A stretch of DNA of 64,000 nucleotides from Massilia frigida (GTDB taxonomy: Bacteria > Pseudomonadota > Gammaproteobacteria > Burkholderiales > Burkholderiaceae_D). Both the position numbers and the translations under genes were made by a program. Shown here in pieces: positions 1-64,000 of the stretch. The first letter of the stretch is position 1. Each line of letters starts with the position of its first letter. The DNA lies in NCBI RefSeq assembly GCF_011682175.1, contig NZ_WHJG01000029.1:1-64000 (forward strand), in the 5' to 3' direction. Below the pieces are notes generated by a model that was given only the letters and a program-made list of their open reading frames with translations, did not search any database and was not told the DNA's origin.

Positions 1-247
1 TTCATGGTGTGGGCGTTTTGATTAAGCGTTAGAAACTAAATCATGCCAGAAATGGGCGCCCACCCCCACCTTTTCGCTTGCGCTGCCAAGCAATTTTCAT
101 CCGTTCCGCTAGTTTTGCAAGAGGCTCAATAGTCAGTGGCATCTCGGGACTCACGTACCAGTTTTCATCGAAGATCAGCCAGAATTCCGCGGTGGTTATC
201 CATGGGATGTACTGAAGGCAACTCTTCTCGACGGTTATGTACAGCTA

Positions 248-3200
248 TTGCAGAGTGGCTACGACACAAAATCGTTCGGTGACACGCACAGCCTCGTACT
301 GTTGGTAGATTCACTTAACGTGCAGGCCTCGCTGCTCAATCTTGTGACAAGCGCAGACGGAACTCGTGACAAAGCAACCCGACTTGTGCGCGATGTGTTG
401 ACGGCAGCCTCAAATCTCTCGGTGGCAGGTGGGGGTGCTATTGGTGGTGGTCAAGGCGCGGCGGAAGGCGATGTACTGGAAAATGTTGTGAATGCACTCG
501 CGGGCATGTTCCTCGGAAAAGACAAGTACCGCCAGCTCTTGGGTAGCCCGAGTGGAGGGACATGGGCTACACTGGATTTCAAAGCAAAAGAAAACGAGGC
601 TGAGTATACGGGGCGTACGAAGTTCTATGAAGTCCTTACCGCAGTCACGAATAGCACCGCTTACAAGGGATTGCTCGGCAAGATGCAGCTTTCCGGACCG
701 GAAACGACAGGGTCCGATGCCAGAAAAGATTTCGGTGCATTACTCAGTGTCGTGTACTTGACGCCTTTCGCCTTGTCTATTGGCGCCGACAAGGCATTAG
801 CGCAACTGCAAGCAGTCAATCCCGAGCTTGCTGAAAAATTCAACAAGGATCTTCAACTCGGAACTAAGGATTTTCTTCATGGCGATGCGAGTCTGAGCAA
901 CGAGTATCTCAACACACGTGCTGATCTGGCTAAAAGAAAACTGTATTACAGTATCAAAAATGGGCGCTATGATTTAACCGTCGGCGCGGAAAGTGCTGCC
1001 GATAAGTCGGCAACCAGTTACGATAATGACGGCATAGTCTGGATTGACCGTGCAAGCAAATTGATCGTTAGGCGCAAGGAAGATGTCACGTCCGCAAAAT
1101 TTGTTGTGTTCGGTAGCGATCAGAGTGAATCTGATATCACGGGGGGCGGACGGGACGACAGCTTGTTTGGCGGCGGCGGTGCCGACATCGTCAACGGCGG
1201 CGCGGGTGACGATCATCTTGAAGGCAATGACGGCGCGGACGTTCTCAACGGCGGTACCGGCAAGGACAAGCTGCTCGGTGGCAGTGGCGACGACAAACTT
1301 GACGGTGGCGTCGGCAACGACCTGTTAAACGCCGGCGAAGGTAACGACACCTACGTCTTCAGCGGCGACTACGGCAACGACGTTATTTACGATCTCGGCG
1401 GGGTGGGACATGTCCAGATCGATGGCGTCACCATTGGCAAAGGCGTCGGCAACGGCAAGCGCGACCAGTGGCGCTTCGAGATGGGTGGCGGCGTATCAGC
1501 CACGCTATCGTTGCTGGACGACCCCGAAAGCAGCACAGGCAAGAAACTGGTCATCGTCAAGGGTGATGACGGCAAGAACAGCGTTACTATCGGCAATTTC
1601 GATCTCGCCAGGGCGCAGGCCGGCGGCTATCTGGGCATCCAGCTCGATAACACTGTCAAGGCAGCAATCAAGGTCGGCGGCGGCGACAACCTCTGGCGGC
1701 AGCCCACGTTCGATCCGGGCAGCCTGGCCGGCGCCAGCGTCGATGTGGTGGAAGGCACCGGGCGCACCTTCACGGTCTACCTGAACCAGGCCGCCAAGGC
1801 AGGGCAGAGCGTCACCCTGAATATCGGTGGCGCCGGTGATACCTTGAAAGCCATTCTTGGCGACATCACGGTTCCAGCCAGCGGCGCGGTCATTCCCTTG
1901 GTGGAAGGACAAACGCAGGTCTCCTTCGCACTGGTGCAGGATGGCGCATTGAGCGCCGACCTCAATGCGACTGTGATGGCAATGGTTACCGGCAAGGATG
2001 GCACTGCGACGACGAACACCTTCAACCTCGCCTTGAAGGATAGTGGCGAACTCACGCGGACCTACAAAGGCGATCAAAGCCCCGCAGCAAGCAGTCCTAC
2101 AGATCTGTATGACTGGTCGACGTCGATATGGCAGGCCAACGGCACGCTGACCAATGCGATCGCGCAGCCGAATTTCTCCGATGTTATCTACGGCAGCAAT
2201 GGGCGCGACAAAATTTTCGGCTTTGGCGGCAACGACGCGCTTGACGGCGGCAAAGATGCCGACGATATCGACGGTGGCGATGGTGACGACATGCTCGGCG
2301 GCGGAACGGGCAGTGATCGCATTGTGGGCGGAAATGGAAACGACTTTATTTCAAGCGCGTCAACGCTAAACGTGGGCCGTCGCAGAAGACCGGATGACAG
2401 CTTTACTCCACCTGAGGGCGCGACGCCAATCGCTGCCGGTGCGGGTTGGGGCGTTTATATGACAAAGGGAGATGAACCTAACCAAACAGCCACTTGGAGC
2501 GGCAGTAACGATCCTTCCGGCAGCGATCCTGACTATGTTGACGGCGGTGCCGGCAATGACGCCATAGTTGGCAGCGACGGCGCCGATCGTCTACTTGGCG
2601 GCACGGGTGACGACAGGATCTCCGGCCGCGCGGGCGATGACGTAATGGAAGGCAACGATGGCGACGATGCTATCGATGGCGATGGGATAAGCACACCGGA
2701 TCTTTTTACCACCCTTCCGACGTCAATGCATGGCCACGATTTTATCGATGGCGGGGCTGGTAACGACCGCCTGTCCGGGCAGGGCGGCTCCGACGTCGTG
2801 TTTGGGGGGGCCGGCAACGACAATATTTCCGGTGACACCTCAGGAAAAACTGATGACAAATCGTACGCCGCGCCTCAATACCACGGTGAAGACTACCTCG
2901 ACGGCGAGGGTGGCAACGATTACCTAGAAGGCGGTGGCAAGAACGATACCTTGTACGGTGGCTCGGGCGCTGACAGTTTATGGGGCGATACCAGCGCCGC
3001 CAATCTTACCTCACCCAGCGACAATGCCCTGATCTGGGGCGACGACTACCTCGATGGGGAGGAAGGCGACGATTTCCTGACCGGCGGCGGTGGTGACGAT
3101 GTCTTGTTCGGCGGCATCGGCAGCGACAATATGTGGGGCGATTCCGCCGACAGCACCTCCTCTGCGGGCCACGTCAAGGTCGAGTTCCAGGGCAACGACT

Positions 3201-6200
3201 ACCTCGATGGCGAGGATGGCGACGATAATCTGAGTGGCGGCGCGAAGAACGATTCCTTGTTCGGAGGCGCAGGCAACGATAACTTGTATGGCGATCTTCC
3301 TGCGTCCGGCGTTGGGGCGGGCGAAGGCGCGGTCGTATGGGGGAACGACTATCTTGGCGGCGAAGATGGCGACGACTATGCCCAAGGCGGCGGCGGGGAT
3401 GACACGCTGAGCGGCGGCAGCGGCAAAGACGTTCTGTTCGGGGATGAGCGAAGCGCGGCTCTCGAAGGCAGCTTCCAGGGCGACGACATGATCGACGGCG
3501 GCGAAGGCGACGATCAACTGATCGGTGGGGGCGGCAAGGATAATCTGATCGGCGGCGCGGGCAACGACATTTTGCTCGGCGACGATGAGGCGAGCGTGCT
3601 GCCCATCGAGGCCAATGGCAACGATTTCCTCGACGGCGGAGATGGTAACGATCAGCTCGGCGGCGGTGGCGGTGACGACGTGCTGCTGGGCGGTGCCGGG
3701 AACGACATCCTTGATGGCGGCACCGGTGCCGACGTGCTCGATGGCGGTGATGGCGACGATGTGTACAACGTCGACAACGAGGGCGATATCATCCGCGAAA
3801 CTGCGCCGCCGTCAACGGTAGCTGCCGGCAAACAATCGTCATCAGGGAGCAGCCCGGATCAAATCGGAGGCAAGTTGATGATGATCAGTAATCCGTCCGT
3901 CGTAGTGGCAGCCGGTACGAGTGTCGACAATGTCAACAGCAGCGTCAGCTACCAGCTTGGTGACAATCTCGAAAACCTCACACTGACGGGCAACAGCGCC
4001 ATTGATGGCACGGGAAATGAGCTGGCAAATCAAGTGGTTGGCAACGGTAGTGATAACAAGCTCCTTGGTGGAGCGGGTGATGATGTGCTCAATGGTGGCG
4101 CCGGCAACGATGTCTACCTGTTTAACCGTGGCGACGGTAAAGACACCATCGAAAACGTCGATCTGTTGCGCAATACCGGCAATCTGGTGATCCCACAGGC
4201 TTTGGACGCCCTGCGTTTTAGTGCGGACATTGCGGACACGGATGTCATCGTTTCGCGTGACGTGGATCATCTGGTCTTGATTATCAAAGGTAGTAACGAT
4301 CAAGTCTCCCTAAGAAACTATTTTGCTGCTAATACGATTGCGGGAACAATCGTGTCCGATAGCAAGGTCGACCGCATCGAGTTCGCCAATGGCGTGGTCT
4401 GGACCCCGGAGAAGATCGCGGCCATCCTTGCTCGTCAGGCAAATAACCAATCCCCGGTTGCTGGCCCTGGCGTGCCACTTCTCAAGGCGCGTTCGGGTGA
4501 TGCGTTCAGGTACGCTCTCGCTGCGAACAATTTGACCGATCCGGATGCGGACGACACGCTCCACTATACTGTCACGCTGCGGGACCAGCCGACTGCGCCT
4601 GCATGGCTCAAATTCGATGCCGCGACCCGTACGCTGTCTGGCATACCGGATGACGCCAGCGTCGGTCGGTTGGAGCTGACGGTGCTTGCGACTGACGATT
4701 ATGGTGCCGGCACCGGAATCGGTATTGCTGTGGATGTCGGTGCAGCCAATCGCAAACCGGAGTCGAAATCGACTCCGCCCGATGCGAAGGCATCGCGTGG
4801 TACGCCGCTCAGCTACCTGGTGCCTGCCGGCTTGTTTGCTGACCCCGACGGTGATGCGCTGACCTACAGTGTGACCTTGGACAAGGGCGCGAGCCTGCCA
4901 TCCTGGCTGAACTTTAATGCCAAAACAGGGGTGCTGAGCGGTACCCCGACTGCACTCGAACGGCTCGTGCTGGCCATCACGGCCACTGACGCGCACGGTC
5001 TGAGTGCGCAAACCCTGATGAAACTCGATGTTGAAAATCGCGTACCGACGTTTGGTGCCTGGTCCCAGTTGCCAGGCGGGGCGGCAAACGAAGCGTTGAA
5101 ATTTACCATCCCGCAAGGGAGTTTTACGGACGGCGATGCCGGCGACGTGCTGACGTATGCCGCCACCGCGGCCGATGGCAGCGCGCTGCCGGCGTGGCTG
5201 AAGTTCGACGCTGCCACCCGCACCTTGTCGGGCACGCCGCCAGCGGTGGGCGAGTACAAGGTGCTGGTCAAGGCCAGCGACATCAACGGCGGAACGGCTT
5301 CCGCGCTGCTTCCGATCATGATTGACCCAAATCAGGTCTACGCCGGCACCGACGCCGCCGATGTGAAAGAGGGCGGCTGGGGCCACGATAGCCTCAAGGG
5401 CCTCGGCGGCAACGACACTTTGCTCGGCGCCTTCGGCAACGACCGCCTCGACGGTGGAGTCGGCAACGATCTGCTCAAGGGTGGAGGCGGTGCGGATACC
5501 TATGTCTTCGGCAAAGGCTACGGCAACGATACCATCGACAACCAGGACCTGCCGTCGCAGGCAGGCATTGACACCATCGAGTTCCTGCCCGGGGTCGCAG
5601 TGGGCGACGTCAAGCCGACGCGCTTGGACAACGACCTGATACTGAGCCTGCCGGCAAGCGGCGACAGCTTGCGCGTGTTGAACTACTTCAAGGCTGACGA
5701 GCTCGCACTGTCGCAGGTCGAGGCCATCAAGTTTGCCGACGGCACAACCTGGACCCTGGCCCAGATCCTGCCATTTTTGCTGGTCGGCTCGGCCGGTAAC
5801 GACAAGCTGTACGGCACCGATGGAAACGACCTGCTCGACGGCGGCGCCGGCAACGACCGGCTCGACGCGGGCGCCGGCAACGATACCCTCGCAGGCGGGA
5901 CCGGCAGCGACGACCTCATCGGCGGCGCCGGCGCGGACACCTACCGCTTCAACAAGGGCGACGGTAAAGATACCATTTCCGACGTCAGCCCGGCCGTCAC
6001 GACACCGGACGTCGACCGGCTCGAATTCGGCGCCGGTCTGTCACCGGCCGATGTGGAGGCCGTGCGCGACGGCCCCACCTTGCGCCTCAATTTCGGCAAC
6101 AGTGGTGACGGGGTCACCATCTGGAGCTATTTCAGCGCACGAACCGACCTGAATCTGGCGGTCGAGCAGATCGCCTTTGCCGACGGCACCTTGTGGACCC

Positions 6201-9200
6201 AAGCCATGGTCCTGCAACAGGTGCTCAAAGGCACCGACCTGGACGACAAGCTCGACGGCACTTCAGGCAACGATGTCATCACCGGCCGCAAAGGCCAGGA
6301 TACCTTGCTTGGCATGCAGGGCAATGACAGCCTGTCCGGCGGACCAGGCAACGACACGCTTGACGGCGGCGCCGGCGACGACGTGCTCGACGGCGGCGCG
6401 GGGCGCGACCGCATGGTGGGCGGCGCCGGCAATGATACCTTCGTGTTCGGCCACGGCGACGGCCCGGATTTCATCTTCACCAGCGACACGGCGCCCGGCA
6501 AGGTCGACACCATCCGCTTCGCAGACGACGTGCAGGCCAGCGATGTGCTGGTCGAGCGCTGGGAAAACAAGCTGGTGCTGACCATCCGCAGTTCCAAGGA
6601 TACCTTGTTTGTCGAGGATTATTTCCTGGAAGCCAACGGGGTACGCACTGGAAAGATCGAACAGGTGCAATTTGCCGAGGGCGTCAGTTGGAGTACGGCG
6701 GTCATCGACCAGATGGCGGTTCCCCACACGAACACGAAACCGCTCATATCCGACTGGGCATTCGACATGAACGGCAACGTCAACAGTACGTTCAGCGTGG
6801 TGTTGCCCACGAACCGGATCGTCGACCCGGATTATTATGACGTGTTGTCCTTTACTGTCGGCGCAATACTTGGCGCCCCTGCGGTGCCCGCATGGCTGAA
6901 ATTTGATCCCCTCACGATGAAGCTGTGGGGTACTCCTGGAGCCAATGACCAGGGCACGGTGGCGTTCCACCTCTTCGGCACGGACCTGTACGGCGCCACC
7001 ACCGCGCGCCAATTTTTTATTAACATTGGCCCCGTGAGCATTGCACCCACGGTCCAGTCGTCCATACCCGACCTCGTCACGTCGCAAGGAACGCCATTCC
7101 AGTTCACCCTGGGCGACGTGTTCACGGACGTCGACAAAGGCGATGTGGTCGCGTACAGCGCAACCCTCGCATCCGGTGGCGTGCTGCCGACATGGCTGAC
7201 CTTCGATCCGGTCACCCGTCAGTTCAATGGCTTGTCCAACGCCGCCGGAACGGTGAGCGTCAAAGTCACTGGAACTGATCTGGGTGGCAAAACCGCATCG
7301 GATGTGTTCGATATTGTCGTCAGCGCCAACAACATCGTCACAGGCACTGCCGGCAACGATACCTTGAAGGGCGGGGTTGGCAACGACCTGATCAAGGGAC
7401 TCGGCGGCAACGATGACCTCGAAAGTGGTTTGGGCCGCGATACCCTGGAAGGCGGCACGGGCGACGATACCTATGTCATCAATGATGGCGACGATTCCGT
7501 GATCGAGAACGTCAACGAAGGTATCGATACCGTGCGAACAGCGCTGCCGGACTACACACTGCCAGCCAATGTCGACAACCTCGTGTTCAGCGGTGAAGGA
7601 ACGCAGAGCGTTCTGAATGGTAATAACCTCAACAATAACATCAGCGCCGGGCTGGGTAGCCAGACGCTTGATGGCGGCATGGGCGCCGACACCATGGCCG
7701 GAGGTACCGGCAATGACGACTACGTGGCCGACAGCACGCTCGATATCGTCGTTGAACTGCCTGGCGGCGGGTACGATAGGGTCAATTCCAGCGCGAGCTT
7801 TACATTGCCCGCCAATGTGGAATCGTTGGAATTGCTGGGAACGGCAAACATGGATGCCACTGGCAATGTGGCAGACAATACGATCCATGGAAATGAGGGC
7901 AATAACCGCCTCGACGGTGGCGCCGGCAGGGATTATCTCTACGGCCACGGGGGCGACGATACCTACGTCATCGACAACATCGACGACGTGGCTGTCGATG
8001 ACAGCGGTAACGATACGGTCGAAACAAGTATCAGCTCCCAATCCGTTTTGTTTGATGGCATCGAGAACCTGACACTGACCGGCGGCGCGCTCTCGCGCTT
8101 TGGCAACGCGCTGGACAACGTCATCAAGGGCAATACGCTGAAAAACACACTGTCCGGCCTTGCAGGCAACGATCAACTGCTTGGCGGTGCCGGCGACGAT
8201 ACCCTGTCCGGCGGCGCGGGCAACGATGTGTATGTCGTCGAACGTGGCGACGGCAAGGACGTGGTCATCAACGACGATGTGCTTGGCGCCATCGATACGC
8301 TGCGCTTCGGCAAAGACATCGCAGAAGCCGACGTCATTGCGCAACGCAGTGGCGACAATCTGCTTCTGCAAATCAAGGGGAGCACGGATCAAGTGACGTT
8401 CTCCAAGTACTTCATTGCAGACGTGAGCAAGGATGGGGCGATCGTTAACAACAAGATCGAGCGCGTCGAGTTTGTCGGCGGTGCCGTATGGGATCAAGCC
8501 AAGATACAAACCCTGGTCGATATCAGCACCGCCAACAAGGTGCCTGTACGCGGCCCGGGGGCCGTGGCGCCGTTCAAGGCGGAGGTGGGCAAGCCGCTCA
8601 CCTTCACCCTCGCAGCCAATACCATGGTCGATCCGGACCCGCTCGATACCTTCGCCTACAGCGCATCGTTGGCCAACGACGTGCCCTTGCCGGCATGGCT
8701 GAAGTTCGATGCTGCCTCGCGGACCTTCAGCGGCACGCCCACCGCCACCGACGTGGGCTCGGTTCCGGTCAAGCTGTGGGGAACGGACAACCATGGCGGA
8801 CGAGGCTATATCGACTTGCCGCTGGTCGTCAGCCCGGCCAACCGCACGCCGGTCCTGGCGGCCGCGCTTGCTGACCAGGCCAACGCCCTGGGTACGGCAT
8901 TCAGTTATGTGGTGCCGGCTGGCGCGTTCACCGATCCGGATGCGGGAACCGTGCTCAGCTACAGCGCCACCATGGCCGACGGCACGCCTTTGCCTGGCTG
9001 GATGTCGTTCAACGCCACGACGCGGGCATTTGGCGGCACCGCGCCGGCTGCCGGAACGTTCAGCGTGAAAGTCACCGCCCGCGATGCCGGCAATCTGAGC
9101 GCCAGCGATGTCTTCGATCTGGTCGTCAGCGTCAAAAACCTGACACTGACCGGCACCGCCGGTGCCGACCAGTTGAACGGTGGTGCAGGTAACGATATCC

Positions 9201-10738
9201 TCAATGGCCTAGACGGCAACGATAAGCTCAACGGCGGCGAGGGCAACGACAGCATGGACGGTGGCCTCGGTAGCGACACCATGAGCGGCGGGGCGGGCGA
9301 CGACGTGTATGTGTTCGATCAGGCGGCCGACGTGGCAGTGGAAGCTGCCAACGAAGGCAACGACACGGTCAAGTCGGGCCTGACCACGGTATTGGGCAAC
9401 AACATCGAGGCACTGACCCTGACGGGCACGGCGCCGATCAATGCCACCGGCAATGCGCTGAACAATGTGTTGACCGGTAACTCGGGCGACAACACGCTCG
9501 ACGGTGGTAGCGGGGCCGATATCCTCAACGGTGGCTCCGGGAACGACCTCTACATCGTGGACAACGCTGGCGATATCGTCAACGAAGGCAACTACGTCGG
9601 CGTCGACACCGTGCAGACGGGCTTGAATTACGAGTTGGGCGCCTACCTCGACAACCTGACCCTGACCGGTAGCCTGGCGGTCGATGGCAAGGGCAATGCC
9701 GGTAACAACGTAATCAAGGGAAATGCCAACAACAACCTGCTCGATGGTGGCGCCGGGGCGGACGCACTCAGCGGCGGGGCCGGCAACGACACGTACATTG
9801 TCGACAATGCCGGCGATACCGTGGCCGAGCTGGCGAACGAAGGCATCGATACCGTCAAATCCGGCGTGAGCAGTGTCCTGGGCGCCAATATCGAAGCGCT
9901 GTTCCTGACAGGCGCGAACGGGATTGGCGGCAGCGGTAACGCGATCAACAACCTGCTCGTCGGCAATGGCGCCAACAATGCGCTGAACGGTGATGCGGGC
10001 AACGACCTGCTTCAGGGCGGTGCCGGCATCGATACGCTCACTGACACCCTCGGCAATAATCTGCTCGATGGTGGCACCGGCAACGACACGCTCACCGGTG
10101 GCGCTGGCAAGGAGATGTTGATCGGCGGCGCCGGCAACGATGCGATCGTCACTGGCGACGGGGCCGATATCATCGCCTTCAACCGCGGGGACGGGCAGGA
10201 TGTGGTCAATGCCAGCACTGGCAAGGACAATACCGTTTCCCTGGGCAAGGGCGTGCTGTACGCGGATTTGCTGTTCAAGAAAACCGCTAACGACCTGGTG
10301 CTGGTGACCGGAGCTGCCGAACAGATCACCTTCAAGGATTGGTACGCGGCACCCGCCAATCGCAGCGTTGCCAATTTGCAGGTGGTGATTGAAGGCGGCA
10401 GCGACTACAACGCTGCGTCGGCCAACAAGCTGAACAACAAGAAAGTCGAGCAGTTCAACTTTGATGGTCTGGTCGGGGCGTTTGATGCTGCCCGCACTGC
10501 CAATCCGGCGTTGACGAGTTGGGCCCTGTCGACCTCCTTGCTCAATTTTTACCTGAGCGGCAGCGATGCGGCGGCACTGGGCGGCGACCTCGCTTACCAG
10601 TACGCCAGGAACGGCAATCTGACCTCGATGTCGATGCTGCCGGCCGGCGCTCTGTTGTCGAGCCCGGCGTTTGGTGTCACTGCGCAGCCGCTGCAGGCGG
10701 GTTCGGCATTGCGCGACCTGTCGCCTCAGCTTGGGTAA
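248..10738 (+). CDS. Giant RTX calcium-binding repeat protein with cadherin-like Ig modules
   Basis: A 3,496-residue protein, probably exported by a type I system and stabilised by calcium at the cell surface. Residues 1 to about 295 are a non-repetitive, largely helical region. RTX nonapeptides (GGxGxDxLx) then occupy about 297-385, 640-1180 and several later blocks. A Calx-beta-like stretch lies near 490-600. Three groups of putative Ig (He_PIG) modules with the phrase 'P.WLKFD..TRTLSGTP' lie near 1400-1695, 2160-2360 and 2760-2970. Between arrays, 'D.I.F..G..W' segments resemble the haemolysin-type calcium-binding-related domain. No signal peptide is visible. The start is unsure: 248 is a TTG, and the same frame stays open and protein-like back to 113, just after a TAG at 110, with no ATG or GTG. 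The N-terminus may be broken (see findings). Adhesin and biofilm matrix roles are known for the family; the specific role here is not inferable. Confidence 0.8.
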   Translation: MQSGYDTKSFGDTHSLVLLVDSLNVQASLLNLVTSADGTRDKATRLVRDVLTAASNLSVAGGGAIGGGQGAAEGDVLENVVNALAGMFLGKDKYRQLLGSPSGGTWATLDFKAKENEAEYTGRTKFYEVLTAVTNSTAYKGLLGKMQLSGPETTGSDARKDFGALLSVVYLTPFALSIGADKALAQLQAVNPELAEKFNKDLQLGTKDFLHGDASLSNEYLNTRADLAKRKLYYSIKNGRYDLTVGAESAADKSATSYDNDGIVWIDRASKLIVRRKEDVTSAKFVVFGSDQSESDITGGGRDDSLFGGGGADIVNGGAGDDHLEGNDGADVLNGGTGKDKLLGGSGDDKLDGGVGNDLLNAGEGNDTYVFSGDYGNDVIYDLGGVGHVQIDGVTIGKGVGNGKRDQWRFEMGGGVSATLSLLDDPESSTGKKLVIVKGDDGKNSVTIGNFDLARAQAGGYLGIQLDNTVKAAIKVGGGDNLWRQPTFDPGSLAGASVDVVEGTGRTFTVYLNQAAKAGQSVTLNIGGAGDTLKAILGDITVPASGAVIPLVEGQTQVSFALVQDGALSADLNATVMAMVTGKDGTATTNTFNLALKDSGELTRTYKGDQSPAASSPTDLYDWSTSIWQANGTLTNAIAQPNFSDVIYGSNGRDKIFGFGGNDALDGGKDADDIDGGDGDDMLGGGTGSDRIVGGNGNDFISSASTLNVGRRRRPDDSFTPPEGATPIAAGAGWGVYMTKGDEPNQTATWSGSNDPSGSDPDYVDGGAGNDAIVGSDGADRLLGGTGDDRISGRAGDDVMEGNDGDDAIDGDGISTPDLFTTLPTSMHGHDFIDGGAGNDRLSGQGGSDVVFGGAGNDNISGDTSGKTDDKSYAAPQYHGEDYLDGEGGNDYLEGGGKNDTLYGGSGADSLWGDTSAANLTSPSDNALIWGDDYLDGEEGDDFLTGGGGDDVLFGGIGSDNMWGDSADSTSSAGHVKVEFQGNDYLDGEDGDDNLSGGAKNDSLFGGAGNDNLYGDLPASGVGAGEGAVVWGNDYLGGEDGDDYAQGGGGDDTLSGGSGKDVLFGDERSAALEGSFQGDDMIDGGEGDDQLIGGGGKDNLIGGAGNDILLGDDEASVLPIEANGNDFLDGGDGNDQLGGGGGDDVLLGGAGNDILDGGTGADVLDGGDGDDVYNVDNEGDIIRETAPPSTVAAGKQSSSGSSPDQIGGKLMMISNPSVVVAAGTSVDNVNSSVSYQLGDNLENLTLTGNSAIDGTGNELANQVVGNGSDNKLLGGAGDDVLNGGAGNDVYLFNRGDGKDTIENVDLLRNTGNLVIPQALDALRFSADIADTDVIVSRDVDHLVLIIKGSNDQVSLRNYFAANTIAGTIVSDSKVDRIEFANGVVWTPEKIAAILARQANNQSPVAGPGVPLLKARSGDAFRYALAANNLTDPDADDTLHYTVTLRDQPTAPAWLKFDAATRTLSGIPDDASVGRLELTVLATDDYGAGTGIGIAVDVGAANRKPESKSTPPDAKASRGTPLSYLVPAGLFADPDGDALTYSVTLDKGASLPSWLNFNAKTGVLSGTPTALERLVLAITATDAHGLSAQTLMKLDVENRVPTFGAWSQLPGGAANEALKFTIPQGSFTDGDAGDVLTYAATAADGSALPAWLKFDAATRTLSGTPPAVGEYKVLVKASDINGGTASALLPIMIDPNQVYAGTDAADVKEGGWGHDSLKGLGGNDTLLGAFGNDRLDGGVGNDLLKGGGGADTYVFGKGYGNDTIDNQDLPSQAGIDTIEFLPGVAVGDVKPTRLDNDLILSLPASGDSLRVLNYFKADELALSQVEAIKFADGTTWTLAQILPFLLVGSAGNDKLYGTDGNDLLDGGAGNDRLDAGAGNDTLAGGTGSDDLIGGAGADTYRFNKGDGKDTISDVSPAVTTPDVDRLEFGAGLSPADVEAVRDGPTLRLNFGNSGDGVTIWSYFSARTDLNLAVEQIAFADGTLWTQAMVLQQVLKGTDLDDKLDGTSGNDVITGRKGQDTLLGMQGNDSLSGGPGNDTLDGGAGDDVLDGGAGRDRMVGGAGNDTFVFGHGDGPDFIFTSDTAPGKVDTIRFADDVQASDVLVERWENKLVLTIRSSKDTLFVEDYFLEANGVRTGKIEQVQFAEGVSWSTAVIDQMAVPHTNTKPLISDWAFDMNGNVNSTFSVVLPTNRIVDPDYYDVLSFTVGAILGAPAVPAWLKFDPLTMKLWGTPGANDQGTVAFHLFGTDLYGATTARQFFINIGPVSIAPTVQSSIPDLVTSQGTPFQFTLGDVFTDVDKGDVVAYSATLASGGVLPTWLTFDPVTRQFNGLSNAAGTVSVKVTGTDLGGKTASDVFDIVVSANNIVTGTAGNDTLKGGVGNDLIKGLGGNDDLESGLGRDTLEGGTGDDTYVINDGDDSVIENVNEGIDTVRTALPDYTLPANVDNLVFSGEGTQSVLNGNNLNNNISAGLGSQTLDGGMGADTMAGGTGNDDYVADSTLDIVVELPGGGYDRVNSSASFTLPANVESLELLGTANMDATGNVADNTIHGNEGNNRLDGGAGRDYLYGHGGDDTYVIDNIDDVAVDDSGNDTVETSISSQSVLFDGIENLTLTGGALSRFGNALDNVIKGNTLKNTLSGLAGNDQLLGGAGDDTLSGGAGNDVYVVERGDGKDVVINDDVLGAIDTLRFGKDIAEADVIAQRSGDNLLLQIKGSTDQVTFSKYFIADVSKDGAIVNNKIERVEFVGGAVWDQAKIQTLVDISTANKVPVRGPGAVAPFKAEVGKPLTFTLAANTMVDPDPLDTFAYSASLANDVPLPAWLKFDAASRTFSGTPTATDVGSVPVKLWGTDNHGGRGYIDLPLVVSPANRTPVLAAALADQANALGTAFSYVVPAGAFTDPDAGTVLSYSATMADGTPLPGWMSFNATTRAFGGTAPAAGTFSVKVTARDAGNLSASDVFDLVVSVKNLTLTGTAGADQLNGGAGNDILNGLDGNDKLNGGEGNDSMDGGLGSDTMSGGAGDDVYVFDQAADVAVEAANEGNDTVKSGLTTVLGNNIEALTLTGTAPINATGNALNNVLTGNSGDNTLDGGSGADILNGGSGNDLYIVDNAGDIVNEGNYVGVDTVQTGLNYELGAYLDNLTLTGSLAVDGKGNAGNNVIKGNANNNLLDGGAGADALSGGAGNDTYIVDNAGDTVAELANEGIDTVKSGVSSVLGANIEALFLTGANGIGGSGNAINNLLVGNGANNALNGDAGNDLLQGGAGIDTLTDTLGNNLLDGGTGNDTLTGGAGKEMLIGGAGNDAIVTGDGADIIAFNRGDGQDVVNASTGKDNTVSLGKGVLYADLLFKKTANDLVLVTGAAEQITFKDWYAAPANRSVANLQVVIEGGSDYNAASANKLNNKKVEQFNFDGLVGAFDAARTANPALTSWALSTSLLNFYLSGSDAAALGGDLAYQYARNGNLTSMSMLPAGALLSSPAFGVTAQPLQAGSALRDLSPQLG

Positions 10739-10785
10739 TTGACTGTAGTTCAAGAGGGGGGATAAGCGCTTCATCACCCTGCAAG

Positions 10786-10814
10786 CCGCCTGGGTCACAC
10801 CAGGCGGTTTTTTT
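10786..10814 (+). terminator. Rho-independent terminator after the RTX gene
   Basis: CCGCCTGG, a six-base loop, CCAGGCGG, then seven T. It starts 48 bases after the RTX stop codon, so it very probably ends that transcript. Confidence 0.9.
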
Positions 10815-10903
10815 GATTGCTTATAGTAATGCGTTCATGTCGAATTGGTATTGAAAAGCATGGTCCGGTCTTCAGAGCGCTACCTCGTCGGAATAGGCCA
10901 AGG

Positions 10904-11263
10904 CTAGAGTGCGCCTTGCGCATTTGCCAAAGCGAGCCTTAGCTCGGCAAGCGATTTCGCGAACATCAGCACCGCCTGCGCAGTGACCATGTTGTAATCA
11001 TGGTAGAGGTGGTTTCGTAGTGCCGCGACCTCGTCCCAAGAAAAATTTCGCGGCGAGTTTTTTACGAAGACAGTTGGCGCAAATGTTTTCGCATAGCTGA
11101 TCGCTTCTCCGATGACGCCAATCCTGTACGCGCACGCGTCAAGGAGAATGCTGTCGCCAGCCAATGTAGCTTGTGAGACATTTTTCAATCGCTGTTCCAC
11201 CAAGTCCACGGCGTTCAGTGCATCCGCGATCCGGGCTTTCGCTTTGACGACGGGACTGCTCAC
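10904..11263 (-). CDS. hepT: HepT-like HEPN toxin (DUF86)
   Basis: A 119-residue all-helical HEPN protein of the DUF86 family, the presumed ribonuclease toxin of a type VII toxin-antitoxin pair. The diagnostic Rx4HxY motif is intact near the C-terminus as R-NHLY-H-D-Y. In characterised pairs the Arg and His form the RNase site and the Tyr is the residue that the partner AMPylates. Its GTG start overlaps the stop of the upstream nucleotidyltransferase gene by four bases (GTGA), so the two are translationally coupled. A HEPN annotated as a plain hypothetical would be the alternative, but motif plus partner make this assignment strong. Confidence 0.85.
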   Translation of the reverse strand: MSSPVVKAKARIADALNAVDLVEQRLKNVSQATLAGDSILLDACAYRIGVIGEAISYAKTFAPTVFVKNSPRNFSWDEVAALRNHLYHDYNMVTAQAVLMFAKSLAELRLALANAQGAL

Positions 11264-11553
11264 AACAAAAATCCTTCACGCATTGCCGCGTTCAAAACCT
11301 CGGGCTTGGCCATGATGTTCGTAATTGCGTCAATGGCAACGGCGGGAAACCTGCGTTGCGCTTCCAGAATGAATCCCATCGCCGGAAACAAAGTCCCATT
11401 CGCATCGACTACTAAGAGAATATCAAGATCGCTATCTTCCCGATCGTCGCCTCTCGCCGTCGAACCGAACACGCGCACCTCCACCAGTCCACGCTCCAGC
11501 GCAAGGGCACGAAGTTCTTCGCGATACAGGGAGAGGGCCTGGGACGGTTTCAT
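11260..11553 (-). CDS. mntA: MntA-like minimal nucleotidyltransferase antitoxin
   Basis: A 97-residue minimal nucleotidyltransferase. The polymerase-beta-type motif GSTARGDDREDSDLDILLV gives the GS phosphate-binding residues and the two catalytic Asp of DxD. In studied MntA/HepT pairs this protein inactivates the HEPN toxin by adding AMP to the Tyr of its Rx4HxY motif. It is transcribed first and overlaps the toxin gene by four bases. The ATG at 11551-11553 is the natural start. No recombinase or phage gene is adjacent, so the pair looks like a stand-alone defence or stability module between the RTX and ahp loci. Confidence 0.85.
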   Translation of the reverse strand: MKPSQALSLYREELRALALERGLVEVRVFGSTARGDDREDSDLDILLVVDANGTLFPAMGFILEAQRRFPAVAIDAITNIMAKPEVLNAAMREGFLL

Positions 11554-11721
11554 GGATCGATACTAGCATGGACCCGCGCGCGCACGCGAGCAACCGCGCC
11601 GTCAACGGCGGGGAAAAAGCGAATTCGGCCCGCTCGTCGGCGGCTGTCCAACAAAATTCCAATGACCCTCATTAATACAAACAATGAGGTGCTCAGCCTA
11701 TCTTGTCGTATCATAATAACC

Positions 11722-11738
11722 AATGAGAGCTTCTCATT
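11722..11738. promoter_or_regulatory. Inverted repeat upstream of ahpC
   Basis: AATGAGA-GCT-TCTCATT, a perfect 7-bp inverted repeat with a 3-bp spacer, 45 bases before the ahpC start. A further AATGAG copy sits near 11683. It could be an operator for a peroxide-responsive regulator. It does not match an OxyR or PerR consensus well enough to name the protein. Confidence 0.4.
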
Positions 11739-11782
11739 CGATAGTTTTTCTTAACCCACAAAATTCACGCACGAGGATACCC

Positions 11783-12346
11783 ATGTCGCTGATCAATACG
11801 CAAATTCCGGTTTTCAAAACCCAAGCTTTCCACAACGGCAAATTTGTTGAAGTCTCGAACGAGTCGATGAAGGGCAAGTGGTCGGTCGTGATCTTCATGC
11901 CTGCCGCGTTCACCTTCAACTGCCCGACCGAAGTCGAAGATGCGGCCCAGAACTACGCCGAATTCCAGAAAGCCAACGCGGAAGTCTACATCGTCACCAC
12001 CGATACCCACTTCTCGCACAAAGTCTGGCACGAAACCTCGCCAGCCGTCGGCCAGGCCAAGTTCCCGCTGGTGGGCGATCCAACCCACACGCTGACCCGC
12101 GCGTTCGGCGTGCACATCGAAGAAGAAGGCCTGGCACTGCGCGGCACCTTCATCGTCAATCCGGAAGGCGTCATCAAGACCCTGGAAATCCATGACAACG
12201 CCATCGCCCGCGATGTCAAGGAAACCCTGCGCAAGCTCAAGGCTGCCCAGTTCGTTGCCGCCAACCCAGGCCAGGTGTGCCCGGCCAAGTGGAATGAAGG
12301 CGCGAAGACCCTGACCCCATCGCTGGACCTGGTCGGCAAGATCTAA
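11783..12346 (+). CDS. ahpC: Alkyl hydroperoxide reductase subunit C (peroxiredoxin)
   Basis: A 187-residue typical 2-Cys peroxiredoxin that reduces H2O2, alkyl peroxides and peroxynitrite in the cytoplasm, being itself re-reduced by AhpF. The peroxidatic Cys is in FNCPTE (most homologues have FVCPTE) and the resolving Cys is in QVCPAKW near the C-terminus. The ATG at 11783 follows an ACGAGGA ribosome site by five bases and gives the family start MSLINT; an in-frame ATG at 11723 would add 20 non-conserved residues. ahpF lies 108 bases downstream. Confidence 0.96.
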   Translation: MSLINTQIPVFKTQAFHNGKFVEVSNESMKGKWSVVIFMPAAFTFNCPTEVEDAAQNYAEFQKANAEVYIVTTDTHFSHKVWHETSPAVGQAKFPLVGDPTHTLTRAFGVHIEEEGLALRGTFIVNPEGVIKTLEIHDNAIARDVKETLRKLKAAQFVAANPGQVCPAKWNEGAKTLTPSLDLVGKI

Positions 12347-12394
12347 ATAGCAGCAAACAGGGAGGGCGCGGCGCCTTGCGCTGCCTTTCCTGCA

Positions 12395-12420
12395 CCGGGA
12401 ACCAGCCCGACGGTTCCCGG
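12395..12420 (+). terminator. Hairpin between ahpC and ahpF (attenuator candidate)
   Basis: CCGGGAACC, an eight-base loop and GGTTCCCGG form a perfect 9-bp stem, followed by ATTTAATT rather than a clean T run. This suggests partial termination or mRNA stabilisation giving more ahpC than ahpF. Confidence 0.55.
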
Positions 12421-12454
12421 ATTTAATTCAAGGCACTTTCTTACGGATATCAAC

Positions 12455-14056
12455 ATGCTTGACGCCACCCTCAAAACCCAGTTGCAAGGCTATTTGCAGA
12501 ACCTGCGTGCGCCGATTCGTCTCATCGCAACGCTCGATCACAGCGAAAAAAGTGCCGAACTGCGGGAACTGCTGGCCGAGATCAGCAGCCTGTCCGATAA
12601 AGTCAGTGTTGACGAGTCGGGCACCGATAGCCGCAAGCCTTCGTTCGTGATCGCCCGCGAAGGCGAAACCCACGGCGTGCGCTTCGCCGCCATTCCCCTT
12701 GGCCATGAATTCACCTCGCTGGTGCTGGCCCTGCTGTGGACCGGCGGTCATCCGCCGAAAGTGGAACCCGAAGTAATCGAGGCCATCAAGGCGCTCGACG
12801 AAGCAATGGATTTCGACGTCTACATGTCCCTGTCCTGCCACAATTGCCCCGACGTGGTGCAGGCAGCGACCTTGATGGCGGTCTTCAATCCGAAGATCCG
12901 CACCGTGATCATCGATGGTGGCTTGTTCCCGTCGGAAGTCGAGACGCGCCAGGTGATGGCGGTCCCGATGGTCTTCAAGAATGACACGATGTTTACATCC
13001 GGTCACATGACCGTGGAAGAACTCGTCGCCAAGCTCGACGTGAATTCGGCTGAACGCGAAGCGAAGAAACTCAATCAAAAGTCCGCCTTCGACATGCTGA
13101 TCGTCGGCGGCGGCCCGGCCGGCGCGGCGGCAGCGGTGTACGCGGCCCGCAAAGGCATCCGTGTCGGCGTGGCGGCGGAACGCTTCGGCGGCCAGGTCAA
13201 CGACACCATGGCCATCGAGAACTATATCTCGGTGCTGGCAACGGACGGCCCCACCTTCGCCGCCGCGCTTGAGGCGCAGGTACGGCACTACGAAGTCGAC
13301 ATCATGAACCTGCAGCGGGCCGAACGCATCGTTCCCGCCGCCACGCCGGGCGGCCTGGTCGAAGTGCACATGCAGAACGGCGGCGTGCTCAAGGCCCGCA
13401 GCGTGATCGTCTCGACCGGCGCCCGCTGGCGCAATGTGAACGTGCCTGGTGAAGCCGAGTACAAGAACAAGGGCGTGGCCTACTGCCCGCATTGCGACGG
13501 GCCCTTGTTCAAAGGCAAGCGCGTGGCCGTGATTGGCGGTGGCAACTCCGGCGTGGAAGCGGCAATCGACTTGGCCGGTATCGTCCAGCACGTGACCCTG
13601 GTCGAGTTTGCCGATGCGCTGAAAGCCGATGCGGTACTGGTCAACAAGCTCAAGAGCCTGTCCAACGTCACCATCCACGTGAACGCCCAAACCACCGAGA
13701 TCACCGGCGACGGCCAAAAGGTCAATGGCCTGGGCTACAAGGACCGTACCACCGGTGCGGATCACCATGTGGCGCTGGAAGGCGTGTTCGTGCAAATCGG
13801 CCTGGTGCCGAATACCGAATTCCTGAAAGGGACTTTGGAACTGAGCAAGTATGGCGAGATCGTTGTCGATGCCAAATGCCACACCAGTGTGCCGGGCGTG
13901 TTTGCCGCCGGCGACGTGACCACGGTGCCGTACAAGCAGATCGTCGTTGCTGCGGGCGAAGGATCGAAAGCCGCACTCAGCGCGTTCGACTACCTGATTC
14001 GTCAACCGGTGGTGAGCAATGTTGCCAATGAAGAGGAAGTCGCGCTGGCAGCCTGA
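12455..14056 (+). CDS. ahpF: Alkyl hydroperoxide reductase subunit F (NADH:AhpC oxidoreductase)
   Basis: A 533-residue flavoprotein that passes electrons from NADH through FAD and two CxxC centres to AhpC. The N-terminal tandem thioredoxin-fold domain carries the [10 protein letters not shown] dithiol near residues 127-136. The FAD-binding [10 protein letters not shown] motif follows at about 217. The thioredoxin-reductase-like dithiol is in YCPHCDGP, the NADH-binding motif is VIGGGNSG, and the second FAD contact is FAAGDVT. The length matches the family. It follows ahpC with a hairpin between them and ends just before a terminator, so the two genes form one operon. Confidence 0.96.
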
Positions 14057-14086
14057 TCGCAGTAGTGCTTCGCCTCACACAAAAAC

Positions 14087-14114
14087 CGCCCGGCTTGAAA
14101 CCGGGCGTTTTTTT
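14087..14114 (+). terminator. Rho-independent terminator after ahpF
   Basis: CGCCCGG, seven-base loop, CCGGGCG and seven T. Five A precede the stem, so it could also work on the other strand. Confidence 0.9.
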
Positions 14115-14353
14115 GCGCCTGCGAACTGGGCTGCCCGGCGCCAATGAACTTTTGCCCAGGAAATGCGACTGTCCGCCGCACCGCTTTTTCCGCAAACGGG
14201 ACGCTGTGTGCGTGCCGCCGCAGCGTGATATGGCGCAGACGCGCCCGCACGCACCGGCCTATTCTTGAAGCGGGCCATGCGCGCGTCACGGCGCAATGCC
14301 CGGGCCAGGTTCGCGTTCATCGAACCCATCCGATTTCAGTCAAGGAGTCCTCC

Positions 14354-14953
14354 ATGCTCATCCCCAGGCATTGCTTCAGACTGGTCCTGATTGCCGCCCT
14401 CGCGTTGCCGCTGGCAGCCCCGGCGGCGACGCGCTACAGCGTCGCCACGGTCGGCGCCGCCGGCTGCAGCGCGCGCGACATCAAGCTGAGCGGTCACGTG
14501 CCTGGCGCCTATGCCGACGCCAGCGGCACCATGCGCGAGCTCGGCGCCCTGGGCGGCAAGGAGGGCGGCAGCATGGCCTTCGACATCAATAACCTGGGCC
14601 AGATCGTTGGCGAAGGCAACAGCGAGAGCGTGCAGCGCGCTTTCCTGTATGAAAACGGCGTCCTGCGCGACCTGACCACGCTGATCGATCCCGCCTGCGG
14701 CTGGCTGTTGCAGGAGGCACGCGCCAGCAACGACTGGCAGCAGATCGCCGCCAGCGGCTGCAGGGGCGGCCAGTGCGGCACCTTGCGGCTCGATCCGGCC
14801 AGTGCCGTGCCCGAGCCCGACACCTATGCGGTGCTGCTCCTTGGCCTGTGCATGGTCGGCTTTGCCGCGCGCCGCGCCGCTGGCGTGGGCGCCAACCGGA
14901 CGGTGTCGAGCAGCGAGCGGCACGGTGCTGCCGCGCTGCCATTCGCCCGGTGA
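14354..14953 (+). CDS. PEP-CTERM sorting-domain protein with a HAF-like repeat
   Basis: A 199-residue exported protein. It has an N-terminal signal peptide (hydrophobic core LVLIAALALPLAAPA, predicted cut after PAAPA or PAA) and a PEP-CTERM signal near residues 152-173: VPEPDTYAVLLLGL then a hydrophobic segment and AARR. The signal directs sorting by exosortase, which is not encoded in this window. In the middle, LGALGG, SMAFDINNLGQIVG is a HAF-type repeat typical of secreted PEP-CTERM proteins. An unusual 25-residue tail follows the basic stop sequence. The ATG at 14354 has an AAGGAG site seven bases upstream; an upstream in-frame start lacks one. The preceding 240 bases hold no convincing gene. 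Confidence 0.75.
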   Translation: MLIPRHCFRLVLIAALALPLAAPAATRYSVATVGAAGCSARDIKLSGHVPGAYADASGTMRELGALGGKEGGSMAFDINNLGQIVGEGNSESVQRAFLYENGVLRDLTTLIDPACGWLLQEARASNDWQQIAASGCRGGQCGTLRLDPASAVPEPDTYAVLLLGLCMVGFAARRAAGVGANRTVSSSERHGAAALPFAR

Positions 14954-14978
14954 GCGGCGAGGGCAGCGCAGCAGGTCC

Positions 14979-16409
14979 TTACACGCCGCAGTAGGCGGTC
15001 TTGACGGTGGTGAAGAACTCGGCCGCGTACGTGCCCTGTTCGCGCGAACCGTAGCTCGACCCTTTGCGTCCGCCGAACGGCACGTGGTAGTCGACACCCG
15101 CGGTCGGCACATTGACCATCACCATGCCCGCTTCGGCGTGGCGCTTGAAGTGGGTGGCGTACTTGAGCGAGGTGGTAACGATGCCGCTGGCCAGGCCGAA
15201 CTCGGTATCATTGGCCATCGCCAGCGCATGCTCGTAGCTGTCGGCCGGAATCACCATGCCGACCGGGCCAAAGATTTCCTCGCGGCTGATGCGCATGTCG
15301 TTGCTGCAATCGGTGAACAGGGTCGGGCGCAGGAAGAAGCCCGGCGTCGCGCATTCCACGCGCTCGCCGCCGAAGGCCAGGGTGGCGCCTTCTTCGCGGC
15401 CAATGCCGATGTACTCCATGTCCTGGTCGAGCTGGCTCTGGTCGACCACCGGGCCGATGTCGATGCCGTCGCCGAGGGCGTCGCCGACTTTCAATGTGGC
15501 CAGCTTGTCGCGCATGGCGGCCACGAATGCCGGGTAGATGCCTTTTTCGACGATCAGGCGGCTCGACGCCGTGCAGCGCTGGCCGGTCGAGAAGAACGAA
15601 CCCTGCACCGCGCAGTTGACGGCGGTGGCGAGGTCGGCGTCGTTGAGGACGATCAGCGGATTCTTGCCGCCCATTTCGATCTGCACCTTGGCCATGCGGC
15701 CGATGGCGGCGGACGCCACCTTGGCACCGGTCGCGGCCGAACCGGTGAAGCTGATTGCGTTGACCCGGCGGTCATTCAGGAATGCCTGGCCGACCACGCT
15801 GCCGCGGCCCATCACCAGGTTGAACACGCCCGGCGGCAGGCCGGCGCGGCTGATGATGTCGGTCAGGGCCCAGACGCTGGCGGGCACCAGTTCGGCCGGC
15901 TTGATCAGCACGCAGTTGCCGTAGGCCAGCGCCGGTGCGATTTTCCAGGATGGGATGGCAATTGGGAAGTTCCACGGCGCGATGATGCCGACCACGCCGA
16001 CCGGCTCGCGCGTGACTTCCACGTCGAGGTTGGGGCGCACGGACGGCAGCTTGTCGCCGCGCAGGCGCAGGCATTCCTGGGCGAAGAATTTGAAGATGGC
16101 GCCGGCGCGGGCGACTTCGCCGATGCCTTCCGGACGGGTCTTGCCTTCTTCGCGCGAGAGCAGGGTGCCGAGCTCTTCTTTACGGGCCAGGATTTCGCTG
16201 CCGATCTTGTCGAGCGCATCGGCGCGCATCTGGATGTTCGACAGGGCCCAGCCCGGTGCGGCGGCAGCGGCGGCGGCGATCGCCAGCTCGGCTTGCTGGG
16301 CGTCGGCCTGGGCGTAGTGGCCGATGATGTCGGTCGTGTTCGAGGGATTGATGTTGGCGGACGACGAAGCGCCGTCGACCCAGGCGCCGTTGATATAGTT
16401 CTGTTTCAT
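14979..16409 (-). CDS. Aldehyde dehydrogenase, probable alpha-ketoglutaric semialdehyde dehydrogenase
   Basis: A 476-residue NAD(P)-dependent aldehyde dehydrogenase. The Rossmann region has APWNFPIAIPSWK and FTGSAATG, the general base is the Glu of EMGGKNP, and the nucleophile is the Cys of GQRCTAS. The C-terminal GREEQGTYA-like end reads GSREQGTYAAEFFT, as in semialdehyde dehydrogenases of sugar-acid pathways. The likely reaction is oxidation of 2,5-dioxopentanoate to alpha-ketoglutarate, the last step of non-phosphorylative pentose and glucarate catabolism. A second, unrelated-subfamily enzyme for the same step lies at the end of the window. It is monocistronic here. Succinate-semialdehyde dehydrogenase is the main alternative. 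Confidence 0.75.
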   Translation of the reverse strand: MKQNYINGAWVDGASSSANINPSNTTDIIGHYAQADAQQAELAIAAAAAAAPGWALSNIQMRADALDKIGSEILARKEELGTLLSREEGKTRPEGIGEVARAGAIFKFFAQECLRLRGDKLPSVRPNLDVEVTREPVGVVGIIAPWNFPIAIPSWKIAPALAYGNCVLIKPAELVPASVWALTDIISRAGLPPGVFNLVMGRGSVVGQAFLNDRRVNAISFTGSAATGAKVASAAIGRMAKVQIEMGGKNPLIVLNDADLATAVNCAVQGSFFSTGQRCTASSRLIVEKGIYPAFVAAMRDKLATLKVGDALGDGIDIGPVVDQSQLDQDMEYIGIGREEGATLAFGGERVECATPGFFLRPTLFTDCSNDMRISREEIFGPVGMVIPADSYEHALAMANDTEFGLASGIVTTSLKYATHFKRHAEAGMVMVNVPTAGVDYHVPFGGRKGSSYGSREQGTYAAEFFTTVKTAYCGV

Positions 16410-16579
16410 GGAAGCTTTCTACGTGGTTCGCAGGGGATCGCGATGCGTGTTTGTCAAAAAACAAGAGCTTACCATTGCGGGGGGAATGCTGTCGAAGGGA
16501 GGCGCTCGATGGTGGGGGATTGTGCCGATTGCGGCGTGCTTGGTGCGTTTCTGTAACCTGTAAGCCGTTGTTCCACCTT

Positions 16580-16734
16580 CCCCGTCGTTCCTGCCATTGG
16601 CAGAACCGACTTCCCGCGCAGGGCCAGGCGCCTCCACGGCAACCCAAGTTTGTCGAGCCGCCAGTTACGGTACGAAATTGGGGGGAACGCATGCGTTCCC
16701 GCCAAGGGGGCCGCCAAGGCCGGGAACGACGGGG
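16580..16734. repeat. MITE-like element with terminal inverted repeats
   Basis: CCCCGTCGTTCC at 16580-16591 and its exact reverse complement at 16723-16734 bound 155 bp with no coding capacity. Inside, 16683-16700 is a perfect 18-bp palindrome, GGGAACGCATGCGTTCCC. It fills most of the 328-base gap between the aldehyde dehydrogenase start and the receptor stop; I see nothing else in that gap. No target-site duplication is obvious. Confidence 0.5.
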
Positions 16735-16737
16735 GAC

Positions 16738-19377
16738 TTAATACTTGTAATGCAGCGCCAGGCCCACCGCCCGGTCGTAACGGCGCGTGTCGCGCACCAG
16801 GCCCGGGTCCTTGTTGAAATAATCGTGATACGGCTGGTCCAGCAGATTGTTCCCATCCAGGGTCACGGTCAGCTGCTTGTTGATCCGGTACGACAGCGAC
16901 CCGTCGAGCGAGCGCAGCGGTGCCACATACAAGTCCAGCTTGTCATTGCCCCGATAGCGTTCCTCCGCCATGAACTTCGAGCGCCAGTTGTATGCCAGGC
17001 GCGCCGACCACGCCTCCTTCTCGTACAGCCCCACCAGGTTATACGAGGTTTTCGACATCCCCAGGAAGGTCGACTCGCGTCCGTCCGGATTGGTCTGCTT
17101 GCCGGTGATGTAGGTGAAGTTCGCCTCCAGCCCCAGCCCGCTCAGCATCCCCGGCAGGAAGTCGTAGAATTGCCGGTAGCTCAACTCGACGCCTTCCAGA
17201 TTGGCCTTGCTCAGGTTGTAGCGGCGCGTCACATCGTACTCGCGGCCGTTGATGATTTCGCGCGCCGCCTTTTCCACCGAGCGGTCGGTGAACTTGTGCT
17301 GGAAAATGGTCCCGGTCAACGAACCCGTCGGCGCAAAATACCACTCCAGCGCCACGTCGATATTGTCCGACCTGGTCGGCCGCAGATTCGGATTGCCCGC
17401 CGCGCCGGTGCCGACGATGCCCGACGAGGTCGGCGTCGCCGCCACCCCTTCGGTCAGCCGCAGCGCGGGATTGTAGTCGGCAAACGCCGGCCGCTCGACC
17501 GCGCGGCCACTAATCAGGCGCGCCACCAGGGTCGGCGCCAGATCCGCGCGCAGCGCCAGGCTAGGCAGCACATCGGTGCGGCTGGTATCGACCGACACCG
17601 GCGCGATCACGCCGACGATCGACGAATTGCCCTTGAGCGTCTGCTCGGTGCGCACCACGCGCGCGCCCACCACGCCGCTGATCGGCACGCCCATGTGGAA
17701 GCCGAACTTGGCCTTCGCGTACAAGGCCGAGGTGCGCTCCACGTCGCTGTAGTACGACAGCGGATTGTCTTCCAGCTGCGTGGGCGAGCCGGTCAGGATG
17801 GTGCGCACGACGTCGGTATGATCGAGGATGTAGTTATGGTCGGCCACCACGTAGCGGTTCACGCCGTAATTGCCGCCGGTCGGTGCCGACCGCGTCCACA
17901 AGCCAGGAAAGCTGCTGGCCGGTACGCCATTTTGCGGACTATTCGCGTACCACATGTCGCGGATGCCGCGCGAGGACGCCTTGCGCTCGGCCAGGCGCAC
18001 GCCGCCGGCCAGTTCCTTCACAAAACTGAGCACGCCATTCTCGCTGGCGTCGTAGACCACATCGCCGCGCCAGTCGTTCGAGGTGCCCTGGCGCGCGTTG
18101 GCGATGTCGGTGCCGCCGCGTACGCGAAAATTTGCGTCGTCCGGGTCTTCCATGTTCGTGCCCGGGAAGTCCAGGTAGCCGCCGCCCGAGCGCACCGCGC
18201 CCACGAAGCCGCGCGCCGTGTAATCGAAGTCGAAAATCACGCGCCGCTCCTTGAAGTAGCTGGCGGTGCGCGCCACTTCGGTGGTCAAGCGCAGGGCCGG
18301 CGTGGCATCCCAGCGCGCGCCCACGGCCACCTGCTCGTTGCTCACATCGTGCTGGTAAGCCTGGGTCGACGAGAAGCCTGGCGCATCCTGGTTCAGGCGC
18401 GTGATGGTGTCGAGATTGTTCGTGCCCGGCTTGCTCGTGATGGTCGCGCCGGCGAAGTGCGGCGGGAAACCGATCATGAAATTGTTCTGGAAGCGGTGAT
18501 CGATATTCGTGCGGAAGCCTTCCGCGAACACTTCCACGGCCGGACTCGGACGCCATTGCAGCGCAAAATTGCCCGCCTCGCGCTTGCGGTCGCCGTTCCC
18601 CATGAAGCGGCCGAAGTTCTCGGCGCCGGTCACGCCATTATCGATCGGGATCGGAAAGCCGGCGAATGCCACTTCATCGTGGTAGCGCCCGCGCTGGTAC
18701 GACAGGCCGACCAGCGCGCCAATCTCGCCGATACCGGTCTTCCAGCGGTCGCTGACCATCGCGCTCAGGTCGGGATTATTGGTCTTGGCCTTGTCGCGGT
18801 TCTCCACGCGCGCATTCAGGTTGACCTGCCTGCCCTTGAAGTCGAACGGGCGGTTGGTGCGCACGTCGATCACGCCGGCGGTGCCGCCTTCGGGCAGGTC
18901 GCCGCCCTGGGTCTTGTAGACGTCGATGCGTTGCAGCATGGAGGCCGGCACGTCCGACAGGTACAGGCTGCGGCCGGTGTCGGAAAAAAATTCGCGGCCA
19001 TTGAGGAGGGCGACCACGCCGCCCAAGCCGCGGATGATCACGGTGCCGGCTTCGCCGCCGCCGCGCGTGACTTGCACGCCAGTGACGCGCTGCAGGATTT
19101 CGGCCACGTTCTTGTCGGGGAACTTGCCGATATCGTCGGCGACGATGGAATCGACCACCTGGTCGGCGTTCTTCTTGATCGTCTGCGCGCTTTGCGCTGC
19201 TTTACGCACGCCGCTGACGGTAACGACGGCCGTATCGGCGGGAATGGGAAGGGCTTCCTGGGCGGCTACCGAGACGTGGCTCAGCATGCCGGCGCCGAGC
19301 AGGGACGCGACCAGGGATTTGAGGACGATGGGACGGGCCGTGCGGGCGCGGCCGCAGGCGAGGGCGCGATTATTCAT
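16738..19377 (-). CDS. TonB-dependent outer-membrane receptor (carbohydrate class)
   Basis: An 879-residue outer-membrane transporter of the Caulobacter-type TonB receptor family. A signal peptide (to about residue 39, VAAQEA) is followed by a TonB box around AVVTVSG. The plug domain runs to about 170, with 'FPDKNVAEILQRVTGVQVTR' split across the usual plug motif and GGTAGVIDV. A long 22-strand barrel ends in HYKY with a terminal aromatic residue. It lies 200 bases downstream of the pullulanase gene on the same strand, so maltodextrin or branched alpha-glucan uptake is a reasonable inference, not shown by the sequence. It is a clear paralogue of the receptor at 40395-43010. Confidence 0.9.
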   Translation of the reverse strand: MNNRALACGRARTARPIVLKSLVASLLGAGMLSHVSVAAQEALPIPADTAVVTVSGVRKAAQSAQTIKKNADQVVDSIVADDIGKFPDKNVAEILQRVTGVQVTRGGGEAGTVIIRGLGGVVALLNGREFFSDTGRSLYLSDVPASMLQRIDVYKTQGGDLPEGGTAGVIDVRTNRPFDFKGRQVNLNARVENRDKAKTNNPDLSAMVSDRWKTGIGEIGALVGLSYQRGRYHDEVAFAGFPIPIDNGVTGAENFGRFMGNGDRKREAGNFALQWRPSPAVEVFAEGFRTNIDHRFQNNFMIGFPPHFAGATITSKPGTNNLDTITRLNQDAPGFSSTQAYQHDVSNEQVAVGARWDATPALRLTTEVARTASYFKERRVIFDFDYTARGFVGAVRSGGGYLDFPGTNMEDPDDANFRVRGGTDIANARQGTSNDWRGDVVYDASENGVLSFVKELAGGVRLAERKASSRGIRDMWYANSPQNGVPASSFPGLWTRSAPTGGNYGVNRYVVADHNYILDHTDVVRTILTGSPTQLEDNPLSYYSDVERTSALYAKAKFGFHMGVPISGVVGARVVRTEQTLKGNSSIVGVIAPVSVDTSRTDVLPSLALRADLAPTLVARLISGRAVERPAFADYNPALRLTEGVAATPTSSGIVGTGAAGNPNLRPTRSDNIDVALEWYFAPTGSLTGTIFQHKFTDRSVEKAAREIINGREYDVTRRYNLSKANLEGVELSYRQFYDFLPGMLSGLGLEANFTYITGKQTNPDGRESTFLGMSKTSYNLVGLYEKEAWSARLAYNWRSKFMAEERYRGNDKLDLYVAPLRSLDGSLSYRINKQLTVTLDGNNLLDQPYHDYFNKDPGLVRDTRRYDRAVGLALHYKY

Positions 19378-19520
19378 GGGTCTCCGATGATTGTTATTGA
19401 GCTAAATGCTCTTATTTGCCCGAATCATAGGGGACACGCAGAAATTGCTCCAATCATGTTTTTGCCGCTGCCGATACCGATCTTGGTATCGGCAGCACGG
19501 ATTTCATGTGCTGCTTGACC

Positions 19521-19558
19521 GGGGTCTGACCCCGGCTAAGGGGTCAGACCCCGGCTAA
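19521..19558. repeat. Tandem GGGGTCnGACCCC repeat
   Basis: Two 19-bp units, GGGGTCTGACCCCGGCTAA and GGGGTCAGACCCCGGCTAA, stand side by side in the gap between the receptor and pullulanase genes. Each contains a 13-bp palindrome. The same motif heads the repeat cluster at 25249-25595. On the minus strand it could act as a hairpin between two co-directional genes. Confidence 0.7.
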
Positions 19559-19576
19559 GCAACATCGTCAGCCGGC

Positions 19577-22500
19577 CTAGTCGTCGTTTTGCCAGAACGG
19601 GCCATTCTCCACGAACACCACTGTCGTGCGTGGCGGGATGGTGAAAGTGCCGCTGGTGCGCTCGTACGTCGCCGTCCTGGCGAGACGGTCATTGTCCGAC
19701 TTGCGCTGCACCTTGTGCACGGCTAGCCTGCGTCCCTTGAGTTCATCGATCGTGATGGTCTTGGCGACCTTGTCGACGTTGAAGAAGGTCGCCACGCCGC
19801 CGTATTTCGCGCCCGGATAGCGCCGCCCGTCGATGCTCATCGCGATCAAGCCGGCGATCTGCTGCGGCCCGACGTTGTGGAACCTGAGCCGCTCGCTTAC
19901 ATCCCTGGCGCTGCGCAAGCGGAACAGGGTGGTGTCCTTGCGTATTTCCAGCAGGTCGAGGAAGTAATCGCGCGCCGATACAATTGCCGCCGTATCGGGC
20001 TTGATCAGCGCATTGGCCAGGATCGGGGACATGAATTCCCAGTTGGCCTTGTTCACGCCGGCCATCGGCAAACCGACGCCGAAGTTATTCGACTGGTATG
20101 AAAAGTCGAGACGGTTGAACCAGTCGCCCGCGTTGTAGCTGTCGCGGTCGAGCGACTTCGAACGCAGGATCTCCTGCCCCGCGTGGAAGAACGGCACGCC
20201 CTGTGACAGCATGTTGATCGCCGCGCCCAGGTTCTGCACGCGCACGCGGTCGGCCAGGCTGGTCGCCTGCGGCAGCTTGAAGGCGTTCAGGTCGAACAGG
20301 GTCTGGTTGTCATGCGCTTCGACGTAGTTGATGGTCTCGGCCGGACTGGCCGCAAACCCGGCCTTTTGCCCGAAATAATCGATCTCCGCATTCTTGCGCA
20401 CGACGCCCGTGCGGTCGATGAAGCTGTAGTCGCGCAAGGTGCCCGACAAGCCCACCTTGATCAAGTCGCCCAGGCGCAGCAGGTCGTCCTTGGTTTGGGT
20501 GCTGGCCGCATTCGGGTCATAAAAAGCGCCATTGATGAAGCCCTGCTGGCTGATCAGGTCCGCCCCGCCATCGCAGCAGCCGCCGCCCCGCACGGCATCG
20601 CGCAGGCGGTCGTTGAACGAGCCGACGCCGCTGCCGAACATATTGGCCTGGCGCGCCTGCACGAAGCGCGCGTCGTTGCCGACCACGCCGAAGTTCCAGG
20701 CTTCGCCATATAGGTAGATGTCGCGCTGGGCGGCGCGGTCGACGGTCGCTTTCAGCCTGGTGATGACCGACAGCGGCGCCATGCCCATGATGTCGAAGCG
20801 GAAGCTGTCGACCTTGTAGTCGGTGGCCCAGGTGACGACGGAGTCGGTCATCAGCTTGGCCATCATCGCGTTTTCGGCGGCGGTGTCGGCGCAGCAGCTG
20901 TCGTTGGTGATGGCGCCGCTCGGGTTGAGGCGATAGTAATAGGCCGGCACGATCTTGTCGAGCACCGACAGCGGGCCTTGCTGCGAGCCGCTGGTGTGGT
21001 TGTAGACCACGTCCATCGTCACGCGCAAGCCTTGTTCGTGCAGCGACTTGACCATTGCGCGGAACTCGCGCACGCGCACCGCGCCATCGCTGGCGTCGGT
21101 CGCGAAGCTGCCATCGGGCGCGCTGTAGTGGACCGGATCGTAGCCCCAGTTGAAGCAGTCGCTGTCGCCGGCGGCCGCCACGGCGGCTTGCTGCGCCTCC
21201 GAATTGGACGCGGCCGCCGGAATTGTGGGCGTGGCGCAGCCGGTTTCATTGACGCTGGCGATGTCGAAACTTGGCAGCAGGTGGATGTGGCTCATGCCGG
21301 CGCGCTGCAATGCGCGCAGGTGGCGCATGCCGTTCGAGTGCACATCGGTGAATGCGAGGAACTTGCCGCGATGGCTGGCCGGCACCGTCATGTCGCTGGC
21401 GCTGAAATCGCGCACCTGCAGTTCGTACAGGGAGATATCGGTCGGATGCTCCAGGCGTGGAATCGGATGATAGTCCCAGCCGAACGGTTTGAGCGCGGCG
21501 CTGTCGAGGTTCGCGATGAAACTGCGCTGGCCGTTGGCGTTCAGGCTCAATGAATACGGATCGGTGACCACGTTGCTCACCACCGTGTTATTGGCCCAGC
21601 GCGACAGCACATTGACCGTGTAGGTGTAGTAGGCGCGATTGGTCCAGGCGGCGTTGGGGGCCGTGTAGTGCCACACGCCGCTGGCGGCGTCGCGCGTCAT
21701 CGGCACGCTGCTGGCGCTGGCCGTGCCGGCGTTCGCGTACACATTGAGCGCGACCGACTTGGCGGTCGGCGCCCACACGCGGAAGGTCGGCACGCCGGCC
21801 CGGTTGAAGGTGGCGCCGAGCGCGCTGTTGGCGGCGGCCGGGGCGAACAGGGCGTCGAGCAGGCCGCTCGTTTGCAGCGACGTGACCTGTACCAGCTTGC
21901 CCGCCGCGTCGAACTGGGCGATGGCGAACTGGCCGCTGACTTTGGCGGGCAGGCCGGCCACGTCGGCGCCCGATAGCGTCAACGCGGTGGATGCGGCCAG
22001 GTGCGGATACTTCGTTTGCAGCGTCGGCGTCAGGGCGCCGGCCACGCGCAGCTCAATGCTGCCATCGGCGCCGGTAACGCCGCCCGGCGCGGAACCCAAG
22101 CCGCCGTTGGCCGCGTAAAACAGCTTGTAGCTGCCACCGGCCGGCGTGCCCGGCCACACCACGGTATCGGGCGAGAGCCAGTGCGCGGCGGCGTTGGCCA
22201 GGTTGCCGAAGCTGATCGCCGGGGCGCTGGCGTAGACCTTGCAGTCGCCTTCGAGCAGCCAGACTTCCTGGCCGCGGGTGGCGATGTCCGCCGCAAAATC
22301 GCCGGCCTGGTCGCTGGCGCAGTTCTTGTTGCCGCTGCCGTTGGTGAGCAGGAAGTCGATTTTGGGTTTGGTGGCGTCGACCGGAATGTCGACATAGCCG
22401 CCGTAGCTGTCGCTGGCGGCCAGCATGAAGCGGTCCTTGATCCATTCCACGCTGGGCTTGGCCGGGCCGGACCAGGAATATACGCCCCACTGGGCTTCGT

Positions 22501-22723
22501 CGCGTTGGGCGCGCCGGTAGTGCATGCGGATGGTGCCGGGTGCCACGGCAGCGACTGCGACCGATGCGCGCTGGACCGACTCCGACATCATTGTCGGGGT
22601 TTCGGGGGCGCTGGTGGAATCGGAACCGCCACAGGCGGCCAGCAGGCTGGCGCACAAGCTCGCGCTGAGCAGGCGCTGATATGGCGATGTGAGGCGTGAA
22701 GTAATACTACCTAGAGAATGCAT
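19577..22723 (-). CDS. pulA: Pullulanase-type alpha-1,6-glucosidase lipoprotein (GH13)
   Basis: A 1,048-residue lipoprotein that debranches pullulan, amylopectin or glycogen. The lipobox LLAAC places the lipidated Cys at residue 31. An N-terminal starch-binding region of CBM41 type, a CBM48-like module (FRVWAPTAKSVALNVYANA) and a GH13 TIM barrel follow. YELQVRDFSASD is the pullulanase signature; VVYNHT, DSFRFDIMG (nucleophile Asp), YLYGEAWNFG (acid/base Glu) and EAHDNQTLFD (transition-state Asp) are the catalytic motifs. I chose the ATG at 22723, six bases after an AGGAG site; the longer reading begins at TTG. It is expressed ahead of the TonB receptor. Confidence 0.93.
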   Translation of the reverse strand: MHSLGSITSRLTSPYQRLLSASLCASLLAACGGSDSTSAPETPTMMSESVQRASVAVAAVAPGTIRMHYRRAQRDEAQWGVYSWSGPAKPSVEWIKDRFMLAASDSYGGYVDIPVDATKPKIDFLLTNGSGNKNCASDQAGDFAADIATRGQEVWLLEGDCKVYASAPAISFGNLANAAAHWLSPDTVVWPGTPAGGSYKLFYAANGGLGSAPGGVTGADGSIELRVAGALTPTLQTKYPHLAASTALTLSGADVAGLPAKVSGQFAIAQFDAAGKLVQVTSLQTSGLLDALFAPAAANSALGATFNRAGVPTFRVWAPTAKSVALNVYANAGTASASSVPMTRDAASGVWHYTAPNAAWTNRAYYTYTVNVLSRWANNTVVSNVVTDPYSLSLNANGQRSFIANLDSAALKPFGWDYHPIPRLEHPTDISLYELQVRDFSASDMTVPASHRGKFLAFTDVHSNGMRHLRALQRAGMSHIHLLPSFDIASVNETGCATPTIPAAASNSEAQQAAVAAAGDSDCFNWGYDPVHYSAPDGSFATDASDGAVRVREFRAMVKSLHEQGLRVTMDVVYNHTSGSQQGPLSVLDKIVPAYYYRLNPSGAITNDSCCADTAAENAMMAKLMTDSVVTWATDYKVDSFRFDIMGMAPLSVITRLKATVDRAAQRDIYLYGEAWNFGVVGNDARFVQARQANMFGSGVGSFNDRLRDAVRGGGCCDGGADLISQQGFINGAFYDPNAASTQTKDDLLRLGDLIKVGLSGTLRDYSFIDRTGVVRKNAEIDYFGQKAGFAASPAETINYVEAHDNQTLFDLNAFKLPQATSLADRVRVQNLGAAINMLSQGVPFFHAGQEILRSKSLDRDSYNAGDWFNRLDFSYQSNNFGVGLPMAGVNKANWEFMSPILANALIKPDTAAIVSARDYFLDLLEIRKDTTLFRLRSARDVSERLRFHNVGPQQIAGLIAMSIDGRRYPGAKYGGVATFFNVDKVAKTITIDELKGRRLAVHKVQRKSDNDRLARTATYERTSGTFTIPPRTTVVFVENGPFWQNDD

Positions 22724-22813
22724 GTGCAACTCCTGAAGAGGGGGATGTGCAGCGGCGCCCTTGTGCTTGGTACATCGTTTTTGTGGCGCCGCTGGCGAGA
22801 GGCTGAAGCCGAT

Positions 22814-22823
22814 GTAATATTAC
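22814..22823. promoter_or_regulatory. GTAATATTAC palindrome upstream of pulA
   Basis: A perfect 10-bp palindrome about 90 bases upstream of the pullulanase start; a near copy, GTAATACTAC, lies at 22701-22710 just inside the coding start. Two such sites flanking the start could be operators for a sugar-responsive repressor. No regulator gene is adjacent, so this is tentative. Confidence 0.3.
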
Positions 22824-22953
22824 TACACATCTTTTCTGGAGTTATAAGAAAATCAAGGCGAACGCCGGCCGCCGCCGCCGGTGAGGGCGGGGCGGGATGG
22901 CTGTTTTGTAAGGATGGGAAGGCGGGGCGGGAGGTACTTGTGCTACGAACAGC

Positions 22954-23886
22954 TCAGGGCAGGGCCCAGATCCAGCGCACGATGTGGAAGAAGACCGGGG
23001 CGGCGAAACCGAGCGAGTCGAGGCGGTCCATGTAGCCGCCGTGGCCGGCGATGCCCGTGCCCCAGTCCTTGGCCCCGAGCGAGCGCTTCACGCCCGACAT
23101 GACCAGGCCGCCCATGACGCCGCCGATGACGATCAGCGCGGCCATGCCGGCCGCCTGCAGGGGCGTGAACGGCGTGACGAAGGCCAGCAGGGCGCCGATC
23201 CCCATCGTCGCCAGGCCGCCGCCGATCAAGCCTTCCCAGGTCTTGTTCGGGCTCAGCTTGGGCACCAGCTTGTGCTTGCCGAACAGCTTGCCGAAGACGT
23301 ACTGCAGCACATCGCTGATCTGCACGATGAAGACGAAGAAGAACAGCAACTGGGCGTTGTGGCCTTCGAAGCTCGGGATGTCGAGCATCAGCAGCGCCGG
23401 CGCGTGGCTGACGCCGTACACGCAGATCATCACCGCGAACACGATGCGCGCATTGCGCGACAGGAAGTCCTCGGTATCCTGGCTGATCGCGCTGGCGGCC
23501 GAGATCAGGAAGAAGATATACACCGGGATCATGATCGCGAACAAGCCGTACCACTGGGTCCACAGCAGCCAGTACTGGGCTGGCAGGGCGATGAAGAAGG
23601 CGATGAACAGCGGCCAGTAATCGCTCTTGCGGGTCGGCGTGAGGGTGAGGAATTCGCGCAGCGCCATCAGCGAGGAGAAGCCGAACACCACGATCGTCAC
23701 ATAGCGGCCCAGGACCAGCGCCGAAAACAGCACGCCGGCCATGACCCACCACGCGTTGATGCGGGCGTTCAGGTTGACGATGGTCGCGCTGCCGGGATTT
23801 TTGAGGCGGAGCACGAAGCCGACGCTGGAGGCGACCACCAGGATCGCCAGCAGGATCTGGCCGGTGAGTATGAATTGGGGAGTCAT
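22954..23886 (-). CDS. CDP-diglyceride synthetase (phosphatidate cytidylyltransferase family)
   Basis: A 310-residue inner-membrane enzyme that makes CDP-diacylglycerol from CTP and phosphatidate. About eight hydrophobic segments are visible. The family signature is complete at the C-terminal end: SPNKTWEG, then RSLGAKDWGTGIAGHGGY with the Asp-containing MDRLDSL. It is the third gene of a tight operon, starting ten bases after the acyltransferase stop. It is likely an accessory paralogue of the housekeeping CdsA, which normally sits near uppS and rseP. Confidence 0.9.
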   Translation of the reverse strand: MTPQFILTGQILLAILVVASSVGFVLRLKNPGSATIVNLNARINAWWVMAGVLFSALVLGRYVTIVVFGFSSLMALREFLTLTPTRKSDYWPLFIAFFIALPAQYWLLWTQWYGLFAIMIPVYIFFLISAASAISQDTEDFLSRNARIVFAVMICVYGVSHAPALLMLDIPSFEGHNAQLLFFFVFIVQISDVLQYVFGKLFGKHKLVPKLSPNKTWEGLIGGGLATMGIGALLAFVTPFTPLQAAGMAALIVIGGVMGGLVMSGVKRSLGAKDWGTGIAGHGGYMDRLDSLGFAAPVFFHIVRWIWALP

Positions 23887-23896
23887 CGGGGGCGTC

Positions 23897-24508
23897 TCAG
23901 AAAGTATCGGCCAGGTCGCACACGGCCTGGTGCATGCGGGCGAGGAAGGCGTCCTTGTCCTCGCCGCGGTCGTTGTACAGCGGCGCGCCGAAGTGCGAGC
24001 GGCACAGCAGCGGCAGCGGCAGCGGGGCGCCCTTGGGCAGGGCGCGGTGCAGGTTTTGCTGGTACACCGGCACCAGGGCCAGGGTCGGCCGATCCTTGCT
24101 CAAGTGGTATAGCCCCGATTTGAACTCGCCCGGCAAGGTCGCATCCTTGCGCGTGCCCTCGGGGAACACGATCAGCGAATCCTGCTGGTCGAGCGCCTGG
24201 GACAGCGGCACCAATGCGTCGGCGCCGCCCTTGGCGCGGTCGACCAGCACCACATTGAGCAAGCGGTGCGCGATGTAGCGGCGCAGCGCCGTCTTGTCCC
24301 AGTAATCGGCGCCGGCAACCGGGCGCGTGCGGTCGCGCATGGCCGGCGGGATGGCGGCCAGCAGGCCCGTGGTATCCAGATGGCTGGTGTGATTGGCGAA
24401 AAATACGCAGGGATGGACGGGAGGCACGTCGTAAAAGGCGGCGCCGCCCACGATCAGTCGCTGCAGGCCGAGCAAGGCGTCGCGCTGTATGCGGAAGAAG
24501 GGGTTCAC
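23897..24508 (-). CDS. 1-acyl-glycerol-3-phosphate acyltransferase family (PlsC-like)
   Basis: A 203-residue acyltransferase with the Hx4D catalytic motif in NHTSHLDT and the substrate-binding motif FPEGTR. It probably acylates a lysophospholipid or glycerol phosphate at the inner membrane. The GTG at 24508 overlaps the upstream gene's TGA by four bases (GTGA) and gives the start VNPFFRIQ. A longer open frame extends upstream, but that part is a shadow of the phosphatidyltransferase gene. It is the middle gene of the three-gene lipid module. Confidence 0.85.
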   Translation of the reverse strand: MNPFFRIQRDALLGLQRLIVGGAAFYDVPPVHPCVFFANHTSHLDTTGLLAAIPPAMRDRTRPVAGADYWDKTALRRYIAHRLLNVVLVDRAKGGADALVPLSQALDQQDSLIVFPEGTRKDATLPGEFKSGLYHLSKDRPTLALVPVYQQNLHRALPKGAPLPLPLLCRSHFGAPLYNDRGEDKDAFLARMHQAVCDLADTF

Positions 24509-25158
24509 TGCCTGGCTTTCTGTTCGAGCTGGCGGCACAGGGCCAGCGTGCGGGTCACGCAGGTGACCAGGCTTAACAGGGCGATGATGGCCATCGCCAC
24601 GCCCATGGTCGGGTAGCCGAGCGGAAGCACCGGCACGGCAGCGGCGGCCAGGCAAGCCACGGTGAGGACGGCCATCCGGTGCTGCTTGGCCATGGGGCCG
24701 CGGAAATCGTGGCCGAGGCCGCAGGAAGCGCCGTACACGCGCACGTACGCGGTCAGGGCGGCGGCCAGGGCTGCCAGCCAGCCGAGCACGGGATCGCCGG
24801 CCGCATAGCCGGCGGCCACCAGCAGCAGGGAATCGGCGATACGGTCGGGGAATTCGTTGAACACGGGGCCGAGCGGCGTGGCCTTGTTGTACTCGACCGC
24901 CACCATGCCATCGAACAGATTGCACAAGAGGCGGCCCTGGATGCACAGCGCGGCGGCGACCAGGAACGGGGCGGCATTCTGCATGAAGAGGCCGCCACGG
25001 ATGAGTGCGGCGGCGCCGAGGGCGGCAAAGACGATGCTCAGAACGGAAATCTGATTCGGGCTGATGCCTTTGCCGGCCAGCAATCGTGCAATCCGCCGTG
25101 CCCAGCCGGCATCGCGGACGGTAATGGGCCTGCGGTCCGATTCATCGTGTTGCGTCAT
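24505..25158 (-). CDS. CDP-alcohol phosphatidyltransferase family protein with variant motif
   Basis: A 217-residue integral membrane protein, first in a lipid operon. The CDP-alcohol motif, normally DGx2ARx8Gx3Dx3D, is recognisable but altered near residues 84-106: D-G-M-V-A, then V in place of Arg, and after the Gly an Asn (in PVFNEFPD) in place of the third Asp, with the last Asp kept. It probably moves a phosphatidyl group from CDP-diacylglycerol to an alcohol, but the acceptor cannot be told. The next two genes make and activate phosphatidate, so the three could supply one lipid. Start is the ATG at 25158. Confidence 0.8.
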   Translation of the reverse strand: MTQHDESDRRPITVRDAGWARRIARLLAGKGISPNQISVLSIVFAALGAAALIRGGLFMQNAAPFLVAAALCIQGRLLCNLFDGMVAVEYNKATPLGPVFNEFPDRIADSLLLVAAGYAAGDPVLGWLAALAAALTAYVRVYGASCGLGHDFRGPMAKQHRMAVLTVACLAAAAVPVLPLGYPTMGVAMAIIALLSLVTCVTRTLALCRQLEQKARQ

Positions 25159-25188
25159 GGCATCTATTATTGGAAGTAAAGGCGCCCT

Positions 25189-25217
25189 AGTGTAGTTGTT
25201 ATTTAACTGTCTATCAA
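25189..25217 (-). promoter_or_regulatory. Sigma-70 promoter of the lipid operon
   Basis: On the minus strand TTGATA (25217-25212) and TACACT (25194-25189) are 17 bases apart. The expected transcript start is about 25 bases before the phosphatidyltransferase ATG. Confidence 0.6.
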
Positions 25218-25248
25218 CGTTAATATTTTTGCTTTGTGCAATTCATGC

Positions 25249-25595
25249 ACAACCGGGGTCAGAGCTCTGACTAGCAATTAATTGCGGTGTTGCATCATAA
25301 ACCCAGCGTCAGGCTTAGCTAGACACAACCGGGGTCTGACCTCTGATTAGCAATTAATTGCACTGCTGCATCAAATACATCAAATTAGTCGGACGTGTCG
25401 TTGATCTGGTTGATCGGGAGCCCGCCCCAGAGGGGCGAAGTTCGCTGCGTGAGGATTTATCCGCGCTGGGCCAGTTGCTCGTTTGAAATAATTTCTAATC
25501 AGAGGTCAGACCCCGGTTGTAGGAGGTCACCCTTGGATTTTGCGGGTTTTCTGACTCTGATTGAGCAATTATTTCTAATTGGAGCTCTGACCCCG
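25249..25595. repeat. Cluster of four GGGGTC repeats, two direct and two inverted
   Basis: A 49-bp unit beginning ACAACCGGGGTC and containing TAGCAATTAATTGC occurs at 25249-25297 and, with a few changes, at 25325-25373. Reverse-complement partial copies occur around 25494-25519 and 25578-25595, both ending in GACCCCGGTT. The inner 120 bases hold no convincing gene. This accounts for the 459-base gap between the lipid operon and cphA. The layout suggests a REP-type or non-autonomous mobile element; no transposase is present nearby. Confidence 0.7.
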
Positions 25596-25617
25596 GTTGG
25601 GTAATTGTGATTGGCGG

Positions 25618-28200
25618 TTAGCCTTGGGCGATGCGGCCGGCGATGTGGGCCAGCGCTTCGTCGACCTGGTCGATCAGGATCAGGCACAGGTCGCCTTCGC
25701 CGAGACGCGCCAGCGCCGTGTCGATCGCGACGAACTCGCCGTTGATTTCGTCCACGTGCGTGGTGCGCACGGCGCCCGTCAGGCCCTGGCGCAGCAGCGC
25801 GACGACTTCGCCGTCGGCACGCCCGCGCTGGCACTGGTCCTGGTACAGCAGCACGTCGTCGAACGCGGCGCCGAGAATCTCGGTCTGCTGGCGGATGTCT
25901 TCGTCGCGCCGGTCGCCTGCGCCGCTGATGACCACCGAGCGCCGCTTGGCCGGCATGCTTTCCACCGCGCCGACCAGCGCCAGGATGGCGTCCGGATTGT
26001 GGCCGTAGTCGGCAATCACGGTGGCACCACGGTAGCTGAAGACGTTGAAGCGCCCCGGTGCGTTGTCGCTTTCGTTGGCGAACGATGTGAGCCCGGCGCG
26101 GATGTCGTCCCACGCCGTGCCGACCGCCCATGCCGCCGCCACCGAGGCCATCACGTTATCGACCTGGAAGCCGATGCTGCCGCCGCGCGTGATCGGCACG
26201 TCGGCCAGCGCGATGCGGTGCTCTTGCTTGCCTTGCGCGGCAACGAGCATGCCGCCGTCCACGTAGACCACGCGCTGCCCTTGGGCGCGGTGGGTCGACA
26301 TGACCGGATGCCCGCTGTCGGCCGTGAAGAAGGTGACGCTGCCACGGCAGTTGTTGGCCATGCCGACCACCACCGGGTCGTTGGCGTTCAACACCGCCAC
26401 GCCGCCATCGGCGACGTTCTGCACGATCACGCGCTTGAGCACCGCCAGGTCTTCGACCGTGGTGATGTAGTTCAGGCCCAGATGGTCGCCAGCGCCGATG
26501 TTGGTGACCACGGCCACCTGGCAGCGGTCGAACGCGAGCCCTTCGCGCAGCATGCCGCCACGCGCGGTCTCGAACACGGCGGCATCCACGTCGGGATGGA
26601 GCAGCACGTTGCGCGCGCTGCGCGGGCCGCTGCAGTCGCCGCTGTCGATGCGCCGGCCTTCGATGTACACGCCGTCGGTGTTGGTCATGCCGGTGCGCAG
26701 GCCGCCGGCGGTGAGCAGGTGGGCAATCAGGCGCACCGTGGTGGTCTTGCCGTTGGTGCCGGTGACGGCCACCACGGGAATGCGGCCGTCGTCGCCATCG
26801 GCGAACAGGGACGAGATGATCGCTTCGCCCACCGGACGGCCTTTGCCGAACGAGGGCGAGAGGTGCATGCGCAGCCCGGGGGCGGCGTTGACTTCGACGA
26901 TGCCGCCGTTCTGTTCTTCGATCGGTTTGAGCACGCTGTCGCACACCAGGTCGACGCCGCAGATGTCCAGGCCCACCATGTGGGCGGCGGCAATCGCGCG
27001 CGCGGCCACTTCGGGATGGACGTCGTCGGTGACGTCGCTGGCGGCGCCGCCGGTCGAGAGGTTGGCGTTGTTGCGCAGGATGACGCGCTGGCCCTTGGGC
27101 GCCACCGATTCGGCCACCAGGCCTTGCTTGGCCAGGCTGGCCAGCGCGATGTCGTCGAAGCGGATCTTGGTCAGCGAGGTCGAATGCCCATTCCCGCGGC
27201 GCGGGTCGAGGTTGACCTGGTCGACCAGTTCGCGCACGCTGTGCTTGCCGTCGCCAACGACGATCGGCGGGTCGCGCCGCGCGGCCGCAATCAGCTTGTT
27301 GCCGATGACGAGCAGGCGGAAATCGTGGCCGGGCAGGTAGCGCTCGACCAGGATATCGTCGCGGAATTCAGCGGCGGCGTGGTAGCCGGCCACCAGCTGT
27401 TCGCGGGTGGTGACGTTGACCGTCACGCCCTTGCCCTGGTTGCCGTCCTTCGGCTTGATCACGACCGGCAGGCCGATTTCCAGCGCGGCGGCCCAGGCGT
27501 CGTCCGGGTCGGCGGCCACGCGGCCCAGCGGCACCGGCACGCCGGCCGCGTGCAGCAGTTTCTTGGTCAGTTCCTTGTCTTGCGCGATCGATTCGGCAAT
27601 CGCGCCGGTGCTGTCGATTTCGGCGGCCTGGATCTTGCGCTGGCGGCTGCCCCAGCCGAACATGACCAGGCTGCCATCGGTCAGGCGCCGGAACGGGATA
27701 TTGCGGGCCACCGCGGCTTGCACGATGGCGCCGGTGCTCGGGCCCAGGCGCACGTCTTCATCCAGGTCGCGCAGCTGCAGCAGGGCGGCACCGAGGTCGA
27801 ACGGGGTATCATCGGCAGCGGCGGCGCACAGTTGCGCGGCCAGGTCCATGGCGAGGCGGCCGACCGCTTCTTCGGAGTACTCGACCACGACCTGGTAGAT
27901 GCCCTTTTCGGGCGTGGCGGTGGTGCGGCTGAAGGTGACCGGGCAGCCGGCTTGCGCCTGCAGCGACAGCGCCGCCAGTTCCAGCACCTGGGCCATGGCG
28001 ATGGGGTCGTAGTGGCCGAGCGTTTGCAGCGAACTCATTTGCGGGAACAGCGCGCGCAGGCGCTTTTCGAAGCCGGGCAGGGCGTCGATATCCTGTTCGC
28101 CACTGGTGCAGGCAACGATCGCTTCGATCGAGGTGTGGTGGCTCCAGAGGTTGGGACCACGCAGGGCCCGTACGCGAGATACTTCCATAAACCGTTTCAT
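25618..28200 (-). CDS. cphA: Cyanophycin synthetase CphA
   Basis: An 860-residue enzyme that builds cyanophycin, a poly-aspartate backbone with arginine side chains, using ATP. The N-terminal domain (to about 160) is followed by the ATP-grasp domain (about 220-480; PVVIKPKDGNQGKGV). A Mur-ligase-like domain follows, with an intact P-loop VTGTNGKTTT near residues 495-504 and the C-terminal DYGHNPDA motif. All three catalytic parts are therefore intact. The ATG at 28200 gives MKRFMEVSR; the internal ATG four codons later is also plausible. It follows the CphA2-like gene by 85 bases and is probably co-transcribed. Confidence 0.95.
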   Translation of the reverse strand: MKRFMEVSRVRALRGPNLWSHHTSIEAIVACTSGEQDIDALPGFEKRLRALFPQMSSLQTLGHYDPIAMAQVLELAALSLQAQAGCPVTFSRTTATPEKGIYQVVVEYSEEAVGRLAMDLAAQLCAAAADDTPFDLGAALLQLRDLDEDVRLGPSTGAIVQAAVARNIPFRRLTDGSLVMFGWGSRQRKIQAAEIDSTGAIAESIAQDKELTKKLLHAAGVPVPLGRVAADPDDAWAAALEIGLPVVIKPKDGNQGKGVTVNVTTREQLVAGYHAAAEFRDDILVERYLPGHDFRLLVIGNKLIAAARRDPPIVVGDGKHSVRELVDQVNLDPRRGNGHSTSLTKIRFDDIALASLAKQGLVAESVAPKGQRVILRNNANLSTGGAASDVTDDVHPEVAARAIAAAHMVGLDICGVDLVCDSVLKPIEEQNGGIVEVNAAPGLRMHLSPSFGKGRPVGEAIISSLFADGDDGRIPVVAVTGTNGKTTTVRLIAHLLTAGGLRTGMTNTDGVYIEGRRIDSGDCSGPRSARNVLLHPDVDAAVFETARGGMLREGLAFDRCQVAVVTNIGAGDHLGLNYITTVEDLAVLKRVIVQNVADGGVAVLNANDPVVVGMANNCRGSVTFFTADSGHPVMSTHRAQGQRVVYVDGGMLVAAQGKQEHRIALADVPITRGGSIGFQVDNVMASVAAAWAVGTAWDDIRAGLTSFANESDNAPGRFNVFSYRGATVIADYGHNPDAILALVGAVESMPAKRRSVVISGAGDRRDEDIRQQTEILGAAFDDVLLYQDQCQRGRADGEVVALLRQGLTGAVRTTHVDEINGEFVAIDTALARLGEGDLCLILIDQVDEALAHIAGRIAQG

Positions 28201-28285
28201 CCTAAGTGTTGCGCTGGTGCGTCGCTGCGCCCTCGGGCGTTGACACTGCCGGCAGCCAGGCCGTTTCCGGCCGGGCGCTGTTTTG

Positions 28286-30475
28286 TTAAAGTTTGGCTTT
28301 TTTGGCTGTGTTGTTCGGCGCCGTGTCGAAGGTGCGCAGGCCGGCGCCGATCAGGGCCGCCGGTACGTCGAGTGCCCAGGCCGCCGCCACCGCCGCCAGC
28401 ACCGTGTCGGGATGCTTGGCGGTGCCCGGCTTGAGCGTGGACATCTGGAACAGCACCGTTTCCTGGGCGCCGTCGCCGAGCACCACCTCCTGGCCGCGCA
28501 TGAAGACCGCGCGTTCGCCGGCGGCGCGGTGCGCCACGATCACGGGCAGCTCCGGGTCGAGCGCGTAGAAGATCACGCGCCCGTCGCACAGTTCGGCCAG
28601 CGCCGCCACGCGTTCGTCGGCGCCGTTGAGCACCGCCGCGCCGTCGGGCAGGATCACGTCGACCTGGGTGCGCAGCACGTTGGCCATGCCGTCGGCGTCA
28701 TGGATGTGGAATTCGGTCAGCGCTTCCTGGCCATCCATGTCGGTCACCACGCCCACCATGCATTTGTCGTAGGCCAGGCCTTCGGCCAGGATGGTGTGCG
28801 CATTGCTTTCAAAAACAGCCGCTTCGACGGTGCGGTTGATCAGCAGGCGCTGGCCGGCCTCGAAGGTCATGGCGTCGTCGCCGGTGACCTGGCGCTGGTC
28901 GAGGAACAGGCCCTGGCCGCTGGCCACGCCGGTGTGCTTGCCGGTCAGGTGTACCAGGCAGCCGATCAGGCGCGCAATCAGGCTGGTGCCCCTGGTGCCG
29001 GTCACGCCGATCAGCGGAATGCGCCCGCTCTCGCCCTCGGCGAACAGGTGCTCGATGATGGCCGTGCCGACCGGGCGCGCTTCGCCCTGGCCCGGTTTCA
29101 GGTGGGCCAAGAGGCCCGGACTGGCATTGACTTCGATGATGGCGCCGCGCTGGGTGTCGAGCGGGCGGGTGATGTCTTCGGCCACCAGGTCGATGCCGGC
29201 GATGTCCAGGCCGACGATGCGCGCGGCCAGCGCGGCGGCGTGCGCGATCGAGGGGTGCACCTGGTCGGTGACGTCGATGGCGACGTTGCCGTTCGGCTGG
29301 ATCAATACTTTTTGCCCGGCCAGCGGGACCGAGTGCGCGCTCATGCCCTGGCGTTCGAGTTCGAGGATGATTTCGGCGGAGATGTCGGGCGCGATGAGGT
29401 TGAGCGGCGAATCTTCGCCAACGCCGCGGCGCGGGTCGATGTTGATCTGGCTGTCGACCAGGGCGATGATGTCGCCGACGCCGTCGCCGGTGACCCACAG
29501 CGATTCGCCCTTGGCGGCAGCGACCATGCGCGTGCCGACCACCAGCAGGCGGTGTTCGTCGCCGGGGATGAAGCGCTCGACGATCACGCTGGCGCTTTCG
29601 CCCTTGCGCGCGGCCAGGTGGTAGGCTTTTTCAACGTCGGCCTGGGTCATCAGGTTGAGCGAGACGCCGCGCCCGTGGTTGCCGTCGTAGGGCTTGACCA
29701 CCACCGGCAGGCCGATGTCCTGCGCTTCTTCCCAGGCTTGCGCGGCGCTGCGTACCAGGCTGCCCTCGGGCACCGGCACGCCGCACGATTGCAGCAGGGT
29801 CTTGGTCAGGTCCTTGTCGCTGGCGATGCTTTCGGCAATCGCGCTGGTGCGGTCGGTTTCGGCGGTCCAGATGCGGCGCTGGGCGGCGCCGTGGCCGAGC
29901 TGCACCAGGTTGCCGTCGGTCAGGCGAATGAAGGGGATCTTGCGCTCGGTGGCCGCTTCGACGATGTGGGCCGTGCTGGGCCCCAGGCACTGGCGGTCGA
30001 CGATGTCCTTGAGGATGGCGACGGCGGCGTCCAGGTCGAACGCGGTGTCGTCGATGGCGGCCATCAGGAGCGCGCGCCCGGTGTCGAGCGCGGCCAGGCC
30101 AACTTGTTCCTGGCGCGTGCGGAAGGCCATCTTGTACACGCCAGGCTGGCCGGTGGAGCGCGTCTTGCCGAAGCCGGTGCGCATGCCGGCCAGGTTTTGC
30201 AGTTCGAGAACGACATGTTCGAGGATGTGGCCGGACCAGGTGCCTTCGCGCAGGCGTTCCAAAAAGCCGCCGCGCTCGCCCACGCCGCAGCGGTGCTCGA
30301 CCAGGCCGGGCAGCCAGGCGGTCAGGCGTTCGTACAATCCGGGCAGCAGGTTCGATGGAAAATCTTCGAGCGCGCCGATATCCAGCCACGCCTCGATGAC
30401 CGGGCGATAGGTCCAGATGTTGGGTCCGCGCAGGTGACTTACCCGCAGAACACTGATTTCTTTCTTCTTTGTCAT
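28286..30475 (-). CDS. CphA2-like cyanophycin synthetase paralogue
   Basis: A 729-residue paralogue of CphA, collinear from RVSHLRGPNIW onward. The ATP-grasp domain looks active (PVVVKPYDGNHGRGVS). The Mur-ligase P-loop is degenerate: GVTGTRGTSLIARL, where CphA has GTNGKTTT, so the Lys and Thr that bind phosphate are lost. The protein also stops about 130 residues early, lacking the last Mur-ligase domain. CphA2 enzymes of this build are known to repolymerise beta-aspartyl-arginine dipeptides with one active ATP site. That function is inferred here. It is upstream of cphA on the same strand and divergent from the ABC transporter. Confidence 0.85.
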   Translation of the reverse strand: MTKKKEISVLRVSHLRGPNIWTYRPVIEAWLDIGALEDFPSNLLPGLYERLTAWLPGLVEHRCGVGERGGFLERLREGTWSGHILEHVVLELQNLAGMRTGFGKTRSTGQPGVYKMAFRTRQEQVGLAALDTGRALLMAAIDDTAFDLDAAVAILKDIVDRQCLGPSTAHIVEAATERKIPFIRLTDGNLVQLGHGAAQRRIWTAETDRTSAIAESIASDKDLTKTLLQSCGVPVPEGSLVRSAAQAWEEAQDIGLPVVVKPYDGNHGRGVSLNLMTQADVEKAYHLAARKGESASVIVERFIPGDEHRLLVVGTRMVAAAKGESLWVTGDGVGDIIALVDSQINIDPRRGVGEDSPLNLIAPDISAEIILELERQGMSAHSVPLAGQKVLIQPNGNVAIDVTDQVHPSIAHAAALAARIVGLDIAGIDLVAEDITRPLDTQRGAIIEVNASPGLLAHLKPGQGEARPVGTAIIEHLFAEGESGRIPLIGVTGTRGTSLIARLIGCLVHLTGKHTGVASGQGLFLDQRQVTGDDAMTFEAGQRLLINRTVEAAVFESNAHTILAEGLAYDKCMVGVVTDMDGQEALTEFHIHDADGMANVLRTQVDVILPDGAAVLNGADERVAALAELCDGRVIFYALDPELPVIVAHRAAGERAVFMRGQEVVLGDGAQETVLFQMSTLKPGTAKHPDTVLAAVAAAWALDVPAALIGAGLRTFDTAPNNTAKKAKL

Positions 30476-30737
30476 GTCGTTATTTCTTGATAACAGGCTT
30501 GGCGTTGTTCACGCCCCAAGACCTTGTAAGGCTTTTCAAAGCGCATCATGTTGTATACTTGCTAGAGACGAAGCTTACCGTGCTGAACCGATTTCTGCCA
30601 GTCTGGATTCCCGAACGCGTCGCGCGGGCCTGCCCCGCAGCGCTCCGGTACGGCATCTCCGGGAGCCTTCCTGATTGCTCCCACGTTGAACAATTTCCGC
30701 CCGTAAATTCGTGGCCCAGAGCCGGAACCGCACTACG

Positions 30738-33020
30738 ATGACTATAGATCCATCTGTTTCTCCTATGACGACGCCCTCCGGGCCGCTTTCCCTGCCTGGA
30801 CACTGGCAGGCTGACGTCGCCAAAATACTTGCACCTGGGGAAAACGTTTTAAGTGGCGTCGAGGTTGACCTCGATGACAAATTGCGCTTCAAAAAAGGCT
30901 TGGTGCTGGTCACCAGCCACCGTCTGCTGGCGCGCGCGCCGGGCGAAACCGCGTGGCGCGAGTGGGCTTTCCGGCCCGGATTGTCGCTCACGCACCACGA
31001 TCATGCCGGCGTCGGCCATCTGCAATTGTTTGACGAACAAGGTTTGCTGAGCTCCTGGCGCTTCACCCTGGGGCAGAACTTGCACGCCATCCGCGTGCTC
31101 GACCATTTCAGCGAGCAGCGCGACAGTTTCCTGAGCGGCTTGCCGGTGCAAATGGCCGAACAGAATGTGTGCCCGAGCTGCAAGGCGCCGCTCGAACCGG
31201 GCCAGGATGAATGTCCGATCTGCACCAAGGTGCTGTACACGCCGCCGTCGACCTGGACCCTGTTCCGCCTGTGGCGCTTCGCCAAGCCGTACAGCGGGCA
31301 GCTGGGGCTGGGCTTTTTCCTGATGCTGGCCAGCACGGCGGCGCACATGATACCGCCGTATCTGACCATGCCGCTGATGGATAACGTGCTGATCCCGTTC
31401 CAGAACGGGCAGCCGGTCGACCAGCAACTGGTGTGGATGTACATGGCCGGCCTGTTCGGCTCGGCCGTGCTGGCTTACCTGCTGGGCTGGGGCAAGACCT
31501 ATGTGCTGGCGCTGGTGTCGGAACGGATGGGCGCCGACCTGCGCTCGGCCACCTACGAACATTTGATGAAGCTGTCGCTCGAGTATTTCGGCGGCAAGCG
31601 CACGGGCGACCTGATGTCGCGCATCGGCAGCGGCAGCGACCGCATCTGCGTGTTTTTATCCCTGCACCTGCTCGACTTCGCGTCCGACGTGCTGATGATT
31701 ATCATGACCGGCGTGATCCTGTGCTCGATCAATCCGATGCTGGCCGTGATTACCCTGGTGCCGCTGCCGTTTATCGCCTGGATGATCCATATCGTGCGCG
31801 ACCGCCTGCGTACCGGTTTCGAGAAAATCGACCGGGTCTGGGGCGAAGTGACCAATGTGCTGGCCGATACCATTCCCGGCGTGCGCGTGGTGAAAGCCTT
31901 CGCCCAGGAACAGCGCGAAGCGACCCGTTTCCGCGACGCGAATAAACATAACCTGGCCGTCAACGATAAACTCAACCGGGTCTGGTCGCTGTTTTCGCCG
32001 ACCGTGTCGTTCCTGACCGAACTCGGTTTGCTGGTGGTGTGGGTATTCGGCATCTGGCTGGTATCGAACAAAAATATCACGGTCGGCGTGCTGACCTTGT
32101 TCATTACCTACAGCAGCCGGTTTTACGGCCGCCTCGATTCGATGAGCCGGATTGTGTCGGTGACGCAGAAATCGGCCTCCGCCGCCAAGCGGATTTTCGA
32201 TATCCTGGACCATGTGTCGAGTGTTCCGGAGCCAAGCAATCCGGTCAAGCTCGACAAGATCGAAGGGCGCATCGATTTGCGCGAAGTGGGTTTTCGTTAC
32301 GGCAACCGCGCGGTCAACCGCGGCATTTCGCTCAATATCAAGGCGGGCGAATTCGTCGGCCTGGTGGGGCATAGCGGATCGGGCAAGAGTACCCTGGTCA
32401 ATCTGATCTGCCGCTTCTACGACGTGTCGGAAGGGGCGATTCTGCTCGATGGCGTCGATATCCGTTCGTTTGCGGTGTCCGATTACCGGAAAAATATCGG
32501 GCTGGTGCTGCAGGAGCCGTTCCTGTTCTTCGGCACCATCGCTGAAAATATCGCGTACGGCAAGCCGCATGCGACGCGCGAGGAAATCATCGCCTCGGCG
32601 CGCGCGGCGCACGCGCACGAATTCATCCTGCGCCTGCCGCAGGGCTACGATTCGATGGTCGGCGAGCGCGGGCAGGGCTTGTCGGGCGGTGAACGCCAGC
32701 GCATTTCGATCGCGCGCGCGCTGCTGATCGATCCGCGCATCCTGATCATGGATGAAGCGACCTCCTCGGTCGATTCGGAAACCGAAAAAGAAATCCAGAA
32801 AGCGCTCGATAACCTGGTGCAGGGCCGCACCACGATCGCCATCGCGCACCGCCTGTCGACCTTGCACCGGGCCGACCGCCTGGTGGTGCTGGACCGGGGC
32901 GTGGTGATGGAAGAGGGCAGCCATGACGAATTGATGGCGCGCGAAGGCGCCTATTTCCGTCTGTACGAGGCGCAGGCGCGCAACGTCGATACGGATATGG
33001 ACGACAAGGATGGGGATTAA
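30738..33020 (+). CDS. Cyanophycin-locus ABC transporter with N-terminal zinc ribbon
   Basis: A roughly 760-residue fused membrane-ATPase half transporter. A 150-residue N-terminal domain ends in a four-Cys zinc-ribbon-like motif (CPSCK...CPIC, about residues 150-170). Six membrane segments and a complete ATPase follow: GHSGSGKST, LSGGERQ, ILIMDEATSS and the AHRLST switch. The same gene plus a DUF1854 gene sits beside cphA in many betaproteobacteria, hence the name used in genome annotation; its substrate is not established. The ATG at 30738 is chosen, but GTG 30711 and ATG 30765 are alternatives. The 260 bases upstream contain only a weak TATACT box near 30554. Confidence 0.85.
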   Translation: MTIDPSVSPMTTPSGPLSLPGHWQADVAKILAPGENVLSGVEVDLDDKLRFKKGLVLVTSHRLLARAPGETAWREWAFRPGLSLTHHDHAGVGHLQLFDEQGLLSSWRFTLGQNLHAIRVLDHFSEQRDSFLSGLPVQMAEQNVCPSCKAPLEPGQDECPICTKVLYTPPSTWTLFRLWRFAKPYSGQLGLGFFLMLASTAAHMIPPYLTMPLMDNVLIPFQNGQPVDQQLVWMYMAGLFGSAVLAYLLGWGKTYVLALVSERMGADLRSATYEHLMKLSLEYFGGKRTGDLMSRIGSGSDRICVFLSLHLLDFASDVLMIIMTGVILCSINPMLAVITLVPLPFIAWMIHIVRDRLRTGFEKIDRVWGEVTNVLADTIPGVRVVKAFAQEQREATRFRDANKHNLAVNDKLNRVWSLFSPTVSFLTELGLLVVWVFGIWLVSNKNITVGVLTLFITYSSRFYGRLDSMSRIVSVTQKSASAAKRIFDILDHVSSVPEPSNPVKLDKIEGRIDLREVGFRYGNRAVNRGISLNIKAGEFVGLVGHSGSGKSTLVNLICRFYDVSEGAILLDGVDIRSFAVSDYRKNIGLVLQEPFLFFGTIAENIAYGKPHATREEIIASARAAHAHEFILRLPQGYDSMVGERGQGLSGGERQRISIARALLIDPRILIMDEATSSVDSETEKEIQKALDNLVQGRTTIAIAHRLSTLHRADRLVVLDRGVVMEEGSHDELMAREGAYFRLYEAQARNVDTDMDDKDGD

Positions 33021-33023
33021 GAC

Positions 33024-33503
33024 ATGGCAAGCGCAGCAAGCTCGATATTTACATTAAGCCGCGACAGCTTCGGCAAGCTGACACTGACGGCGGAAGACGG
33101 CGAAGTGCATTACGGCGTGGCGCCGGTGCGGGCATTCCCGATCCAGGCGCCGGAGCAGGGCATTTCGATGGTGCTATCGAACGGCAAGGAAGTCGGCTGG
33201 ATCGACGATTTGGGGGCATTGCCAGCGGCGATCCGCGAATTGGTGCAAGATGAACTCGATGGGCGCGAATTCATGCCGGTGATTCACCATATTGTCAGTG
33301 TCAGCAGTTTTGCCACGCCATGCACATGGGAAGTCAAGACCGACCGGGGCGATACCGCGTTTACGCTCAAGGGCGAAGAGGATATTCGCCGGATCGGCGA
33401 CGCGTCGCTGCTGGTGGCCGATAACCACGGCATCCAGTTCTTGATCCGCGATATGTTCACCATCGACAAGCACAGCCGGAAGATTCTCGACCGGTTTTTA
33501 TGA
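33024..33503 (+). CDS. DUF1854 protein of the cyanophycin locus
   Basis: A 159-residue soluble protein, no signal peptide or membrane segment. The conserved pattern RAFPIQAPEQGISMV, GKEVGWIDDL and the end DNHGIQFLIRDMFTIDKHSRKILDRFL identify DUF1854. It starts three bases after the transporter stop, so the two are coupled. The family travels with the cphA-linked ABC transporter and may be its cytoplasmic partner. Its biochemical role is not known. Confidence 0.85.
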   Translation: MASAASSIFTLSRDSFGKLTLTAEDGEVHYGVAPVRAFPIQAPEQGISMVLSNGKEVGWIDDLGALPAAIRELVQDELDGREFMPVIHHIVSVSSFATPCTWEVKTDRGDTAFTLKGEEDIRRIGDASLLVADNHGIQFLIRDMFTIDKHSRKILDRFL

Positions 33504-33524
33504 TGGCGTTTTGATGGAGATTGC

Positions 33525-33827
33525 ATGCACTATTTGTTATGTTACGACCTGGCCCCGGATTATCTCGAACGTCGCGGCCAGTACCGCGACGAGCACCTGA
33601 AACTGGCATGGGAAGCGCAGGAGCGCGGCGACCTGATCCTCGCCGGCGCCTGTTCCGATCCGGCCGATATGTCGTTTCTCATTTTCCAGAGCGAGTCGGC
33701 GGCGCTGATCGAGGCGTTCGCCAAGGCCGATCCCTACCTGATTCATGGCATCGTGACCGGCTATAAAATCCGGAAGTGGAACACCGTGGTCGGAAAAGAT
33801 GCCTTCACCCCGCTGCGCCCCGAATAA
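33525..33827 (+). CDS. YciI-like protein
   Basis: A 100-residue protein of the YCII family, a dimeric ferredoxin-like fold. MHYLLCYDLAPDYLERRGQYRDEHL carries the His and Asp positions typical of the family, split here over the first 25 residues, and the body has GDLILAGACSDP and the ADPYLIHGIVTGYKIRKW end. A GGAG site lies eight bases before the ATG. It follows the DUF1854 gene by 21 bases and may share its transcript. The family's activity is poorly defined. Confidence 0.85.
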   Translation: MHYLLCYDLAPDYLERRGQYRDEHLKLAWEAQERGDLILAGACSDPADMSFLIFQSESAALIEAFAKADPYLIHGIVTGYKIRKWNTVVGKDAFTPLRPE

Positions 33828-33842
33828 CGAACGTTAGTCGCA

Positions 33843-33875
33843 AGACCGTCATCCCCGCGCAGGCGGGGATCCAAG
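33843..33875. repeat. Short palindromic intergenic repeat
   Basis: ATCCCCGC-gcag-GCGGGGAT inside the sequence context ccgtc...ccaagg, a very common dispersed repeat in proteobacterial genomes. It lies between the YciI-like and patatin genes. Confidence 0.7.
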
Positions 33876-33964
33876 GTACGTATGAATATCGTTGTCAGGG
33901 CGCGACTGCTAGCGCTGCTACCTGCGCGCCGATCATCGGCCTACCCACATCGACCCGCCAACTC

Positions 33965-36157
33965 ATGCGCGCACTCCACGCTTCCTTCCTCCTGTTCCTC
34001 GCTGTCTTCCACGCCACCGTTCTCGCTGACGACACTCCCCAGCGCCCCAAGATCGGCCTGGTGCTCTCCGGCGGCGGTGCGCGCGGCGTGGCCCATATCG
34101 GCGTGCTCAAGGTGCTGGAAGACATGCGCATCCCGGTCGACTACGTGGTCGGCACCAGCATGGGATCGATCGTGGCCGGCGCCTACGCCATGGGCAACCG
34201 TCCGGGCGAACTGGAAAAACGCATCGCCGCCGTCGAATGGGACAAGGTCCTCACCGACAGCCCGCCGCGCGGGGAACGCTCCACCTACGCCAAGGCGACC
34301 GAACGCAAGAATATCGTCAGCGGCGAGATCGGCTTTTCCGACGCCGAAATGCGCCTGCCGCGCGGCTTGAATTACGGCCAGCAGATCGAATTCTTTTTTA
34401 ATACGCTGGCCGCCAAGACGGGCGATGTCACGCATTTCGACGAACTCGATATTCCTTTTCGCGCCATCGCCACCGACATCGAAACCGGCAAGATGGTCGT
34501 GCTCGAACGCGGCGGCATTGCGCGCGCGATGCGGGCCAGCATGTCGGTGCCGGGCGTGTTCGCCCCGGTTGACATCGACAACCGCGCGCTGCTCGACGGC
34601 GGGCTGGTACGCAACCTGCCGGTCGACGTGGTGCGCGCGATGGGCGCCGATATCGTCATCGCCGTCAATCTCGGCACGCCGCTGCTCAAGCGCGACAAGA
34701 TCGTTTCGGCCTTCGGCGTGGGTCAACAGATGCTCAATATTCTCACCGAACAGAATGTCGAGGCCTCGCTGCGCGAATTGACGCCGCGCGACGTATTGAT
34801 CCTGCCGCAGTTGGGCGACTTCAGCGCGGCCGACTTTGAAAACTCCGCCAAGACCATCGACATGGGCGCGGCCGCCGCGCGCGTGGCGGCGGAGCGCCTG
34901 GCGCCGCTGGCCTTGTCCGAAGCCGACTTCAAGGCGCACCTGGCCGCGCGCGCGGCGCGCCATCCGGCCGCGGTCAAGGTCAATTCGGTGCGCATCGATA
35001 CCAAGCAGCTGAAAAATGTCAGCGCGAATTTCATCAACCGCAAATTCTCGATCAAGCCGGGCCAGGCATTCAGCACGGCGGAACTGCACGCGAATATGAA
35101 CAGCCTGTATTCGACGGGCGACTTCGAAAACGTCACCCACCGTTTCGAGAATGGCCCGGACGGGCGCACGCTGGTGATCGAACCGGTCGAAAAGGAATGG
35201 GGTCCGAATTACCTGCAAGCCGGCGTGCGCTTGTCGACCGACCTGGCCGGCGAAAGCGACTTTACGATCCTGCTGGCGCACCGTGGCAAATGGCTGACGC
35301 GCTCCGGGCTGGAATGGCGCAATACCGTCTCGCTGGGCCAGTTCAATTCCTTCACCTCGCAGCTGTATCAGCCGCTGGGCGGCGCAAGCCGCTGGTACGT
35401 GGCGCCCACGGTGCGCTTTTCGCAAAACAAGGATAACCTGATCATCAACGACAAGGCGGTGGCGACGTACAGCGCGAAACAGGCGTCCATCGGGGTCGAC
35501 CTGGTCAATCACGTGGATGACGACAGCACCTTCAAGGTGGGGTTGGAGCGCGGTACCGAACGGGCCGATCCGAGCATCGGCGTGGCGCAGCTGGCCACCG
35601 CGAAAAGCCAGATCGGCGTGATCAAGTTCGAATACGTGCAGGACCGGCTGGACGATTGGGTGTTTCCATCGACCGGTAATTACAGCTTCGTGAATGCCCG
35701 GATTGCCCCGACCTCGGTCGGCGCCACGGTCGAATACAAGCGCCTCGAAGCGGGCCACGAAATGGCCTGGAACCGGGGTTCGCACAGGTTCAGCGTGGCC
35801 GGACGCGCCGGCCATCTATGGGGCGACGAATTGCCGCTGATGGAGCTGTTTTCGCTGGGCGGATTCCTGAACCTGTCCGGTTACCAGGCGCGCCAGCTCC
35901 TGGGCGGCGATTATCTGTTCGGGCGCGGCGTGTACACGCTCAAGACCACCTTGCTGGGCACCCGCAATGTGTACCTGGGTGGTTCGGTCGAACTGGGCAA
36001 GATGACGCGCCGCTTGAATGGCGACCAGATGGAACGCGCCCAGTTTGCCGGCTCGGTGTTCGGCGCGGTCAATACCGCCCTTGGGCCATTCACCGTAGCG
36101 GTTGGCGTTGGCGAACGCGGCAACCAGACGTTTTATCTGTTCTTCGGCAAGCCATAA
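33965..36157 (+). CDS. Patatin-like phospholipase with outer-membrane barrel (PlpD/type Vd-like)
   Basis: A 730-residue exported protein. After a signal peptide (FLLFLAVFHATVLA) comes a patatin domain with the oxyanion motif GGGARG, nucleophile Ser in GTSMG and catalytic Asp in DGG. A POTRA-like stretch (about 340-430; VNSVRIDTKQLKN, FSTAELHANMNSLYSTGDFENV) and a C-terminal 16-strand-type barrel ending in YLFFGKP follow. This order matches the type Vd secretion family, in which the barrel anchors or releases the lipase. The ATG at 33965 directly starts the signal peptide; the longer open frame upstream overlaps the previous gene and a repeat. Confidence 0.88.
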   Translation: MRALHASFLLFLAVFHATVLADDTPQRPKIGLVLSGGGARGVAHIGVLKVLEDMRIPVDYVVGTSMGSIVAGAYAMGNRPGELEKRIAAVEWDKVLTDSPPRGERSTYAKATERKNIVSGEIGFSDAEMRLPRGLNYGQQIEFFFNTLAAKTGDVTHFDELDIPFRAIATDIETGKMVVLERGGIARAMRASMSVPGVFAPVDIDNRALLDGGLVRNLPVDVVRAMGADIVIAVNLGTPLLKRDKIVSAFGVGQQMLNILTEQNVEASLRELTPRDVLILPQLGDFSAADFENSAKTIDMGAAAARVAAERLAPLALSEADFKAHLAARAARHPAAVKVNSVRIDTKQLKNVSANFINRKFSIKPGQAFSTAELHANMNSLYSTGDFENVTHRFENGPDGRTLVIEPVEKEWGPNYLQAGVRLSTDLAGESDFTILLAHRGKWLTRSGLEWRNTVSLGQFNSFTSQLYQPLGGASRWYVAPTVRFSQNKDNLIINDKAVATYSAKQASIGVDLVNHVDDDSTFKVGLERGTERADPSIGVAQLATAKSQIGVIKFEYVQDRLDDWVFPSTGNYSFVNARIAPTSVGATVEYKRLEAGHEMAWNRGSHRFSVAGRAGHLWGDELPLMELFSLGGFLNLSGYQARQLLGGDYLFGRGVYTLKTTLLGTRNVYLGGSVELGKMTRRLNGDQMERAQFAGSVFGAVNTALGPFTVAVGVGERGNQTFYLFFGKP

Positions 36158-36176
36158 AGGAGCGCTCTCCCGAACC

Positions 36177-36505
36177 TCAACGGCGAAGGCGTGCTTCGCC
36201 GACGATGTAAGGCAGCAGGCGCGCGATATTGCGGGCGTCGTCGATGCCGCGATGGTGCGCGCCGGCGAAGGTCATGCCGGCCATCCGGATGGCTTCGCCC
36301 AGCCCCGGCTTTTTTGACAGTTTCTGGCGTTCCGCCATCATGCGCTTGACGTTCGCGTGGGACCCGCTGATCGGATAGGGCACGTTGTGGAATGCGTAGT
36401 CCTGGCGCAGCTGTTTCAGGTCGTAGTCGCCCCAGGAACAGAAAAGGAAGTCGCTGTATTGCAGGTGGCTTCAAAGTCGATGACGAGATAACGGTTGGCT
36501 TGCAT
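36177..36505 (-). pseudogene. 3'-5' exonuclease pseudogene with internal deletion
   Basis: The gene begins with MQANRYLVIDFEATC, the DEDD exonuclease motif I. It then shifts frame at about 36457-36468 and resumes in another frame as QYSDFLFCSWGDYDLKQLRQ, HNVPYPISGSH and the motif III region AHHRGIDDARNIARLLPYI. The stretch that should join motif I to the middle (roughly 80-100 residues in relatives, from memory of the family) is missing, and neither frame alone is complete. This is best explained by one out-of-frame internal deletion. The C-terminal part still has its own stop at 36177. Confidence 0.8.
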
Positions 36506-36540
36506 GTCAGTGAATTTCCCATGTGTGTTCAGGGCGCTAC

Positions 36541-36546
36541 TATAAT
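36541..36546 (+). promoter_or_regulatory. TATAAT box immediately before an orphan gene
   Basis: A consensus -10 box only six bases before the ATG at 36553, so the transcript would start at or next to the start codon. No good -35 box is visible at the usual distance. Confidence 0.4.
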
Positions 36547-36552
36547 CAATGA

Positions 36553-37026
36553 ATGAAAACACACGACATTTCACTGATGTTGGCCGATATTGCGATGGTC
36601 GAGCAGATCGAGTACGCCCTGCTCGAATGCGAGGAAGACCTGAGCGAGGAAGAAATCGGCGTGCGTTATGGGCGTATTGGCGATATTCTGCTGGCCAACG
36701 CGCGTATCCACGATCTGGATGAAGATATGATGAATCTTCTGTGCTTTTCGCGCTGCGTCGCATGCGAATTGCTGTGCGAGCCCATGCGCACGAGGCATTT
36801 TCATGGGAAATGCTGGGAGTTCAAGCCTCCCTATACCAGGCATCATGGTAACAATGACAGCAGCAGCGAAGTCCAGCCCGTTGAAATGCAGAAGATCGGT
36901 TTGGTGATGAACCTGCTTTATTTCCTTCGCTATGACCCGGTGTTCGTGCCCGGCATCAAAGTCCTGCAAGCCTATCACCTGCGGCACGATTTGTGGACCG
37001 GGGCCGATATGAGCTGCCGCGAATGA
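36553..37026 (+). CDS. Hypothetical protein
   Basis: A 157-residue acidic protein I do not recognise. The first 80 residues look helical and acidic (YALLECEEDLSEEEIG, DILLANARIHDLDEDMM). There are Cys residues in LLCFSRCVACELLCEP and CWEF, then a short low-complexity HHGNNDSSSEV spacer and a final hydrophobic LVMNLLYFLRYDP segment. No signal peptide is seen. No ribosome site precedes the ATG, while a TATAAT lies six bases upstream, so leaderless translation is possible. It is flanked by the exonuclease pseudogene and a DUF885 gene, neither hinting at function. Confidence 0.65.
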   Translation: MKTHDISLMLADIAMVEQIEYALLECEEDLSEEEIGVRYGRIGDILLANARIHDLDEDMMNLLCFSRCVACELLCEPMRTRHFHGKCWEFKPPYTRHHGNNDSSSEVQPVEMQKIGLVMNLLYFLRYDPVFVPGIKVLQAYHLRHDLWTGADMSCRE

Positions 37027-37057
37027 TGGGAGCCGTAGCCCCCCATCCCGCGTGCCG

Positions 37058-38887
37058 CTATTGTGCCGATGCGATCCAGCGATCCAGGCGCGCTTCGAGC
37101 AGCGGCAGCGGCAGGGTGCCGTCGCCGATCACCACTTCGTGAAACTTGGGCAGGCTGAATTTGTCGCCCATCGCCTTGCGCGCGCGTTCGCGCAATTCCA
37201 GGATTTTCAGCGCGCCGATCTTGTAGCTCAGCGCCTGCGCCGGCCACACCATATAGCGCTCGATCTGGTTCTTGGCGCGCGCCTCGCTGTAACCGAGCGT
37301 TTCGCGCGCGTACGCAATCGCCTGTTCGCGGGTCCAGCCTTTGGCGTGCATGCCGGTATCGACCACCAGCCTGACGGCGCGCAGCAATTCATCGTTCAGG
37401 TGGCCGAAGTAGGCTTCCGGATCGTCGTACAAGCCGAATTCGTGGCCCAGCGTTTCCGCATACAGGGCCCAGCCTTCGGTAAATGAGCCGATATTCGGGT
37501 TTTCGGTATTGAATTTGCGGAAGTCCGGTACGTCGAGTTCCTTCAGCAGCCCGGCGTGAAAATGGTGGCCGGGCTGGCCTTCGTGCAGGTACAGGGTGAC
37601 CATGCCGGTCCGGCTGTATTGTTTGGGGTCGTTCACCACCGCCCAGAACACGCCCGGATGCGAGCCGTCCGCCGCCGCCGGCGTGTAATGGTCGGACGCC
37701 GTGGCGCGGCTCAATTCCGGTTCGAGCTGCAGTTCGAGCGGCGCTTTCGGCAGCAGCGAAAACAGCGGCGCGAGTTTACCCCTGACCTTGGCGTCGATCT
37801 GGCGATAGGCGTCGAGCACCTCGGCCTCGGTCTTGAATGGCTTGAATTTGTCCTGTGCTTCGACCCATTGCGGCAGCGCCGCCGGTGGGCCGCTGTAACC
37901 GAGCTTGGGACCGAGTAGCGCCCATTGCTGCTCGATGCGGGCCACTTCCTTCAATCCCAGCTGGTGAATCTCTTCCGGATTCATCGATACCGTGGTGCGG
38001 TCCTTGATTTGCGCCTGGTACCACGCCGCGCCATTGGGCAGGGCGCTCCAGCCATCGCTGGCCCGGCTGGCCGGCAGGTATTCCTTTTCCAGGTACATCG
38101 CCAGCCGGTCCAGGGCAGGGGAGAGCTTGTTCGCAATCGTGCTGCGATAGGCCGCAGTCAGGCGCTCCTTGTCCGCCTGCGAAAACGCCGCAGGGAGATT
38201 CCTGATCGGCGTGTAAAAGATATTCGCTTCCGGCGTGGCGCTGCGCAATTGCTGGAACTGGGGCAGCATCGCCACCGTCATCGCTTTCGGCTGCACGATG
38301 CCGCGCTTGACGCCCTCGCGCATATTGGCGATGGCCTGGTCGATCCATGCCGGGAGCTGGTTCAGCCGGCTCAGGTAATCCTGATACTGGGCCACCGTGT
38401 TCAATGGCTGGGAGCCGGTGCCGCTGGCGTAATTGGCCAGGGTGCCGGGAACGTTCTCGAAGTGGTTCAGCGGGAGCAGGTGCTCGGGGAATTTTTCCAG
38501 GCCCAGGCCACTTTCCAGCTCGAATGCGAGCAGGTCGTAATTCAATTGTTCCTTGTCGCCCAGGCGCGTGCGGTCAATGGCTTTCAATTGCGTCTGCATG
38601 CGGCGGTACAAGGCAAACTGGCGGGTGCGGCTTTTCGGCGATATGCTCATTCCCAGCTGGTCGTTATAGCGGCTGTCGCCGTTGGCGGTAATGAGCAGCG
38701 GATCGAAGCGGGCGCGCGCCTGATAAAACGCATCCGCCAGCTTGTGCAACTGACTCGTGGCGCGCGCGGGTGCGGTGCTCGCGCTTTGATTGGCCGATGG
38801 TGCGGCGGTCGCAGGGGAGAGCGGGGACATCAGCACGGCCAGCAATGCCGTGGTGCCGAGCAGCGGGCGGGAAAAGCGCAAACGCAT
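37058..38887 (-). CDS. DUF885 family zinc metallopeptidase, exported
   Basis: A 609-residue protein with a signal peptide ending at about PATAAP. The DUF885 catalytic region has the zinc-binding LHEGQPGHHF (an HExxxH variant of the family) near residue 437 and the downstream Glu in FTEGWALYAE. The rest is the alpha-helical scaffold usual for this family of exported peptidases. An AAGGAA site sits five bases before the ATG. It is monocistronic and convergent with the orphan gene. Substrate unknown; oligopeptide hydrolysis is inferred from related enzymes. Confidence 0.87.
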   Translation of the reverse strand: MRLRFSRPLLGTTALLAVLMSPLSPATAAPSANQSASTAPARATSQLHKLADAFYQARARFDPLLITANGDSRYNDQLGMSISPKSRTRQFALYRRMQTQLKAIDRTRLGDKEQLNYDLLAFELESGLGLEKFPEHLLPLNHFENVPGTLANYASGTGSQPLNTVAQYQDYLSRLNQLPAWIDQAIANMREGVKRGIVQPKAMTVAMLPQFQQLRSATPEANIFYTPIRNLPAAFSQADKERLTAAYRSTIANKLSPALDRLAMYLEKEYLPASRASDGWSALPNGAAWYQAQIKDRTTVSMNPEEIHQLGLKEVARIEQQWALLGPKLGYSGPPAALPQWVEAQDKFKPFKTEAEVLDAYRQIDAKVRGKLAPLFSLLPKAPLELQLEPELSRATASDHYTPAAADGSHPGVFWAVVNDPKQYSRTGMVTLYLHEGQPGHHFHAGLLKELDVPDFRKFNTENPNIGSFTEGWALYAETLGHEFGLYDDPEAYFGHLNDELLRAVRLVVDTGMHAKGWTREQAIAYARETLGYSEARAKNQIERYMVWPAQALSYKIGALKILELRERARKAMGDKFSLPKFHEVVIGDGTLPLPLLEARLDRWIASAQ

Positions 38888-39026
38888 GAAGATTCCTTGA
38901 TGTGGATGGTGGAGACGGGAACAGAATAGCGCAAATGCGCGTGGCTGGGCAGTGCCGGCACTGTATGATGAGCGGCCTTTCGGGCCGTTCCGGCCGCCGG
39001 GAGGTCCATCCTCTTATGGAAGCGCC

Positions 39027-40307
39027 ATGTCCGATTATTCGACCGTTTTGCCGCATATTGTCGTGGTTACCACCGGCACGGCCGGCGACCTGTTTCCCTT
39101 CCTGAGGCTTGGGCTCGGTTTGCGCGAGCGCGGCCATGCCGTCACCTTTCTCGCGCCCGCCATGCATGAAGCGCTGGTGCATCAGGCCGGCCTGGCGTTT
39201 CATGCCATGCCGGCCGATCCGGCCGTCCTGAACGATCCCGACCTGTGGCATCCCCGGCGCGGTTTCGGCGTGGTCTGGCGCGCCATGCAGCCTGGCATGA
39301 ACGAGATGCGCGCTTTCATGGCAGCCCTGCCGCCGGATCAGCCGTGCACGATGCTGGTCCATCCGCTGATCGTGGCGCATGCCGATCTGTGCCGGGCGGA
39401 TCGGCCCGGCATCAGCATCGTGGCCGGGATCCTGGCGCCGTCCAATCTGCGCACGGTCCACGATCTGCCGGTGCTGGGGCCGTTCGCGGTGCCGCGCTGG
39501 ATGCCATTGGCGGTGCGGCGCTGGATGTGGCGCGGGGTCGAGGCGTCGGCGATCAATCCGGTGGCCCTGCCCGACGTGAACGCGGCGCGCCGGCTGCAAG
39601 GGCGCTCACCGATCTCCAGTTATATGGATACGCTGTCTGGCGCGCCCGATTTGTCGGTGACCTTGTTTCCCGAGTGGCTGGTCGGGCGCCAGCCGGACTG
39701 GCCGTCGGCGCTGGTGTGCGGCGATTTTCCGCTGTACGACCCGCACCCGGGCGCGTCGATGGCGCCGGAGCTGGTGCAGTTCATGCGCGCGGGCAGTGCT
39801 CCGCTCATCGTGACCCATGGCACCGGCAACTTGCAGGCGGCCGCGTTTTTCGCCAATGCGCTGGAAGCGGCGCAAACGCTGGGACGGCGCATCGTGTTCC
39901 TCACGCCGCACAGGGCGCAGGTGCCGGCGACGCTGCCGGCATCGGCCTTCTGGCAGGATTACTGCCCGCTGTCGGCCTTGCTGCCGGGCGCGGCGGCGCT
40001 GGTGCACCACGGCGGCATCGGCACCACGGCCGAAGCCATGCGCGCAGGCACGCCCCAGCTGATCGTGCCGATGGCCTACGACCAGTTCGACAATGCCGCG
40101 CGCGTCACGGCGCTGCACGCCGGCCTGACGCTCAAGGCGGGCCGTGCCAGCGCGCGCGCGCTGGCCGACGCCCTGCGCCAGTTGCTGCAATCGCCAGAGG
40201 TGCATATCGGTTGCTCAGCATTAAAAGCGCGCCTGGCGGCGGGGAGCGAGCTCGGTGGCGTGCTGGAATCCATATCAAAAACGGTATCGAAAACCGGAAA
40301 AATATGA
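39027..40307 (+). CDS. GT1-family glycosyltransferase (macrolide/sterol glycosyltransferase type)
   Basis: A 426-residue GT-B enzyme that moves a sugar from a nucleotide donor to a small or lipid acceptor. The N-terminal TTGTAGDLFPFLRLGLGLRERGH is the characteristic GT1 start (shown in part over residues 15-38). The donor site is LVHHGGIGTTAEAMRAGTP followed by YDQFDNA. The ATG at 39027 gives MSDYSTVLPH; the longer frame adds an unlikely Pro/Arg-rich extension. Acceptor unknown. It stands alone between the DUF885 gene and the arabinoside operon, ending 87 bases before the receptor start. Confidence 0.88.
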   Translation: MSDYSTVLPHIVVVTTGTAGDLFPFLRLGLGLRERGHAVTFLAPAMHEALVHQAGLAFHAMPADPAVLNDPDLWHPRRGFGVVWRAMQPGMNEMRAFMAALPPDQPCTMLVHPLIVAHADLCRADRPGISIVAGILAPSNLRTVHDLPVLGPFAVPRWMPLAVRRWMWRGVEASAINPVALPDVNAARRLQGRSPISSYMDTLSGAPDLSVTLFPEWLVGRQPDWPSALVCGDFPLYDPHPGASMAPELVQFMRAGSAPLIVTHGTGNLQAAAFFANALEAAQTLGRRIVFLTPHRAQVPATLPASAFWQDYCPLSALLPGAAALVHHGGIGTTAEAMRAGTPQLIVPMAYDQFDNAARVTALHAGLTLKAGRASARALADALRQLLQSPEVHIGCSALKARLAAGSELGGVLESISKTVSKTGKI

Positions 40308-40394
40308 TTGGATTGATTCTTTGGCTTTCCTTACTATCCGGTTCAAGGGCTGAAAATACCCAGGAATCATATAACTAGAACGCCAAGGAGACGT

Positions 40395-43010
40395 ATGACA
40401 CTGCACGCACAAGGCCCCGTCACGGCCATTTCCCGCACCCCCTTGACCTTGAAGATGACCGTGGCGGCGCTGGCCGGCGCCGGCATGTTGAGCGGCGCCT
40501 CGGTGTGGGCGCAGGATGCGGTCCCGGCCGAGGGCACCAGCGTGGTCACCGTCGCCGGCGTGCGCAAGGCAGCCCAGAGCGCCCAGGCCATCAAGCGCAA
40601 TGCCGATGAAGTGCTCGATTCCATCGTCGCCGAGGAAGCCGGCAAGTTCCCGGACAAGAACGTCGCCGAAATGCTCGGCCGCATCACCGGCGTGCAGATC
40701 CGCCGTGAAAACGGCGAAGCGCGCGAAGTCGTCATCCGCGGCTTGCCCGGCCTGGTGACCCTGCTCAATGGCCGCGAAATGTTCACCGCCGGCAAGGAAG
40801 GACGCAGCCTGTACCTGGCCGACATTCCCGCCGCCATGCTGCAGCGCGTGGACGTGTATAAAACGCAGGGCGCCGACATGGTCGAGGGCGGCACTGCCGG
40901 CGTGATCGATGTGCGCACCGCGCGCCCCTTCGATGCCAAGGGCTTCGCGGCCAGCGTCACGGCGCGCGTGGAAAACCGCGACAAGTCGAATACCAACGAT
41001 CCCAACCTGTCGGGGATGATCTCGAACCGCTGGAAAACCGGCTATGGCGAGATCGGCGCGCTGCTCGGCCTGTCTTACCAGGATGGGAATTACCACGATG
41101 AGGTCACCTGGAATTCGCCGCCGAAGGACCGTGCCGCCGATCTCGGCGCCGGCATTTCCGCGCCGGACGAGCTGGGCCATGTGCTGTACCAGGGCCAGCG
41201 CAAGCGCGTGGCGGCCAACCTTGCCGTGCAGTGGCGCCCGAACCCGGACCTGGAATTTTTCGCCGAAGGCATGTCGACCGAAATCCATCACGATGCCGAA
41301 CGCCAGTTCTATGTCGGTTCGCTCGGCCTGAACAAGCGTTCCAGCTATTCCCTCATTCCCGGCACCAACCAGGTACAGACGGCCACCTCGACCAATTCCA
41401 ACCCGTTCGCGCTGGGCTCGACCCAGGCGCCGCACGATTACTCGCTGGGCAGCCAGGGCGCCATCGGCGCGCGCTGGAACGTGGCGCCGGGCTGGCGCGT
41501 GAGCACCGAGCTGGCGCGCACCCTGAGCCGCGTGCGCCAGGAATTTCCGATTGTCGACCTGGTGGCGGCCCCGCCTACCATCACGGGCAATACCTACGTG
41601 AATGGCGGAGCGCAATTCTCCTATCCCGGTTACGACATGACCAACCCGGACAATTACCGGGTCACCACGTTCTTCGATAACCACAACCATGCCGAAAGCC
41701 GCTCGACCGACTGGCGCGCCGACGCCACCTGGAGTCCGGACAACGATGGCTTCATCAAGGAAGTGGCCACCGGCGTGCGGGTTGCCAAACGCACCGCCGC
41801 GTATGTGCACGAGCTGAACGGCTTCACGCCGGCGCCGCGCAATATTCCTCTGGGTTCGGTGCCCGGCCTGGCCTGCAATTCGATGCCCATGGCGGGCGAC
41901 TACGGCATGGCCTCGTGGGTCACGCCGTGCGCTTCCTACATGCACGACAACATCGGTTCGCTGCGCACCCTGTTCAACGGCACCGGCGCCAAGACTGCGG
42001 AAGACAAGCTGTCCCAGTTCGACAACCAGGAAACCACCTACGCCATCTACACCAAGGCCAAGTACGGTTTCCGCGCCGGTGATGTTCCGGTCGACGGCAC
42101 AGTCGGGGTGCGCGTGGTGCAGACCAAGGGCGTGCTGAACGGTTATTCGCAGGCCAACGACGTGATCTTGCCGGTATCGAGCTCGCCAACGTCGACCGAT
42201 GTGCTGCCGAACGCCACGCTCAAGGCCATGATCCTGCCGGAGGTGCAGGCGCGCCTGACGGCGGGCAAGTCGGTACAGCGCGCCAATTTCGACCAGTTCA
42301 ATCCAGGCGTGTCCTACAACGTGCCGAGCACCACCGTGCAAGCGGTGGGCACGGGCGGCAATCCCGACCTGAAACCGATCGAAGGCAAGAACTTCGATGC
42401 CGCCGCCGAATGGTATTTCGCGCCGACCGGCTCGCTCACGGCCACCCTGTTCCGCCACGACTTCAAGAATTACATCCTGACCAGTTCGACCAAGGAAAGC
42501 TATAACGGCATCGTGTACGACGTGAACCGTCCGCGCAATATGTCCAAGGGCACGCTGCAGGGCGCGGAACTGTCCTACCAGCAGTTCTACGACAAGCTCC
42601 CGGGCTGGCTGGGCGGCTTCGGCCTGCAAGCGAACCTCACCTACATGAAGGGCGAGCTGACCGATACCGGCGGCGTGCTCAAACCGTTCGTGGGCATGTC
42701 CAGGCTGTCGTACAACATCGTCGGCCTGTACGAGCGCGATGGCTGGTCCGGCCGCCTGGCCTATAACTGGCGCGACAAGTATGTCGACACCTTCAACTAT
42801 CGCGGCCTGGGCTTCGACTTGATCGTCGACCCGATCAAGACCATGGATGCCTCGGTCTCCTACAAGATCAGCGAAGCGATGAGCCTGACCATGGACGTGG
42901 AGAACCTGCTTGACCGCAAGTACCACGATTACCATGGCGTCGCCAGCAATCCGCGCGATATCCGCCGCTACGACCGCGTGCTTGGCTTGTCGCTGCGCTA
43001 CAAGATGTAA
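40395..43010 (+). CDS. TonB-dependent outer-membrane receptor of the arabinoside operon
   Basis: An 871-residue outer-membrane transporter. A signal peptide ends near VWAQDA, followed by a TonB box around SVVTVAG, the plug (FPDKNVAEMLGRITG; GGTAGVIDV) and a barrel ending in LRYKM. An AAGGAG site lies four bases before the ATG. It heads a run of five genes for arabinose-containing saccharides, so it probably imports arabino-oligosaccharides. It is a paralogue of the receptor at 16738-19377; shared phrases such as KAAQSAQ, DKNVAE and LQRVDVYKTQG are easily seen. Confidence 0.92.
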   Translation: MTLHAQGPVTAISRTPLTLKMTVAALAGAGMLSGASVWAQDAVPAEGTSVVTVAGVRKAAQSAQAIKRNADEVLDSIVAEEAGKFPDKNVAEMLGRITGVQIRRENGEAREVVIRGLPGLVTLLNGREMFTAGKEGRSLYLADIPAAMLQRVDVYKTQGADMVEGGTAGVIDVRTARPFDAKGFAASVTARVENRDKSNTNDPNLSGMISNRWKTGYGEIGALLGLSYQDGNYHDEVTWNSPPKDRAADLGAGISAPDELGHVLYQGQRKRVAANLAVQWRPNPDLEFFAEGMSTEIHHDAERQFYVGSLGLNKRSSYSLIPGTNQVQTATSTNSNPFALGSTQAPHDYSLGSQGAIGARWNVAPGWRVSTELARTLSRVRQEFPIVDLVAAPPTITGNTYVNGGAQFSYPGYDMTNPDNYRVTTFFDNHNHAESRSTDWRADATWSPDNDGFIKEVATGVRVAKRTAAYVHELNGFTPAPRNIPLGSVPGLACNSMPMAGDYGMASWVTPCASYMHDNIGSLRTLFNGTGAKTAEDKLSQFDNQETTYAIYTKAKYGFRAGDVPVDGTVGVRVVQTKGVLNGYSQANDVILPVSSSPTSTDVLPNATLKAMILPEVQARLTAGKSVQRANFDQFNPGVSYNVPSTTVQAVGTGGNPDLKPIEGKNFDAAAEWYFAPTGSLTATLFRHDFKNYILTSSTKESYNGIVYDVNRPRNMSKGTLQGAELSYQQFYDKLPGWLGGFGLQANLTYMKGELTDTGGVLKPFVGMSRLSYNIVGLYERDGWSGRLAYNWRDKYVDTFNYRGLGFDLIVDPIKTMDASVSYKISEAMSLTMDVENLLDRKYHDYHGVASNPRDIRRYDRVLGLSLRYKM

Positions 43011-43034
43011 GTCGCGCCTGGTGAACGTCCCGGA

Positions 43035-43063
43035 AGCGTTGCGTGGACATGGCACGCAGCGCT
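43035..43063 (+). terminator. Hairpin between receptor and symporter genes (partial terminator candidate)
   Basis: AGCGTTGCGTG, seven-base loop, CACGCAGCGCT: an 11-bp stem with one G-U pair, followed by a weak T-rich run (ttctgtcctt). It may reduce read-through so that the receptor is made in excess. Confidence 0.5.
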
Positions 43064-43093
43064 TTCTGTCCTTGTATGGCTGAGAAAGTTTGA

Positions 43094-44461
43094 ATGAATA
43101 TGCTGGCTAACAATTCCCAAAAGTTGTCGACCCTCGAAAAGGTCGGTTTTGGCACCGGCGACATGGCACTGAACGTGGTGATCTCGTCGATGATGCTGCT
43201 CATTACCTTCTTCTACACCGACATCTACGGCTTGCGCACCGAGCATCTGGCGCTGCTGTTCGTGGTGGTGAAAATCATCGGCGCGGCGGCCGACCTGGCC
43301 ATGGGGCAGGTGACCGACCGCTTCACCTCGCGCCTCGGCCGCTACCGCCCGTGGCTGCTGTGGCTGTGCGTTCCCTACGGCGTCAGCGTGTTTTTCGTGT
43401 TCACCACGCCAGCCTGGGGATATGACGCCAAGCTGGTGTGGGCGTACGGCACTTACATCCTGATGACCCTGATGACGGCCGGCGTCGGCATTCCCTACAT
43501 TTCCCTGATCAGCGGCTTGACCAGCGACCCGCAGGAGCGCCTGTCGGCCAACGGCTACCGCCTGTTCTTCGCCAAGGTCGGCGCCTTCATGGTGACCATC
43601 ATCGTGCCGCTGCTGGCCGAAGAATGGGGCAAGGGCAGTGCGGCGGCCGGTTACCAGGCCGCGATGGCGGTCATGGCGGTGATGGGCGTGGCGCTGTTCC
43701 TGTTCTGCGTGTTCACCACCACCGAAAGGGTGATTCACGTGGTCGAGCGGCAATCGCTGGCCGAGCAGTTCAAACTGCTGATGCGCAACGACCAGTGGCT
43801 GATCCTGTGCGGCGTGTGCGTGACCGGCACCATCGGCTATGTGGTGCGCGGCTCGGTCGCCATCTACTACGCCACTTACTACCTGGGCCTGGGGCCGAAG
43901 ATGGTATCGGCCTTCCTGTCGACCGGCGTGGCGGCGGCGATCCTGTCGATGGTCGCCTCGACCTGGATCACCAAGTCGTACTGCAAGGTCAAGCTGTTCC
44001 GCTACACCCAGCTGGGCGTGGCCCTGATCAGCGTGCTGATGTACGTGGCCATCAAGCCGGGCGACGCCGTGCTCGCCTTTATCCTGTATTTCGCGCTCTC
44101 CTTCGTGGTCGACCTGCATGCGCCGGTGTTCTGGTCGGCCATTGCCGAAACCATCGATTACGGCCAGGTCAAGACCGGCAAGCGCGTCTCCGGCTTTGCC
44201 TTCGGCGGCATTTCGGTGTGCCAGAAAGCCGGCATGGCGGTGGCCGGCGGCATGGTCGGCCTGTTGCTGACCTATTTCCAGTACGTCCCCAACCAGGCGC
44301 AGACTCCGCTGGCGCTGAGCGGCATCGCGCTGATGCTGACCGTGATCCCGGGCTTCTTTCATTTCCTGATGGGTGCGCTGATGTTCAAATACCGCATCAC
44401 CGACAGCTACTACGGCGACGTCAAGAGCGACATGCGCAAGCTCGGCCTCGCCGCCACCTGA
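43094..44461 (+). CDS. GPH-family sugar:cation symporter
   Basis: A 455-residue inner-membrane protein with about twelve hydrophobic segments. GFGTGDMALNVV at the N-terminus and the loop TDRFTSRLGRYRPWLLW are the glycoside-pentoside-hexuronide symporter signature. It likely brings arabinosides or arabinose from the periplasm to the cytoplasm. It lies 83 bases after the receptor and only six bases before the GH43 gene. The absence of a signal peptide on GH43 fits import of intact oligosaccharides before hydrolysis. Confidence 0.9.
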   Translation: MNMLANNSQKLSTLEKVGFGTGDMALNVVISSMMLLITFFYTDIYGLRTEHLALLFVVVKIIGAAADLAMGQVTDRFTSRLGRYRPWLLWLCVPYGVSVFFVFTTPAWGYDAKLVWAYGTYILMTLMTAGVGIPYISLISGLTSDPQERLSANGYRLFFAKVGAFMVTIIVPLLAEEWGKGSAAAGYQAAMAVMAVMGVALFLFCVFTTTERVIHVVERQSLAEQFKLLMRNDQWLILCGVCVTGTIGYVVRGSVAIYYATYYLGLGPKMVSAFLSTGVAAAILSMVASTWITKSYCKVKLFRYTQLGVALISVLMYVAIKPGDAVLAFILYFALSFVVDLHAPVFWSAIAETIDYGQVKTGKRVSGFAFGGISVCQKAGMAVAGGMVGLLLTYFQYVPNQAQTPLALSGIALMLTVIPGFFHFLMGALMFKYRITDSYYGDVKSDMRKLGLAAT

Positions 44462-44467
44462 CTTACC

Positions 44468-45430
44468 ATGCACAACGCCACGACCATGCAGATCCTGACA
44501 CCCCTGATCGAACAACGCGCCGATCCCTTCATCTACAAGCACAGCGACGGCTATTACTATTTCACCGCGTCGGTGCCGGAATACGACCGCATCGAAGTGC
44601 GCCGCGCGCGCACCATGGCGGAACTGGCAAACGCGCCCGCAGTCGATGTCTGGCGCAAGCCCGATTCCGGCCCGTACAGCGAACTGCTGTGGGCGCCGGA
44701 AATCCACTTCAACCAGGGCGCATGGTACGTCTACTTCGCCGCCGCGCCCAGCCGCGAGATCAAACACAAACTGTTCCAGCACCGCATGTACGCCGTGCGC
44801 AACACCAACTCCAACCCGCTCGAGGGCGAGTGGGAATTCATGGGCCAGATCGACACCGGCATCGATACCTTTTGCCTCGACGCCACCACCTTTACCCATG
44901 CCGGCGTGCTGTACTACCTGTGGGCGCAAAAGGACGAGGCGATCGAAGGCAACTCCAACCTCTACATCGCGACGATGGCCACGCCGTGGCAATTGAAAGG
45001 GCCGCCGGTCATGCTGAGCAAGCCCGAATTCGGCTGGGAAATCCGCGGCTTCTGGGTCAACGAAGGGCCGTCGCTGCTCAAGCGCAACGGCAAGATCTTC
45101 ATCAGCTACTCGGCCAGCGCCACCGACGAGAATTATGCGATGGGCTTGCTGTGGGCCGACGAGAACGCCAACCTGCTCGACCCGGCCGCATGGACCAAGC
45201 TGGCCGAGCCGGTGCTGCAAACCTGCTACGAACACGGCATCTACGGCCCGGGCCACAACAGTTTTACCTATGCCGAGGATGGCGACACGGTGATGCTGGT
45301 GTACCATGCCCGTACCTATACCGAGATCGTCGGCGACCCGCTGTGGAACCCCGACCGCCATACATTCGTCAAGCCATTGCGCTGGGACGAGCAGGGCATG
45401 CCCGTGTTCGGGCGTGCGTCGCTCGCCTGA
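44468..45430 (+). CDS. Glycoside hydrolase family 43 (arabinofuranosidase/xylosidase)
   Basis: A 320-residue cytoplasmic five-bladed beta-propeller hydrolase. The three GH43 acidic residues are visible: base Asp in RADPFIY, modulating Asp in CLDATTF and acid Glu in NEGPSLL. Without a signal peptide it acts on imported oligosaccharides. Alpha-L-arabinofuranosidase is favoured over beta-xylosidase because the operon continues with a lactonase and the genome carries arabonate-pathway genes at 60-64 kb. ATG 44486 is an alternative start. Confidence 0.87.
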   Translation: MHNATTMQILTPLIEQRADPFIYKHSDGYYYFTASVPEYDRIEVRRARTMAELANAPAVDVWRKPDSGPYSELLWAPEIHFNQGAWYVYFAAAPSREIKHKLFQHRMYAVRNTNSNPLEGEWEFMGQIDTGIDTFCLDATTFTHAGVLYYLWAQKDEAIEGNSNLYIATMATPWQLKGPPVMLSKPEFGWEIRGFWVNEGPSLLKRNGKIFISYSASATDENYAMGLLWADENANLLDPAAWTKLAEPVLQTCYEHGIYGPGHNSFTYAEDGDTVMLVYHARTYTEIVGDPLWNPDRHTFVKPLRWDEQGMPVFGRASLA

Positions 45431-45452
45431 GCGAACCCAAACGAGGAGCACC

Positions 45453-46514
45453 GTGCAAGCGAGTATCACGCAAACCGCATTCGGCCACCTGCCCGACGGC
45501 AGGGCGGCCACGCTGACCACCTTGACCAACCCGAACGGGCTGCTTGTCAGCATCACCGATTTCGGCGGCATCATCACCGAAATCCACGCGCCCGACCGCA
45601 ACGGCGTGCTGGCCGACATCACGCTCGGCTTCGACAGCGTCACGCCGTACGTGGAGGAGTCGCCGTACTTCGGCGCCCTGATCGGGCGCTACGGCAACCG
45701 CCTGCGCGATGGCCGCTTCACGCTCGACGGCCAGGTAGTGCAACTGCCCGTCAACGATGGCGCGCACCATTTGCACGGCGGGGCGCTGGGCTACCACCGC
45801 GTGCTGTGGCGCGCGATTCCCTTTCAAGAAGGCGAGTCGGTCGGCGTCACCCTGATCTACCGCAGCCCTGATGGCGAGCAAGGCTATCCCGGCACGCTCG
45901 ACGTCACCGTGGTGTACGAACTGACCGCCGCCGATGAACTGGTGGTGGCCTTCGACGCGGTGACCGACAAGGCCACGCCGGTCAACCTGACCCAGCATGC
46001 GTACTTCAACCTGGCCGGCGGCGGCGACATCCTCGGCCACGTGCTGCGCATCGATGCCGACGCCATCACGCCGATCGACAGTACCCTGATTCCGACCGGC
46101 GAGCTGGCGCCGGTGGCCGGCAGCGCCTTCGACTTCCGCACGCCGCACGCAATCGGCGAGCGCATCGGCGCCGACGAAGAACAACTGCGCCACGGCAGCG
46201 GCTACGACCACAATTTCGTGCTCAACCAACCGGCGCCGCGCACGATGACCCTGGCCGCGCGCGTGCATGAGCCGGTGTCGGGCAGGGTGCTCGAACTGTT
46301 CACGGAAGAACCGGGTGTGCAGTTTTACAGTGGTAATTTCCTCGACGGGACACTCAGCGGCAAGGGCCGGACCTACGGCTTTCGCTGCGGCTTTTGCCTG
46401 GAACCGCAGCACTTTCCCGACTCGCCCAACCAGCGCACGTTTCCGAACACCATCTTGCGCCCCGGCGAGGAATATGCGACCGTATCCAAGTACAAATTTT
46501 CGGTGGAGAAATGA
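45453..46514 (+). CDS. galM: Aldose 1-epimerase
   Basis: A 353-residue mutarotase that interconverts alpha and beta anomers, here probably L-arabinose. Family motifs: IGRYGNRL, HHLHGG, the catalytic His in LTQHAYFNL and the catalytic Glu in TEEPGVQFYSGNFL. I chose the GTG at 45453, which follows GAGGAG by four bases; the longer open frame upstream only overlaps the GH43 gene. Its TGA overlaps the ATG of the next gene (ATGA at 46511-46514), so translation is coupled. Confidence 0.92.
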   Translation: MQASITQTAFGHLPDGRAATLTTLTNPNGLLVSITDFGGIITEIHAPDRNGVLADITLGFDSVTPYVEESPYFGALIGRYGNRLRDGRFTLDGQVVQLPVNDGAHHLHGGALGYHRVLWRAIPFQEGESVGVTLIYRSPDGEQGYPGTLDVTVVYELTAADELVVAFDAVTDKATPVNLTQHAYFNLAGGGDILGHVLRIDADAITPIDSTLIPTGELAPVAGSAFDFRTPHAIGERIGADEEQLRHGSGYDHNFVLNQPAPRTMTLAARVHEPVSGRVLELFTEEPGVQFYSGNFLDGTLSGKGRTYGFRCGFCLEPQHFPDSPNQRTFPNTILRPGEEYATVSKYKFSVEK

Positions 46515-47374
46515 TGCTTGAACTAATGGTCGACGCCAACAATGCGCTGGGCGAATGCGTGCTGTGGTGCGAGCGTAGCGGGCGGGTCTTCTGGACCGAT
46601 ATTCTGGGGTCGACCCTGTGGGCGCACCATCCTGCCACGGGCGCCACGCGCAGCTGGACCATGCCGGAGCGGCTGGCATCATTCGCCTTCACCGACCATG
46701 ACGGACGCCTGCTGGTCGCTCTGGCGACGCAGCTGGCGTACTTCGAGCTGGAAAGCGGGGCGCTCACGCCGATTTGCGAGGTCGAGGCCGGGCTGAGCAC
46801 ACGCCTGAACGATGGGCGCTGCGACCGCCAGGGACGTTTCGTGTTCGGTACCTTCAATGAAGTCGAGCCGCGCCTGGCGATCGGCGGTTTCTATCGGCTC
46901 AACCGCGACCTGAGCCTGGAGCGCCTGCCACTGCCGCACGTGGCGATTGCCAACAGCATCTGTTTCAGTCCCGACGGCGCGACCATGTATTACTGCGATT
47001 CGCCGGAGCGGATGATCCGCTGCTGCGACTACGACCTGGTCAGCGGCGCGCTGTCGAACCAGCGCGTGTTTGCGCAGGTACAAGGCGAGGGCGAGCCGGA
47101 CGGCTCGTGCGTGGATGCGCGCGGCTACCTGTGGAACGCCCAGTGGGGCGCGGGCAAGCTGGTGCGTTATGCGCCGGACGGCAGCATCGACCGCAGCGTG
47201 GCGCTGGCGGCCAGCCAGCCGAGCTGCGTGGCATTCGGCGGCGCGCTGCTCGACCAGTTGTATGCGACCAGCGCCAGGGTCGGGCTGGCCAATCCGGTGC
47301 AAGCTGATGGCGGGCTATTCAGGGGGACGGTGCCGGGTGTGCGCGGCTTGCCGGAGAGCCGGTTTATTTGCTGA
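46511..47374 (+). CDS. SMP-30/gluconolactonase family, probable L-arabinolactonase
   Basis: A 287-residue six-bladed propeller lactonase that would open L-arabino-gamma-lactone to L-arabonate. The metal-site Glu is in NALGECVLW; NDGRCDRQGRFVFGTF, ANSICFSPDG and EPDGSCVDARGYLWNAQWG are the SMP-30 signature stretches with the metal-binding Asn and Asp. It is the last gene of the operon, coupled to the epimerase by ATGA. The next enzyme of the route, arabonate dehydratase, is at 59860. An L-arabinose dehydrogenase was not found in the window. Confidence 0.88.
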   Translation: MMLELMVDANNALGECVLWCERSGRVFWTDILGSTLWAHHPATGATRSWTMPERLASFAFTDHDGRLLVALATQLAYFELESGALTPICEVEAGLSTRLNDGRCDRQGRFVFGTFNEVEPRLAIGGFYRLNRDLSLERLPLPHVAIANSICFSPDGATMYYCDSPERMIRCCDYDLVSGALSNQRVFAQVQGEGEPDGSCVDARGYLWNAQWGAGKLVRYAPDGSIDRSVALAASQPSCVAFGGALLDQLYATSARVGLANPVQADGGLFRGTVPGVRGLPESRFIC

Positions 47375-47388
47375 TCGTGCCCCTGGGG

Positions 47389-48648
47389 TTATTCCAGCAA
47401 GGTATTGATTGCTGCAAGGTCGTCAACGCTCAAGCGTCCGCCAGCCTGCTTGAGCAGCAGCAGTGCGACGACATGGCGATGGCGCGCTTGGGTCAGTTGC
47501 AGTTGTGCCTGGCCATTGGTCTGGATCGCGTTGAGCACATCGGTGAGGGTGCGGGTGCCGATTTGCTGGCCCGAGCGTATGGCGGCAAGCGCGCGCTCGG
47601 CCGCTGCCGCCCCCGCTTCGATGATCTTGATTTGCGTAATACTTCCTTGTGCTGCCTCCCATTGTGCCTTGATGTTGCGCGTAATGTCGCGCCGGGTCAT
47701 TTCGACTTGCGCGATTTGAATGTCTCGCCTTGCCACGGCTTGCCTTTCTTGTGCCAGGGTGGCGCCACCCATCATGAGCGGGATGGACAGCTGCAGGCCC
47801 ACGGCCGAATGCGTCGACGTCCTTGGGGGCTGATAGTCACGCGGAGCCCGTTCCGAGGTGACAGTGAGCGCTAATGTGGGAAGATGACCGGCCTGCGCCG
47901 CATGAATGCGTTCTTTTGCCGCGCTAATGCTGGCGTCGCCAGCTTGAAGTTGCGGGTGGTCGGCCAGGGTATCGGCTTGCGGGTCGGGCTCAAGCACGGC
48001 AGGCTGCCATGTTTTCTTCAAGTGTTTGAGTGGTTCCGGTGCACGGCCGACGAGTTGCTGGAGTGCCTGGCGGGCGTCGGCCAGCGCCTCCTTTGCCTGT
48101 TGGGTAATCGCCTGTGCCAGGCCGAGAGTTGCGCGGGCTTGATCGACGTCCGCGGCTGCCGACAGCCCCTCGGCCACGCGCACTTCGCTCTGCCGTACCA
48201 ATTCGGCAAATGCGGCTTCGTTGGCGCCGTACGTGGCAAGCTGGCTCTCCGCGGTCAGCATGTCGAAGTAGCGAATGGCGAGCTCGGCCAGCAGAGCCTG
48301 CTTGGCTACATGGAAATTGGCGTCTTGTGCATTCGCCTCGGCGCGCGCGGCGTTCAAATTGGCGCGGGCGGCGACATCCACCACCGACTGCGTGATTTTA
48401 CTGCTGGTCGTATTGTAGGATGGGGCTCCGCCCGCGCGCTGCTGCGACACACTCAGCTGCCATTGCGGCAGCAATGGCGCACGGGCGGCATCGACATCCG
48501 CGCTGGCCAGGCGGGTTTGAGCGGCGGCGCTTTGCAGCGTCGGGTAGTTGACGCGAGCATGCGTGTATAGCGTGAGCAAGTCGTCGACTGGCGCTGCCGC
48601 CACATGAGGCCCGATGCCAAGTAACGCGATCCAGGCCCACTGCTTCAC
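47389..48648 (-). CDS. TolC-family outer-membrane efflux protein
   Basis: A 419-residue outer-membrane factor. A signal peptide (LLGIGPHVAAA) precedes two long coiled-coil repeats rich in Ala, Gln and Leu (for example DVDQARATLGLAQAITQQAKEAL in part). It would form the channel through which the MacB-like complex discharges. The GTG start overlaps the ATPase stop by four bases (GTGA). It is the last gene of the lanthipeptide strand and converges with the arabinoside operon 14 bases away, with no obvious terminator between. Confidence 0.88.
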   Translation of the reverse strand: MKQWAWIALLGIGPHVAAAPVDDLLTLYTHARVNYPTLQSAAAQTRLASADVDAARAPLLPQWQLSVSQQRAGGAPSYNTTSSKITQSVVDVAARANLNAARAEANAQDANFHVAKQALLAELAIRYFDMLTAESQLATYGANEAAFAELVRQSEVRVAEGLSAAADVDQARATLGLAQAITQQAKEALADARQALQQLVGRAPEPLKHLKKTWQPAVLEPDPQADTLADHPQLQAGDASISAAKERIHAAQAGHLPTLALTVTSERAPRDYQPPRTSTHSAVGLQLSIPLMMGGATLAQERQAVARRDIQIAQVEMTRRDITRNIKAQWEAAQGSITQIKIIEAGAAAAERALAAIRSGQQIGTRTLTDVLNAIQTNGQAQLQLTQARHRHVVALLLLKQAGGRLSVDDLAAINTLLE

Positions 48649-49352
48649 GCACTGCCTCCCTTGGCAGTGAAGGCACTCGACAGGCGAGTCACTTCGCTTG
48701 CGTGGCCATCCTTGACCCGGACGATCCGTTGGGCGCGCTCGGCCAAGGGCAAATCGTGCGTTACCATGACGATGGTTGCGCCGCCAGCGTGGAGCTCTTC
48801 CAATAGTTCCATGACGCCGCGCGCCATTTCGCTGTCGAGATTACCGGTGGGCTCGTCGGCCAGCAGGAGTGCCGGCGAGCCAGCCAGGGCCCGGGCGATT
48901 GCCACCCGCTGTTGCTGACCACCCGACAGTTGACCAGGATAGTGCTTTGCACGGGAGCCGAGACCGACCCGTTTTAGTGCGGCTTCAGCCAGTTCCAGAC
49001 GCTCGGAGGCTTTGATGCCCCGGTAAGCCAAAGGGACTTCAATATTGTTGATCAGGTTGAGATCAGGAATCAAATTGAAGGCTTGAAAGATGAAACCGAT
49101 CTTGCGATTGCGGAAGCGGCTCCGTGCGCTATCGTTCATCGTGCTCACGTCGGTTCCATCGAGCGAATAGGTGCCGCCGGTGGGCGTATCGACCAATCCG
49201 GCGATCCCCAGGAAGGTACTTTTTCCCGATCCGGACGGCCCGGTGACTGCGACGAATTCGCCTTGCTTGACGCTGAGGTTAAAGTCACGCAAGGCGTTTG
49301 TTTCGACGCTCTCGGTACGGTAGACCTTGGCAATATGTTGCATCAGAAGCAT
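48645..49352 (-). CDS. MacB/LolD-type ABC transporter ATPase
   Basis: A 235-residue ATPase with all motifs: Walker A GPSGSGKST, signature LSGGQQQRVAIARAL, Walker B LLLADEPTGNLD and the H-loop MVTHD. It powers the two FtsX-type permeases encoded upstream. The operon order is permease, permease, adaptor, ATPase, TolC, with an eight-base gap to the adaptor and a four-base overlap with tolC. MacB-type systems move peptides and other molecules from the periplasm through TolC. Confidence 0.93.
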   Translation of the reverse strand: MLLMQHIAKVYRTESVETNALRDFNLSVKQGEFVAVTGPSGSGKSTFLGIAGLVDTPTGGTYSLDGTDVSTMNDSARSRFRNRKIGFIFQAFNLIPDLNLINNIEVPLAYRGIKASERLELAEAALKRVGLGSRAKHYPGQLSGGQQQRVAIARALAGSPALLLADEPTGNLDSEMARGVMELLEELHAGGATIVMVTHDLPLAERAQRIVRVKDGHASEVTRLSSAFTAKGGSA

Positions 49353-49360
49353 AGATAACC

Positions 49361-50626
49361 CTACTTGATTAGTTGAACGCGTTCGGCGTTTTTGAATAGT
49401 TCGCTACCTGAAATAATGATTTCTTCGCCGCTCTGAATGCCATCCAAGATCTCCACTTGCGACATGCCCTGTGCACCGAGGCGTATCGGGCGGCGGACCG
49501 CCACATCGCCCGTGACCACGTAAGCCCAGCGCCCGCCGCCTTCTTCCACAAACGCGCCGCGCGCGATGCGCAGTATCTTGGCGCGGTTGTCGAGTAATAC
49601 GCGGACGGAAAGCCGTTGATTCTGGCGCAGTGCCTCAGGTTGCGCCCCATCAAAACGCAGTCTTGCAGAAACTTCCCCATTGACTACTTCAGGCGACACG
49701 CTGCTGACGCGGCCGCGCCACTGTCCGCCATTGCCGCTGATTTCCCCGGGCATGCCAGCGGTCAGCTCGCGCGCCTGGCTTTCCGCGACTTGAACCTGGA
49801 CCTCAAGTTTGCTCAGATCGACGACTGCCAGCAGTTTTGCATCTTTGGCAACCGTGGAGCGGTCGTTGACGAAAATCTGGCCCACTTGCCCGTCGACCGG
49901 TGAGCGCACCGACAGTTCTTCTTGTTGCCGCTCCAAATCGCCTACCTGTAATTGAGCGCGTTCGTAAGCATGGCGGCGCGCGGCAAGCTCGAAGCGGGTC
50001 GCGTCATTTTTCAGGGTCGATGCCTTTTTCGCTTGCTCATACGCAATTTTGGCGCGCGCCACGGCATCCCGCGATTGTTCGACTGTCAGGCCGGAAGTAG
50101 CGCCGACGTCGAATGCACGCGTCTGGCGAGCAAGTTCGTTGCTGGCAGAGGCAAGTCCCAATTCGGTCGTTTGCACCGCAGCCTCGGCGCTCGCATCCGC
50201 CAGGCGTGTATCCGCCTGGGCAAGCAGCCAGGCGCTCTTGACCGCGTCGGCGGCACTTCGGGCTTGTGCCAGATTGGCTACTAATTCAGGGCTGGTGATC
50301 GTTGCCAGGACCTGGCCTGCTTTCACAGGGTTGCCAGGTTCGACGCTCAAGGTGATCGATCCGCCCGAACCCGCATACAAGGTCGGCGCCGAAGCGGCCA
50401 CCACTTTGCCTTCGGCCGAGACATCGCGGGTCAGATCGCCGATCTCGGCAGTTGCCGTGGTCAGACGCGAACGGCTGTAGCTTGCTCCCCCGTTGACGGT
50501 ATGTTTGAACTGGAACCCGATGCCGGTTGCCGCGGCGATGGCGAGTATCCCGGCGAAAAGCAAGCGTTTTTTACGCGGTCCGGAGGTCGGAAGCGCAGAG
50601 TCCTGGGCAGAGGTATCGGGTATCAT
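49361..50626 (-). CDS. HlyD/MacA-type periplasmic adaptor subunit
   Basis: A 421-residue membrane-fusion protein. One N-terminal membrane helix (LLFAGILAIAAATGIG) anchors it; a lipoyl-like half (SVEPGNPVKAGQVLATI), a long Ala-rich coiled-coil hairpin (about residues 120-250) and a beta-barrel end with the second lipoyl half (LSVRSPVDGQVGQIFV) follow. It links the FtsX-type permeases to TolC. It starts 30 bases after the second permease and ends eight bases before the ATPase gene. Confidence 0.9.
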   Translation of the reverse strand: MIPDTSAQDSALPTSGPRKKRLLFAGILAIAAATGIGFQFKHTVNGGASYSRSRLTTATAEIGDLTRDVSAEGKVVAASAPTLYAGSGGSITLSVEPGNPVKAGQVLATITSPELVANLAQARSAADAVKSAWLLAQADTRLADASAEAAVQTTELGLASASNELARQTRAFDVGATSGLTVEQSRDAVARAKIAYEQAKKASTLKNDATRFELAARRHAYERAQLQVGDLERQQEELSVRSPVDGQVGQIFVNDRSTVAKDAKLLAVVDLSKLEVQVQVAESQARELTAGMPGEISGNGGQWRGRVSSVSPEVVNGEVSARLRFDGAQPEALRQNQRLSVRVLLDNRAKILRIARGAFVEEGGGRWAYVVTGDVAVRRPIRLGAQGMSQVEILDGIQSGEEIIISGSELFKNAERVQLIK

Positions 50627-50656
50627 TTTCCGGGAAAAATTATGCGTGTTGGGTTG

Positions 50657-51871
50657 TCAGGCGGACTTGATTGCGGTCATCGGTGAAATGCTGGAGGCGC
50701 TCAGGGCCGGCGCCAGGACAGCCAGCTGGCCCAGAATCCATAGCACAAGCGCGCCGATCGGCATGTAGACAAGTGGTAGTTTGGGCAATTCGTAATAACG
50801 CATCAATCCGAGATTCATTTCATAGGCGAATAGCATTCCCAAAGTGATCCCGAGCGTGACGATGATAAAGTTTTCGATTTGAAAATAACGCAGGATGTCG
50901 CCTTTGGTGGCGCCGAGGGCACGCCGAATCCCGATCTGCTTGCCGCGCTGGGCGACCCAGAAGTTGGCCAATCCGATAATGCCCAATGCGGTGGTGCCCA
51001 GCAAACCCGCGATCAGGCACAGCAGCAATCCCAGCATGATGTTCGATTTTTCAAAAAAATCGTGGCGCAGGTCTTGCAGGCTCTGGCTCGCGTCCAGGTC
51101 CACTATCAGATTGGGAGCGGTTTTTTGCGCGATTTTCCTGGCGTCGGCGACGATGCGCGCCATCTCGTTCGGATTGCCGCGAATGAGGTATTTACCATCA
51201 AAACCTGCCCCACTGGCGGTCGGAACGAATACCGTCCAATCGGGATCGTCCTCGGCGCTGATACTCGGATAGACCGCCGAAAAGTGGTCCAGCACACCGA
51301 TCACCCGGAATGCCGTGTTGGTCACCCAGAATTGTTGTCCTATCGGGTCCTTCCCGGGCCAGAATTTCGCTGCGAGCTTCCTGGTGATCAGGACGGGAGG
51401 ATTGGCGGGAAACAGTTGGGTGAGCGGTGTGTACTCGTCCTTCGATGGCACGCGCCCGCTGATGAGCCGCAAGCCGAACGATTCGATGGCGGCACTATCG
51501 CCGAGATAGAAGTCGATCACGCCGGCCGACTGTTTTTGTTCGGGGTCGAGATGCACCCCGGCCCTCAGGCCGCCACCGCCGAACGGGACCGCGCTGACCA
51601 CGCTGACGTTCTGGACCCCGGCCACGCCACGCAAAGCGGCGACCATGCGGGCGTTCAAGTCGGGCGCCTGCTGTTGATCGTAGCCGACGATTTTGATCAG
51701 CGCCAGGGACGGTTCCTCAATACCGCTGTCAATGCGCATCGACTCGATACGCTGCATGACGAGAAAGCTGGCATTGCAAAGAACGGCGCAGGAGAGCGAA
51801 ATTTGCAGGGTAATCAGAAATGTCACCAAGCGATGCTTGCGTAACGCGGCCAGCACATATCGAATCTGCAT
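50657..51871 (-). CDS. MacB/FtsX-type ABC permease (second of pair)
   Basis: A 404-residue permease: one N-terminal membrane segment, a large periplasmic domain of MacB_PCD type (about 40-280) and three C-terminal segments with the FtsX signature GKQIGIRRALGATKGDILRYF (from residue 311). A GAGGAG site lies just before the ATG. It starts ten bases after the first permease. The two half-permeases differ clearly and probably form a heterodimer energised by the downstream ATPase. Confidence 0.88.
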   Translation of the reverse strand: MQIRYVLAALRKHRLVTFLITLQISLSCAVLCNASFLVMQRIESMRIDSGIEEPSLALIKIVGYDQQQAPDLNARMVAALRGVAGVQNVSVVSAVPFGGGGLRAGVHLDPEQKQSAGVIDFYLGDSAAIESFGLRLISGRVPSKDEYTPLTQLFPANPPVLITRKLAAKFWPGKDPIGQQFWVTNTAFRVIGVLDHFSAVYPSISAEDDPDWTVFVPTASGAGFDGKYLIRGNPNEMARIVADARKIAQKTAPNLIVDLDASQSLQDLRHDFFEKSNIMLGLLLCLIAGLLGTTALGIIGLANFWVAQRGKQIGIRRALGATKGDILRYFQIENFIIVTLGITLGMLFAYEMNLGLMRYYELPKLPLVYMPIGALVLWILGQLAVLAPALSASSISPMTAIKSA

Positions 51872-51881
51872 AAACTCCTCT

Positions 51882-53201
51882 CTATAACTGGTTTAATTGT
51901 ACTGCGGGTTGAATCAGCGTGGCACGTAATGCCGGTATGATTCCAGCCAATAAGCTGACCGCCACGGACAGCGCGAACGTCATGCAGAACATTGGCACGT
52001 CCAGGTAAGCAAGGTCGACATAAGACACGGGCTGCTGACGCACCAGATAAAGGCCGAACAGGGTTAACAACAAGCCTGCTACGCCACCCAGAAAACCGAT
52101 GCAAGCGGCTTCGGCAAGGCACTGCGCAAATATCGCGCCGCGCGTGGCGCCGAGCGCGCGGCGCAAGCCGATCTCGGGGCTATGGCGCAGGAATTTTGCC
52201 AGCAGAAGCGCCACCACATTGATCAGGCAAATGGCCAGGAAGGCGAATGCGAGCACGGTTTGAAGTTTTACATCGGCGGGCACCACGAGGTTAAAGTCCA
52301 GCCATTCGCCCAGGGTCCGAAGGCGCGTATTTTCAGCATATTTGACGCGCCCTTGCTGTTTGAGTTGCGCCGCGCTGTTGTCCAGAAAGCGCTTATAGGC
52401 GGCAACCTTGGCCGGGTCATCCAATCGAACCCACAAGCCAATCCAGGTGCAAGGCGCGCGTTCCAGATTTTCCAGTTGATCGCGTTTCGCCCAGCAGTTG
52501 AAAGGTTGGAAATTTCCGCCGTTGACTTCCAGGCTGGTAAAAAAAGGCATGAATACATCATCGGGTTGCCTGTAAAACGACGATGTGTCGCCGCCACTGA
52601 AGCGGCCGCCGCGGACGGCATAAAACAATGGCGCCGGTCGCCACGCTGCGAGCACACCGACGATCTTGACATCGGCGTTCGCTACGCGAATGACCTTGCC
52701 GACGCTATTCGCGCCGCCGAACAGTTTTTCATTGAGCGATGCCGAAATGACCGCCACCCGCGTCCGTCCAGTGTCATCGGCGGCGCTCCATGCTTGTCCA
52801 AAGTGAAAAGGGACATCAAACATGGAAAAGAAATCGGCAGTCGTGGCGCGCAGCGACAGCATTTGCGCAGGGAGCGACGCATCGGCCGGACGCACCTTGG
52901 CCTTGCTGCCTGCGACCAGGATCTGCTGATCCGCCTGGCCGGCCTTCCACAGGTCGACCGCCGTTTGGTAATCAAGGACGTCTGGCGGCTCCTTGCCCTT
53001 GGACTGCGGGTTGACATCGATCTGAGCATAATAAATGTGCTGGCTTCGACCGGGCAGGGGATCGCCTGACAATAGACGCATCACGGTGAGCGTGGTCATG
53101 CTTGCGCCGATCCCGACCGCGATCGCCAGCACCATCAAGGCAGTCAGTACCCTGTTGCGCTGCGTATTATGCCGAACTACTTTTAAAATATAACTTAACA
53201 T
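51882..53201 (-). CDS. MacB/FtsX-type ABC permease (first of pair)
   Basis: A 439-residue permease with an N-terminal segment TALMVLAIAVGIGASMTTLTV, a large periplasmic domain beginning SGDPLPGRSQHIYYAQ, and three C-terminal segments including SPEIGLRRALGATRGAIFAQ. I chose the ATG at 53201 (MLSYILKVVRHN), as relatives start at this point; an open frame to 53288 adds 29 unlikely residues. It lies 203 bases after the peptidase-less ABC exporter gene; that gap holds no gene or clear terminator. Confidence 0.87.
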   Translation of the reverse strand: MLSYILKVVRHNTQRNRVLTALMVLAIAVGIGASMTTLTVMRLLSGDPLPGRSQHIYYAQIDVNPQSKGKEPPDVLDYQTAVDLWKAGQADQQILVAGSKAKVRPADASLPAQMLSLRATTADFFSMFDVPFHFGQAWSAADDTGRTRVAVISASLNEKLFGGANSVGKVIRVANADVKIVGVLAAWRPAPLFYAVRGGRFSGGDTSSFYRQPDDVFMPFFTSLEVNGGNFQPFNCWAKRDQLENLERAPCTWIGLWVRLDDPAKVAAYKRFLDNSAAQLKQQGRVKYAENTRLRTLGEWLDFNLVVPADVKLQTVLAFAFLAICLINVVALLLAKFLRHSPEIGLRRALGATRGAIFAQCLAEAACIGFLGGVAGLLLTLFGLYLVRQQPVSYVDLAYLDVPMFCMTFALSVAVSLLAGIIPALRATLIQPAVQLNQL

Positions 53202-53404
53202 AAGCCGACCAATTAAAAAGACCCAGTGGGGGATGTCGCCGGCCCCGTGTTGCCGGGCAGGCGCTGAAGAATTCATTTCCAGGCGCAATTGAAGTCAAGT
53301 TTCCCGGCGCAGCATTGCGATTTCCTCATCCGCTGTATCGGGGCGCGAACCCTGCATGTGATCGCGGCCCGGCGAAGCGTTTCGGCGCTTCAATCGGCAC
53401 TTTT

Positions 53405-55039
53405 TTAACCGGGCTGGGCTTCTTCCGTCTCGACCGCCTCAAGCACTTGCCTGGATGGCACGCTTGCACTGGTGCCTAGCGTATGGACCTTATCGAACAT
53501 CGAATAGTATTCTTCCGAGGCATGCATGATCATCACTAAAATCTTTCCCTTTGTATGTTCCCAGACGGCTGCCATCGCGATTTGACGGCTGTTGATATCG
53601 AGATTGGCCAACGGTTCGTCGAGTACATACAGGTCCGCCTCTTTCGAAAGAGCCAGTGCCAGCGAGACTTTCTGCTGCTGCCCGGCCGACAGTTGGTCGG
53701 GATATGCATCAAGGATGTCCGGCTTATCGATCATGAAGCGCTTGAATAGTTCCGTCTTGATTGCCAGGTCGCGCACGCGAATCGGCGGGAATAATACCGG
53801 CAAGGTCGCGGCGCTGATTTCCCGGGGCAGTTCCAGCTGGCCGCTGGACGGCGACAGGTAACCGGCCAGCATGTTCGCCAGCGTGGTTTTTCCCGAACCG
53901 TTATTGCCGACAATCAGAAGGCGCGTGCCCGGCTCGACATGAATTGAAAAATCGGAGATGACCTGGTTATCGGCATAGCTGTAGCTGATGCCGCTTGCCG
54001 CCACGGCACTGCCGCTCTTGTGGTACGGGACGGCATTCTGGTCGCCGATAAACGACTTCAAGCGATTGACGATAGCGCCGAGCGCATGCAGCTCAGCCGA
54101 CAGGCTGAAGATCTGGATCAAGGTGGTGGCCGATCGCCAAAATGCGTTCATGAAGGAAAAATATGCGCCAATGGTCATCTGTTTTTTTAATACCAACAGG
54201 GAGCCGATGAAAATCGAACAGGCATCGGACACGCTCATCGTCAGATCACTCGCAGTTTGCAGGCGGCGAATGACGCGCTGCTTTTGGTAGCCGGATTCCA
54301 GCGTCTCATCCATGGTTCGATTGAACTTGTCGAGGGTCTGCGGCACCATCATGTAGGTGCGGACCATTTTGAACGCGTCCACCGATTTGGCAAGAACCCC
54401 CATCAACGACGCTTCGTTATCGCGCTCGACGAGCGCCAGGTGGCGAATCTTCTTGCTGACCTTGACGCTGACCCAGGTGGCAACCGGGATCAGCGCGGCC
54501 AGGATCAGGAACGCTTGCCAGGAAAGAATGATGAGAACCGAGATAAGCCCGACAAACATGACGGCACAAATGGTGGCCCGGCGTACCAGGATCAGCATCG
54601 GTACCAAGCCATCCTTGACGTCGGATCGGATTCTGGCGAGATAGTAACCACTACCTTCCCGCAATACGTCGCCGTACTCCTTGCCATAATAGGCATGCAG
54701 GACCCGGCCGCTGATATCCGCCACAATCTTGTTGTCTATTCTCATTTGCCAGAGCGACAGATAGTAGCCGATGACATTGAGAACAACCCCGAGCAATAAA
54801 TAGAAGAACACGAGCATCACAAACCGGCTAAGCTCGGTTCCCTGATTGACGCCGTCAAAAATCTCCTTGACCAGCAAGGGATGGATGATCGTTTCCGAGC
54901 CGGCGGCGACGCAATTACAGAACAAGGCGGTCCAGTATTGGCGTTTTGCCGCGCCAAGCATGCTGAAAAAATTCCGGAATGTCGATGAATCGTCCAGCTT
55001 TCGGCTTGATCCGGGATTGTCTTTACTTTGTGTGTTCAT
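53405..55039 (-). CDS. ABC exporter (membrane + ATPase) of the lanthipeptide locus, no peptidase domain
   Basis: A 544-residue half transporter: six membrane segments to about residue 310 and an ATPase with GNNGSGKTT, LSAGQQQKVSLALALS and YVLDEPLANLD. It starts directly in a short polar N-terminus and has no C39 peptidase domain, so it would export the modified peptide but not cut the leader, as usual in class III systems. It begins 50 bases after the LanKC stop. The H-loop (MIMHASEE) and the ATPase end are slightly unusual but complete. Confidence 0.87.
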   Translation of the reverse strand: MNTQSKDNPGSSRKLDDSSTFRNFFSMLGAAKRQYWTALFCNCVAAGSETIIHPLLVKEIFDGVNQGTELSRFVMLVFFYLLLGVVLNVIGYYLSLWQMRIDNKIVADISGRVLHAYYGKEYGDVLREGSGYYLARIRSDVKDGLVPMLILVRRATICAVMFVGLISVLIILSWQAFLILAALIPVATWVSVKVSKKIRHLALVERDNEASLMGVLAKSVDAFKMVRTYMMVPQTLDKFNRTMDETLESGYQKQRVIRRLQTASDLTMSVSDACSIFIGSLLVLKKQMTIGAYFSFMNAFWRSATTLIQIFSLSAELHALGAIVNRLKSFIGDQNAVPYHKSGSAVAASGISYSYADNQVISDFSIHVEPGTRLLIVGNNGSGKTTLANMLAGYLSPSSGQLELPREISAATLPVLFPPIRVRDLAIKTELFKRFMIDKPDILDAYPDQLSAGQQQKVSLALALSKEADLYVLDEPLANLDINSRQIAMAAVWEHTKGKILVMIMHASEEYYSMFDKVHTLGTSASVPSRQVLEAVETEEAQPG

Positions 55040-55089
55040 CTGCTGGGACTCGATATCAGGATTGGCTTGCGGGCGCTGTCATCACTGCA

Positions 55090-57768
55090 TCACGCTGAAA
55101 GTTGATCAAGTTCATCCAGACAAAATTCGTCCTCCGCCGGGTTTGCCCGCCGATGGAATGTCCGCATGACGCCGGCGACGCCAGTAGCGTAATCGCACGT
55201 AATTCGGAACAAGTTTTCGCCTGGCGTCGCGTAGCCATCATCAAATTTCAACAGGTAAAGATCGATGATCCCCTGGAGAGACGAGTCCGCCATCGTCAGG
55301 TATTTTTTATCGTTGGAATATCGGTAGGCATCGATCAATACGTCAGCGAAGCCCGCCAGGCCGAAAATGACGCCCGCGAAACTGGCGTATTTGCGATCGA
55401 TATCACCCATGAATCCATCCAATTCACTGCCCCACAGGCCGTAGCGAATGGCTACTTTTACAATTCCGGCGCTACCTTCTTCAATGTAGTGTTCGTAGGT
55501 GCTGGTGTCCTCAGGGTTCGCCGCGACAGTCAGGTTGCCGGGTTCCAGTTCACGGCCCCAGGACATGTCGTACAGTACGGCTTTCTTGCCCATGGCCCGC
55601 CATTTTTCCTCGCCGGTAACCTGGGACAAGCGCAGTAAAAAGAGCGCGACGCCACTTTGCCCATAACCGAAACCGATCCACACCTGGCCATCTTCCTCCC
55701 AGTACACGCCGCGTTCATTCTCTTTCGATTGTTTCTCCAATGTCATGGCCAGATTGACTGCCGCGTCCAGGTAGCGGCCGTCTTTCAAGCGGAGATAGGC
55801 GGCGAGATTGGCCATGCCGATGCCGGCCATGCCGAAATAAAGCGAGTGATGGGCGTGCGTCAGCGGGCTGTGATTTGCATGCTTGAGCAATCGTTCCGCA
55901 GTTTCCCGATCCCCCGCCAGCAAGGAACACCATGCAATGCCAGAGGTACCGACCAGGAACCCGGGGGTGATCTCGTCCAGTTTAAGGGCCGCCAATTCAT
56001 TGCGTTGGCGTTCGAGAGCGGGCAGGGGGATGTCGTAACCGCACGCCGACAGCGTATGAATAATGCCGGTCGCGCCGAAACCGAACGAACTCGGATTGTC
56101 GCGCTGGCCAAAAGGGTCGACCGGGAACAGGGTGAATATCTTGTCAAGCCGATAATTTGAAGTAATGAAGCGCGCCATGTGATCGCTGATTTCGATCGGC
56201 ATATCCCGTTCCAGGGGGCGCCGCTTGATCGGCTGCTCGATCGTGTACTCACTCTGTTCGAGCAGGTCGGCAGCCTGGCTGCAAGTAATCTTATTATCGA
56301 CCAGCTGGGTAATGATGGAGAGCGCCGGAGTGTTCGCCCAGCCCACATCGGCCACCAATCTCGGCAAGACGGCGCTAAATAAATCTTCGCGCAGGAACTG
56401 CATTGCAGCAATCGGGAAGATGGCATACATCATGATCACGCCGATCGCGAACGTATCGTCGTCGTAGGTGCTGTTCAGCTCGCGTCCCTTGGATGGGATG
56501 CGGAACTCGGGCGTATGCAGGCGTTGTGGCTCATCAATGCCAGGGCGGAATGCGCCTTCCAGGTCGATGAATCGAACCGTCATGCTGTCCCGGTCAACCA
56601 GGATGTTTTTTGGCGACACGTCGCCGATAACGATGCCCTGTGCGTGAATACGCGCCATGCCGCGCAGGGCACTGCCAAATGCCTTTTTATAGATATTGTA
56701 AAATTTTTCACTGGCGGCGATGGACGGCCGGGTGTCCACCAAGGGGCTTGATTCCAGCATCACCAGGCGTATGTCGGGAGCCGGAAAATACTCTTCAACG
56801 ACGTAATAATTCTCCCAGTCCCGGAAAGAGTCGTGGATTTCGGGAGCAAGGCCGGTCCCACCGAGCAAACGGAGAATTTTTTCTTCCTGAACCAGGCGCG
56901 CCACGGCATCCATGTCGTCTTCACCCAGCTCGATATACGGGCGCGCCTCCTTGATCACCACCTGTCGCCCGCTTGCCGTTTCGGTTGAAAGGTAGACTCC
57001 TCCCGTATTCGAGAAACCAAGCGCTTCCGTCACCAGGTAGCGCCCGTTATTCAGAGTGAATTCGGCGTGATCAGGCTGTTCTTCGGGGAACGGATCGGAC
57101 GTCCACGGGGGAGTTTCGAAATACGGTGTCCGATTATCCGGAATTTGCTCGCCATCCGGTGAGAAAATGACCGGCTGTTTCTCGCTCGTGTACAGCAGCT
57201 TGGTAACGGAAGTAATGCCGCCATAGCGGTAGTAGAGGCAACGACTATCCTTGTAGCGCCGGTCCGACAAGATGTATGAACCGATATCATCTTTCAAGAC
57301 CGCATAGGCCTTTTCGATGATTTCCCGGAATTTTTCGTCGGTAGGAGGATATAGCGTGATAAATTTTCCGGATCCGCCGCGTGACCATCGCTTCGATGTC
57401 ATCATCTTGAGCGTTTCGGTGTCATTGGCGAACTTGAATTGAATATTGTTCTCAAGCGCCAGGGCTGCAACCTTGACAAGCAGGTTGCGGCAATTGGCCG
57501 CGATGGCAGACACGTGAATTTTCCACCCCTGGACCGGAAGCTTGTTCGATTCCGTGCGGTTGGCGGGAAGGATGTGGGTCCATACGTCCGAGCGATGTAC
57601 TTTCCATGGCTCTGCGCGCCCTTCCAACATGGGGCGGACCAGGCTGATCAGCTCTTCGCCAGGTTGATAGTGCGTGTAACCGTGTTCGTAAAAACGCTTG
57701 CTGGGCCGAAGATAGGCTATTTTGTCGATGTGGCGCAGATCGCGCATGCCCCTAAGCTTCTTCACCAT
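55090..57768 (-). CDS. Class III lanthionine synthetase LanKC
   Basis: An 892-residue three-domain enzyme that phosphorylates Ser/Thr of a precursor peptide, eliminates the phosphate and cyclises Cys onto the dehydroamino acids. Residues 1-215 are the lyase domain (GKFITLYPP, YILSDRRY, YYRYGGI). Residues 240-500 are a kinase: Lys273 in VVIKEA, Asp383 and Asn388 in GDVSPKN, Asp402 in IDLEG. Residues 500-892 are a LanC-like cyclase in which the zinc ligands are absent: GFGYGQSG, YIEEGSAGI and VIFGLAGF stand where LanC has His-Gly, Trp-Cys-x-Gly and Cys-His-Gly. This is the mark of class III, not class IV. A GGAG site precedes the ATG. Four candidate substrates lie 400-900 bases upstream. Confidence 0.93.
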   Translation of the reverse strand: MVKKLRGMRDLRHIDKIAYLRPSKRFYEHGYTHYQPGEELISLVRPMLEGRAEPWKVHRSDVWTHILPANRTESNKLPVQGWKIHVSAIAANCRNLLVKVAALALENNIQFKFANDTETLKMMTSKRWSRGGSGKFITLYPPTDEKFREIIEKAYAVLKDDIGSYILSDRRYKDSRCLYYRYGGITSVTKLLYTSEKQPVIFSPDGEQIPDNRTPYFETPPWTSDPFPEEQPDHAEFTLNNGRYLVTEALGFSNTGGVYLSTETASGRQVVIKEARPYIELGEDDMDAVARLVQEEKILRLLGGTGLAPEIHDSFRDWENYYVVEEYFPAPDIRLVMLESSPLVDTRPSIAASEKFYNIYKKAFGSALRGMARIHAQGIVIGDVSPKNILVDRDSMTVRFIDLEGAFRPGIDEPQRLHTPEFRIPSKGRELNSTYDDDTFAIGVIMMYAIFPIAAMQFLREDLFSAVLPRLVADVGWANTPALSIITQLVDNKITCSQAADLLEQSEYTIEQPIKRRPLERDMPIEISDHMARFITSNYRLDKIFTLFPVDPFGQRDNPSSFGFGATGIIHTLSACGYDIPLPALERQRNELAALKLDEITPGFLVGTSGIAWCSLLAGDRETAERLLKHANHSPLTHAHHSLYFGMAGIGMANLAAYLRLKDGRYLDAAVNLAMTLEKQSKENERGVYWEEDGQVWIGFGYGQSGVALFLLRLSQVTGEEKWRAMGKKAVLYDMSWGRELEPGNLTVAANPEDTSTYEHYIEEGSAGIVKVAIRYGLWGSELDGFMGDIDRKYASFAGVIFGLAGFADVLIDAYRYSNDKKYLTMADSSLQGIIDLYLLKFDDGYATPGENLFRITCDYATGVAGVMRTFHRRANPAEDEFCLDELDQLSA

Positions 57769-57913
57769 ATTCTAGCTCCATTTGTTTTAATTCGACTGTT
57801 TTTTAAAGCAGTTTGTCTCTGAATTGAAAAGCTGTTTATTTCTGCCGCGTCGCATTGCGCGAGCGCGCGTGCAGGTCGATCGCACATGCGGGGTGAAGCG
57901 GGGTACTTGCATC

Positions 57914-57946
57914 ACTATATCGCCGGATCTAATTTTTTTACGGCAA
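57914..57946 (-). promoter_or_regulatory. Possible second promoter before LanKC
   Basis: On the minus strand TTGCCG, TAAAAAAA and TATAGTGA recur in the same order as in the precursor promoter, but the spacer is 21 bases. It may be a weak promoter that drives LanKC apart from the precursors. The 406-base gap 57769-58175 otherwise holds only the terminator at 58119-58159 and no gene I can support. Confidence 0.35.
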
Positions 57947-58118
57947 CATCGCGCTGGATATCCGTTGTATACATGGCACACCGCCAGCGACGTCCTTCCT
58001 GCATGCTGCCAAGGTCGTTTGGCGATAAAGCGGTCATTACTGGCTTGCGGCTTGATGCGCTGCTACGGCTAGAATCAAGAAAGATCGCTTTGGAATTTAT
58101 ATTCTCGGATGATTTCTT

Positions 58119-58159
58119 GAAAAAACAATTCGGGTAACTATAAAAAAAGTTACCCGAAT
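58119..58159 (-). terminator. Strong terminator between precursor genes and LanKC
   Basis: A perfect 12-bp stem (ATTCGGGTAACT / AGTTACCCGAAT) with an eight-base loop. On the minus strand it is followed by TGTTTTTT. It lies 17 bases after the fourth precursor stop, so most precursor transcripts should end here and LanKC be made at lower level. Confidence 0.85.
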
Positions 58160-58175
58160 GAAAAGCCGGTCGCGA

Positions 58176-58250
58176 TCAGGCGCAGCGACATGCGGCTGTT
58201 GAGCTGTTGCTCCCTTCCAGGCTGACATCCAGACACTGAAAATCAAACAT
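58176..58250 (-). CDS. Candidate fourth class III lanthipeptide precursor (divergent)
   Basis: A 24-residue open frame, too short for standard gene finding. Its start MFDFQCLD aligns with ILNLQRLD of the three other precursors and with the hydrophobic-x-x-hydrophobic-Gln leader motif that class III kinases bind. The C-terminal part, SNSSTAACRCA, contains Ser-x2-Ser-x3-Cys, the labionin pattern. It lies 30 bases after the first precursor stop and 17 before the terminator. The ribosome site is weak (AGAGAC), which is the main reason for doubt. Confidence 0.6.
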   Translation of the reverse strand: MFDFQCLDVSLEGSNSSTAACRCA

Positions 58251-58280
58251 GACAGTCTCTGGATGCGATGCCGGATTGGA

Positions 58281-58373
58281 TTAGCAGCAGCCCGCGCCCG
58301 AGCTGGTGCAGCTCTTTACTTCTTCAACGGCTTTGTTGTAGTCGAGGCGCTGCAGATTCAAGATGCGATTCAT
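58281..58373 (-). CDS. Class III lanthipeptide precursor, copy 1
   Basis: A 30-residue peptide. Leader MNRILNLQRLDYNKAVEEVK carries the class III kinase-binding pattern ILNLQ; the core is SCTSSGAGCC. Ser21-x2-Ser24-x4-Cys29 fits labionin formation, and Ser25, Thr23, Cys22 and Cys30 allow further rings. An AGGAG site lies seven bases before the ATG. It differs from copies 2 and 3 only at residue 13 (Asn instead of Ser). No double-Gly cut site is present, consistent with an exporter lacking a peptidase. Confidence 0.85.
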   Translation of the reverse strand: MNRILNLQRLDYNKAVEEVKSCTSSGAGCC

Positions 58374-58422
58374 TTTAATTCTCCTAATAAATAGTGATTT
58401 GTGAATGCAAAATTGCATCGGA

Positions 58423-58515
58423 TTAGCAGCAGCCGGCGCCGGAGCTGGTGCAGCTTTTCACTTCTTCAACGGCTTTGCTGTAGTCCAGGCGTTGCAAATT
58501 CAAAATACGGTTCAT
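58423..58515 (-). CDS. Class III lanthipeptide precursor, copy 2
   Basis: A 30-residue peptide with leader ILNLQRLDYSKAVEEVK and core SCTSSGAGCC, same protein as copy 3 but with silent third-base differences, so the gene is under selection for its peptide. An AGGAG site precedes the ATG. The start-to-start distance to copy 1 is 142 bases, and the spacers are also related, showing tandem duplication of gene plus spacer. Confidence 0.85.
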   Translation of the reverse strand: MNRILNLQRLDYSKAVEEVKSCTSSGAGCC

Positions 58516-58565
58516 TTTAAGTCTCCTGAAAAAATGATGATTTATGAATCTGATGCGGATTCGAA

Positions 58566-58658
58566 TTAGCAGCAGCCTGCGCCGGAGCTGGTGCAGCTTT
58601 TCACTTCTTCGACGGCTTTGCTGTAGTCCAGGCGTTGCAGATTCAAGATACGGTTCAT
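58566..58658 (-). CDS. Class III lanthipeptide precursor, copy 3
   Basis: The promoter-proximal copy; 30 residues, identical in protein to copy 2. AGGAG lies eight bases before the ATG. It is 143 bases from copy 2. It follows a leader of about 210 bases from the predicted transcript start near 58872; that leader (58659-58872) holds no other precursor-like frame. Confidence 0.85.
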   Translation of the reverse strand: MNRILNLQRLDYSKAVEEVKSCTSSGAGCC

Positions 58659-58873
58659 TTTAAAACTCCTAATTTTTAGTTATGGATGTGATTCCGAAAC
58701 CGATAGGCAGCAGGCTGCGCATCGCGCTCCGGATAAAATGCCCTACGCTTAAAAACCCTCGACATTGCATACCTGCAGAATAAGCAATCACCCTCTGGTG
58801 CCAGTTTCTTTTTCGGTTATACGAATAGCCCCGGACCGGTGATCGCTTATCAATTCATGTATTGTCAAAAGCA

Positions 58874-58892
58874 GATTCACTATATGTGAGTC
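58874..58892. promoter_or_regulatory. Operator-like dyad over the precursor -10 box
   Basis: GATTCACTATATGTGAGTC: half sites GAnTCAC and GTGAnTC around a five-base centre, covering the -10 hexamer of the promoter. A repressor bound here would block transcription. No regulator gene is next to it. Confidence 0.55.
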
Positions 58893-58907
58893 TTTTTTTT
58901 AAGTCAA
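58879..58907 (-). promoter_or_regulatory. Sigma-70 promoter of the lanthipeptide precursors
   Basis: On the minus strand TTGACT (58907-58902), exactly 17 bases, TATAGT (58884-58879), with an A-rich spacer and AT-rich upstream DNA resembling an UP element. Transcript start about 58872. Confidence 0.75.
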
Positions 58908-58985
58908 CATTTTTTTTCTATCATAGTTGAAAATTTTTATATGCGGCATAGCGCCCTCAACGGCGGGCTTTTCCCTATGTTCTTA

Positions 58986-59208
58986 CCGGCCGGGGACGCG
59001 CGTCTTTACCCGCATTACATAAATAGACGGATGCTCGGAATAGCGGTGCTTTTGTTTTTCCGGCGCGGGACGCGCGGCGTTACCCGCATTGCATTGCTTA
59101 AAGGGTTTTCGGAATATCGGAGCATGTGTTGCTTCCGATCCGGAAGGTGCATCATTACCCTTTTTGCGTGAATCCAGGCGTGCTCGGAATAGCCGTGCTT
59201 TTACGATT
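58986..59208. repeat. Three degenerate tandem units of 73-75 bp
   Basis: Units at 58986-59058, 59059-59133 and 59134-59208. Shared landmarks are a GC-rich start (xCCGG), TTACCC about 21 bases in, and TCGGAATA(G/T)C about 50 bases in; TGCTCGGAATAGC is exact in units 1 and 3. An open frame on the plus strand crosses units 1-2 but is stopped in unit 3, so it is not convincing coding DNA. Function unknown. Confidence 0.6.
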
Positions 59209-59649
59209 GCCAGTAATCGCAACGCTTGAATGCGTGCGCCGTGGCGGGCGTGGCGAATCGGTCGCCTGCTTTCCAGTCCGCGTGGTTTATCGATGCCTCA
59301 TCGCGGCAGCGCTTATCTTTTAAACGTGGCTTCCGGATGGCCTGCCGCGAGGTTGCGGATCGTATGCATGAATTTGACGGCGCCTGCGGAAAACGAGAGT
59401 TCGGTAGCCATGATAAAAACGCTCGCACGTGCTGCGGCTGGAGGAAAAACCACGTCTCCGCGAAGCTGGCGGTTTCCCGGCCGAGTTCCCGGTCTTCTCC
59501 GACGGCTAGTGTGGCAAAGGCTCATGTCCGTTGCGCCGAAAAGCCAGGTCCCGACTGCGCCCTTCCAAGGGCGTATGGTTTGGAGTGGAAATTATTTCTT
59601 AGATGCAATAGTGTCTGCGCCAGGCTCCAGCCGAAAACGCGTAGTGAAC
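59209..59649. other. Gene-poor stretch between lanthipeptide and arabonate loci
   Basis: About 440 bases with several short open frames on both strands, none with a ribosome site or a recognisable sequence. It may be decayed coding DNA. It ends in a plus-strand terminator, which hints that something upstream is transcribed. Confidence 0.5.
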
Positions 59650-59684
59650 AGGCCCATTTCCTTGGCGGGGAGTGGGCCTTTTTT
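59650..59684 (+). terminator. Rho-independent terminator in the gene-poor stretch
   Basis: AGGCCCA...TGGGCCT with additional imperfect inner pairing (TTCC with GGGG) and a run of T from 59679. No plus-strand gene ends nearby. Confidence 0.7.
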
Positions 59685-59859
59685 GGTCGCCATGGCATCG
59701 GCCATCCCTGTGGCCGGCACGCCGATTAATACCATAATCGATATCACTATCGCAGAAAAAGTGATTGGAAAGGCATCCCAAGAATCTTTAGTATTCCTCT
59801 ATCGCTGACCGGACGACGACATGAGTTCGAGATGGCATCAGAATAAACAGGAGGAATAC

Positions 59860-61599
59860 ATGTCTGAGACGAAAAAACCGGAATTGCGCTCCGCGCAGTG
59901 GTTCGGTACCCAGGATAAAAACGGTTTCATGTACCGCAGCTGGATGAAAAACCAGGGCATTCCCGACCACGAGTTTCAAGGCAAGCCGATCATCGGCATC
60001 TGCAATACCTGGTCCGAACTGACCCCCTGCAACGCGCATTTCCGCCAACTGGCCGAACACGTCAAGAAGGGCATTCTCGAAGCCGGCGGCTTCCCGGTCG
60101 AGTTCCCGGTGTTTTCCAACGGCGAATCGAACCTGCGCCCGACCGCCATGCTCACCCGTAACCTGGCCAGCATGGATGTGGAAGAATCGATCCGCGGCAA
60201 TCCGATGGATGCGGTGGTGCTGCTGGTCGGCTGCGACAAGACCACGCCAGCCCTGCTGATGGGCGCGGCCAGCGTCGACCTGCCGACCATCGTCGTCAGC
60301 GGCGGCCCCATGCTCAACGGTAAGCTGAACGGCAAGAATATCGGTTCCGGCACCGCCGTCTGGCAGCTCCACGAACAGATGAAGGCCGGCACCATCACCC
60401 TGCACCAATTCATGTCCGCCGAATCCGGCATGTCGCGCTCGGCCGGCACCTGCAACACCATGGGTACGGCCTCGACCATGGCCTGCATGGCCGAAGCGCT
60501 CGGCACCTCGCTGCCGCACAACGCCGCCATTCCCGCAGTCGACTCGCGCCGCTACGTGCTGGCCCATATGTCGGGCATCCGCATCGTCGAGATGGTGCAG
60601 GAAGACTTGCGCCTGTCCAAGATCCTGACGCGCGCAGCGTTCGAGAACGCGATCAAGGTCAACGCCGCCATCGGCGGCTCGACCAACGCCGTGATCCACC
60701 TGAAAGCCATCGCCGGCCGCATCGGCGTGCCGCTCGAACTGGAAGACTGGACCGCCATCGGCAAGGGCACCCCGACCATCGTCGACTTGCTGCCGTCCGG
60801 CCGCTTCCTGATGGAAGAGTTTTACTATGCCGGCGGCTTGCCGGGCGCGATCCGCCGCCTGGGCGAGGGCATGCTGCTGCCGCACAAGGGCGCGTTGACG
60901 GTCAACGGCAAGAGCCTGTGGCAGAACTGCGAAGAAGCGCCGATCTACGATGACGAGGTGATCCGTCCGCTGGCCAAGCCGCTGATCGAGGATGGCGGCA
61001 TCTGCATCCTGCGCGGCAACCTGGCGCCGCGTGGCGCCGTGCTCAAGCCGTCGGCCGCCTCGCCGCACCTGATGAAGCACAGCGGCAAGGCCGTCGTGTT
61101 CGAAGACTTCGAGCACTACAAGAGCCGCATTCTCGACCCGGACCTGGATGTCGATGCCGATTCGATCCTGGTGATGAAAAATTGCGGACCGAAGGGCTAT
61201 CCCGGCATGGCCGAGGTCGGCAACATGGGCTTGCCGCCCAAGCTGCTGGCCCAGGGCGTGACCGACATGGTGCGTATCTCGGACGCGCGCATGAGCGGCA
61301 CCGCCTACGGCACCGTGGTGCTGCACGTGGCGCCGGAAGCGATGGCCGGCGGACCGCTGGGCATCGTGCAGGATGGCGACGTCATCGCGCTCGACTGCCA
61401 CAACGGCAGCCTGAACCTGGAAATTTCCGATGAAGAAATGGCCAGCCGCCTGGCCGCCCGTGCCGGATCGCAAGCGCCGGTAGCCAAGAGCGGTTACCAG
61501 AAGCTCTATATCGACCACGTGCTGCAAGCCGACGAAGGCTGCGACTTCGACTTCCTGCTCGGCAGCCGCGGCCCGGCCGTCCCGCGCCATTCCCACTAA
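59860..61599 (+). CDS. Pentonate dehydratase of the IlvD/EDD family, probable L-arabonate dehydratase
   Basis: A 579-residue Fe-S dehydratase turning L-arabonate into 2-keto-3-deoxy-L-arabonate. Cluster-binding Cys occur in GICNTWSELTPCN, VGCDKTTP and SAGTCNTMG; the Mg/active-site region has NAAIGGSTNA, GNLAPRGAV and RISDARMSGT. The length is that of characterised L-arabinonate dehydratases. The ATG at 59860 follows CAGGAGGA by four bases; an upstream in-frame ATG at 59821 has no such site. It heads an operon with an AraD1 protein and a semialdehyde dehydrogenase. D-xylonate or other pentonates are alternative substrates. Confidence 0.9.
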   Translation: MSETKKPELRSAQWFGTQDKNGFMYRSWMKNQGIPDHEFQGKPIIGICNTWSELTPCNAHFRQLAEHVKKGILEAGGFPVEFPVFSNGESNLRPTAMLTRNLASMDVEESIRGNPMDAVVLLVGCDKTTPALLMGAASVDLPTIVVSGGPMLNGKLNGKNIGSGTAVWQLHEQMKAGTITLHQFMSAESGMSRSAGTCNTMGTASTMACMAEALGTSLPHNAAIPAVDSRRYVLAHMSGIRIVEMVQEDLRLSKILTRAAFENAIKVNAAIGGSTNAVIHLKAIAGRIGVPLELEDWTAIGKGTPTIVDLLPSGRFLMEEFYYAGGLPGAIRRLGEGMLLPHKGALTVNGKSLWQNCEEAPIYDDEVIRPLAKPLIEDGGICILRGNLAPRGAVLKPSAASPHLMKHSGKAVVFEDFEHYKSRILDPDLDVDADSILVMKNCGPKGYPGMAEVGNMGLPPKLLAQGVTDMVRISDARMSGTAYGTVVLHVAPEAMAGGPLGIVQDGDVIALDCHNGSLNLEISDEEMASRLAARAGSQAPVAKSGYQKLYIDHVLQADEGCDFDFLLGSRGPAVPRHSH

Positions 61600-61624
61600 A
61601 GCGCCCGGTGCCGGCCTGCCATCC

Positions 61625-61663
61625 GGACACGGGCTCATCCGCTTAGCGCTTGAGCCTGTGTCC
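61625..61663 (+). other. Long intercistronic hairpin
   Basis: GGACACGGGCTCA, 13-base loop, TGAGCCTGTGTCC: a 13-bp stem with one G-U pair and no T run, between the dehydratase and AraD1 genes. It may protect the dehydratase mRNA from 3' decay. Confidence 0.6.
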
Positions 61664-61709
61664 ATTTGCCGGAGCTGGCGCCGCAGGCTTGTCATTACCG
61701 GAGACCACC

Positions 61710-62702
61710 ATGTTGCTCGTCCAATTTACCAATGAAGCCGGCGCGCGCCGCGTTGCCGTGCTTGAGCAAGACCGGCTGCGCGTCGTCGATGGCTACGCCA
61801 GCACCTACGCCCTGGCGCGCCAGGCGATCGCCAGCAAGACCAAACTGGCCGAACTGGCGGCCGCCGCCATCGGCACTGAAACGCACTCGTACGACGCGGT
61901 CGCTACCGCCGGCCGCCTGCTGGCCCCGCTCGACCATGCCGATCCGGCCCACTGCTACGTCACCGGCACCGGCCTGACCCACCTCGGCAGCGCCGATACG
62001 CGCGACGCGATGCACAAGAAAATCGGCGGCGACGTCGGGACCCTGAGCGACAGCATGAAAATGTTCCGCCTGGGCGTGGAAGGCGGAAAACCCGCCGACG
62101 GCGCGCGCGGCGTGCAGCCGGAATGGTTCTATAAGGGCGACGGCTCGGTGGTGCGCGCCAGCGGCCAGCCTTTGCTGATGCCCGACTTCGCCCTCGATGG
62201 CGGTGAAGAGCCAGAAATCGCCGGCCTGTACCTGATCGGCGACGATGGCCAGCCGCACCGTCTCGGTTACGCCATCGGCAATGAATTCTCGGACCACGTG
62301 ACCGAGCGTCAGAATTATCTGTACCTGGCCCATTCCAAGCTGCGCAATTGCGGCCTCGGTCCTGCGCTGCTGGTCGGCGAACTGCCGGCCCACGTGTCCG
62401 GCACCTCGCGCATCATCGGCGTCGATGGCAAGGTGCGTTGGGAAAAGGCGTTCGTGAGCGGCGAGCAGAATATGTCGCACTCAATCGCCAACCTGGAATA
62501 CCACCATTTCAAATACGGCCTGTTCACGCGCGCCGGCGACGTCCACATCCATTTCTTCGGTACCGCCACCTTGAGCGTGGCCGATAACATCACGGTCCTG
62601 GCCGGCGAAACGTTCGAGATCGTATCGCCCGTCTTCGGTCCGGCCCTGCGCAACCGCCTCGACCGCGAAACATCCACCTTTACGAAAGTGAACGCCTTAT
62701 GA
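61710..62702 (+). CDS. AraD1-family protein (fumarylacetoacetate hydrolase fold)
   Basis: A 330-residue enzyme of the FAH superfamily, the AraD1/GguC group found with non-phosphorylative pentose genes. The metal-binding Glu/Asp positions are in GEEPEIAGLYLI and GYAIGNEFSDH; YVTGTGLTHLGSADTR is characteristic of the group. It probably acts on 2-keto-3-deoxy-pentonate, giving 2,5-dioxopentanoate. That step is more often done by a DapA-type dehydratase, which is absent here. GGAGA lies five bases before the ATG. Its TGA overlaps the next ATG (ATGA). Confidence 0.83.
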   Translation: MLLVQFTNEAGARRVAVLEQDRLRVVDGYASTYALARQAIASKTKLAELAAAAIGTETHSYDAVATAGRLLAPLDHADPAHCYVTGTGLTHLGSADTRDAMHKKIGGDVGTLSDSMKMFRLGVEGGKPADGARGVQPEWFYKGDGSVVRASGQPLLMPDFALDGGEEPEIAGLYLIGDDGQPHRLGYAIGNEFSDHVTERQNYLYLAHSKLRNCGLGPALLVGELPAHVSGTSRIIGVDGKVRWEKAFVSGEQNMSHSIANLEYHHFKYGLFTRAGDVHIHFFGTATLSVADNITVLAGETFEIVSPVFGPALRNRLDRETSTFTKVNAL

Positions 62703-64000
62703 CCATGACCGGTGAAGCATTGATTGGCGGACACGCAGTTCGCGGCAATGGCGGCTCATTCCAGGCGTTCGACCCGTCCACCCGTGCGCCGATCGAGCCA
62801 TCCTTCCACATGGTCGATGGCGCCCAGATCGACGAGGCTTGCCGCCTGGCGGAGGCCGCGTTCGACCCATTCCGCGCCACCAGCAACGAGGCACGCGCGA
62901 CGTTCCTGGAAACCATCGCCGCCCAGATCCTGGAACTCGGCGACGAGCTGATCGTGCGCGCGATGACCGAATCCGGCCTGCCGCGTGCCCGTCTCGAAGG
63001 CGAGCGCGGCCGCACCATGGGCCAGCTGAAGCTGTTCGCCGACCTGCTGCGCGAAGGCTCGTGGGCCGATGTGCGCATCGACAGCGCCTTGCCTGACCGT
63101 CAGCCTTTACCTCGTCCCGACCTGCGCCTGCGCATGATCGGACTGGGTCCGGTTGCAGTATTCGCGGCAAGTAACTTCCCGCTGGCGTTTTCGGTGGCTG
63201 GCGGCGACACGGCTGCCGCGCTGGCAGCCGGCTGCCCGGTTGTGCTGAAAGCCCATTCCGCCCATCCGGGCACGTCCGAACTGGTAGCGCGCGCCGTGGT
63301 CAAGGCGATTGAACTGTGCAAGCTGCCGGCCGGCGTGTTCGCGCTCCTGACCGGCACCGGCAACGGCATCGGCCAGGCTCTGGTGGCGCATCCATCGATC
63401 AAGGCGGTCGGCTTTACCGGTTCGCGTTCCGGCGGCCAAGCGCTGATGGCCGTGGCCGCCGCGCGTCCGCAGCCGATTCCCGTGTATGCGGAAATGAGCA
63501 GCATCAATCCCTTTTTCCTGATGCCGGACGCGCTGGCCGCGCGCGGCGAGCAGATCGCCACTGCCTTTGCCGGGTCGATGACGATGGGCGTAGGCCAGTT
63601 CTGCACCAATCCGGGCCTCGTGCTGGGATTGAAGGGACCGGACTTCGACCGCTTTGCCGACAAGGCCGCGCAGGCGCTGTCAAGCATCGAAGCGGGGACC
63701 ATGCTGACGGCGGGTATCGCTTCGGCGTATCAGAGCGGCGTGCACAAGCTGGCGCAGCACGCGGCGGTGGATGCCTTGAAAGAGGCGTCGCACACGGAAG
63801 GCAAGGGCGGTCCCGCGCTGTTCCGTACCAGCGGCAAGGCATTCCTGACCGAACCAGCGCTGCATGGCGAGATTTTTGGACCGGCGTCGCTGCTGGTGGC
63901 CTGCGACAGTATCGATGAAATGCGCGCCATTACCGAAAGCCTGGAAGGGCAGTTGACGGCGACGGTGCAGATGGATGAGGGCGATACGGAACTGGTGCGT
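62699..64000 (+). CDS. Alpha-ketoglutaric semialdehyde dehydrogenase, partial at window end
   Basis: 434 codons of an aldehyde dehydrogenase that runs past the window. MTMTGEALIGGHAV, GLGPVAVFAASNFPLAFSV, the Glu in YAEMSSINP and the catalytic Cys in GVGQFCTNPG show the NADP-type group that oxidises 2,5-dioxopentanoate to alpha-ketoglutarate. It overlaps the AraD1 gene by four bases. It completes the pathway begun by the two upstream genes. It belongs to a subfamily different from the dehydrogenase at 14979-16409. ATG 62705 is an alternative start. Confidence 0.9.
   Translation, partial: MTMTGEALIGGHAVRGNGGSFQAFDPSTRAPIEPSFHMVDGAQIDEACRLAEAAFDPFRATSNEARATFLETIAAQILELGDELIVRAMTESGLPRARLEGERGRTMGQLKLFADLLREGSWADVRIDSALPDRQPLPRPDLRLRMIGLGPVAVFAASNFPLAFSVAGGDTAAALAAGCPVVLKAHSAHPGTSELVARAVVKAIELCKLPAGVFALLTGTGNGIGQALVAHPSIKAVGFTGSRSGGQALMAVAAARPQPIPVYAEMSSINPFFLMPDALAARGEQIATAFAGSMTMGVGQFCTNPGLVLGLKGPDFDRFADKAAQALSSIEAGTMLTAGIASAYQSGVHKLAQHAAVDALKEASHTEGKGGPALFRTSGKAFLTEPALHGEIFGPASLLVACDSIDEMRAITESLEGQLTATVQMDEGDTELVR

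Follow-up and report, generated by a model that had tools for sequence, protein, structure and literature searches.

Positions 47389 to 58907 of a 64,000-nucleotide stretch of Massilia frigida DNA (the window) probably hold an operon for a class III lanthipeptide of the SSxxxCC family, in a Gram-negative form, which would work by the mechanism proposed below. As read from the sequence, the operon runs from a promoter-like site through the precursor genes, a hairpin and lanKC to an ABC exporter, two permeases, an adaptor, an ATPase and a TolC-like channel (Table 1). A preliminary description had confined the locus to 55090-58907. LanKC and the precursors do lie in this interval, but the unit is larger, continues to 47389 and includes exporter genes that had been overlooked.

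Table 1 Features of the M. frigida lanthipeptide operon and its insertion site
Feature	Position	Strand	Description
Promoter-like site	58879..58907	-	TTGACT-17-TATAGT, upstream of precursor 1; 10/12 matches (scan)
Precursor 1	58566..58658	-	MNRILNLQRLDYSKAVEEVKSCTSSGAGCC; NCBIfam NF038154 22.3 bits (cut-off 22)
Precursor 2	58423..58515	-	Peptide identical to precursor 1; 4 silent and no replacement differences from it
Precursor 3	58281..58373	-	S13N; 9 silent and 1 replacement differences from precursor 1; NF038154 22.8 bits
Hairpin	58128..58159	-	12 pairs, U-rich tail; between precursors and lanKC
LanKC	55090..57768	-	892 aa; predicted RamC_N (lyase), kinase and zinc-less LanC-like domains
ABC half-transporter	53405..55039	-	Membrane and ATPase domains (Pfam PF00664, PF00005); adjoins lanKC, conserved there
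MacB-type permease 1	51882..53288	-	MacB_PCD and FtsX; no ATPase domain found
MacB-type permease 2	50657..51871	-	FtsX and MacB_PCD; no ATPase domain found
MacA/HlyD-like periplasmic adaptor	49361..50626	-	TIGR01730 110 bits (cut-off 94.9)
Stand-alone ABC ATPase	48645..49352	-	Proposed driver of the MacB-type permeases
TolC-like outer membrane efflux protein	47389..48648	-	PF02321
Inserted segment, 12.35 kb	47375..59722		Absent at the corresponding site in eight genomes of the same genus

Precursor peptides

Three near-identical 30-residue precursors with ILNLQ leaders lie upstream of LanKC on the same strand (58281-58658), as had been described, and each open reading frame has AGGAG a few bases 5' of its ATG. 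The differences among the copies fall predominantly at silent sites; those between copies 2 and 3 comprise 10 silent changes and one replacement. A profile of 11 precursors, none of them from the window or from its nearest relative (L016), ranks the three at E-values of 5.9e-11 to 1.5e-10 among the 818 window ORFs of at least 18 aa, the next ORF following at 0.16. As the profile singles out exactly these three, they are more than a chance likeness. The curated model NF038154 is reached marginally, precursor 2 scoring the same as precursor 1, while the tested precursors of relatives with the same operon score under its cut-off. Model NF038160 (cut-off 27) is missed by the window precursors (18.2 and 17.1); three of six tested from operon relatives pass it (43.1, 48.5, 38.7) and three fail (17.5, 23.8, 18.6), and both Streptomyces precursors tested pass. 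On the expectation that annotation would miss such genes, the evidence points both ways: NF038154 is just reached and a Deinococcus record annotates precursors of 33 residues, but Walker et al. (PMC7268733), in the text available, give 55% of class III precursors as lacking annotation.

A fourth precursor (58176-58250), also claimed earlier, finds no support in either profile. It ranks 36th with the leave-out profile (E 7.4) and still only 11th when the window's own precursors are included (E 1.2), and searches of Pfam and NCBIfam give no match, so we reject it. The matching interval of L016 holds no counterpart, a statement that rests on reading because MAFFT misplaced the third precursor and the region upstream of lanKC (L016 has two precursors). 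By eye, there is a loose likeness between FxFQxLD and LNLQRLD. The peptide could be a decayed precursor copy.

Promoter-like site and hairpin

At the place matching the promoter-like site, L016 has TTGACA-17-TATAGT (11 of 12 matches). Because such sites are no more numerous than in shuffled sequence in either region (3 versus 1.6; 1 versus 1.7), the weight of this one rests on its conserved place. The window hairpin folds at -19.1 kcal/mol with flanks (z -4.80). Its stem, ATTCGGGTAAC/GTTACCCGAAT, recurs in L016 at position 5071 with another loop and without the U tail, folding there at -19.8 kcal/mol, a value without shuffle control. The hairpin is likely a partial terminator.

The LanKC synthetase

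LanKC was recognized correctly in the preliminary description, both as a synthetase and as class III: it scores 621 bits against NCBIfam NF038151 (cut-off 575). RamC_N (residues 52-234), Pkinase (246-450) and LANC_like (589-738) domains are predicted in one chain. The LanC-like domain of class III enzymes is expected to lack zinc ligands, and the C and CH ligand positions of an annotated LanL (L107) and of the genome's second synthetase (L024) indeed read otherwise in the window LanKC. Class IV is ruled out by these missing ligands together with the model scores (434.5 bits against NF038150, cut-off 650). Residues 62-869 match LanKC enzymes of solved structure (8sao, 8sap and others) at 221 bits; these are distant from the window protein, and the matched molecule is listed only as a class III synthetase.

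Export genes

The ABC half-transporter, for which the Pfam search lists no peptidase family, is proposed to be the inner-membrane exporter. Beyond it, a MacB-type permease, ATPase, adaptor and outer-membrane factor stand together as a complete tripartite-pump set. The operon shares the MacB_PCD and FtsX domains, adaptor, ATPase and outer-membrane protein with the MacAB-TolC pump. However, permease and ATPase are fused in MacB, whereas the operon encodes them separately and has two permeases, and the MacB equivalog cut-off is far from reached (46 bits versus 966). Matches to the darobactin exporter models NF038008 and NF038010 are weak (permease 2, 12 bits; adaptor, 45 bits) and do not approach the cut-offs of 700 and 450. 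According to the available part of PMC5985334, MacB draws its substrates from the periplasm, so that another inner-membrane pump is needed upstream. The operon contains no protease gene; elsewhere in the genome there are 7 M1 and 31 S9 matches, none linked to the operon.

Relatives and phylogeny

All seven genes, in unchanged order, are found in four relatives, Duganella sacchari Sac-22 (L028), Janthinobacterium fluminis hw3 (L029), an Oxalobacteraceae MAG (L027) and G363 (L016), with LanKC 55-85% identical to that of the window (85% for L016). In each of the four, one or two precursors combine an [IV]LNLQR leader with an SSx3CC core, and relatives with LanKC but without such peptides, which would have spoken against the locus, were not found among them. 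The core of L016 is identical to that of the window; those of L027, L028 and L029 differ. The nearest kin belong to the genus groups of Duganella and Janthinobacterium, in the family of M. frigida itself, in agreement with the betaproteobacterial host first named. Novelty by phylum had been overstated: LanKC genes are found in several proteobacterial genera, and the available text of PMC12328550 counts Myxobacteria, besides Actinobacteria and Firmicutes, among the groups studied experimentally. The operon is rare: a LanKC match at E 1e-40 was found in 8 of 392 family genomes, five of them with this operon type. The only match among the 398 genomes of a phylum sample is the window's own genome, and the best of 79 plasmid records with a match is 32% identical. 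In the open-licence literature, we found no mention of a class III lanthipeptide with Massilia and none of six core strings, whereas one paper mentions lanthipeptides together with Duganella and Janthinobacterium and eight do so with Oxalobacteraceae; among the 20 matches listed of 1,228, class III lanthipeptides are not paired with tripartite, MacAB or TolC systems.

In a tree of 55 of 89 extracted LanKC rows, computed with a quick method and no bootstrap, the window LanKC branches with SSx3CC synthetases, in a Gram-negative clade of six (SH-aLRT 100) beside a clade of 13; the joint branch of these 19 rows has an SH-aLRT of 99. L026 and another 33 rows were not included, nor was L033, with a frame that stops after 121 residues. 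The sister clade is actinobacterial except for one Bipolaricaulota contig, which ends 1.7 kb past the ABC gene. The systems with precursors of model NF038160 (Streptomyces and kin) belong to it; those precursors share with the window an [LI]xLQ leader and the core S-x-[TS]-S-S-x3-C-C. In one sister-clade locus (L048) no precursor was found with the patterns used. Together, tree and core pattern place the operon beside this mainly actinobacterial clade. As in the window, an ABC gene lies directly 3' of lanKC in 13/13 sister-clade loci (28-33% identical). In contrast, the MacB-type permease, adaptor and TolC-like channel are present in five of the six Gram-negative loci (window, L016, L027, L028 and L029) and in none of the 13; the sixth, L030, has no MacAB-TolC-like genes on its 9,986-base contig. 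Since the ABC exporter is common to both clades and the MacAB-TolC-like part is Gram-negative only, the comparison suggests a two-step export across the double membrane.

Among the best 80 of at least 575 loci, a profile trained on five of the positive loci finds a MacB-type permease near LanKC in 9/19 proteobacterial, 3/3 acidobacterial, 2/2 gemmatimonadotal and 0/54 actinobacterial loci; in the last, none of the MacAB-TolC-like genes was found. Some phyla may carry many such permeases genome-wide. We tentatively put forward a wider reading, which we regard as possible but short of probable: the pairing of class III lanthipeptide synthesis with MacB/FtsX-type exporters would have arisen repeatedly in double-membrane bacteria, as a two-step route absent from single-membrane producers, with this operon as the most complete form and an undescribed ten-residue, doubly bridged lanthipeptide as its product.

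Proposed mechanism and alternatives

In the mechanism that we propose, transcription would start at the single promoter-like site 5' of the three tandem precursors, and the hairpin would stop most transcripts, giving much precursor and little enzyme. LanKC would bind the ILNLQ leader and phosphorylate and eliminate Ser/Thr residues of SCTSSGAGCC, and its zinc-less cyclase would close one or two rings onto Cys9/Cys10, either as a labionin from Ser1-Ser4-Cys9 or as lanthionines. The ABC half-transporter would bring the peptide into the periplasm, the leader would be removed by a protease encoded outside the operon, and transfer across the outer membrane would fall to the split MacB permeases with the ATPase, the adaptor and the TolC-like protein. 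The product may act outside the cell, on other bacteria or on the surface or development of the producer itself. Counting against this picture are the operon's rarity and lack of a protease gene, the sixth clade member without pump genes on its contig, the L016 hairpin without a U tail, and the precursor scores under the NF038160 cut-off.

As to the ring type, the chances are just short of even that the peptide holds only lanthionine and no labionin. The core had been said to fit S-x2-S-xn-C, which holds if x may be Cys. With Cys at position 2, it fails the form S-x2-S-x(2-5)-C with non-Cys x, taken from the available part of PMC11251773, which 22 of 31 family cores pass; allowing Cys, 29 of 31 pass. 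This failure favors lanthionines, as do the adjacent Cys pair, which could close one ring each, and the class III enzymes that make only lanthionine according to the portions available of PMC7268733 and PMC11251773. Against this stands Ser1, kept in 29/31 family cores without being required by the search pattern; that pattern, SSx3CC, fixed core positions 4, 5, 9 and 10, leaving only positions 1 and 3 informative.

The MacAB-TolC-like genes might instead serve self-protection, expelling peptide that re-enters the periplasm, while the ABC transporter, by itself or together with a channel encoded elsewhere, secretes it. Efflux and resistance to peptides are known roles of MacB-type systems (PMC5985334, in the part available), the sister clade has the ABC gene without such a pump, and no separate immunity gene was recognized among the operon genes checked by domain models. 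However, the sister clade, but for the Bipolaricaulota contig, is actinobacterial and needs no outer-membrane step, and all five operons carry the whole pump colinear with the synthetase, which fits a role in secretion as well. We consider self-protection unlikely. The operon was probably acquired: the segment without counterpart sits within a sugar-acid gene cluster and is lower in GC content (0.564) than the remainder of the window (0.628). These features, and a strong LanKC match in only 1 of 17 genomes of the genus group, could also describe a decaying, unexpressed acquisition. This is very improbable, as all seven frames are open, the precursor peptides are kept while silent sites drift, and the promoter-like site and hairpin recur in L016.

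Implications

The operon of M. frigida is related to a family found mainly in actinobacteria, with an added pump that suits a double-membrane cell. It allows that family and its Gram-negative branch to be compared. The minimal core SCTSSGAGCC, with nothing after it, is a handy substrate for the choice between labionin and lanthionine with adjacent cysteines. With three precursors, one synthetase, an inner-membrane exporter and an outer-membrane pump, the operon would provide a compact natural system for studying the passage of a class III lanthipeptide across two membranes.

Operon and synthetase

The minus strand of the window carries what, judged from sequence, is a genuine class III lanthipeptide operon. 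Its LanKC, with RamC_N, kinase and LanC-like domains, passes the NF038151 model (621 bits, cut-off 575), and, aligned with two proteins that retain the C and CH ligands (an annotated LanL of class IV and the genome's second synthetase), it has other residues at these positions. On both counts the class III assignment of the preliminary description stands. Its interval, 55090-58907, took in the synthetase and the precursors but for that reason missed the exporter genes, which run on to 47389.

Features of the lanthipeptide operon in order of transcription
Feature	Position	Strand	Placement
Promoter-like site	58907-58879	minus	first element
Three precursor ORFs	58658-58281	minus	downstream of promoter-like site
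Hairpin	58159-58128	minus	between precursors and LanKC
LanKC	57768-55090	minus	downstream of hairpin
ABC half-transporter		minus	directly after LanKC
Two MacB/FtsX-type permeases without ATPase domain		minus	after ABC half-transporter
MacA-like adaptor		minus	after the permeases
Separate ABC ATPase		minus	after adaptor
TolC-like channel	ends at 47389	minus	last gene

The promoter-like site recurs at the corresponding place in L016, the nearest relative of the operon; such sites are not in excess over shuffled sequences. The hairpin (-19.1 kcal/mol, z -4.80) has its stem, there without a U tail, in L016 as well. The transcript leader (~58730-58759) shares the block GTTTTTAAGCGTAG.GCATTTT with L016.

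The second lanthionine-synthetase-like protein (~895 aa; G000:C191:37903-39045; L007, L024) lies outside the window, keeps its zinc ligands and scores 524 bits against the class IV model (cut-off 650). Of the 16 other genus-group genomes, 2 have related matches; a precursor search of its locus with the patterns used gave none.

Distribution and relatives

The genus group yields a strong LanKC match in one genome out of 17 (the window's own), the genus group of Duganella sacchari in 2 of 74 and that of Janthinobacterium fluminis in 2 of 40. Two other genus-group genomes and the second own locus match over residues 78-453 only, at 26-27%. Eight of 392 genomes in the family sample (E 1e-40) have a match, as does one of 398 in the phylum sample, again the window's own. 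All seven genes in unchanged order are found in five of those eight: the window, L016, L017 (an Oxalobacteraceae MAG), L018 (D. sacchari Sac-22) and L019 (J. fluminis hw3). LanKC relatives devoid of such peptides had been named as evidence against the locus; all four operon relatives have precursors, one or two each.

Scanning named genomes by alignment yielded at least 595 pattern matches; 575 of these were relatives, and the 80 best relatives were retained. In a LanKC tree of 55 rows made by a quick method, the window, L016 and L027-L030 (L027-L029 being L017-L019) form a single clade of six (support 100), which adjoins a clade of 12 actinobacterial loci and one Bipolaricaulota contig (joint branch 99).

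Precursors of a different type are present at L021 and L023, further class III loci from this family: a Gly-Gly stretch follows their LxLQ leader, and they carry two WSTxSx2-3C-like motifs. At L020, from the Duganella group, LanKC shares 33% identity with that of the window, and the cores of its two class III precursors are longer and rich in Cys.

Precursors

Two precursor copies encode the same peptide, MNRILNLQRLDYSKAVEEVKSCTSSGAGCC; a single residue sets the third apart. Pairwise silent/replacement differences are 4/0, 9/1 and 10/1 among these copies and 6.5/2.5 between the two of L016; between window and L016 the two counts are about even (dN/dS 0.19-0.32). Among 818 ORFs, a profile of 11 precursors from other loci recovers all three at E 5.9e-11 to 1.5e-10, the best non-precursor ORF reaching 0.16; a supposed fourth precursor, at E 7.4, is not retained. 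The window precursors narrowly exceed the cut-off of NCBIfam NF038154 (22.3 and 22.8; cut-off 22) and fall below that of NF038160 (18.2 and 17.1; cut-off 27).

Across both clades (31 precursors, 18 of 19 loci), core position 1 is S in 29 and position 3 is T or S in 28, positions 4, 5, 9 and 10 having been set in advance by the search pattern. SSx3CC precursors occur in 12 of the 13 sister loci, L048 giving no match with the patterns used. One Lentzea core, SCTSSGGNCC, is two residues away from that of the window.

Exporters

The ABC gene lies directly 3' of LanKC in all 13 sister loci (28-33% identity to the window's) and, by inspection, in 1 of the 63 loci that belong to neither clade. Of the 6 Gram-negative-clade loci, 5 have the MacB-type permeases, adaptor and TolC-like channel, versus 0 of 13 sister loci; in the sixth, L030, where they were not found, the contig stops at 9,986 bases and two ORFs resemble, by eye, the ATPase and adaptor of a type I secretion system. 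Among 86 loci scored with a permease profile trained on five of them, matches near LanKC occur in 9 of the 19 proteobacterial loci and in all 3 acidobacterial and both gemmatimonadotal ones; none of the 54 actinobacterial loci or the 8 others has one. The simplest reading is a two-step route, in which the ABC protein would carry the peptide into the periplasm and the MacB-like pump would move it outwards. This agrees with the periplasmic substrate uptake described for MacB in passages of PMC5985334.

The gammaproteobacterial class III loci L040, L052 and L056 also have MacB-type exporter genes: in L040 (Pseudoalteromonas) an adaptor, ATPase and double permease lie 2-6 kb upstream, and L056 (Luteibacter) has an ATPase and a permease. 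A sigma-54 response regulator occurs in L040 and L052, and a histidine-kinase-type ATPase domain protein adjoins LanKC in L052 and L056.

Origin

Homology to eight same-genus genomes ends at 47241-47378 and restarts at 59723-59742. The lactonase and dehydratase genes on either side of the segment are close to each other in these genomes: seven have 0.16-1.46 kb between the homologous stretches, and the eighth has 7.8 kb occupied by other genes. The GC content of 47375-59722 is 0.564 and that of the remaining window 0.628; the L016 operon, too, falls below its flanks (0.559 versus 0.648). The segment was likely acquired. A comparison of its two ends found no 9-mers in common. In G012 (L115) the same site holds an unrelated insert of ~8 kb, with large ORFs resembling, by eye, patatin-like and DUF2235-like proteins; with different insertions in the two genomes, this position is a possible hot spot for insertion.

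Inside the insert's end, 50 bp (59457-59506) are 84-88% identical to part of the relatives' neighbouring dehydratase gene, perhaps a scar. Elsewhere in the window, an ORF of 3,496 residues (248-10738) has numerous GGxGxD-like repeats; by eye it resembles a surface or secreted protein of the RTX type.

Class III products were described first from Actinobacteria, and Firmicutes and Myxobacteria have since been named in passages of PMC12328550 (see also parts of PMC7268733, PMC10206099, PMC11251773, PMC10885120 and PMC13380574). The window operon is a Gram-negative variant of a family already covered by curated models.
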